From Saprospiraceae bacterium (GTDB lineage Bacteria; Bacteroidota; Bacteroidia; Chitinophagales; Saprospiraceae), in the NCBI GenBank assembly GCA_020628855.1, contig JAHDEL010000019.1:1-35753 (forward strand): 35,753 nt of DNA, read 5' to 3'. The notes beneath the pieces are model-generated. The model was not told where the DNA came from, ran no database searches, and was given only the letters and a program-made list of their open reading frames with translations. Each line of letters begins with the position of its first letter. The stretch's first letter is position 1. Below are positions 1 through 35,753 of the stretch, piece by piece. A program made the translations under genes and the position numbers.

Positions 1-1250
1 TTACCAGCTGCATCACACTCCCATAAGTTAACAGTCTCTCCGCTAACTCCCATCTCTCCAGCTGCCATATCCTGACATCCGTCATTGTTCATATCCATGA
101 ATAATGTACCTCCTAACTCTTCACATGGTGGAACAATACCAAAATCATTATCTGTTCCTCCTGGAGGTGTACATGGAATGACTCCACTTGCATCAGCATC
201 ACTATCATCAGCATCACTACATGCACCAGAATCCTGGTTTGTCATCGTCTCATTTCCACCTAATGTTAGGCTGAATGTATAAGTCTTTGTTGGATCAAGA
301 CAGAACTCATAGCTACCGTCAGGCAGTGTCTGCATAGTTGCAGGTTGTCCTGTATTTTGATCTGTAGCTGTGATATTTGTAGGTACTCCGTTTACGCATT
401 CAAATGCAGTAACTGTCATACCAGGAATCACAGACTCTCCAGCATCAAAACATCCATCAGAATCAGCATCTTCCCAAACAATACCACCTGTCTCTTCACA
501 AGGAGGATTGATACCAAAGTCGTTATCATCTCCACCTGGAGGTGTACAAGGGATAATACCATTGCTATCTGCATCACTATCATTTGCATCACCACAAGCA
601 GCAACATCTTGAGATGTCATACTGTCATTTCCTTGAAGGCCTAAATTGAAAGTATATGTCTTATTTGGCTCTAAGCAGAATTCATAACTACCGTCAGGTA
701 GTGTCTGCATAGTTGCAGGCTGTCCTGTGTTCTGGTCAATTGCAGGATTAGCTGAAGGCACACCATTTACACATTCAAAAGCAGTAACAGTGTAACCTGG
801 TAAAACAGTCTCTCCGTTATCGAAGCATCCGTCTTTATCCGCATCTAACCAAACGATACCACCTGTATTCTCACAAGGAGGGTTGATACCAAAGTCATTA
901 TCTTGACCACCTGGAGGTGTACAAGGAATAACACCTGAGTTATCAGCATCAGAATCATTAGCATCAGTACAAGCTCCAACATCCTGAGATGTCATACTAT
1001 CGTTTCCTTGAAGTGTCAAGTTGAAAGTATATGTTTTTGCAGGATCTAAGCAGAACTCATAGCTACCATCTGGCTCAGTCATCATTTGAGCTGGCTGACC
1101 ATTTGCTTGAGTAGCTACTGTACCAGTAGGGTTTCCAGCTGCATCACATTCGTATGCAGTGACTTCATAGTTAGGAAGAACAGTCTCTCCTAAGTCAAAA
1201 CAACCATCTTGATCAGCATCAATCCAAACAATACCACCAGTTTCTGAACA
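1..1250 (-). repeat. Tandem 375-bp coding repeats (SdrD_B type II), three whole plus one partial
   Basis: The conserved cysteine codon of the motif C-(S/E)-(E/N)-(T/L)-G-G starts at 1250, 875, 500 and 125, exactly 375 bp (125 codons) apart. Each unit carries GG(I)VW(I/L/E)DAD.DGCFD.GE, then TVTAFEC, QPA(T/Q)M, GSYEFCL(D/E)P, and ends DSDA(D)..G(V/I)IPCTPPGG.DNDFGI.PPC. The fourth unit is cut by the window edge. Several cysteines per unit recur at fixed positions, so intradomain disulfides are likely. Confidence 0.92.
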
Positions 1251-4200
1251 TGGAGGAACAAGACCAAAGTCAACTGTCATATCTCCATTCTCATCATTAC
1301 CAGCATCTTTACCACCATGTGTTCCTGGCTCATTTGTAGGCTCTTGACCTGGATCAAGTGAAATAACTGGTGAAGTAATTCTTCCGTCAGTAATTCCATC
1401 TCCATCAGTATCAGCTTGACTACCGTTATCATCACCATCTACATTATCATCCGCTGTATTTGTCGGAGTAGATGAAGTAGGTAGAGAAGCTGGCGGGATA
1501 AAGCTTACGTAGTAGTCACCAGGAAGTAAGTTATCAAATAAGTAACTTCCAGTAGCATCAGTTGGAGTAGTTGCAACTAGTGCTCCAGTCGCAGCATCAT
1601 ATAGCTCCATTGTTACTGTCTTCCCTTTTTGACCAATTGTCAATTCATTCGGATCCTGAACACCGTCATTATCATCATCAGAGAATACTGTTGAACCAAT
1701 GCTCATTGTTGGAACAAGACCAAAGTCAACTGTCATATCTCCATTCTCATCATTATTACCATCTTTAGAACCATGAGTTCCTGGCTCATTAGTAGGCTCC
1801 ATTCCTGGATCTAATGAAATTATTGGTGAAGTAATAGGACCATCAGTAAGTCCATCTCCATCAGTATCAGCTTGGATACCGTTATCATCAGAATCTGTAT
1901 TGTCATCATTTGTATTGGTTGTAGTTGATGACACAGGCAATGATGCAGGAGGTGTAAAGCTGATATAGTAATCACCAGGTAATAGATTGTCAAAAATGTA
2001 ACTACCTGTATTATCAGTTGTTGTAGTTGCAACAAGAGCTCCTGTTGCAGCATCATAAAGTTCAAGAACTACTGACTTACCCTTGTCACCAAGTGTAAGT
2101 TCTCCCGGATCTTGAACACCGTTATTATTATCATCAGAGAATACTGTTGAACCAATGCTCATTGTTGGAACAAGACCAAAGTCAACTGTCATATCTCCAT
2201 TCTCATCGTTACCAGCATCTTTACCGCCATTGCTAGCAGGCTCATTTGTTGGCTCCATACCTGGATCTAAAGAAATTACTGGAGAAGTAATTCTTCCGTC
2301 AGTAAGTCCATCTCCATCAGTATCGATTTGAGAACCATTATCATCTCCATCAACATTGTCATCTGCAGTGCTTGTTGGAGTAGATGAAACAGGTAGACTT
2401 GCAGGTGGCATAAAGCTCACATAGTAGTCACCAGGTAGTAAGTTATCAAAGAAATAACTTCCATTTCCATCTGTTTGTGTAGTTGCAACAAGAGTACCAG
2501 TAGCAGCATCATAAAGCTCCATTGTTACTGTTTTACCCTTTGCACCAAGATCATCTTCACCTGGATCTTGTACACCATTATTATTATCATCAGAGAATAC
2601 TGTTGAACCTATACTCATAGTTGGTATTAGACCAAAATCAACAGTCATATCTCCACTGTCATCATCAGCAGCATCTTTGTTACCATTACTTTCAGGCTCG
2701 TTTGTAGGCTCGCCACCTGCAGTAAGTGTAATCACTGGAGAAGAAATCCTTCCATCAGTTACACCATCACCATCAGTATCCATCTGCATACCGTTATCAT
2801 CTCCATCAACATTGTCATCTGCAGTGCTGGTAGGTGTTGATGAAACAGGCAAGCTTGCTGGAGGAATAAAGCTTACGATATAATCACCTGGTAGTAAACC
2901 ATCAAAGAAATAGCTACCGTTATTATCAGTTTGAGTTGTTGCAACTACAATACCTGTATTTGCATCAATCAATTCCATTGTAACTGTTTTTCCTTTAGCA
3001 CCCAAGTCATCTTCACCTGGATCTTGGAAACCGTTATTGTTATCATCAGAGAACACTGTTGATCCAATACTTACAGTTGGAATTAAACCAAAATCAACTG
3101 TCATATCTCCATTGTTATCATCAGCAGCGTCTTGGTTTCCACCTTGGAAGGTTTCACCTGTCGGCTCTTGATCAGGAGATAGGTTGATGATTGGTGAGAC
3201 GATAATTCCGTCAGTGGTTCCGTCACCATCAGTATCTAACTGAGTACCGTTGTCGTCACCATCTGTTCTATCATCTGTATTATTTGTTGGTGTAGAAGAA
3301 GTAGGCAATGATGCTGGAGGCATAAATGAAATTCTATAATCTCCAGGAGCTAAACCTCCAAAGAAATAGTCTCCATTTGCATCAGTTGTTGTTGTTGCTA
3401 CAACTACACCAGTATTTGCATCAATTAAATCTAAAGTAACTGTCTTACCTTTTTGGCCAATTCCAAGTTCACCTGGATCTTGAATACCGTTGTCGTTATC
3501 ATCCGAGAAAATAGTCGAACCGATAGACATTTGGCAATCTTGACCTGTGATAGTTACTTCATCAGTTGCAATACAACCATTATTTCTCACTTCTACAGTG
3601 TATGTAATACTAGCAACACCTACTGGCAAATTCACCTGTGGGTTTGATATCGTAGTAGAAGAAAGATATGTAGCAGGACTCCATGTAATGTCTCCACCAT
3701 TAGGAGCAACAAAAGCAGGAGTACCACCTATTTCTGTGTTAGTAGCTTGACAGATTGTTTGATCAGGACCTGCATTAGCAGTTACTGGTCCACCAATTAT
3801 GATGTCCCAAGTATCTGTACTCTCACAACCTAAGTTTCCTGACTCTGCTACTAAAGTAACAGTTACTGTTGTTCCTTCTGCACTAGCAGGGAAAGAAACA
3901 ACTTCAGTACAATCATCAGCGTCTCCATCAGCTGTAGTACCAGGTCCGAAGTCCCAGAGGTAAGTAGCTGTAGGATCACATGTAGGAATTGAGAAAGTAT
4001 ATCCTTGGTTACCGTCAGCTAGACAAACCAAAGTAGGACCATCAATACCTAAAACTGGAGCATTTTCTGCACCAACTGTAACTGTATCTTGACCTGCACA
4101 ACCATTCTCATCAGTAATCACAAGTATGTAATCAGTTTCAACGATAGGACAAACATTAATTTCAAGAGTATTGAAATCTGGATCGTTATCAACTGTATTA

Positions 4201-7079
4201 ACATACCAGTCAAAATTGACATTTCCTGAAGTGTTTGAATATTGAGCGGTGATATCGATACACGAACCTCTACAAATATTAACATCAGGAGATGCTGTTA
4301 CTTGAACATCACAACCAAAAAATCCAAAGTCTAAACTGTGATCAGTTTGTCCAGGAATTCCTGTTGTTACACTAATCATTGGCTTATTCTGAGCAGGACC
4401 AGGAACACCTAGTGCTACAATAGTACCATCACTATCAATAAGGTCATCTCCACCTTGATTAGCTAATGTAATTTCATAATTGATTCCATTATAACTTAAG
4501 AATCCATCATTTGGAGTCGGAGTCGCAGGATCATCAATAGTATAATCATCAACAACTACATAATACTGAGTATTAGGCTCTAGATTTTGGAAGTAGTAAT
4601 ATCCATCTGCGTCTGTTGTAGTCGTCTGAGTACCACTTGGTCCTATTAACAACATAGTAACTCCAGCAACTGGCGTTTCACCTGGATCTTGGATACCATT
4701 TTTATTAGCATCAATCCAAACATAATCACCAATCTCAAGAGGTGCAGGATCACAAAGTACTTCAATATCTCCTAGACCATTCGCCTTACCAAATCCTTCC
4801 GGAGCACCTACGATATCTTGGAAAATCTCATAACCTTCAAAACTACTACCACTATAGGCATTAAATCTTGAGAATCCTTGAGAATATGCTCTTAATGGGT
4901 CATATACTGTAGAAAGAATCTCTCCAGAACCAGCAAATTTTGCTAAGGCACCAGTTGCACCTTCTGCGTGACAAAGTTTCTCATCACAGAAAAATTCACC
5001 ACCGCCAGGTCCTTCATTGTTACCAGGTGCACATCCTACATCCGCGGGAACTGGTCCTCCAACTGGACTCATACCGTTGTTTTCTAGTAAGTATGTTCCA
5101 TCTCCTGCTGGCCATAATTTCAAAATATCACCAGCTGCAAGACCAGAAACTAAAGTAGCCTGAGTTGGCTGGTAGTTTCTGAATCCCATTTGATCTGCAT
5201 ATCTATCTCTTACACCAACGATCATAGTCCCATCGACCTCAAAGTCAATATCTGCAATAATTGGCTGTGGATAGATTGAGCCTTGATAGACATCTGTCCA
5301 GCAATGCCAAGAATCACCAGGTCCTCCTGGTGCTTGTCCACAACCAAACGCAGACTCTCTTGTATAAGTAAAAGGAATATTCACAATAGGCTGAGGATTG
5401 AAACCTACACCAGGAAGGTATTCATAAATATATCCAACTGGAGGGCCTGCTTGGTCAGATTGACAGCTACAAGTACCTCCTGCGTAAACTTTTCCACCAT
5501 AATACTTTAATCCAAAAGGTCGCCAATCGTCACCACATCCTGGATTAGGAATTGGAATAATTGCAGTTAAAGTCGGATTCGCTCCTCCAACTCCTACTTG
5601 GACTAATGTTTTATTAAACATATCAACTACATAGAGAGTTTGTCCATCATCAGAAATATCTATATCACCCATTCCCACTTTACCAACTTTATCAAATGCA
5701 TCAGCATCAAAACTTGGTGACCCAGCATCAGCCGGAAGGTCTCTATCCAATACTTCACCTAGGTTAATTCCAAAGTCATTTACAAGGTCAACATATAGAG
5801 ATGGCGCCCCTGCAGGCTTTGAAGAATAATCAAGTGTATAAATTGCACCAATCCCATCTGGTCCTAATCCAACATGTCTCTTTATATAAGCACTTGTAAA
5901 AACTCTTTTGTCATATCTGTCATAAGCAACACCATATAAGGATCCAACCTGAGCACCAACTGCATCATGATTAGGAATAGAATATCCTGCTCCTCCTGGA
6001 AATCCTGAATTTTGATAGTTAGTTGAAACAAGAGCATCTCTCATACCAGCAGTTCCACCTAATAATGGATCACCATTAATATAACATGGTACAACTACAC
6101 ATGGATCATCTGTGTGACAATAATCCGTTGGATTAGAAATTGCAAGATTTGCGTCACAAGTTGGACCGCAAATAAACCTCACTTCGGTATTATCAACATC
6201 TCCATGTGTTGTTACCTCATACGTTAATAATGAAGTCACAGCTTTATAATTGAATTCTAGCCTGTAACATTCTCCATTTGCAAATGAAACATTTGGAAAT
6301 GAATAAAATCCATCTGCATCGGTAGTCGTAGAAGAAACTAATACACTATTTCCATTTGCATCTGCTCCATAAAGCTCAACTGGAATGCCACCATAAGTTT
6401 GTTGTACTTGGTTATTAATCGCATCATAGTTAAAGTCACCATAAACGAAACCAGCAATACCAGATTGACCAACAACAGGTACAACTGCAACTCCCGTATT
6501 AGTACATCCAGACGTTTGGTCATAGACCGTAACTGTATATGTACCAGCTGGAACTGAGGAAATTCCTGAGCCAGCAACACCATTACTCCATACATACTCT
6601 ACGGCTTGTCCAGTGTTGATTACAACTGAACCATCAGTTCCACCACAAGAGGCAGGTGTAATTGTAAAATGGCTCTGATCCACAAAAGGCGGACGCTCTA
6701 CTGTGATAGTAGCGCAATCTTGTCCTGTGCAACCATCTGTGTAAATGACACTAACACAAACTTGTTGGTCAATGCTAAATACTGGGTTGTTTGGATCAAA
6801 AGGAGGAAGAGTACCATTAAAAATAGTAAAATAGCTGTTCGACCCTGTATTCCAAGAATAGTCTGTTAGTGGATCGACAGTATCTTCACCATCTTCGACA
6901 GTCAAATAAATTGACTCTCCTTCACAAATAATTGTACCATCAGCCGGAAAGTCGTTACCTTGACTGATGACAATGTCACATTGGCCATTCATATTAAGAC
7001 TAAATAAAAAACATGCCAAGAAAGTTAGCAAGCTTCCTGATTTAGCCATCATTCTCATGGCGGTTGAATTAAAACTCAT
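1..7079 (-). CDS. Giant secreted SdrD_B-repeat surface protein, C-terminus beyond window
   Basis: The frame is open from an ATG at 7079 to the window edge (2359 codons plus two bases), so the C-terminus is missing. Residues 1 to about 33 form a signal peptide (hydrophobic LLTFLACFLFSL, likely cut after NGQ). Then come an Ig-like region, an SdrD_B-like domain near residue 205 (IAGFVYGDFNYD), a stretch at about 320-760 that reads like a lactonase/NHL-type beta-propeller (DISDDGQTLYVVD), an SdrD_B domain near 785 (IGDYVWIDANKNGIQDPGE) and PKD/Ig-like domains to about 1183. Two tandem SdrD_B-type arrays follow, at 1184-1943 and from 1944 to the edge. SdrD_B domains are Ca-binding Cna-B-like beta-sandwiches that build rigid stalks on surface proteins. 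I infer an extracellular adhesin or matrix protein and expect a T9SS sorting domain outside the window. Another ATG at 7058 would keep the signal peptide. No substrate can be assigned. Confidence 0.9.
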   Translation of the reverse strand, partial: MSFNSTAMRMMAKSGSLLTFLACFLFSLNMNGQCDIVISQGNDFPADGTIICEGESIYLTVEDGEDTVDPLTDYSWNTGSNSYFTIFNGTLPPFDPNNPVFSIDQQVCVSVIYTDGCTGQDCATITVERPPFVDQSHFTITPASCGGTDGSVVINTGQAVEYVWSNGVAGSGISSVPAGTYTVTVYDQTSGCTNTGVAVVPVVGQSGIAGFVYGDFNYDAINNQVQQTYGGIPVELYGADANGNSVLVSSTTTDADGFYSFPNVSFANGECYRLEFNYKAVTSLLTYEVTTHGDVDNTEVRFICGPTCDANLAISNPTDYCHTDDPCVVVPCYINGDPLLGGTAGMRDALVSTNYQNSGFPGGAGYSIPNHDAVGAQVGSLYGVAYDRYDKRVFTSAYIKRHVGLGPDGIGAIYTLDYSSKPAGAPSLYVDLVNDFGINLGEVLDRDLPADAGSPSFDADAFDKVGKVGMGDIDISDDGQTLYVVDMFNKTLVQVGVGGANPTLTAIIPIPNPGCGDDWRPFGLKYYGGKVYAGGTCSCQSDQAGPPVGYIYEYLPGVGFNPQPIVNIPFTYTRESAFGCGQAPGGPGDSWHCWTDVYQGSIYPQPIIADIDFEVDGTMIVGVRDRYADQMGFRNYQPTQATLVSGLAAGDILKLWPAGDGTYLLENNGMSPVGGPVPADVGCAPGNNEGPGGGEFFCDEKLCHAEGATGALAKFAGSGEILSTVYDPLRAYSQGFSRFNAYSGSSFEGYEIFQDIVGAPEGFGKANGLGDIEVLCDPAPLEIGDYVWIDANKNGIQDPGETPVAGVTMLLIGPSGTQTTTTDADGYYYFQNLEPNTQYYVVVDDYTIDDPATPTPNDGFLSYNGINYEITLANQGGDDLIDSDGTIVALGVPGPAQNKPMISVTTGIPGQTDHSLDFGFFGCDVQVTASPDVNICRGSCIDITAQYSNTSGNVNFDWYVNTVDNDPDFNTLEINVCPIVETDYILVITDENGCAGQDTVTVGAENAPVLGIDGPTLVCLADGNQGYTFSIPTCDPTATYLWDFGPGTTADGDADDCTEVVSFPASAEGTTVTVTLVAESGNLGCESTDTWDIIIGGPVTANAGPDQTICQATNTEIGGTPAFVAPNGGDITWSPATYLSSTTISNPQVNLPVGVASITYTVEVRNNGCIATDEVTITGQDCQMSIGSTIFSDDNDNGIQDPGELGIGQKGKTVTLDLIDANTGVVVATTTTDANGDYFFGGLAPGDYRISFMPPASLPTSSTPTNNTDDRTDGDDNGTQLDTDGDGTTDGIIVSPIINLSPDQEPTGETFQGGNQDAADDNNGDMTVDFGLIPTVSIGSTVFSDDNNNGFQDPGEDDLGAKGKTVTMELIDANTGIVVATTQTDNNGSYFFDGLLPGDYIVSFIPPASLPVSSTPTSTADDNVDGDDNGMQMDTDGDGVTDGRISSPVITLTAGGEPTNEPESNGNKDAADDDSGDMTVDFGLIPTMSIGSTVFSDDNNNGVQDPGEDDLGAKGKTVTMELYDAATGTLVATTQTDGNGSYFFDNLLPGDYYVSFMPPASLPVSSTPTSTADDNVDGDDNGSQIDTDGDGLTDGRITSPVISLDPGMEPTNEPASNGGKDAGNDENGDMTVDFGLVPTMSIGSTVFSDDNNNGVQDPGELTLGDKGKSVVLELYDAATGALVATTTTDNTGSYIFDNLLPGDYYISFTPPASLPVSSTTTNTNDDNTDSDDNGIQADTDGDGLTDGPITSPIISLDPGMEPTNEPGTHGSKDGNNDENGDMTVDFGLVPTMSIGSTVFSDDDNDGVQDPNELTIGQKGKTVTMELYDAATGALVATTPTDATGSYLFDNLLPGDYYVSFIPPASLPTSSTPTNTADDNVDGDDNGSQADTDGDGITDGRITSPVISLDPGQEPTNEPGTHGGKDAGNDENGDMTVDFGLVPPCSETGGIVWIDADQDGCFDLGETVLPNYEVTAYECDAAGNPTGTVATQANGQPAQMMTEPDGSYEFCLDPAKTYTFNLTLQGNDSMTSQDVGACTDANDSDADNSGVIPCTPPGGQDNDFGINPPCENTGGIVWLDADKDGCFDNGETVLPGYTVTAFECVNGVPSANPAIDQNTGQPATMQTLPDGSYEFCLEPNKTYTFNLGLQGNDSMTSQDVAACGDANDSDADSNGIIPCTPPGGDDNDFGINPPCEETGGIVWEDADSDGCFDAGESVIPGMTVTAFECVNGVPTNITATDQNTGQPATMQTLPDGSYEFCLDPTKTYTFSLTLGGNETMTNQDSGACSDADDSDADASGVIPCTPPGGTDNDFGIVPPCEELGGTLFMDMNNDGCQDMAAGEMGVSGETVNLWECDAAG
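1251..3530 (-). repeat. Five tandem 456-bp coding repeats (SdrD_B type I)
   Basis: The codon opening the motif M/V-S-I-G-S-T lies at 3530, 3074, 2618, 2162 and 1706, and the homologous boundary to the next repeat type lies at 1250. Every interval is exactly 456 bp (152 codons). Each unit runs from SIGST(V/I)FSDDN, through a GKTV strand, TTTD..G.Y.F and PPASLP(V/T)SS, to an acidic DxDGDG(V/L/I)TDG loop and the exit motif GDMTVDFGL(I/V)PT. Long stretches are identical at DNA level between units, for example about 75 bases around 1675-1751 against 2131-2207. Confidence 0.93.
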
Positions 7080-7413
7080 CGTTAGATTAATTAGTAGTTA
7101 TTAATAAGTTAAGTGTCAGCAATTGATAAGGTGTTAACATGATATACTTTTCCTTATCCGAATGGAAGACACACTCCCACTACAAAACCCCTACGTGTTT
7201 GAAAAAAAAAGAAAATTTATTTTTTGCTACAATGATATAAGTATGTCATGTGGATTTGACAAAAACATATTTAACAGTTATATATTAAATTTTTTTTGAT
7301 ATATAAATTTTCTTTATATATTTGTGCATTATACCAAAATCCGATCCTACCACTTGAATTCGATAGTAGTACCTAGATGAATTGACTTTTTAATTCAACT
7401 AAACTACTTACGT
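7080..7413. other. Divergent intergenic region between the two giant genes
   Basis: These 334 bp are strongly AT-rich with long A and T runs (7201-7225, 7290-7297). They must hold the promoters of both giant genes. A good plus-strand promoter is present and listed separately. On the minus strand I scanned for the Bacteroidota -7 box (CAAAnnTA as read on plus) and found no acceptable match, so the promoter of the left gene is unresolved. No small ORF, tRNA or clear hairpin was seen. Confidence 0.7.
7295..7324 (+). promoter_or_regulatory. Bacteroidota-type promoter for the DUF11 giant gene
   Basis: TTTG at 7295-7298 and TATATTTG at 7317-7324 match the -33 (TTTG) and -7 (TAnnTTTG) boxes of the primary sigma factor of Bacteroidota, with an 18-base gap, close to the usual spacing. 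Transcription would start near 7330, giving a leader of roughly 80 bases before the ATG at 7414. Confidence 0.6.
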
Positions 7414-10400
7414 ATGTTTTCTTACTTTGAGATAACTAGGTTGCGCTATGTGCTAAGCTTAGTTGTAACAATTTCCATTATTTCTCCCTTGTTTAGCCAA
7501 CAAGCAGCTTTAGGAGATTTCTTATGGTATGATCTAAACAATGATGGTATACAAGATCCAGGTGAACCACAGCTCAATGGTGTTATTGTCGAAATCTATA
7601 CAGAACTTGTCCCTGGAACTTACACTTTAGTTGGGCAACAAACATCAACTGCAGATGGAACATATTGCTTTACCGAAGACAACACTACATTCATACCTGG
7701 CAACACTTATTACTTAACAATTCCTAATCCAGTCTTAGAGCCTGGTACTGGTAATCCAACAACTGTAACTCTTCAAGATGCAGGTCCTCCAAGTTTTACT
7801 CAAGACTTAGTAGACTCCGATGCATTTATTGCAGGCTTTGGTCCATTCATTGGGCAGCCTACAATTGAGTTTGTCGCCACTGCTGGTTTTGCAGAAGTGA
7901 AATCTTTAGATTTTGGATTCTATACATTATGTGCGGATTTAGAAATAGAAATACCGCCAATCTTTTTTGCTTGCGAAGGCGAACAGATCAATGTTGTTGC
8001 AGATGTCACTGGCGCGACAGGCAATACTCAGTTTGATTGGAGCACTGGAGATGTCACAACTGTGAATGAACTCACAATCACTGCAAGTACTTCACAAGTC
8101 TACTCTGTAACTGTGACCGATGACCTAGGTTGTTCAGCTTCTGCAGAAACCTACTTTGAAGTAGAGCGATGTCCACTAGATCTCTCATTGACAAAGACAG
8201 TAGATTTAATGGATGTACTTCTTCCAGGAGATATTGCTGAATTTACAATATCTGTTTGTAATGAAGGTGAGTCGGTTGTTGATAGTATAGAGGTGTATGA
8301 CTACCTTCCTAATGGTTATATCCTAACAGACCCAGCATGGACAATAATTGCAGCTACTGCAACCCAGGTAACTGCAAATATTGAATTGAGTATTTCTAAT
8401 GGTGGTCTTCCTCCACAAGGTTTAGAGCCTGGATTATGTATAGACATACCACTCCTTGCAGAGATAGACCCATGTGCTGGTGCAGGTAATACTATAAATA
8501 CAGCATTGATAAATTTTGCAAGTGACCTTTACGGCTTTCAAGATGATGTGGATAGTAGTCCTGGTGCGGCCATACTGGATGAAGATGATACCGATGCAAT
8601 AGCAGCCCCTATATTTGACTTAGCCCTAAGAAAAGTAATAACCTCCGGTCCTGGACCACATTGTGTCGGAGATGTGATAACTTTCGATATAGAAGTTATT
8701 AACCAAGCGAGTGCCGTTGCTTCAGATATCACCATTATAGATTATCTGCCTGAAGGATTGACATTCAATGAAGCAGACAATGGTGGATGGACATATGATC
8801 CAGTAGGAGAGATAGCATCTTTCCAAATTCCGGGTAATTTGAATGCGGGAGAATCTATTTTCATTCCAATTAGTCTTGTAGTTGGCTGCGGAACAACAAT
8901 TGATGCTTGGACCAACATTGCAGAAATCTACTCTGCTGAAGATCAATTTGGACAAGATATGTCATTCTTTGATTTAGATAGTCAGTATGATGACATACCA
9001 GACAACGATATTGGTGGTACTCCACTCTCAATGGAAGATGATCATGTTGATGATAATGGCGCAGATAAAGATGGCAACTTCATAACAGATGAAGATGACC
9101 ATGACCCAGCATTAGTTCCAATATTTGATTTGGCCCTCAAAAAAGAAGTAGCTACACCAGGCCCTTACGACTATGGACAAAATGTAACATTTAATATTAC
9201 TGTATGTAATCAAGGTAATATTGTCGCTAGAGATATTGACATTGTTGACTACATACCAGCAGGTTATACATTCCACCCTACTGCAAACAGCCCAATGTGG
9301 TCTCAAATGGGAATGACTGCAAGTACAATGACAATTGGTCAGCTACCACCTGAAGAGTGCACAATAGTACCATTAGTACTGATTGTAAATCAAACAAATG
9401 GTGGTCCGAAAGACTGGACTAACTATGCAGAGATTACAGGCGCATTTGATAATCTTGGAATGGACATGACTAACAACGATATGGATTCTACTCCAGGATC
9501 AAACACTGCTGACGAACAAGCAGTATGTCTTGGCGATCCTGATGATGACAATCTGGATGGCAAAGGTCCAAAGATGGGAGAAGATGAAGATGATCATGAT
9601 CCTGCTGGAATTACGATTATTGACTTAGCATTAAGAAAAAATTTACTTACCGCAGGACCTTATGCTTATGGAGATTTACTCACCTATCAAATAGAGGTAT
9701 TTAACCAAGGTAGCGATACAGTTGCAAGTGTTGGCATTATCGATTATTTCAATGAAGGACTTGCATTGACAAATACAAATTTCCCAATGTGGGAAAATGG
9801 TATTAATCCAAATACTGCGACAACAAAACTTAAAGATTTACCTCCGGGTGAAAGTGAAATCGTTACTATCGAATTCGTCTTGTCAAAGAGCATGGATTTG
9901 ACAGCATGGGACAACTGTGCTGAAGTCTACTACATGGAAGATTCTGATTGGGTGGATCTCTTAGATGAGGATAGCACACCAGATGACATCAATGGTAATG
10001 ATATTGGAGGCAATGTAAACACTCCAGAAGATGACGAAATAAATGACAATGGTGCTGATCTTGATGGTGACGGTGTCACTGATGAAGATGATCATGATTG
10101 CGATAGAATAACTGTCTATGACTTGGCGCTCACGAAAACTACAACAATCACAGGCCCATTCGACTACGGACAAGTTATTCCATTCACAATTACAATTTGC
10201 AATCAAGGTAACGGCATTGTTGACCAGGTCAATGTCCAAGATTATATTCCTCCTGGCTTTGCGATTGTGCCAGATGCAAATTGGACAGCTGCTGGACTAC
10301 ATGTAACAGGTCAAATCATACCTGGACAGTGTATTACAGTACCTCTCGAGATGACTTTAGAACAAGTAGAATGTCCTGAAGAAATCTCTTGGTACAATTA

Positions 10401-13400
10401 TGCGGAAATCATCAGTTATGTTGATGAAGATGGAATTACTCGTACAAGTGATCTAGACAGTGATCATGGCTCGGATACTGGTTATGAGAGATCCGTTCTT
10501 CTGGGTGATGATTTTGATGACGATATTGATGGATGTGGAGCAATTGAAAATGAGGATGAAGATGATCACGATGTGTCAGGTCTTGATATCTATGATCTAG
10601 CTCTCAGAAAAACAAGCAATCAAGTTGGTCCTGCAAAATATGGTGATGTTATTACATTCACAATTGATGTAATCAACCAAGGATCTCAACCGGTTAGAGA
10701 TGTTAGTGTCATTGATTATTTTCCAGATGGATTTACTTTCTTACCAAGTAATGCAGGGGTTTGGTCCTCTGTTTCAAATTCGAATATAGCTAATGCAACC
10801 ATCGACTATATTGAACCATGTGAGACATCAAGTCTTACCATTCAATTGATGGTCAGCAAATCCACTGCTCTCAATGACAATTGGATAAACTATGCCGAAA
10901 TACAATCATTCAAGGATATTGACTTTGTAGATGTTTCTAACCTTGATGTAGATAGCACACCTGATGGTTCTCAATCTAATGATATTGGGGGTACACCTGA
11001 TTCGCCAGAAGATGATCACATTGCTGATAGCGGAGACGATTATGACGGCGATGGCATTACTGATGAAGATGACCATGATCCAGAAAGAATTGCTGTTTAT
11101 GACGTGGCAATGATTAAGACATTAGATACTCCTGCGCCATATACTTATGGACAGACTCTTGACTTCACAGTGACGATCTGCAACCAAGGAAATGAAGATC
11201 TTGACCAAGTAACAATTCAAGACCATATTCCTGCTGGATTATCTCTAGTGGCTGATGCAAATTGGACTGCTGCTGGAGTGCATGTGAGTGGCATAATTCT
11301 TCCAGATGAATGTGTTGATGTCCCTCTACAAATGATTGTGAATCAACTCGAGTGCAGTGATCAAGAGAGTTGGATAAACTATGCTGAAGTCATGAGCTAT
11401 GTTGATGAAGATGGTGTAACTCAGACCATGGATGCAGATTCAATGCATGGATCTGATTCAGAGTATGAAAATGCTGTACAACCAGGTGATCCATTTGATG
11501 ATGATCTCTTTGGCTGTGGTGAAGGTGTATCGGAAGATGAAGATGATCATGATGTTGCAGGTATCGAAGTATTCGACCTAGCATTAAGAAAGACATTAAC
11601 TACTGCTGGACCATTCAAGTTTGGCAATACTGTCACCTTCCAAATTGAGGTATTCAACCAAGGAAGTGAAACAGTGAGGAATGTTGAAATAGTGGACTAT
11701 ATACCAGTAGGAATGTCCTACTTATCAAGTAATGTAATGCCTTGGACTTCTGTATCCAACTCAAATATGGCATCTGCTACAATTGATCAAATCGAGCCTT
11801 GTGAAAGTGCCGTACTAACGCTTGATCTCATGCTAACTAAGAGCGTTGCTGCAGGAGACAATTGGATAAATGAAGCTGAGATTAAATCCTTTATGGATGA
11901 AGACCTGAATGTGGTTTCTGATCTCGACTTTGATAGTACGCCTGATAGTACTCAAGGTAATGACATTGGTGGCAATACCGAAACTTGCGAAGACAATGAA
12001 ATACACGACAATGGTGCGGATCTAGATGGGGATGGATGTACAGATGAAGATGATCATGACCCAGAAAGAATACCTATCTATGATGTGGCGATGATTAAGA
12101 CTTTAGATACTCCTCCACCACATCAATACGGCCAGACTCTTGACTTTACGATTACTATCTGTAATCAAGGTAATGAAGATCTTGACCAAGTGACTATTCA
12201 GGATCATATACCAGCAGGACTTACCCTCATCGCAGATGCGAATTGGACTGCTGCTGGGGTCTATATTTCAGAAATTATAGCACCAGACGATTGTATAGAT
12301 GTACCACTTCAGATGACAATCAATCAGCTTGTCTGTAGTGATCAAGAAAGCTGGATTAACTATGCGGAAGTGGTGAGTTATGTCGACGAAGATGGAGTTA
12401 CTCAAAATATGGATGCTGATTCAATGCATGACTCAGATAATGATTATGAAAATGCAGTACAGCCAGGTGACACGTTTGACGATGATCTCTTTGGCTGTGG
12501 TGAGTCTGAGGGTGAGGATGAAGATGATCATGATGTAGCAGGTATCGAAATCTATGACCTAGCACTAAGGAAGACCAATGTCACAGCTGCACCATACAAG
12601 TATGGAGATGTAGTGACATTCTTTATTGACGTAACGAACCAAGGAAGTGAGACAGTCAGAAATGTTGTAGTAGTAGACTATATAGATGATGGTATGCAAT
12701 TCGCTACTTCGAATACGATGCCTTGGAGCACTATCTCTGGGTCGAATATGGCGTCAGCAACGATTGACGAATTGACACCGTGCCAAACAGTCACTTTACC
12801 TGTACAATTTGTTCTACTCAAGAATACAACTAACGGTGACAATTGGATTAACGAGGCAGAAATCAAGTCGTTCATGAATACAGACTTGGAAGATGTCAGT
12901 TTACTTGATTTTGATAGTACACCAGATGCAATATTAGGTAATGATATTGGAGGAACTCCAGAAACTTGCGAAGATGGAGAGATCAATGATAGTGGGACTG
13001 ATCTAGATGGAGATGGCTGTACGGATGAAGATGATCATGATCCAGAAAGAATACCTATCTATGATGTGGCGATGATTAAGACCTTGGATACTCCAGCTCC
13101 GCATCAATATGGCCAGACTCTAGACTTTACGATTACGATCTGTAATCAGGGTAATGAGATGCTTGATCAGGTGACAATTCAAGATCACATTCCTGCAGGT
13201 TTATCTCTCGTTGCTGATGCAAACTGGACAGCTGGTGGACAGCATGTTACAGGACTCATAGCACCAGATGAGTGTATTGATGTTCCTCTCCAGATGACTA
13301 TTAATCAGCTTGTGTGTAGTGATCAAGAAAGTTGGATAAATTATGCAGAAGTGGTGAGCTACGTCGATGAAGATGGAGTAACTCAAAACATGGATGCTGA

Positions 13401-16400
13401 CTCAATGCATGATAGTAATAATGCCTATGAAAACGCTGTACAGCCAGGCGATGCATTTGATGATGATCTCTTTGGTTGTGGTGAGTCTGAAGGTGAAGAT
13501 GAAGATGATCACGATGTGGCTGGAATAGAAATCTATGACTTAGCATTGAATAAGACGACGACGAGCACAGGACCATACAAGTATGGTGATATTGTGACTT
13601 TCAATATCGAGGTATTTAATCAAGGTAGTGAGACTGTTAAGAACATTCTGATTACTGATTATATTCCTGATGGAATGGCCTTTATGGCATCAAATGCTGC
13701 CACATGGTCTTCTGTTTCTAACTCGAATTTAGCTACAGCTACAATCGAAGAATTGGAGCCTTGCGAAAGTGAAATACTGACTATTGATCTCAGGTTGACA
13801 AAGAGTGTTTTGGCGGGAGATAACTGGATCAATGAAGCTGAGATAACAACGTATACTGATGAGAATTGGAATCCAGTTGCAGATCAAGATTTTGATAGCA
13901 CAATTGATGGCATCCAAGGAAACGATATTGGAGGTACTGCTGAAACTTGTGAAGATGACGAGATTCATGATAATGGTGCTGATTTGGATGGTGATGGTTG
14001 CACTGACGAAGATGATCATGATCCAGAAAGGATTCCTATTAATGATGTGGCACTAATCAAAGAATTGCTTACTCCTGAACCAGCGGGGGGATTCAATTAT
14101 GGTGATGTACTCACTTTCAGAATTACAGTATGCAATCAAGGTAATGAGAGTCTGACTGATATTCTTGTTCAAGATCATTTACCTCCAGGACTTGCTTTTG
14201 TTCCAAATAATGGATGGACTGCAGGTGCCACTTATACCTTTGATATTATCACGCCTGATGACTGTAAGACAGTAAATCTTGATGTTACAATTGTCAAGAC
14301 TGACGGCGGAGAAGAAGACTGGATTAACTATGCTGAAATAGTGAGTTATGTCGATGAAGATGGAGTAACTCAGAACATGGATGCAGACTCAATGCATGAT
14401 AGCAATAATGCTTATGAAAATGCTGTACAACCAGGTGATCCATTTGATGATGATCTCTTCGGTTGTGGAGAGTCTGAAGGCGAAGATGAAGATGACCACG
14501 ATGTGGCAGGCATTGAGATTGTTGACCTTGCCTTAAGGAAGACAACTACTCAAACTGGTCCATTCAAACTTGGAGATGTTGTGTGCTATGATGTTGAAGT
14601 ATTCAACCAAGGTAGCATGAAAGTAACAGAGGCTAGGATTGCTGATTACATTCCAAATGGTCTCAATTACCTTTCTTCAAATTTTCCAACATGGGATACA
14701 GATCCGACTGGATTACTAGCGATTGGAAAGGTGAAAAACCTCATGCCAGGTGATAGTGAAATCATTGAAATATGCCTCGAAGTTGACAAATACTTTGTCG
14801 AAGGAAGTGGTGATACTGCATGGGATAATATTGCTGAGATTTACTACATGGAAGATGACAATTGGAATAATCTGACTGATATAGACAGTCAGCATGATGT
14901 CATTCCAGATAATGATTGTGGTGATGGTGTCCAAACTCCAGATGATAATGAAATTGACGAGTGTGGATGCGAAGCAGATCCAGATGAAGATGAAGATGAT
15001 CATGATCCAGAAAGAATCGAAATCTTCGATTTGGCTCTTATTAAAACTATTGATACGCCAGAGCCATATGCCTACTGTCAGGATATCACATTTACCATTA
15101 CAGTATGTAATCAAGGTAATGAACCAGCGACTCAAATTGGTATCACAGATCATATTCCAGCAGGATATGATTATGACCCAGCGATTAATGGTGCATGGAG
15201 CGGAGCATTCCCTACTATCACTACGACTGTAGCTGGACCGCTAATGCCTTCAGAATGTATTGATATTCCTTTGATTCTTAAGGTCAATAACACTTCTGGT
15301 GGTTATACTGATTGGACAAATTATGCTGAGATTACGAGCGCTGCAAATAGAAATGGTATTGACAGGACAAATTGGGATCTTGATAGTACACCTAACAGCA
15401 ATGCGGCTCACGAATTAGCTATCCAGGCTGGCGATCCAGATGACGACAATCTTGATGGTTGCGGACCAAGCAGAACTGAAGATGAAGATGATCATGACCC
15501 AGCTGGAATTGAAGTATTTGACTTGGCACTAGATAAAAGAATCTTAACTCCAGGCCCTTATGATTGGGGAGATACTGTATGTTATAAGATTACAGTCTAT
15601 AACCAAGGTAATCTAGATGCTAGAAATATCGGATTGATTGATTATCATCCAGTTGGTCTGGAGAATGTCATCAATAACTACCCTACTTGGGATTATGATG
15701 GTACAGATAGAGAGTCTACTCATATGATTATGGGGCCATTAGCTCCTGGTGATAATGTAGATGTTGACATTTGTCTTGAGGTACAGAAGTTGAAAAACGA
15801 TGAAGACGCATGGGATAATAGAGTCGAAATATACTTCGCAAAAGATATCGACTTTATCACGCGTGATGACATTGATAGCAGCCCTGACTTTGTTGTCGGA
15901 AATGACATTGGTGGCCGTCCATGGACATTAGAAGACAATTATATTGATGACGATGGAACGGATTGCGATAATACGAACATTGCACTTTGTCGATTTGATG
16001 AAATAGGTATAGTTGATGAAGATGATGAAGACGTAGCAAGAATCGAAATACCTGACTTAGCATTGAGGAAACGACTATTAACTCCAGCACCTCATCAATA
16101 TGGTGATTTGTTTGAGTTTGATGTTTGTCTTTTCAATCAAGGTAATGAAGATGCGAATAACATTGAAGTAACAGATTACTTGCCTGATGGCTATGTATTT
16201 GATCCGCTTCTCAATCCAGGTTGGAGCGAGCTTGCGAATGGTGATTTACAATACACTTATGCTGGTCCATTGGCGGCTGTCGATAGTGTTTGCATTCCAT
16301 TGTTCCTTGAGTTTGTCTGCACTTTTGGTGGAGAGAAAGATTGGATAAATTATGCTGAAATAACGAATTTTGAAGGACGTGAATGTTCATTCCCTGATGG

Positions 16401-19227
16401 TGGATTCCCTTATGAAAATAGAAATGATTGGGAAATGGATAGCACGCCTGGATCTAACTCTGAATGGGAGCAAAATGTTGAGATACCACTCTACAATGAT
16501 CCACTTGAATTAGCATTCCCATGGGATGATGAAATCTGTGGATGTGGACCTCTATATGATCAAGATGAAGATGATCACGATCCAGCAGGAATTGAAGTCT
16601 ATGACCTAGCAATTCTCAAGGATGAAATCTCTACTGGTCCATACATCTATGGTGACATCGTACAATATGATTTTATTGTTTACAATCAAGGTAGTACTGA
16701 TGCTTTTGAAGTAGAGGTTACTGACTATATACCATGTGGATTAGAGTTTGTTCAGGATGACAGAAACGAAGACTGGATCTTTAGTCCATTCGAGGATCTT
16801 GCTATGACAACAGTCCCTGACTCGATTCTGCCAGGAGATAGTTATATTCAGCCTATATTCTTTAGAGTTGTACCATGCTGTGATGAACCAATTGCAATCA
16901 ATTGGACAAATACTGGCGAGGTCAGTGATGGAGAGACAGAATACCTCTATGATGCTATTGATATTGATAGTACTCCTGATACCATTAATCAGGAGACTAA
17001 TGTTATCGATGATGCATTGAAGGATCCAACGGATGAAGATGATCATGATATTGAAAAAGCTGAAGTATTTGATTTGGCTCTGAGGAAGACAACAACCTAT
17101 GTTGATCTTGAATTAGATGATCCAAATACTTTCACAATCACGGTATTCAACCAAGGTAATATGGTTATCCAAGATGTGACTGTTGTAGACTACCCAAGCA
17201 GTGCTTATCAGTTTACGACATCAATCAATCCGGGTTGGACAACTGGATCAACAGGCTACCTCTATTACACGTTTGAGGATATTTTCCTTCAACCAGGTGA
17301 CAGTATCAAAGTAGATATAAATCTGACACTAGATGCTAGTCTTGTCACACAGCTTGAAGATCAGTATAACTGTGCAGAAATTGTATCATTTACGGATGAG
17401 TTTGGCAATGATCAATCAGCAAACGATGCTGACAGTGTGCCAGATGATAATCCATCAAACGATAATGTGGTGATACCAGGTGATCAAGATGATGATGAGA
17501 TTAAAGAAAATGGACCGAAACTGAATCCATTTGAAGATGAAGATGACAAGGATGTTGCTGATGTACAAGTACTAGGAAAGATTGGAGATTGGGTATGGAT
17601 AGATTGCAATGGTAATGGCATCCAAGATATTGGAGAAATAGGTCTTGAAGGAGTCAGAGTAGATCTTGTTGATGCATGGAATATTGTGATCAGATCTGTC
17701 TACACTGATGCCAATGGAAGATACCTCTTTGAGCTTGTGCCTCCAGGCGATTACTTCGTGAGATTTACTCTACCTAGTGGGTATGAATTTACATTCCCTA
17801 ATGTGGGTACATCTGAGTATCATGATAGTGATGTTGACAATAGCAATGGCCCAGGAACAACTGCTGTAGAAAACATTGCTGGTAGAGAATGTGATCTGGA
17901 ATCATTTGATGCAGGAGTCTACGAGTGCATTGAGATAGGTCAATACGTCTGGTATGACTCTAACGAAAATGATATCCAGGAAGCAACAGAAAATGGAATT
18001 AATGGAGTGAAAGTTGAGCTCTACAGATTAGAGAATGGCAACTTCATTCTTTGGGATTATCTCTTTACTGGACCTGAACCAGGCACTGCAAGTGGAGATG
18101 GTTACTACAAGTTCTGTACTGCTCCAGGTACATACTACCTGAAGTACATTGTATCTGGTTATGGTTTAGTACCTGTAACACCTAACAATGCAAACGATAA
18201 CGAAGATAGCGATGTCACTGGTGCTAATGGTATCAACACCACGAATACAGTTACCGTAGATTGTAATGGTGAGTACTGTAACATTAATGCAGGCTTCCAA
18301 GCTGAAGCAGTACTTGGTAATAGAGTATGGCAAGATGATAACGGTAACGGTATGCAAGATGCACCAGAGCAAGGTATGCAAGGAGTCCAGGTCAGACTGT
18401 ATGACATGAATGGAAGCATGGTTGATCAGGTGAATACGGATAGTGATGGCTACTTCCAATTCGACTTGCTTCCTGCTGGAGATTATTACCTACAGTATAA
18501 CCCAACTGCTGGGTTTGTAGCATCTCCAAGCAACATGGGAGGTGATGACACTATGGATAGTGATATCGATCATTCATACGGTTATAATACTACGAGCATG
18601 ATTACTTTGACTCCAGGCGATAATGAAGAGACATTTGATGCTGGTTTCTACCAATCAACAATCTTATCATTATCTGATGTTTCCCTTGAAGGTAGACATG
18701 ATAATGGTGTCAATTTACTTGCGTTCCAGGTTAATCAAAATGATCTTGTAAAGACATTAGAAATTTACAGAGCTGTAAACAACGATGACTTTAAGATTAT
18801 TGCATCTCTTGACGCTACTGACAATACTTCTGAAGGTTACAATTTTGTTGATGATGAGGTCTCAGCTAATGGTACCTACTACTACAGAATTAATGCTAAT
18901 CTAGAGAATAGTGATGTAGAGTATAGTAATGTTGTCGCAATAGACATTATGACAGATGAGCAAAGTAATCAAGGATCATTCACAATCAGTCCTAACCCTT
19001 CTAATGGTGATGTCTGGATAAGAGGCAAGAATCATATGTTGGATGGCCAGTTTGAGGTGATTGTTGTTAACGCAAATGGACAGAGCATTTACAATAATTT
19101 GATACAGAATGCATCAAATGAAGAGAATTATAGACTTGATCTTACTCACCTTCCTTCAGGAATGTATGAGGTACAGATCTCGTCACAAAATGGCAATGGA
19201 AACTACCGCATTCTAATCATGGATTAA
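7414..19227 (+). CDS. Giant T9SS-exported DUF11-repeat surface protein (3937 aa)
   Basis: It starts at an ATG followed by a clear signal peptide (hydrophobic VLSLVVTISIISPLFS, residues about 13-28). An SdrD_B domain begins at about residue 32 (LGDFLWYDLNNDGIQDPGE), and an Ig/PKD-like domain covers about 172-252. Residues 256 to about 3385 are 19 DUF11-type repeats, each opening with D-(L/V)-A-(L/M)-x-K and carrying (C/F/I)NQG(N/S) and (I)NYAE-like motifs. Three SdrD_B domains follow (about 3388, 3507 and 3629), then an FnIII-like domain with YYYRI, and a C-terminal T9SS type A sorting domain (FTISPNPSNG ... SGMYEVQI). DUF11 repeats are Ig-like stalk modules of bacterial and archaeal surface proteins. 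The protein should cross the outer membrane by T9SS and be anchored or released at the surface. Linkers between repeats are extremely acidic. An adhesive, matrix or filament role is inference. A terminator follows at 19273. Confidence 0.93.
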   Translation: MFSYFEITRLRYVLSLVVTISIISPLFSQQAALGDFLWYDLNNDGIQDPGEPQLNGVIVEIYTELVPGTYTLVGQQTSTADGTYCFTEDNTTFIPGNTYYLTIPNPVLEPGTGNPTTVTLQDAGPPSFTQDLVDSDAFIAGFGPFIGQPTIEFVATAGFAEVKSLDFGFYTLCADLEIEIPPIFFACEGEQINVVADVTGATGNTQFDWSTGDVTTVNELTITASTSQVYSVTVTDDLGCSASAETYFEVERCPLDLSLTKTVDLMDVLLPGDIAEFTISVCNEGESVVDSIEVYDYLPNGYILTDPAWTIIAATATQVTANIELSISNGGLPPQGLEPGLCIDIPLLAEIDPCAGAGNTINTALINFASDLYGFQDDVDSSPGAAILDEDDTDAIAAPIFDLALRKVITSGPGPHCVGDVITFDIEVINQASAVASDITIIDYLPEGLTFNEADNGGWTYDPVGEIASFQIPGNLNAGESIFIPISLVVGCGTTIDAWTNIAEIYSAEDQFGQDMSFFDLDSQYDDIPDNDIGGTPLSMEDDHVDDNGADKDGNFITDEDDHDPALVPIFDLALKKEVATPGPYDYGQNVTFNITVCNQGNIVARDIDIVDYIPAGYTFHPTANSPMWSQMGMTASTMTIGQLPPEECTIVPLVLIVNQTNGGPKDWTNYAEITGAFDNLGMDMTNNDMDSTPGSNTADEQAVCLGDPDDDNLDGKGPKMGEDEDDHDPAGITIIDLALRKNLLTAGPYAYGDLLTYQIEVFNQGSDTVASVGIIDYFNEGLALTNTNFPMWENGINPNTATTKLKDLPPGESEIVTIEFVLSKSMDLTAWDNCAEVYYMEDSDWVDLLDEDSTPDDINGNDIGGNVNTPEDDEINDNGADLDGDGVTDEDDHDCDRITVYDLALTKTTTITGPFDYGQVIPFTITICNQGNGIVDQVNVQDYIPPGFAIVPDANWTAAGLHVTGQIIPGQCITVPLEMTLEQVECPEEISWYNYAEIISYVDEDGITRTSDLDSDHGSDTGYERSVLLGDDFDDDIDGCGAIENEDEDDHDVSGLDIYDLALRKTSNQVGPAKYGDVITFTIDVINQGSQPVRDVSVIDYFPDGFTFLPSNAGVWSSVSNSNIANATIDYIEPCETSSLTIQLMVSKSTALNDNWINYAEIQSFKDIDFVDVSNLDVDSTPDGSQSNDIGGTPDSPEDDHIADSGDDYDGDGITDEDDHDPERIAVYDVAMIKTLDTPAPYTYGQTLDFTVTICNQGNEDLDQVTIQDHIPAGLSLVADANWTAAGVHVSGIILPDECVDVPLQMIVNQLECSDQESWINYAEVMSYVDEDGVTQTMDADSMHGSDSEYENAVQPGDPFDDDLFGCGEGVSEDEDDHDVAGIEVFDLALRKTLTTAGPFKFGNTVTFQIEVFNQGSETVRNVEIVDYIPVGMSYLSSNVMPWTSVSNSNMASATIDQIEPCESAVLTLDLMLTKSVAAGDNWINEAEIKSFMDEDLNVVSDLDFDSTPDSTQGNDIGGNTETCEDNEIHDNGADLDGDGCTDEDDHDPERIPIYDVAMIKTLDTPPPHQYGQTLDFTITICNQGNEDLDQVTIQDHIPAGLTLIADANWTAAGVYISEIIAPDDCIDVPLQMTINQLVCSDQESWINYAEVVSYVDEDGVTQNMDADSMHDSDNDYENAVQPGDTFDDDLFGCGESEGEDEDDHDVAGIEIYDLALRKTNVTAAPYKYGDVVTFFIDVTNQGSETVRNVVVVDYIDDGMQFATSNTMPWSTISGSNMASATIDELTPCQTVTLPVQFVLLKNTTNGDNWINEAEIKSFMNTDLEDVSLLDFDSTPDAILGNDIGGTPETCEDGEINDSGTDLDGDGCTDEDDHDPERIPIYDVAMIKTLDTPAPHQYGQTLDFTITICNQGNEMLDQVTIQDHIPAGLSLVADANWTAGGQHVTGLIAPDECIDVPLQMTINQLVCSDQESWINYAEVVSYVDEDGVTQNMDADSMHDSNNAYENAVQPGDAFDDDLFGCGESEGEDEDDHDVAGIEIYDLALNKTTTSTGPYKYGDIVTFNIEVFNQGSETVKNILITDYIPDGMAFMASNAATWSSVSNSNLATATIEELEPCESEILTIDLRLTKSVLAGDNWINEAEITTYTDENWNPVADQDFDSTIDGIQGNDIGGTAETCEDDEIHDNGADLDGDGCTDEDDHDPERIPINDVALIKELLTPEPAGGFNYGDVLTFRITVCNQGNESLTDILVQDHLPPGLAFVPNNGWTAGATYTFDIITPDDCKTVNLDVTIVKTDGGEEDWINYAEIVSYVDEDGVTQNMDADSMHDSNNAYENAVQPGDPFDDDLFGCGESEGEDEDDHDVAGIEIVDLALRKTTTQTGPFKLGDVVCYDVEVFNQGSMKVTEARIADYIPNGLNYLSSNFPTWDTDPTGLLAIGKVKNLMPGDSEIIEICLEVDKYFVEGSGDTAWDNIAEIYYMEDDNWNNLTDIDSQHDVIPDNDCGDGVQTPDDNEIDECGCEADPDEDEDDHDPERIEIFDLALIKTIDTPEPYAYCQDITFTITVCNQGNEPATQIGITDHIPAGYDYDPAINGAWSGAFPTITTTVAGPLMPSECIDIPLILKVNNTSGGYTDWTNYAEITSAANRNGIDRTNWDLDSTPNSNAAHELAIQAGDPDDDNLDGCGPSRTEDEDDHDPAGIEVFDLALDKRILTPGPYDWGDTVCYKITVYNQGNLDARNIGLIDYHPVGLENVINNYPTWDYDGTDRESTHMIMGPLAPGDNVDVDICLEVQKLKNDEDAWDNRVEIYFAKDIDFITRDDIDSSPDFVVGNDIGGRPWTLEDNYIDDDGTDCDNTNIALCRFDEIGIVDEDDEDVARIEIPDLALRKRLLTPAPHQYGDLFEFDVCLFNQGNEDANNIEVTDYLPDGYVFDPLLNPGWSELANGDLQYTYAGPLAAVDSVCIPLFLEFVCTFGGEKDWINYAEITNFEGRECSFPDGGFPYENRNDWEMDSTPGSNSEWEQNVEIPLYNDPLELAFPWDDEICGCGPLYDQDEDDHDPAGIEVYDLAILKDEISTGPYIYGDIVQYDFIVYNQGSTDAFEVEVTDYIPCGLEFVQDDRNEDWIFSPFEDLAMTTVPDSILPGDSYIQPIFFRVVPCCDEPIAINWTNTGEVSDGETEYLYDAIDIDSTPDTINQETNVIDDALKDPTDEDDHDIEKAEVFDLALRKTTTYVDLELDDPNTFTITVFNQGNMVIQDVTVVDYPSSAYQFTTSINPGWTTGSTGYLYYTFEDIFLQPGDSIKVDINLTLDASLVTQLEDQYNCAEIVSFTDEFGNDQSANDADSVPDDNPSNDNVVIPGDQDDDEIKENGPKLNPFEDEDDKDVADVQVLGKIGDWVWIDCNGNGIQDIGEIGLEGVRVDLVDAWNIVIRSVYTDANGRYLFELVPPGDYFVRFTLPSGYEFTFPNVGTSEYHDSDVDNSNGPGTTAVENIAGRECDLESFDAGVYECIEIGQYVWYDSNENDIQEATENGINGVKVELYRLENGNFILWDYLFTGPEPGTASGDGYYKFCTAPGTYYLKYIVSGYGLVPVTPNNANDNEDSDVTGANGINTTNTVTVDCNGEYCNINAGFQAEAVLGNRVWQDDNGNGMQDAPEQGMQGVQVRLYDMNGSMVDQVNTDSDGYFQFDLLPAGDYYLQYNPTAGFVASPSNMGGDDTMDSDIDHSYGYNTTSMITLTPGDNEETFDAGFYQSTILSLSDVSLEGRHDNGVNLLAFQVNQNDLVKTLEIYRAVNNDDFKIIASLDATDNTSEGYNFVDDEVSANGTYYYRINANLENSDVEYSNVVAIDIMTDEQSNQGSFTISPNPSNGDVWIRGKNHMLDGQFEVIVVNANGQSIYNNLIQNASNEENYRLDLTHLPSGMYEVQISSQNGNGNYRILIMD
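8179..17574 (+). repeat. Array of 19 DUF11-type repeats in two alternating kinds
   Basis: Repeat starts (the D of DLAL-K or a variant) include 8179, 8617, 9127, 9622, 10120, 10594, 11101, 11575, 12082, 12556, 13063, 13537, 14044, 14524, 15028, 16054 and 17071; two more even-numbered repeats lie between the last three. From repeat 3 to about repeat 15, odd repeats carry CNQGN plus a downstream C(V/I)xVPLQM-type motif, while even repeats carry (F/I/T)NQGS. The last repeats blur this rule (YNQGN, FNQGN). Odd repeats exit through DPFDDDLFGCG...EDEDDHDVAG; even repeats exit through NDIGG...D.DGDG.TDEDDHDPERI. Confidence 0.9.
10120..14043 (+). repeat. Four consecutive 981-bp higher-order repeat units
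   Basis: Units start at 10120, 11101, 12082 and 13063, and the next homologous start is 14044, so four successive intervals are exactly 981 bp (327 codons). The internal even-repeat starts (10594, 11575, 12556, 13537) are also 981 bp apart, a fixed 474 + 507 bp split. Neighbouring intervals drift slightly: 993 bp for 9127-10119 and 984 bp for 14044-15027. Copies share long protein stretches such as YAEVVSYVDEDGVTQNMDAD but differ at many third codon positions. Confidence 0.92.
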
Positions 19228-19272
19228 AATCGAATAGCGATGCTTGGCTGGCATCACTAAGGTCTCAAAGTG

Positions 19273-19305
19273 AAAGGGTTGCTCGCATAGAGTAACCCTT
19301 TTTTT
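19273..19305 (+). terminator. Rho-independent terminator after the DUF11 giant gene
   Basis: AAGGGTTGCTC (19274-19284), loop GCATA, then GAGTAACCCTT (19290-19300) forms an 11-bp stem with one G-U pair, followed by a run of T to 19305. It lies 46 bases after the stop codon at 19227. Its T tract overlaps the stop of the convergent rbfA gene, so the minus strand may use the same hairpin, although its T run on that side is weak. Confidence 0.85.
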
Positions 19306-19666
19306 ATGCGTCAGATTGATCGTTCAATCGATCGAACATATTATTAATTTTCTCCATCTCATCCAACGTATCATCTATATAAAATTGGACATCAGGAATC
19401 CTCCTAACATGTCTCCTAATCCTTGTCACCAAGGCTTGTTGCAATCTATATTTATGCTCTCTCATCAAGAGCAGAACCTCTTGCTTATCTTCAGCGTTGA
19501 AGACGCTTACATAAATTTTTGCTATACCAAGATCTGAAGACATTCTCACTTCAGTCACAGTTACAAAAGCGCCGCTAAAAATGAAAGGGCCTTCACTCTG
19601 CAGTACTGTACCAAAGTTGCGTTTGATCAACTCTCCAACTTGTAATTGTCTCTTGCTTTCTTTCAC
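19304..19666 (-). CDS. rbfA: Ribosome-binding factor A
   Basis: The protein (120 aa, the usual RbfA length) matches the RbfA KH-like fold family. It opens with basic residues and QVGELIKRNFGTVL, continues with VTVTEVRMSSDLGIAKIYVSVF (the conserved 'V..V..S.DL..A.VYVS' strand), and ends with a helix and RIRRHVRRIPDVQFYIDDTLDEMEKI (family pattern RRVPxLxFxxDxSxE). RbfA binds the 30S subunit during late 16S rRNA maturation and helps processing of the 5' end and cold adaptation. The start is GTG at 19666; the frame is closed upstream by a TAA and offers no ATG. It is divergent from recG (114 bp apart) and convergent with the giant DUF11 gene. Confidence 0.93.
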   Translation of the reverse strand: MKESKRQLQVGELIKRNFGTVLQSEGPFIFSGAFVTVTEVRMSSDLGIAKIYVSVFNAEDKQEVLLLMREHKYRLQQALVTRIRRHVRRIPDVQFYIDDTLDEMEKINNMFDRLNDQSDA

Positions 19667-19780
19667 TTCTATTACATTGATTGATTATTATAAAAGTAGA
19701 GAATTGAAAAGAGTTCAAAGTCATAGCATACAATTTTTACGCATTATCTTTAAGACAAAGAATATATTCCGGCAAGAATA

Positions 19781-21886
19781 GTGAATAATCCTCTAGATAC
19801 ACCAATCGAATTCCTGAAAGGCGTTGGTCCTTCCAGAGCCAAATTATTGACAAGCGAATTAGGTATCCGGACATGGAAAGACATGCTCAGACACCTACCC
19901 TTTCGGTATGTAGACAAAACCCAAATTTTCACAATTGCTGAGGCAAAACAAAGTGAAGAAGCAGTCCAGTTCAAAGCTGCGGTGAGAAGTATTTCTATGA
20001 CCAAAGGTAGATATAAAAAGAGACTCATCGTCACACTTCAAGATAGTACTGGAACACTTCGTGCGAACTGGTTTCAGGGTATTAAATGGGTAGCTGAAAA
20101 GCTGCAGGAGGGAAGCATTTATTTGTTTTATGGTAAGATCAATAATTACAAAGGCCAACTCTCATTGAATCATCCTGAGTTCGAGCCATTTAACCAGAAC
20201 TCAGTAGCAAGTCGCGCTTTGGAACCAGTCTATCCATCCACTGAGAATTTGACAAAATTTGGTCTTGAATCGAAGGTGAAAAGGAATTTAATCAAGCAGA
20301 TCTTTGCACAAATCAAACCAGAACATATTCCAGATTACCTAGGTCCACATTATGCCCAAAAGCTAAAACTTATTTCAAGAGCTAAGGCCTTATACTCTAT
20401 TCATTTCCCCAAAGATGACAGTGCTCTACAAGCAGCTAGGAAACGGATAAAGTTTGAAGAACTTTTCTTTCTTCAAATGGGTATGTTATTCAATAAGGAA
20501 CAACGCAAAGCAAGACTCAAAGGAGCGAAATTTGAAGTGGTAGGCGACAAATTCCACAAATATTTTAAAGAAAAAATACCCTTCGAACTGACTGGGGCTC
20601 AGAAGCGAGTTATCAAAGAAATCCGTAATGATTTGGGCTCTGGAGTACAAATGAATAGATTGCTCCAAGGCGATGTTGGATCAGGAAAAACAATGGTCGC
20701 GCTTCTTGTTATGCTTATAGCTATTGATAATGGATACCAAGCATGTATGATGGCGCCAACAGAAATACTTGCACAACAACATTACACCTCTATTCGAGAG
20801 GCAATGAAGGGCATGGGTATCCATGTTGGTTTTCTCTCAGGAAGTGTAAAAGGAAATAAAAGAAAAGAGATTCTCAAGCTTTTGAAAGAAGGTATTATCC
20901 ACATTCTGATTGGCACGCATGCGCTTATTGAAGATTGGGTGGTATTTAAGAATCTTGGCATTGCAATCATAGACGAACAGCATAGGTTCGGTGTTGCACA
21001 AAGAGCAGCGCTTTGGTCAAAGTCCGAATCACTTGCACCACACATTTTAGTCATGACAGCCACACCAATTCCTCGAACGCTAGCATTGACTGCTTATGGA
21101 GATCTGGATGTGTCGGTTATTGATGAACTCCCACCTGGTAGGAAGCCAATCAAAACCATCCATATGTATGACACCAAGAGGTCTGAACTGAATCACTTCT
21201 TAGAGTCAGAAATTCAAAAAGGTAGGCAAATCTATATAGTCTATCCACTGATCGAAGAAAGCGCCAAGTTAGATATACAAAATCTTGAAGAAGGGTTCCA
21301 GCGTTTAGTCCAGCGATTCCCACAACCTGATTATCAAATTAGCATAGTGCATGGTCGACTCAAACCAGATATGAAAGAAGCTGAAATGCAGAGATTTGTC
21401 AGAGGAGAAACCCAACTTATGGTGGCAACTACTGTGATAGAAGTCGGCGTTAATGTCCCTAATGCAAGTGTAATGGTCATTGAAAATTCAGAACGTTTTG
21501 GACTCTCTCAGTTGCATCAATTAAGAGGTCGGGTAGGTAGAGGCTCCGAGAAATCCTATTGTATTCTTATGTCTGGTTATAACCTTTCGGTAAATGGTAA
21601 AAAGAGACTAGATACGATGGTGAGAACTCAAGATGGGTTCGAAATTTCAGAAGTTGATCTTCAACTACGAGGACCGGGAAATATAGAGGGCACGCAGCAA
21701 AGTGGAGTGATTAATCTACAAGTTGCCAACATCGTTAAAGACCAACAATTAATGGTTTATGCTAGGGACTTTGCTCAAGCGATTCTGCTTGAAGATCCAG
21801 GGCTGAAATCTGAGATTAATCGACCTATTCATAGCAAGTTAGCGAGCTTAAAAAACTATAGAAAACATTGGGGTAGAATATCATAA
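19781..21886 (+). CDS. recG: ATP-dependent DNA helicase RecG
   Basis: The length (701 aa) fits RecG. The N-terminal wedge/OB domain begins TPIEFLKGVGPSRAKLL (helix-hairpin-helix-like KGVGP) and covers about residues 1-270. The SF2 helicase core has Walker A GDVGSGKT (about residue 297), motif II DEQH (about 398) followed by RFG, motif III TATPIPRTLA, and the C-terminal lobe with QLRGRVGRGSEKSYC. The family-specific TRG region follows (DLQLRGPGNIEGTQQSG). RecG remodels stalled replication forks and Holliday junctions in the cytoplasm. The start is GTG at 19781, chosen because the conserved N-terminus begins at once after it. Its stop codon is overlapped by the terminator of the next, convergent gene. 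Confidence 0.97.
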   Translation: MNNPLDTPIEFLKGVGPSRAKLLTSELGIRTWKDMLRHLPFRYVDKTQIFTIAEAKQSEEAVQFKAAVRSISMTKGRYKKRLIVTLQDSTGTLRANWFQGIKWVAEKLQEGSIYLFYGKINNYKGQLSLNHPEFEPFNQNSVASRALEPVYPSTENLTKFGLESKVKRNLIKQIFAQIKPEHIPDYLGPHYAQKLKLISRAKALYSIHFPKDDSALQAARKRIKFEELFFLQMGMLFNKEQRKARLKGAKFEVVGDKFHKYFKEKIPFELTGAQKRVIKEIRNDLGSGVQMNRLLQGDVGSGKTMVALLVMLIAIDNGYQACMMAPTEILAQQHYTSIREAMKGMGIHVGFLSGSVKGNKRKEILKLLKEGIIHILIGTHALIEDWVVFKNLGIAIIDEQHRFGVAQRAALWSKSESLAPHILVMTATPIPRTLALTAYGDLDVSVIDELPPGRKPIKTIHMYDTKRSELNHFLESEIQKGRQIYIVYPLIEESAKLDIQNLEEGFQRLVQRFPQPDYQISIVHGRLKPDMKEAEMQRFVRGETQLMVATTVIEVGVNVPNASVMVIENSERFGLSQLHQLRGRVGRGSEKSYCILMSGYNLSVNGKKRLDTMVRTQDGFEISEVDLQLRGPGNIEGTQQSGVINLQVANIVKDQQLMVYARDFAQAILLEDPGLKSEINRPIHSKLASLKNYRKHWGRIS

Positions 21887-21912
21887 AAAAAGCCCTGCAG
21901 TTAACAGAGCTT
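21885..21912 (-). terminator. Rho-independent terminator for the small glycine-rich gene
   Basis: Read on the minus strand, AAGCTCTG, loop TTAACTG, CAGGGCTT (stem 21912-21890 with one mismatch) is followed by a T run that continues into the recG stop codon. It lies 26 bases after the stop of the 94-codon gene at 21938, which supports that this small ORF is a real transcription unit. Confidence 0.75.
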
Positions 21913-21937
21913 CAATAAACACTTATTTGATAAGGTC

Positions 21938-22222
21938 TTATCCCATTGCCTTTTTGATAAAACCGATAATACTCATCAAGACACCGCCTCCGACTAATCC
22001 ACCTCCAACACTACCTAGTATACTCGTTAAATCCATACTGCCACTTGCAGCAGCTGCACCCATCGCAGGTGACAACATACCTAGAAGCTTACCTCCTATG
22101 CCTCCACCAGCAATTCCAGCTACAGAATTCCAAAGAGTGCCTAGGGAACTTCCTTTGAGTAATGACCCTGCTACATTACCTCCTACAGCTCCGCTTAATA
22201 ATTGAATAATTAATGCTAACAT
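21938..22222 (-). CDS. Small glycine-rich hydrophobic protein, function unknown
   Basis: The 94-residue product is nearly all Gly, Ala, Ser, Leu and Ile with few charges. It opens MLALIIQLLSGAVGGNVAGSLL, has a middle stretch rich in GGGIGGKLLG, and ends in a hydrophobic segment VGGGVLMSIIGFIKKAMG. Glycine-zipper (GxxxG) spacing suggests membrane insertion or helix packing. It resembles small uncharacterised glycine-rich proteins found in many Gram-negative bacteria, and superficially the core of class II bacteriocins, but no leader peptide, transporter or immunity gene is nearby. It stands alone between convergent recG and divergent ygiQ and has its own terminator. Treat it as a real gene of unknown role. 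Confidence 0.7.
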   Translation of the reverse strand: MLALIIQLLSGAVGGNVAGSLLKGSSLGTLWNSVAGIAGGGIGGKLLGMLSPAMGAAAASGSMDLTSILGSVGGGLVGGGVLMSIIGFIKKAMG

Positions 22223-22374
22223 GTTTAAAAAGTTTGGTTCATAATATCTGAAATTAACAAATATTTTGAATAAAGATATATTTATAGCTAATAATTGGGC
22301 ATTTACAGATAGTTAAATATCTCTATGTATTAGCCATTCAAACAAGTGTAGAGAATTGACTTACCTTTGATAGC

Positions 22375-24282
22375 ATGACAAAAAATCCTTCATTTCCCAA
22401 CAGTAATCAATGGTTGCCGATAACCGCCAAAGAGGTTGCTCAACGTGGTTGGGAAGAATTGGATGTCATAATCATTTCTGGAGATGCCTATGTTGATCAC
22501 CCAGCATTTGGGTCAGCAGTCATTGGGCGAATCATAGAATCTGAAGGGCTCAAAGTTGCGATAGTCCCGCAACCAAATTGGCAAGATGACCTCAGAGACT
22601 TCAAAAAAATGGGACGCCCAAAGTATTTTTTTGGAGTTACCTCAGGCTGTATGGACTCTATGGTCAATCATTACACAGCCAATAAAAGAAAACGATCAAC
22701 AGATGCCTATACTCCTGGAGGAAAATCTGGATTTAGACCTGATTATGCTGTTGAAGTTTACACAAAGATCTTGAAGTCAATCTACCCTGATGTTCCAGTC
22801 CTTATTGGAGGTATTGAAGCCTCTTTACGTAGAGTAACACACTATGATTATTGGGAGGACAAATTATTCCCCAATATACTGTCAATGTCAGGGGCTGATT
22901 TATTAGTCTATGGCATGGGTGAAATGCCTTTAAGGCAGATCATTCGGCGAGTGAAGCAAGGAGAGACATTTGATAAACTGACAGACATTAAGCAAACAGC
23001 TTATCTGATTGGTAGAAAAGCAGATGCAAATGAGTATCCAGACTGGGAAGATCTCACTTTGTCATCCCATGAGAAATGTCAGCGCAAAAAAGAAGCCTTT
23101 GCAGCTAACTTTAAGCACATCGAGCAAGAGTCTAATAAGGTCAAGGCCCGTAGGTTACTGCAAGAAGTAGGAGACCACAAAATTGTGATAAATCCTCCGT
23201 TTCCGCCAATGACCGAATCAGAGATTGATGGTTCATTTGATCTCCCATTTACGCGACTGCCACACCCAAAATACGCTAAGCGTGGTGCTATTCCTGCATA
23301 TGAAATGATTAAGTTCTCCATCAATATGCATCGTGGATGTTTTGGTGGATGCAGCTTCTGTACCATCTCCGCACATCAAGGCAAGTTTGTTGCAAGTAGA
23401 TCAGAAGAATCTATTCTCAAAGAGGTGGATCAGGTCACGAAAATGCCTGATTTCAAAGGATACATTAGTGATTTAGGCGGACCGTCTGGAAATATGTACA
23501 AAATGAAGGGTAAGGTCCAAGAGATCTGTGATCGTTGTGTCGCTCCCTCTTGTATCCATCCTGTAGTCTGCTCTAATCTAGATACTTCTCATAAGGCAAT
23601 GACACAGCTTTATAAAAAAGTAGACGCTCATCCAGAAGTAAAGAAGGCATTCGTCAGCAGTGGAATAAGATATGACTTGCTGGTAGATAGCTACAATAAG
23701 AATAATGATGGAAGTCTTGATGAATACATGGATCAATTAGTCGGAAACCATGTCTGCGGAAGATTAAAAGTAGCTCCAGAGCACACTTCTGATGACACTC
23801 TTCGAGTAATGAGAAAGCCCTCTTTTAAACACTTCCATGCGTTCAAAAAGAAGTTTGATCACTACAATAAAAAACATGGGTTAAAACAACCTTTGATACC
23901 CTATTTCATCTCTAGTCATCCTGGTAGCACTGAAGAAGAGATGGCAAATCTTGCTGCTGAGACTAAAGATATGGGATTCCGATTAGAACAAGTTCAAGAC
24001 TTCACTCCTACCCCAATGACGGTCGCAACAGTAATATACTATACTGGACTTCATCCGTATACATTGCGATCTATTTACACTGCCAAAACCAAAAAAGACA
24101 AATTAAATCAGCATCTCTTCTTCTTTTGGTACAAACGTGAAAACTACCACAAAATTAGAGATAAACTCAGGTCAATTGGAAGGGAAGATTTAGTAGACAA
24201 ACTACTACATGACAGGAAGAAACAAGTCAAAAACTCCATCCTGAAACAAAAGGCTAAACATCGAAAAAAACGGAAGCGATAA
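22375..24282 (+). CDS. ygiQ: YgiQ-family radical SAM protein
   Basis: The 635-residue protein closely follows the YgiQ (UPF0313) family. The N-terminal part holds LDVIIISGDAYVDHPAFG, VTSGCMDSMVNHYTANKR, AYTPGG and LIGGIEASLRRVTHYDYW, all family signatures. The radical SAM core has the cluster-binding motif C322-FGG-C326-SF-C329 within MHRGCFGGCSFC, then ISDLGGPSGNMY, a second set of cysteines (CDRCVAPSCIHPVVC), LKVAPEHTSD and LIPYFISSHPGS. The C-terminus is lysine/arginine-rich. The family is annotated as a radical SAM enzyme with an N-terminal B12-like domain, but its reaction is not established. The gene stands alone, divergent from the glycine-rich gene. ATG at 22375 is the first good start. 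Confidence 0.93.
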   Translation: MTKNPSFPNSNQWLPITAKEVAQRGWEELDVIIISGDAYVDHPAFGSAVIGRIIESEGLKVAIVPQPNWQDDLRDFKKMGRPKYFFGVTSGCMDSMVNHYTANKRKRSTDAYTPGGKSGFRPDYAVEVYTKILKSIYPDVPVLIGGIEASLRRVTHYDYWEDKLFPNILSMSGADLLVYGMGEMPLRQIIRRVKQGETFDKLTDIKQTAYLIGRKADANEYPDWEDLTLSSHEKCQRKKEAFAANFKHIEQESNKVKARRLLQEVGDHKIVINPPFPPMTESEIDGSFDLPFTRLPHPKYAKRGAIPAYEMIKFSINMHRGCFGGCSFCTISAHQGKFVASRSEESILKEVDQVTKMPDFKGYISDLGGPSGNMYKMKGKVQEICDRCVAPSCIHPVVCSNLDTSHKAMTQLYKKVDAHPEVKKAFVSSGIRYDLLVDSYNKNNDGSLDEYMDQLVGNHVCGRLKVAPEHTSDDTLRVMRKPSFKHFHAFKKKFDHYNKKHGLKQPLIPYFISSHPGSTEEEMANLAAETKDMGFRLEQVQDFTPTPMTVATVIYYTGLHPYTLRSIYTAKTKKDKLNQHLFFFWYKRENYHKIRDKLRSIGREDLVDKLLHDRKKQVKNSILKQKAKHRKKRKR

Positions 24283-24283
24283 T

Positions 24284-25642
24284 CTATTGTGTTCTTGCAA
24301 AAGATAATTGCTCTTGAAGCGTCTCTACTGAGGCTTTCCATTGTCCTACTGTTGGAGCATCATTATGCAGATCACTGGCTTGTTGTACAGCAGCTTCAAT
24401 CTGATCTGTCCAATCCTCTATTTGCTGGTTGACATTATCTTGACTGAAAACAGTCGCCAGAAACTCTTCTTTTATTTGAGCATATTCGTCATCATACAAA
24501 GTCCATGTGTGCGTGAGTTTGTCACAGGCTGCTGATCGTTGTTCAATGAAAGTCCAAAAAGATGAAGCAAAGGGTTCGCAATCATTAGATATCTCTCCCC
24601 AATCATCTGGGATATGTACTACTGCATTATTAGCTGAGATAATATTATCAAAAGCATTGTCTAAGTCCCATGGTATCAATCTAAGCTTCTGATCAGTAGG
24701 ATCTTCATACCAGTAATAATTGTGGTTACCACAATCTCCTCCTCCACAGTACCAATGAAAAGGTCCATCATCATGTCTGATGACCCTATCAATAACAGAG
24801 TAGGTCAATATCTCCTCTAAATCATTATAGGTTTCTACTATTGATTGTAATGCGCTTTCGTCTTCTTCTGTGGCTAAAGCTTCTCCAAAAGCCTCCATTA
24901 ATACAGTATTTTGTAACTCTTCATTCGTTTTAAGACCATTAATCAAAAACCCAGTGGGTGTTGGTTCACCAGCATCTGTAATTGGCCAAACTTCTTTGTA
25001 GATATTACCGTCAGAATTGGAGTAATTGTGCTTTGCAAATCTGCCATCAATATTTTCTACAAGGGCAAATATCCCATTATACTCACCATTAATAATCAGT
25101 CTAGCATGAACACATCTTGGTGCAGGAATATCCATCTCTCTGAACAACCAATAGCCCAGCCTATCTCTCAATAGCGAATTATCGAGGTTCATAGCGTGGA
25201 ATTGAAGTTTTCTAAGTCCATAAAACTTTGCATCTTCCTCTTCCCAGTTGATCTTTACTTTCATAGAAAGCTTAGTACAGGTCTTATGCCCAGAAGGATT
25301 TCCTAGGCTAAAATTCGAGACACATCCCGCAAAAGCTCCTATTGATCCCTTATATCTTATCCCTACTGGACTCAATGTATCTCCCTGAAATACTAGAATA
25401 CCCTCCACATATTGCTCTGCAGCAGGATCCGAATTGATAAGTGCTAGATTTGAACCGGGGATGATGAGTTCATAAGTATAGAGTGAGTCTTGATTGAATA
25501 AGTAATCAGAATCTAAGTTGAGGTATTGAGCATCAGGATTCTGTGTCTGATTATCGACTTGAACCAAAGGAATTTGAGTCATTTCATCTTTACAACCAAG
25601 AAAGCAACATAAGTATAATAGACCTAAACTCAATTGCTTCAT
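24284..25642 (-). CDS. CotH kinase-like lipoprotein
   Basis: I place the start at the ATG at 25642 (452 aa), because it yields a lipoprotein signal MKQLSLGLLYLCCFLGC with the lipid cysteine at residue 17 and leaves a 4-base gap to the upstream gene. An in-frame ATG at 25672 would overlap that gene and bury the signal. CotH-family motifs are present: GIRYKGS, LSMKVKIN (candidate nucleotide-binding lysines), LDNSLLRDRLGYWLFREM, INGEYNGIFALVENID and the metal-site motif W325-D-L-D328 (IPWDLDNAFDN). CotH proteins are atypical kinases; B. subtilis CotH phosphorylates spore coat proteins. Two cysteines (SNFSLGNPSG between them) sit in a loop near the presumed nucleotide-binding strand, and another CGGGDC motif precedes the metal site. 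It is the last gene of a three-gene operon. Substrate unknown. Confidence 0.85.
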   Translation of the reverse strand: MKQLSLGLLYLCCFLGCKDEMTQIPLVQVDNQTQNPDAQYLNLDSDYLFNQDSLYTYELIIPGSNLALINSDPAAEQYVEGILVFQGDTLSPVGIRYKGSIGAFAGCVSNFSLGNPSGHKTCTKLSMKVKINWEEEDAKFYGLRKLQFHAMNLDNSLLRDRLGYWLFREMDIPAPRCVHARLIINGEYNGIFALVENIDGRFAKHNYSNSDGNIYKEVWPITDAGEPTPTGFLINGLKTNEELQNTVLMEAFGEALATEEDESALQSIVETYNDLEEILTYSVIDRVIRHDDGPFHWYCGGGDCGNHNYYWYEDPTDQKLRLIPWDLDNAFDNIISANNAVVHIPDDWGEISNDCEPFASSFWTFIEQRSAACDKLTHTWTLYDDEYAQIKEEFLATVFSQDNVNQQIEDWTDQIEAAVQQASDLHNDAPTVGQWKASVETLQEQLSFARTQ

Positions 25643-25646
25643 TCTC

Positions 25647-27257
25647 TTAATGTATGAATATTGGATACGCAAAAGTCTGATTGTGGTTAGAGAGTTTTAA
25701 AATATACGTGCCTGAGTTCAAAGACTCTAACGATAAAGTATGTCTGTCACAGTCAATTCTACTTGACTTTAACACCTTACCCTCTGAGGAAATTAGTGTT
25801 ATCTTAAAGTTTTTGGCTTCATTAATTTCAACAAATGAGGAGGCTGGATTGGGATAAATGGAAATCTCTGAGTCTTGTAAAATAGCAGTATTTGAAAGTT
25901 CATTATCTTCACAACTCCCAGGCATGTTACTATCCATCCATGCCAATCGTTCTGTAATCCAGCTTTTTAAATATTCAATTTCTTCATCATATGTTTGTGG
26001 GAATGGGTCTGGCTCTATCCATATTTCTTCGCCAATAAATTCCCATAAATCAAAGTTCCTAATCCTGGCTTGTTCAATAAATTGTTCATGATTTGTAATC
26101 CATTGATCCAAAAATGTCTCACTAAGAACAGAAGTTCTCAGTTCAGTATAACGGCAATTTATGTAATGCTGAAATTCAGGATCCGCCATTATTTCTTCCC
26201 ACCAAGCTGGCATAGTTTCTAAATCCTCGCAGCCTTCTTGATTTTGTAGATAAGTCCATCCAGTAGGGTCGTGACTTGAACAAACGACAGACAAACCAAA
26301 TGTTTGATCAAAATCCCAAATTGGACCAGCTACAAGTTTGGAATTCTTTGAGTCTTTATCCTTACGTAAGTAAGAACTGAGTTTATAACCATCTGAGTTT
26401 TTTGCAAACTCATTGATCAGAATAAAGTCTGCAAAGGATTTGAGATCAATCAAATCAGTATAGCGCTTACCTGCAGAGTTTGTATAATCTTCTGAGAAGA
26501 CTGCCGATTCAAATTGGAAGATTTGATCAGTGATGTAGGATTTCTGTGCTTCTGCTATTCTATCGCCCTTAGGATAATACCATTGATATATCATTTCGTC
26601 CCCGCCGACAGAGGGATATTCAGAAAAGAGCTGTTCATCAAATTCTTCATCTTCTAAATCCAACCAATCAATTCTTAGAATATAACCTCCAGTAAGAGAA
26701 TCACCAGCCAAATCATCAGCATCAAGCTTGGCAATATCCACTCTTGATTTATCCCTCTTGATTTTTTCTGTGAAGATGTAAAGACCTCTATACTCAGCAT
26801 TGAGAAAGACTTCTACAAACTTCCATCTTGCTGCATAATGTCCCATTTCTCTGAAGAGGTCAAAACACAGAGGAATTCTCAATTGAGATTTATCAATGAC
26901 CATCGCATGCAAAATCCAATCTTCGGAAGAACCAAAGCCAAAGAAGTCAAAGTCCATATCTGCTCCATCATTAGTCCATGCTTCCAAATTATAGGATTTC
27001 TTTTCAAAGCCTTGAGTAGAATTTCCTCTTGTCTCAATTCCTATATTTCCGCTATAATGATTGTATTCGTCTGTAATTGTATTCAGATTTCCTTCACCAT
27101 TATCAATGATTCCCATCCAAGCAGCTTTTTTGGGTTCATCCCAGATCTCCTCTTCAGCATGGATGACAACTATTGGGTGTCGACTTTGAAAGTCAGCTTG
27201 CGTGTAGAGACTAAACTTAAGACTTAGCAACAGACATATGCATAGTGTTTTCTGCAT
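25647..27257 (-). CDS. CotH kinase family protein with T9SS sorting domain
   Basis: The 536-residue protein begins with a signal peptide (MQKTLCICLLLSLKFSLYTQA). Its body carries classic CotH motifs: GIETRGNSTQGFEKKSYNLE (the RGxS..F.KKSY pattern with candidate catalytic lysine), LRIPLCFDLFREMG, VFLNAEYRGLYIFTEKI, GGYILRID, FILINEFAKNSDGYKLSSY and GPIW314DFDQTFGL with the metal-binding aspartates D315 and D317. Residues from about 455 form a T9SS type A sorting domain (ISIYPNPASSFVEI ... LNSGTYILKL). It should therefore be secreted to the cell surface or beyond. Its start codon overlaps the stop of the upstream esterase (TAATG), and the CotH lipoprotein follows after 4 bases, so the three genes are probably co-translated. 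Kinase activity is inferred from the family. Confidence 0.9.
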   Translation of the reverse strand: MQKTLCICLLLSLKFSLYTQADFQSRHPIVVIHAEEEIWDEPKKAAWMGIIDNGEGNLNTITDEYNHYSGNIGIETRGNSTQGFEKKSYNLEAWTNDGADMDFDFFGFGSSEDWILHAMVIDKSQLRIPLCFDLFREMGHYAARWKFVEVFLNAEYRGLYIFTEKIKRDKSRVDIAKLDADDLAGDSLTGGYILRIDWLDLEDEEFDEQLFSEYPSVGGDEMIYQWYYPKGDRIAEAQKSYITDQIFQFESAVFSEDYTNSAGKRYTDLIDLKSFADFILINEFAKNSDGYKLSSYLRKDKDSKNSKLVAGPIWDFDQTFGLSVVCSSHDPTGWTYLQNQEGCEDLETMPAWWEEIMADPEFQHYINCRYTELRTSVLSETFLDQWITNHEQFIEQARIRNFDLWEFIGEEIWIEPDPFPQTYDEEIEYLKSWITERLAWMDSNMPGSCEDNELSNTAILQDSEISIYPNPASSFVEINEAKNFKITLISSEGKVLKSSRIDCDRHTLSLESLNSGTYILKLSNHNQTFAYPIFIH

Positions 27258-28411
27258 TATTCAATAACGAATTTCAACGATTGACCTTCTACCTGAACGA
27301 AGTAAATTCCTGATGCATGTTTGGTAACATCGATACGCTCATCTGTTTGACATTTGATGCCTTGAAAAACTGTAGAACCATCCATGCTTTGAATAGTATA
27401 TTTCTCTCCAACTTCTAGTCCAACAATTTCAATCCACTCAGCACTAGGATTTGGAAAAACACTGAGAAATCTTGCATTCTGAATGTCTTGTGCAGATGAT
27501 GTTGGGATAAGTCCATCTAAATCATACTGAGAGAAAAACCTCCATATTTCCTCGGAGGCATTGATATCTAGACTAGTACCTGGGAAAGCAAATGATGTCC
27601 CTGGCCAAGTATGTGCTCCTCCCTCAATTCTGAAGTGTTCATTGGTCACTTCTGACTCACAGTCAGTATACACCGTAAGAAAGACTTCAGTACCATCTGC
27701 AGTATTCGTATTGGGTAACATTATCTCATCATTAGCAATCCCACAGAGATTCTGCTCTTGCCAATATGCCATAACTTCTTCAATACTTAATGTCCACAAA
27801 GGATCACCAACGTAAGGCACAGTTGGGTCTTCAATACCATGAATCTGCATAACAGGAACAGGTCTCTCTGGACTACAGTTTTGGAGAGTCTGTGGTGTCA
27901 TAGATCCTGTAACTGATGCAACAGCAGCAATTCGGTGGCTCAGTTGGCAAGCAAGCTCAAAGCTCATAAACCCACCATTAGACATACCTGTTGAATAGAT
28001 TCTCTTTTGATTAATTGTGTAATTCTCTGATAGTTCATCAATTAGCGCATCCAAGAAGCCAACATCATCTGTAGTACTTTCTAATGTCCAACCTCCAACA
28101 TTCCAATGGGTGACGCCATCTAAAAGACTACCATCAGGATGACAAACTAAAAAACCATTCGCATTTGCTAAAGATTGGAAGTCGCCATACCACATTTGTT
28201 CATTTGCGTTGCTACCATATCCATGCAGATTAAATACTAATGGAGCTGGAGTATTTGCATCATAACTATTTGGAACGTAAAGAATATATGAACGCTCCAT
28301 ACCATCATGCTCAAGTGTCATGGTTAATGTTTCTTGGCAAATAGATTGGACAGTAGAGAAAAACGAGCACGCAATGAAAGCAATGCAGAAAATAATATTA
28401 TTTTTATTCAT
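27257..28411 (-). CDS. Secreted PHB-depolymerase-type esterase with T9SS sorting domain
   Basis: The 384-residue protein is an alpha/beta-hydrolase of the LpqC/Esterase_PHB_depolymerase type. A signal peptide covers about residues 1-25. LVFNLHGYGSNA supplies the oxyanion-hole region, and the catalytic triad is readable as S144 in GMSNGGF, D195 in HGIEDPTVPY and H267 in GGAHTWPG. Such enzymes cleave polyhydroxyalkanoates or feruloyl/acetyl esters on polysaccharides; which applies here cannot be read from sequence. Residues from about 310 are a T9SS sorting domain (FLSVFPNPSAEWIEI ... SGIYFVQV). It is the first gene of an operon with two CotH genes, its TAA sharing a base with the next ATG, which links ester hydrolysis to an exported kinase in one expression unit. 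Confidence 0.9.
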   Translation of the reverse strand: MNKNNIIFCIAFIACSFFSTVQSICQETLTMTLEHDGMERSYILYVPNSYDANTPAPLVFNLHGYGSNANEQMWYGDFQSLANANGFLVCHPDGSLLDGVTHWNVGGWTLESTTDDVGFLDALIDELSENYTINQKRIYSTGMSNGGFMSFELACQLSHRIAAVASVTGSMTPQTLQNCSPERPVPVMQIHGIEDPTVPYVGDPLWTLSIEEVMAYWQEQNLCGIANDEIMLPNTNTADGTEVFLTVYTDCESEVTNEHFRIEGGAHTWPGTSFAFPGTSLDINASEEIWRFFSQYDLDGLIPTSSAQDIQNARFLSVFPNPSAEWIEIVGLEVGEKYTIQSMDGSTVFQGIKCQTDERIDVTKHASGIYFVQVEGQSLKFVIE

Positions 28412-28475
28412 ACTTCAGAGTTCTTATGCTTTGTAAGTGCTGAAAATAATCTATTCATCTTATTCTTTATGACTT

Positions 28476-28937
28476 ATGGACTTATTAAACTTGAGAAGTT
28501 GGAGTTTTTATTTCGTCTTTCCTCTTGTTCTTTTAAGCTTCGTAGGGTGCAAGGAAAGTGAATACAATACTGTTCCTGCAGCTGATATTGATCAACGTGT
28601 CTTGAGTAAAGCTGCGTTACTTTCACAAAACATCTTAAATAAGCAAAAGGCTGGCAGCTATTATGCCTTCTCTAAAAAGGATGCCACCCAAGCAATGATT
28701 TCAGGTTTGGACGAAGACAAACAAAAATCAGCATATGAAAATATCCGATCAGCTCTGGGAGATTTTAGAACTTTGAGTTTTCATGAAGCATTAACAATGA
28801 AAGACGGTACCGCTTATACCATATACCGATTCAAAGGTACCTTTGGAGAAGATCGGATTGGCGAAATCAGAGCGGTATTGGATGCACAAGAAAAACTAGC
28901 TGGTTTTTTTGTCAAACCATGGAAAGATAAATTATAA
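28476..28937 (+). CDS. Small lipoprotein of unknown function
   Basis: The 153-residue product has a lipoprotein signal: a hydrophobic stretch SFYFVFPLVLLSFVGC with the lipid cysteine at residue 25, followed by KESEYN. The mature part is about 125 residues with an early helical region (SKAALLSQNILNKQKAGSYYAF), then DEDKQKSAYENIRSALGDFRTLSF, and strands ending FGEDRIGEIRAVLDAQEKLAGFFVKPW. The shape (helix, 'build-up' region, beta strands with a final GF.. strand) is like DUF3887/NTF2-like domains, but I cannot assign it firmly. It is divergent from the esterase-CotH operon (64 bp apart) and is followed 29 bases later by the DUF5916 gene on the same strand, so the pair may be co-transcribed. Confidence 0.75.
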   Translation: MDLLNLRSWSFYFVFPLVLLSFVGCKESEYNTVPAADIDQRVLSKAALLSQNILNKQKAGSYYAFSKKDATQAMISGLDEDKQKSAYENIRSALGDFRTLSFHEALTMKDGTAYTIYRFKGTFGEDRIGEIRAVLDAQEKLAGFFVKPWKDKL

Positions 28938-28966
28938 TTCACCTCACATTTAAGACCCCTAATTCA

Positions 28967-31189
28967 TTGACCTCAATCTATCAAAAGGTGAGATATTGTT
29001 GTGCTATACTCTTGGGACTATTACTTGGAGTTGAATGCTTTTCACAAGCAGATTCTCTTAATCTACGTGAACGATTTCAATACCACGTTTCTGAAATCAA
29101 GGGTCCAATTACTGTAGATGGGTTACTCAATGAGATTACTTGGCAAAGTTGTGAAGTGGGCGGAGAGTTTTGGCAGAAAGTGCCCTATTTTGAGGAAGGA
29201 GCTGATCCATTAACTGAAATCAGGTTAGCCTATGATGACAGCTACCTTTATATCGCAACAAAATGTTATCAGTCCGAACCCATCACCATTACTACACTCA
29301 AAAGAGACATCTACTGGCCCAATGATGGGATTGCTATCGTCTTAGATCCACTCAACACAAAGAACAACTCTATGCTTTTTGGCACTTCTGCCCTTGGCGT
29401 ACAATGGGATGCCACTCGAAGTCCTACTTCTAATATCTCTTCCGAATGGAGTAATAAATGGTTTGTAGAAACTCAAGTGACAGAGACTTATTGGTCAGCA
29501 GAATTTGCCATACCTCTCAGGATATTACGCTATGAAGAAGGTGAGAATGTTTGGGGAATGAACTTTGTGAGAAACCTTGCATTCTGTAATGAATATCATA
29601 ATTGGACTGCTGTGCCCGAGGGGTTTTGGCCTCCAGATGCAGCATTTACAGGATCACTGATTTGGGATAGCGCTCCAAAAAAGCAAACTGGGAACTTTAA
29701 CCTCATCCCGTATATTTCAGGAGGATTAGAATCGTCCGATGGAAACAATCCATCCGGTGTCTTTAATGCAGGAATAGATGCTAAGGTAGCCCTTACTTCA
29801 GCACTTAATCTTGACATTACATTAAATCCTGATTTTTCACAAATAGAAGCAGATGAGCTTGTCACAAATCTTACAAGATTCGATATTGGTCTTCCAGAAA
29901 AGAGGACATTCTTTCTAGAAAATTCTGATGTTTTCAATGATTTTGGGACACCAGAAGTTAGACCATTTTTCTCTAGAAGAATAGGGCTTGATGAAGATCT
30001 TAATGCTGTACCAATTCTGTATGGGTTAAGAGCCACTGGCAATCTCAATGCAACTTTACGTGTCGGTGCAATGAATATCCACTCATTGGCAGAATCGGAG
30101 GAATCTTTTGGTCTAAACAATAGTGCTTTTGCGGTAAAAAAGCAGTTTGGCAGATCGTATATCCAAGGATTATTTCTCAACCGACAAAGCTATGCTCAGG
30201 CAAGACCTGTTGAGGGAGATTATGGTAGAAATCTTGGTCTAGAAGGTCTTTACCAAACAGATAACGGGCAATGGATGCTATGGGGAATGGCTCATAGATC
30301 CTTCAAACCTACTTCTGAAAATCAAACAGGGTTCTATAATATTGGTATGCGGTTTCGTAACGCCAATTTTTCTTTCAGATCAACTGCTGCAGTTTTGCAA
30401 GAAAACTTTTTTGCGGATATGGGTTTTTCAGCACGAGTTAATAATTACGATGCGCAAAGAGATACGACAATTCGTGTAGGTTACCATCAATTTATCAACG
30501 CCGCGGAATACCAAGTAAGACCTAGAAAAGGCCTTATCACCAGACATCAAGTAGGAATTGAACATGCTTTGGTTACTAATCCCGATTGGAGTCTGAACGA
30601 ACAAGTGATAACGCTGCGCTATTCTTTAGCAACAAGAAGGACTGAGATGGCAACTGTGAGGCTACAGCATAATACCGTCAATCTCAACTTTCCGTTTTCT
30701 TTTATTGATGACAATCCTCTACCTGCAGAAGAATACGTTTTTACTAATCTCCAACTACAATTAGAAACGGATAGACGTAAAGCCTTGGGCCTCGTGGTTA
30801 ATGGTACAATAGGAGAATTCTATAATGGGTCGATACGGTCCTTGAATGCCACCACAAACTTTAGAATTCAACCTTGGGTAAACTTCTCAGTTGGATATCA
30901 AATTAATGATTTGCGATTTGCTGAACAATACGGAGAAAAGACAATCACAGCCCTACTTTCTAAGTTAGAAATTGGGTTCAATAAAAATCTCTTATGGACA
31001 ACACTCTTCCAATATGTGGATCAATCTGACTTCGTTGGGCTGAACAGCAGAATCCAATGGAGATTTAGCCCAATGTCTGATATCTTTCTCGTCTTTGTTG
31101 ACAACTACGATATAATAAGAGGATCAAGTGAAAACGCATTAAGCAGCCAAAATCGAGCACTGCTACTCAAAGTTAATTATTGGTATTAG
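28967..31189 (+). CDS. CBM9-like / DUF5916 outer-membrane protein
   Basis: About 740 residues. A signal peptide (hydrophobic CCAILLGLLLGVECFSQA) is followed at about 40-230 by a carbohydrate-binding family 9-like domain: GPITVDGLLNEITWQ, then TEIRLAYDDSYLYIATKCY and YWSAEFAIPLRIL. The rest is the DUF5916 domain, with LDITLNPDFSQIEADE, NLTRFDIGLPEKRTFFLENSDVF and FFSRRIG as diagnostic motifs. It then shows alternating strands and ends in NYWY, an aromatic end typical of outer-membrane beta-barrels. The family is widespread in Bacteroidota; its function is unknown. The start is unclear: TTG at 28967 opens the frame, GTG at 28988 also precedes the signal peptide, and no ATG fits. The 3' end overlaps the convergent DsbA-like gene by 17 bases. 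Confidence 0.88.
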   Translation: MTSIYQKVRYCCAILLGLLLGVECFSQADSLNLRERFQYHVSEIKGPITVDGLLNEITWQSCEVGGEFWQKVPYFEEGADPLTEIRLAYDDSYLYIATKCYQSEPITITTLKRDIYWPNDGIAIVLDPLNTKNNSMLFGTSALGVQWDATRSPTSNISSEWSNKWFVETQVTETYWSAEFAIPLRILRYEEGENVWGMNFVRNLAFCNEYHNWTAVPEGFWPPDAAFTGSLIWDSAPKKQTGNFNLIPYISGGLESSDGNNPSGVFNAGIDAKVALTSALNLDITLNPDFSQIEADELVTNLTRFDIGLPEKRTFFLENSDVFNDFGTPEVRPFFSRRIGLDEDLNAVPILYGLRATGNLNATLRVGAMNIHSLAESEESFGLNNSAFAVKKQFGRSYIQGLFLNRQSYAQARPVEGDYGRNLGLEGLYQTDNGQWMLWGMAHRSFKPTSENQTGFYNIGMRFRNANFSFRSTAAVLQENFFADMGFSARVNNYDAQRDTTIRVGYHQFINAAEYQVRPRKGLITRHQVGIEHALVTNPDWSLNEQVITLRYSLATRRTEMATVRLQHNTVNLNFPFSFIDDNPLPAEEYVFTNLQLQLETDRRKALGLVVNGTIGEFYNGSIRSLNATTNFRIQPWVNFSVGYQINDLRFAEQYGEKTITALLSKLEIGFNKNLLWTTLFQYVDQSDFVGLNSRIQWRFSPMSDIFLVFVDNYDIIRGSSENALSSQNRALLLKVNYWY

Positions 31190-31871
31190 ACATAATCCTG
31201 TTAATACTGGATATCATGGTTTGTGCTTTAGCATAACCATTGGCAATGAGATAGCTACTACCGTTCCACTCCAACATTATCGTAGGAAAACCTCTGACCC
31301 CTGCCTCTTGAGAAGCTTTAAATTCAAGCTGTACTGCGTTCTTGGCCTCTTGGGTGTCAAATCTTTCTTCAAAGCGTTTAGAATCGATATTTAAAGCATC
31401 TAAAGCGTAATTGTAGCTCTCAACGAGGTGCATATTCTTATTCTCCTTATAAAATTCTTTTTGGATTAATTTAAAAAACGCAAACGTTTGAGATGGATCA
31501 ATATCTTTAACAAGAACTACTGCTCTACAAGGAGGCTCAGTGTCGTAAGTGATTGTGGTTGAGTCTAGGATTTCGTAACAAAACTCTTGTCCGCTTGCTT
31601 TGTGTACATCATGCCAATGCTCTGTCAGAAAAGATTTGAGATCAGTCATAGTTTGCGTATTGTAAGGTCTCAGTCCACCCATAACTACTTCAAAATCCAT
31701 CTCGCTTTCAAAATGGGTTTTTAATTGCCTAATTTCTTCAGAAGCACCATAGCACCAGCTGCACATAGGATCGCCATAATACTTAATTACTGCCTTATTT
31801 GATTGACCATGTACTGTAGAACTAAGTAACATGGATAAAAAAGAAATCGAAAACACATTAAATAATTTCAT
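31173..31871 (-). CDS. DsbA/FrnE-family thioredoxin-fold oxidoreductase, exported
   Basis: The 232-residue protein has a signal peptide (MKLFNVFSISFLSMLLSSTVHG) and then a DsbA-like thioredoxin fold: KYYGDPMCSWCYG with redox pair C37/C40, the FrnE-subfamily variant of CxxC. The alpha-helical insertion follows (LTEHWHDVHKASG, FAFFKLIQKEFY), and the cis-proline loop is VRGFPTIML (P196). FrnE-like proteins usually lack a signal peptide, so an exported form would act on thiols in the periplasm. That fits a neighbourhood full of cysteine-containing exported proteins, though the link is inference. It is transcribed toward, and overlaps by 17 bases, the DUF5916 gene. Confidence 0.88.
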   Translation of the reverse strand: MKLFNVFSISFLSMLLSSTVHGQSNKAVIKYYGDPMCSWCYGASEEIRQLKTHFESEMDFEVVMGGLRPYNTQTMTDLKSFLTEHWHDVHKASGQEFCYEILDSTTITYDTEPPCRAVVLVKDIDPSQTFAFFKLIQKEFYKENKNMHLVESYNYALDALNIDSKRFEERFDTQEAKNAVQLEFKASQEAGVRGFPTIMLEWNGSSYLIANGYAKAQTMISSINRIMSNTNN

Positions 31872-32067
31872 AATATGACTACTTTTCTAAACACCTGAGT
31901 TTTGTCAATGAATCATACAATTCTCTCGACCTAAATGTTGAATATTTCTCTGAATTTGTCAGCTTTATGATAGTAAAACTATAATGATGAAAATTTATTC
32001 GTTCTTTGTGCAACGCTAAATCTACTTATTGAGTAGCTTACTGCGTACGTCCAAAATTAATTGAATT

Positions 32068-34878
32068 ATGAAGATTAGATATTTACTCATTCTCATTCCA
32101 TTTCTCGTTTTAAATTTTATCGGTTTTTCTCAAGTGGTAATTAATGAATATTCCGCTTCTAACCTCAATAGTTTTACTGACAGTTTTGGAAAAACTGAAG
32201 ATTGGGTAGAATTGTATAACACCTCTACGAGTGCTGTGGATATGAGCGGGTGGTATCTTTCAGACAAGGAAAACAACCCAATGAAATGGCAGATACCTTC
32301 AGGCACTGTCATTGAAGGCAATAGTTTTTTGACTATTCTATGCTCTGGGCGAGACGGAGTTTTTAATGACGAATATCATTGCAATTTCAAATTAGCCCAA
32401 ACAACTGGCAAAGACAAGATCTTACTTGCAGATGATGTTGGTATAATTCAAGAGATACATGATCTAGATATTACACTTGTGGAACATTCTCGTTGCAGAA
32501 TAATGGATGGTTCAGATCAATGGCGAGTGAGTACTGACCCAAGTTTTGGCTCATCCAATAATTTTTCATCTCAAGTAGATGGGTATACTGTTGCTCCTAC
32601 AATGAGTCTGGCAGCAGGTTTTTATGAAGAAAGCCAAGTTGTTGAACTGACGAATAACGAACCTAATTCAGTACTGAGGTATACATTAGATGGCACAAAT
32701 CCGACATCAAATTCTCCAATCTATGAAGATGCGATTACTCTAAATCAGACGACTGTAATCAAGGCACAAGCTTTTAGCAATGATGCTGCAATCCTACCTG
32801 GAAAAATGGACTTCAATACATACTTTATCAATGAAGACTTCAGCCTAGCTGTTTTCTCAGTGGCAGCTGACGATGTCATTGAACTAGCGAATGGTAATGG
32901 TAATCTCATTCCGATTGGATCCTTAGAATATTTTAATCTTAACCAAGAAAGAGAAGCGACAACATTTGGTAGTCTGAACAGGCACGGGCAAGATTCTTGG
33001 GTACTTGACCATAGAAGCTTGGATTGGGTCTCAAGAGATGAGATGGGTTATTCCAAAGCTATAGATGCTCCACTATTTAATATCTCTGAGCGTGATGAAT
33101 ACCAAAAAATAATGTTTCGAAATTCAGGAGATGATAACTATCCAGCCATTGACGACTTTGCTCATCAAGGATCAACTCACATAAGAGATGAGTACGTCCA
33201 AAATTTAGCTCATTACGGAGATATGAAGCTGGATATTCGCCATGTTGAAAGAGTGGTGGTTTTCTTGAATGGCCAATACTGGGGTGTCTATGGGATGAGA
33301 GACAGACCAGTGGATCATGACTATACGGATTATTATTATGATCAGGGAAAGTTTGATATCCAATATCTCTCTACTTGGGGAACGACAGAGATCGAATATG
33401 GAGGAATTGCTGCTATGCGCGATTGGGAGCAATTGAGAAACTTTATACTAGATAACGATATGAGCTCTCTGGAAAATTATCAAATTGCCGAAGACAGCTT
33501 GAATATGACGAGTCTTATAGATTATATGCTGATGAACCTCAATGTTGTAGCGTCTGATTGGTTAAACTATAATACAGGCTGGTGGAGAGGTCGAAATCCT
33601 GAAGGCGATCATAAAAAATGGGGTTACATACTTTGGGATCTTGATGCGACTTTTGATTACTATATCAATTATACTGGCGTGCCTAATACTGATCCTGATG
33701 CAGTGCCTTGTGACCTAGAGATAATTGGTGAATCGATGAACGGATTTTTTGGCACAGAAACAACAAATCATGGTGGAGGTGCACAAGGTAACTTAGATGA
33801 TGTTGTTATTGACACATCAATTGTTTGCCAGACTGTCTTAGAAGGTACAAGTCCCTACCCTATTACTGATACTATATTCCAATTAGTGATCCAACAAGAT
33901 GACTTCTGTTGCGAGAATGACTGGGATGACATCTGTCAGAGTCTGTATAACTCACTTAGTGGAGAATTTGGTGGTAGTGTTATTACAGACGACATTGAAT
34001 ATGGTGGTAATGTAGGAAGACACGAACGTATACTCTTAAAACTCTTAGACGAAAGCCCAGAGTTTACACAACTCTATTACACTCGCTATGCTGATTTGAT
34101 GAATTCAGTATTTACTTGTGAGAACATGAATACCTTACTTGATAGCATGCTTGCAGTTATCGAGCCCGAAATGCCAAGACAAGTGCAAAGATGGGGCGGC
34201 ACAGTAAGCGAATGGGAGTCAAATGTCAACCAATTGAAGGACTTTGTTAATGAACGTTGTACACTATTGGATGAAGGAGCGATAGAGTGTTATGATGACA
34301 TTGAAGGACCATATACAATTACACTTCTTACCGAGCCAGATGGAGTTGGAGAAATAGACTTCAATAGCTTAGATATTGAAGAATTCCCTTGGACAGGTGA
34401 TTATTTCGGAGGAGTTGAGAATAACATCAAGGCTAGAGTATTTGATGAATTTGATCCTGAATACGAATTTAGTCATTGGATTAGTAGCGAAGGCAATGAA
34501 GTCTTTCCTGATGTCAATGAAAGAAAAGCAACATTTACAATGACGACCCCAGGGACCTTAACAGCTGTTTTCAAAGAAACAGGCTTGAGTAATACTGATG
34601 ACATGGCTTCAATCCACCAATTGAAGATTTATCCTAATCCTGCTTCAGACTTTGTGAATTTGGTCTATGAGTTGGATGATGTAGCCTCAGTAAGAGCCGA
34701 TCTGTATTCAGTATCTGGAACCTATATCAAGAATCTGCTGCCAAGTAACACTGCAGACGGAACTGGAAAAATTGTGAAAAGACTGTCACTTAGAGAAGTA
34801 GAAACTTCTGGATTGTACATTGTAGAAGTACAGATAGGCGATAAGCAACAAAGGTTTAAACTCAATATTGTTAAGTAA
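32068..34878 (+). CDS. Multidomain CotH kinase protein with lamin-tail domain and T9SS tail
   Basis: 936 residues. After a signal peptide (YLLILIPFLVLNFIGFS), residues about 22-165 form a lamin-tail domain (VVINEYSASN, TEDWVELYNTS, DMSGWYLSD). About 180-245 is a chitobiase/hexosaminidase C-terminal-like domain (YEESQVVELT, RYTLDGTNPTSNSPIY). The CotH region spans about 255-760 with KIMFRNSGDDN, HIRDEYVQNLA, VVFLNGQYWGVYGMRDR and ILW523DLDATFDY (D524, D526 the metal site). The usual glycine-rich RGxS strand reads LNRHGQDSW here, and the 'YltE' glutamate position reads GMRDR, so it is a divergent subfamily. A cysteine-rich insert lies after the WDLD motif. A bacterial-repeat-like domain (FSHWISSEG) and a T9SS sorting domain (LKIYPNPASDFVNL) end the protein. 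Monocistronic. Confidence 0.88.
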   Translation: MKIRYLLILIPFLVLNFIGFSQVVINEYSASNLNSFTDSFGKTEDWVELYNTSTSAVDMSGWYLSDKENNPMKWQIPSGTVIEGNSFLTILCSGRDGVFNDEYHCNFKLAQTTGKDKILLADDVGIIQEIHDLDITLVEHSRCRIMDGSDQWRVSTDPSFGSSNNFSSQVDGYTVAPTMSLAAGFYEESQVVELTNNEPNSVLRYTLDGTNPTSNSPIYEDAITLNQTTVIKAQAFSNDAAILPGKMDFNTYFINEDFSLAVFSVAADDVIELANGNGNLIPIGSLEYFNLNQEREATTFGSLNRHGQDSWVLDHRSLDWVSRDEMGYSKAIDAPLFNISERDEYQKIMFRNSGDDNYPAIDDFAHQGSTHIRDEYVQNLAHYGDMKLDIRHVERVVVFLNGQYWGVYGMRDRPVDHDYTDYYYDQGKFDIQYLSTWGTTEIEYGGIAAMRDWEQLRNFILDNDMSSLENYQIAEDSLNMTSLIDYMLMNLNVVASDWLNYNTGWWRGRNPEGDHKKWGYILWDLDATFDYYINYTGVPNTDPDAVPCDLEIIGESMNGFFGTETTNHGGGAQGNLDDVVIDTSIVCQTVLEGTSPYPITDTIFQLVIQQDDFCCENDWDDICQSLYNSLSGEFGGSVITDDIEYGGNVGRHERILLKLLDESPEFTQLYYTRYADLMNSVFTCENMNTLLDSMLAVIEPEMPRQVQRWGGTVSEWESNVNQLKDFVNERCTLLDEGAIECYDDIEGPYTITLLTEPDGVGEIDFNSLDIEEFPWTGDYFGGVENNIKARVFDEFDPEYEFSHWISSEGNEVFPDVNERKATFTMTTPGTLTAVFKETGLSNTDDMASIHQLKIYPNPASDFVNLVYELDDVASVRADLYSVSGTYIKNLLPSNTADGTGKIVKRLSLREVETSGLYIVEVQIGDKQQRFKLNIVK

Positions 34879-35008
34879 GTCATTGTAGTCATACCATTAG
34901 CAGGGCGCCGCACCAGCACTGGGGACTTGCAACTCTTGAAATCTATTAGTCAGAGCTTAATATATTAGATAATTATTTAATATATTTAAGCTCGCTACAG
35001 ATTTTGAT

Positions 35009-35359
35009 TTGCCTAAAAAGAATTCTTATAATGTCTATGTCGTCGAGCTGCGCAAGCAAGTCTTTTCGGATAATTGGAAATTTCGAAAAGAAAACCCACA
35101 GTTCAAAGGTGTTCTAGAATGTCTTTATGTTGGCATGACTAGTCTAGATCCTAAAGCAAGATTCCTCAAACACAAGACAGGAGCAAGAAGCAAAAAAGGG
35201 TATAAAATCTCTAGCAACATTGTTGAAAAATATGGCATGTATCTCAGACCCAGTCTGTATGAAGGGCTAAATCCTATGTCTAAACAAGATGCAATAAAAA
35301 CTGAAGAGAATCTTGCATTAAGATTACGTAAACAAGGCTATGCTGTTTGGTGGAATTGA
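35009..35359 (+). CDS. Small GIY-YIG-like nuclease-fold protein
   Basis: The 116-residue basic protein shows the order of GIY-YIG landmarks: VYVVEL (residues 9-14, 'GIY' strand), ECLYVGMT (YVG at 40-42, 'YIG' strand), R51 in KARFLKH with H55, and a late glutamate pair E99/E100 in KTEENLALRLRKQGY that could be the metal ligand. About 20 extra residues separate the two strands compared with the minimal domain. GIY-YIG domains cleave DNA in repair, restriction and homing, but many small ones have unknown roles. The start is probably TTG at 35009, as no in-frame ATG exists before the conserved core. A leader of about 130 AT-rich bases separates it from the CotH gene. Confidence 0.6.
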   Translation: MPKKNSYNVYVVELRKQVFSDNWKFRKENPQFKGVLECLYVGMTSLDPKARFLKHKTGARSKKGYKISSNIVEKYGMYLRPSLYEGLNPMSKQDAIKTEENLALRLRKQGYAVWWN

Positions 35360-35391
35360 AAGAAAACAAGACTCCCAAAGAGGAAGTCTTG
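35360..35391 (-). terminator. Rho-independent terminator for the acidic protein gene
   Basis: On the minus strand CAAGACT (35391-35385) pairs with AGTCTTG (35373-35367), extended by two G-C pairs with one bulged base, and is followed by TTTTCTTT (35366-35359). It lies 26 bases past the stop of the gene ending at 35418, immediately after the stop codon of the convergent GIY-YIG-like gene. Confidence 0.75.
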
Positions 35392-35417
35392 CTCATTATC
35401 ATTAATTCAACTATACC

Positions 35418-35753
35418 TTATTCCTCGCATTCGTCAATCGCTTCTTCAAGTTCCTCATCACTATTCAGTTCCTTTATACATCCATCTTCAAACTCAATCG
35501 ATATAGGATACACAAGCTCGGGGTCTTCTTCATCATCTGAACTCTCGTAGTACGCATCCAAGACCTCTTCAAGCTCATCGGCATCTCCAACAGTCTCTTC
35601 ACTACCGTCAGGAAACTCTAGACTTAAAGGAAAGAGAATTTCAAAGCAAAGCTCATCTAGGTCTTCTAAATCATCACAATCGTCATCATCTTCTCCTTCG
35701 TCATCATCTTCTCCTTCGTCATCATCTTCTCCTTCATCGTCATCTTCTCCTTC
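35418..35753 (-). CDS. Highly acidic repeat-containing protein, N-terminus beyond window
   Basis: The minus-strand frame is open from the right edge to a TAA at 35418-35420, giving 111 codons of a C-terminal part. The visible part begins with four EGEDDD-type hexapeptides (the first varies slightly), then CDDLEDLDELC. It ends with two copies of a short motif: FEILFPLSLEFPDGSEE followed by DADELEEVLDAYY, and LVYPISIEFEDGCIKE followed by NSDEELEEAIDECEE. The motif 'FP(V/I)(S/T)(V/I)EF.DG....(V/N)(N/D)S.EELE' recurs in uncharacterised Bacteroidota lipoproteins; that recognition is from memory. Nearly every other residue is Asp or Glu, which would favour cation binding. It has its own terminator. 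Function unknown. Confidence 0.75.
   Translation of the reverse strand, partial: EGEDDDEGEDDDEGEDDDEGEDDDDCDDLEDLDELCFEILFPLSLEFPDGSEETVGDADELEEVLDAYYESSDDEEDPELVYPISIEFEDGCIKELNSDEELEEAIDECEE
35681..35752 (-). repeat. 18-bp tandem coding repeat (EGEDDD)
   Basis: As read on plus, cgtcatcatcttctcctt occurs at 35681-35698, 35699-35716 and 35717-35734 without change, followed by a variant copy at 35735-35752. It encodes EGEDDD on the minus strand and may continue past the window edge. Such perfect short coding repeats change copy number easily without breaking the frame. Confidence 0.92.

Follow-up and report, generated by a model that had tools for sequence, protein, structure and literature searches.

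The window, i.e., the whole analysed stretch of 35,753 nucleotides from a Saprospiraceae bacterium (contig JAHDEL010000019.1), carries two divergent giant genes, one of which encodes a protein of 3,937 aa. A Pfam search of the whole protein recognised 19 DUF11 stretches and four SdrD_B (PF17210) stretches, so that the tandem stalk domains by which fibrillar adhesins are recognised are present. The features, with the DUF11 domains numbered D1 to D19, are the following:

7414..19227, + strand: giant gene, 3,937 aa, with an N-terminal SdrD_B region, 19 DUF11 domains, C-terminal SdrD_B and a T9SS sorting tail
7429..7491, +: N-terminal helix (residues 6-26 of a low-confidence AF2 model), likely a Sec signal
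7507..7728, +: N-terminal SdrD_B domain (PF17210, 44.9 bits)
8179..8616, +: D1, odd, clustering in the tree with domain 1 of the other four arrays
8617..9126, +: D2, even
9127..9621, +: D3, odd
9622..10119, +: D4, even
10120..11100, +: 981-bp unit 1, D5 (odd, 474 bp) and D6 (even, 507 bp, from 10594)
11101..12081, +: 981-bp unit 2, D7 (474 bp) and D8 (507 bp, from 11575)
12082..13062, +: 981-bp unit 3, D9 (474 bp) and D10 (507 bp, from 12556)
13063..14043, +: 981-bp unit 4, D11 (474 bp) and D12 (507 bp, from 13537)
14044..15027, +: unit 5, 984 bp, D13 (480 bp, mosaic) and D14 (504 bp, from 14524)
15028..15519, +: D15, odd
15520..16053, +: D16, even, clustering with its counterpart fourth from the end in L041 (98) and, with less certainty, in L039 and L042
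16054..16602, +: D17, odd, clustering with its counterpart third from the end in L039, L041 and L042
16603..17070, +: D18, even, clustering with its counterpart second from the end in L039, L041 and L042
17071..17574, +: D19, odd, the final DUF11 domain, with no resolved place in the tree
17575..18720 (end approximate), +: C-terminal SdrD_B domains (PF17210; best stretch aa 3633-3745)
18985..19218, +: T9SS type A sorting domain (TIGR04183, 39.3 bits, cut-off 23)
3..7079, - strand: divergent partner giant, rich in SdrD_B, 2,359 aa present, running off the contig

DUF11 (PF01345) is described in the excerpts of PMC12617251 as CLIPPER, a stalk domain clamped by an isopeptide bond (structure 9IFR). 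All 19 places of the giant protein exceed the family cut-off, and D3-D12 taken singly score 34-55 bits against 24.6. The columns of a Lys, Asp and Asn triad, equated with Lys715/Asp748/Asn806 of 9IFR by order and spacing and not by superposed coordinates, are invariant in all of the 105 domains compared (window and orthologous arrays), and on these residues a Lys-Asn isopeptide bond is probably formed in each domain. The AF2 model of D9-D12 (pLDDT 90.4, pTM 0.73) has the CnaA-like/Ig-like beta-sandwich fold of 9IFR, which it matches with a Z of 10.4 and an rmsd of 3.0 over 115 residues, integrin and macroglobulin domains scoring about equal; the profile match to 9IFR has an E value of 0.0015. 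Among the Foldseek matches listed, a sperm axoneme chain and integrins lead with query TM-scores of 0.13-0.21, which can be read as a common arrangement. The C-terminal sorting domain, also matched in Pfam (Por_Secre_tail, 45.1 bits, cut-off 27), is best read as the mark of a protein that would be exported by the T9SS. The N-terminal 255 aa gave Pfam matches to SdrD_B only, no adhesive tip was recognised in the protein, and the naming of a binding domain there was dropped, the AF2 model of the N-terminus being too weak (pLDDT 72.8).

An earlier note on this DNA had proposed that two kinds of DUF11 alternate between 9127 and 15027. In the tree of the 19 domains a single branch (support 96/90) parts all odd from all even domains; the alternation is thus real and runs through the whole array, well beyond the proposed range. 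Identity between domains of the same parity exceeds that between domains of opposite parity by 13.3 percentage points (z 7.9, reached by none of 500 shuffles of the domain order), and trees in which D5 and D6 or D9 and D10 are forced together are rejected with p-AU of 1.5e-07 and 1.1e-26, respectively. As claimed, the starts at 10120, 11101, 12082, 13063 and 14044 follow one another at exactly 981 bp, and the edge steps drift as stated, measuring 993 (9127-10120), 984 (14044-15028), 1026 and 1017 bp. The division into 474 + 507 bp, proposed for five units, holds for four, whereas the fifth (14044-15027) is divided into 480 + 504 bp and its odd domain is a mosaic, the first ~240 bp of D13 being 49-57% identical to D11 and its end with the connector reaching 88-91% at best. 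The term "heterodimeric" used for the stalk is a misnomer, since a single polypeptide with a two-domain repeating unit is concerned.

The labels CNQGN and FNQGS, by which the two kinds had been told apart, follow them in part: the Cys (CNQGN, once CNEGE) is found in 8/10 odd domains, but the literal FNQGS in only 4/9 even ones. Across the five arrays the same column holds Cys in 29/55 odd and 9/50 even domains, and this residue, an unfaithful marker, was discarded as the defining difference. Both members of the Cys pair occur in 38 of the 105 domains, neither in 67 and a single one in none, a co-occurrence from which a disulfide may be supposed in the domains that carry the pair.

The same alternation was sought in other Saprospiraceae, in genome collections with one genome per species, and was found. 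The orthologue set comprises five complete arrays, namely those of the window, L039, L040, L041 and L042, with 105 domains (55 odd and 50 even). A homologue of the divergent partner giant adjoins the array gene, divergently, in L039-L042 and L086, and the N-terminal 256 residues of the giant protein are 40-49% identical to those of L039-L042. An orthologue next to recG in sister genomes was discarded as a candidate; G003 has a different SdrD_B/DUF11 giant there, and G001 and G002 have upstream of recG a small divergent gene, presumably rbfA, the G002 contig ending soon after.

In the tree of the 105 domains odd and even types are again split in one step (SH-aLRT 99; 0/500 label shuffles as low) and neighbours do not group, so that the two-clade test proposed in the earlier note is passed within the window and across genomes. 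All five arrays are typed as alternating; in four of them one or two terminal domains are untyped or deviate. The array ends are mostly positional orthologues and the centres mostly genome-specific, which supports two-domain growth from the middle; exceptions are L040, whose C-terminal end does not cluster by position, the last domain in the window and in L040, which does not do so either, and the centre of L039, which clusters with that of L042 and not by genome. The arrays count 17, 19, 19, 23 and 27 domains, totals that are all odd and that alone are weak evidence, the five arrays being not all independent. In the array alignment, L039 and L042 are set apart by two distinct blocks, each exactly two domains long; the other nine of the ten comparisons have one block or none, and their even block sizes add no evidence because they are already implied by the odd totals. 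Several of the assemblies are metagenome drafts, in which repeats can be mis-assembled. In some arrays of the same families, e.g., L084 and L091, the parity signal is absent, which suggests that single-domain expansion does occur elsewhere.

The earlier account rightly distinguished two types and missed where they differ most. What sets odd and even domains apart lies more in the acidic connectors than in the beta-sandwiches: between genomes, same-type connectors have an identity of 0.485 versus 0.325 for opposite types, and the cores 0.390 versus 0.333, and the connector-only tree needs 1 change where the core-only tree needs 3. In same-type pairs at lag 2 the connectors are more alike than the cores in 79/95 cases, and the motif D-x-[DN]-x-[DN]-G is present in 28/50 even and 5/55 odd connectors.

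Exact DNA runs of at least 25 nt are shared by 0/190 odd-lag pairs and by 26/180 even-lag pairs, 16 of these 26 belonging to L042. As only 10/132 even-lag pairs have such a run when L042 is excluded, and unlike neighbours have up to 22 nt in common at the junction, an argument from register is a matter of degree.

On these grounds the array is probably a clamped stalk, exported by the T9SS, in which two joints alternate in an inherited two-domain register. The gene product would be a fibrillar surface protein, possibly adhesive or structural in role, with a stalk of 19 DUF11 (CLIPPER) domains in series. Odd and even domains would represent two old subtypes, somewhat different in the beta-sandwich and more so in the acidic joining segment of ~50 residues, so that two kinds of joint would alternate along the stalk; the even joint may bind calcium. 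The ancestral array would have alternated already and passed on its two-domain period, and the lineages would since have added or shed two-domain units as wholes, chiefly mid-array and with mostly fixed ends, through recombination between like subtypes or slippage between them. Unequal crossing-over, the mechanism put forward in the earlier note, may be responsible, and slippage or gene conversion would leave the same picture. Since unlike subtypes have no long identical DNA run, the register would tend to perpetuate itself, perhaps reinforced by selection on the joints; the simple rule suggested is that like pairs with like, hence the register is inherited.

A possible, though less favoured, explanation is that selection itself maintains the alternation, the odd joint and the even joint with its DxDxDG-like acidic loop having different jobs, e.g., stiffness in one and calcium tuning or flexibility in the other, so that single-domain insertions arise but get lost. 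The greater likeness of the connectors, the uneven distribution of the acidic motif and the inferred single-domain expansion in L084 and L091 agree with it. In addition, D9 and D11 have 91% protein identity and use the same codon at 59% of shared residues, where 46% is expected and low-identity pairs have 50%, which indicates protein constraint. However, in L041 the most alike pair is an even one, so that odd cores are not under stronger constraint throughout, and the even steps may be explained by a neutral register, no odd-lag pair having 25 nt of exact identity.

The 981-bp core is unlikely to be a young amplification by unequal crossing-over with the youngest copies in the centre, although the equal spacing and the protein identity, highest in the centre, speak for it. 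In each of the five arrays, identity to the nearest same-type copy climbs from the edge towards the centre (rho 0.90, 0.69, 0.88, 0.93 and 0.52), and in L042 the central copies are in fact recent, with same-codon fractions up to 0.99 and exact repeats up to 444 nt. In the window, young units are ruled out by the synonymous divergence of the central ones (pS 0.54-0.98, near saturation); the even-domain pairs listed have same-codon fractions of 0.44-0.53 versus 0.45-0.46 expected, and at a spacing of one unit no exact run exceeds 41 nt. The earlier statement that central copies are the youngest therefore keeps its order, with the centre most alike, the edges more diverged and most edge domains positional orthologues, and loses its youth. 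The equal 981-bp spacing reflects the absence of indels, a caution against taking equal repeat spacing as evidence of recent duplication, the units here being old at synonymous sites. The highly identical DNA repeats that characterise periscope proteins were not found in the window, and near-identical units are present in the L042 orthologue.

It is quite improbable that what is seen here is the published CLIPPER/CLIPPER_2 (DUF11/DUF7507) alternation renamed. According to the excerpts of PMC12617251, tandem arrays often alternate between DUF11 and DUF7507, and 6/10 tested domains pass the DUF7507 cut-off of 27 bits, the odd average with DUF7507 being slightly higher; however, these six include even domains, and D3-D12 all score lower as DUF7507 (23-33 bits) than as DUF11, so that a DUF7507 identity for every second domain was rejected (0/10 best as DUF7507). 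An assembly artefact or repeat chimera, conceivable in a draft genome of 74 contigs in which several contigs end in or near DUF11 arrays, is very improbable given units different enough to assemble (45-90% identity in 99-nt windows, about 9947 to 13016), a single open frame of 3,937 codons and the same register in four other assemblies.

Beyond the inherited register of a clamped stalk, a bolder proposal is tentative: a titin-like bacterial rope of clamped domains with two functionally distinct joints, in which the alternation would have been selected over genus-level divergence and the length would change only by two-domain units. Similar registers may have re-arisen with other subtypes in other DUF11 giants (L131, L135 and L098), an independent origin that is only suggested by a single rapid LG+G4 tree in which many forks are weak. 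With the orthologue set of the window, the mechanical importance of alternating joints in isopeptide-clamped stalks becomes testable.

The CLIPPER stalks (PMC12617251, 9IFR), as presented in the excerpts, share with the window the Pfam family, a compatible fold, the Lys/Asp/Asn columns and tandem arrays in long surface proteins; there DUF11 and DUF7507 alternate, whereas in the window two DUF11 subtypes do so and their difference lies mostly in the connectors. No paper on two alternating DUF11 subtypes was found among the matches listed (titles and abstract beginnings). The titin A-band super-repeats, according to the excerpts of PMC10665226, form an Ig-like/FnIII chain with a multi-domain period and period-specific linkers, expanded mid-array and with deviating end repeats. 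The window resembles them in period, linkers and middle expansion with deviating ends, and differs in its period of two and as a bacterial secreted protein. The titin A-band has longer periods, belongs to eukaryotic muscle and is not known to have isopeptide clamps. In the excerpts of PMC9704523 the E-G5 stalks of SasG/Aap have a two-domain repeating unit, varying in number, in a bacterial surface stalk. The window shares these traits, but both of its domains belong to one family and its copies are old. E and G5 are different domains, and the SasG/Aap repeats are near-identical. Finally, the excerpts of Bjorklund et al. 2006 (PMC1553488) describe several domains duplicated together, often mid-array, on the basis of similarity within single proteins of 24 proteomes; here, instead, the comparison is between syntenic bacterial orthologues, in array length and in position, and the set shows mid-array multi-domain growth across genomes (odd totals in 5/5, ends mostly fixed, two two-domain differences). 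Related bacteria appear to lengthen or shorten the stalk by two blocks each time, a natural test of stalk growth and of the reason for which the alternation is kept.

The array gene and its neighbours in the window are:

3-7079: SdrD_B-rich giant, divergently upstream of the array gene, with tandem arrays at 117-1272 and 1255-3509 (periods 375 and 456 bp)
7414-19227 (+): array gene, 3,937 residues, with an SdrD_B domain at the N-terminal end (Pfam), a short stretch without Pfam match read as Ig-like, 19 central DUF11 domains, D1 to D19 (Pfam), then more SdrD_B domains, ending in a type IX secretion tail (profile matches)
24284-27257 (-): two adjoining CotH-like kinase genes, one with a T9SS tail
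31173-31871 (-): DsbA-like thioredoxin-fold protein
35680-35753: 18-bp tandem repeat, 4.1 copies, up to the window end

The DUF11 domain starts were set by the motif D[LV]A[LMI], one start and one false match being handled manually, and are consistent with the DUF11 places in the own-genome search. The steps per two domains, from 8179, measure 948, 993, 981, 981, 981, 981, 984, 1026 and 1017 bp; the equal 981-bp spacing from 10120 and the drifting edges (993 bp before, 984, 1026 and 1017 bp after) reported in the earlier note were both recovered, while the common 474 + 507 split holds in four of the five units, the one at 14044 being divided 480 + 504. The odd domain of this unit is a mosaic, since its first ~240 bp are 49–57% identical to the preceding odd domain and its end and connector, the acidic segment of about 50 residues leading to the next domain, are up to 88–91% identical.

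Mean identity between window domains is 32, 53, 31 and 50% at distances of one, two, three and four domains, and the parity contrast (13.3 points) was reached by none of 500 order shuffles. In the maximum-likelihood tree, where 7 of 16 inner branches are weak, one branch (96/90) separates all ten odd from all nine even domains, and trees forcing together D5 and D6 (p-AU 1.5e-07) or D9 and D10 (p-AU 1.1e-26) were rejected; odd and even domains are therefore two clades, as had been anticipated, and neighbours do not group together. The alternation is real, but the range given for it, 9127-15027, was too narrow, as it reaches both array ends.

The same alternation, sought in other Saprospiraceae with one two-domain unit of the window as bait, is present there. 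The best 80 of 178 stretches comprised 69 loci, mostly titled Saprospiraceae, with some Chitinophagales and few others; of the 53 arrays with at least seven contiguous domains, 13 had a parity contrast beyond all 500 shuffles (the window, L039 to L045, L071, L098, L106, L131 and L135), a proportion that is no frequency estimate because the bait was the window's own unit. The signal was absent from many scanned arrays, one of them L116, which belongs to the same genome as the window. L131, L135 and L098 alternate strongly; a quick tree places their subtypes apart from both the odd and the even group of the window, and two-domain registers may thus have more than one origin. In L040 the lag-4 signal exceeds the lag-2 signal, and its repeat is two pairs, a four-domain unit on top of the two-domain register; longer periods were also seen in L155 (lag-4 peak) and L143 (lag-3/6 peaks).

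L039 to L042 are orthologues of the window gene by synteny, since a homologue of the SdrD_B-rich giant lies likewise divergently upstream and the N-terminal 256 residues are 40–49% identical; L086 has the same gene pair, its array being interrupted by the contig end. The gene distribution is patchy: in a survey of 398 family genomes, drawn evenly from a larger group, the N-terminal region was found at E 1e-22 or better in seven (the window's own included) from 4 of 112 genera, and at this threshold it was not found in any of the three remaining genomes of that genus to which the window belongs. The recG proteins of these three are nonetheless more similar to the window's (76, 71 and 69% identical) than are those of the L040, L041 and L042 genomes (59, 56 and 59%); the recG search gave no match in the L039 and L086 genomes. 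A different SdrD_B/DUF11 giant (L137) adjoins recG in the sister genome G003, and no giant was seen in the sequence adjoining recG in G001 and G002.

The complete arrays contain 19 (window), 23 (L039), 19 (L040), 17 (L041) and 27 (L042) domains, and the tree of all 105 requires one odd/even change (SH-aLRT 99; shuffled mean 35). The first domains of all five arrays form one group, and the second lie together, without clear branching order, basally among the even domains. Towards the other end, the window, L039, L041 and L042 share a group of third-from-last domains (100) and one of second-from-last domains (99), neither of which includes L040; the last domains form a group only for L039, L041 and L042. 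Central domains group by genome in the window, L040, L041 and L042, those of L039 joining those of L042. With arrays aligned as strings of domains and odd blocks permitted, one comparison contained no block, eight a single block of 2, 4, 6, 8 or 10 domains, and L039 versus L042 two separate blocks of two. Since single-block evenness follows from odd totals, independent support for the two-domain step comes from the odd totals themselves (5/5, with a chance of 1 in 16 to 1 in 32 if odd and even were equally likely, in arrays that are related), the separate L039/L042 pairs and the tree.

In all five arrays the identity of a domain to its closest copy of the same type increases towards the middle (rho 0.52–0.93), in agreement with the expectation that central copies are youngest, but the central window units are old and constrained in protein sequence, as indicated by pS of 0.54–0.98, pN of 0.02–0.13 in odd cores (the beta-sandwich) and both connectors and 0.20–0.31 in even cores, and codon sharing. 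D9 and D11, 91% identical as protein, have identical codons for 59% of the residues they have in common, where the codon usage of the gene predicts 46% and low-identity pairs reach 50%; for the even-domain pairs listed, the observed values are 44–53% and the expected ones 45–46%. The most similar pair of L041 is an even one, and the stronger conservation of odd cores seen in the window is therefore not general. The central units of L042 are recent, with same-codon fractions up to 0.99; its domains 15–23 form units of two domains, about 993 bp long, that are nearly identical and share exact runs of as much as 444 nt, and the contig of the related L086 appears to stop at the matching part.

The odd/even difference is strongest in the connectors. 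With the boundary at alignment column 142, odd and even separate in one change in the connector-only tree and in three in the core-only tree, and same-type minus opposite-type identity between genomes is 0.16 for connectors and 0.06 for cores. The pattern D-x-[DN]-x-[DN]-G, which resembles calcium-binding loops, occurs in 28/50 even and 5/55 odd connectors, and even connectors may bind calcium.

Exact DNA runs of at least 25 nt occur in 0/190 pairs of unlike types (lags 1 and 3; longest 22 nt, in the case of the window at the shared acidic junction) versus 26/180 pairs of like types (lags 2 and 4; 16 in L042). If exchange needs runs of roughly this size, as RecA-type recombination does, it would take place between like types only, in even length steps that keep the register, and this neutral rule may be sufficient. 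Selection for alternating joints may also act, and would agree with the conserved connectors.

The AF2 model of D9–D12 (pLDDT 90.4, pTM 0.73), confident also in the connectors, matches the crystal structure 9ifr of CLIPPER, a DUF11 isopeptide stalk domain (Z 10.4, rmsd 3.0, 115 residues), a general fold match because integrin and macroglobulin domains score about equal; the family assignment is due to sequence matches (Pfam, and 9ifr at E 0.0015). Two cysteine columns are both filled in 38 domains, both empty in 67 and half filled in none, always varying together, which suggests a disulfide; the DsbA-like protein might be relevant to it. PMC12617251 reports an intramolecular isopeptide bond in DUF11 and gives Lys 715, Asp 748 and Asn 806 as the residues in 9IFR; three columns that correspond to these in order and spacing are invariant in 105/105 domains. 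The likeliest product is a secreted stalk with covalent clamps, along which two joint types alternate.

Several of these elements are already described: mid-array duplication of several domains (PMC1553488), periodic linkers in titin (PMC10665226) and two-domain stalk units in SasG/Aap (PMC9704523). The CLIPPER literature describes alternation of DUF11 with DUF7507 (PMC12617251), whereas here two DUF11 subtypes alternate; as far as the literature matches listed show, two alternating DUF11 subtypes, marked most strongly in their connectors and held in register across several genera, are new.
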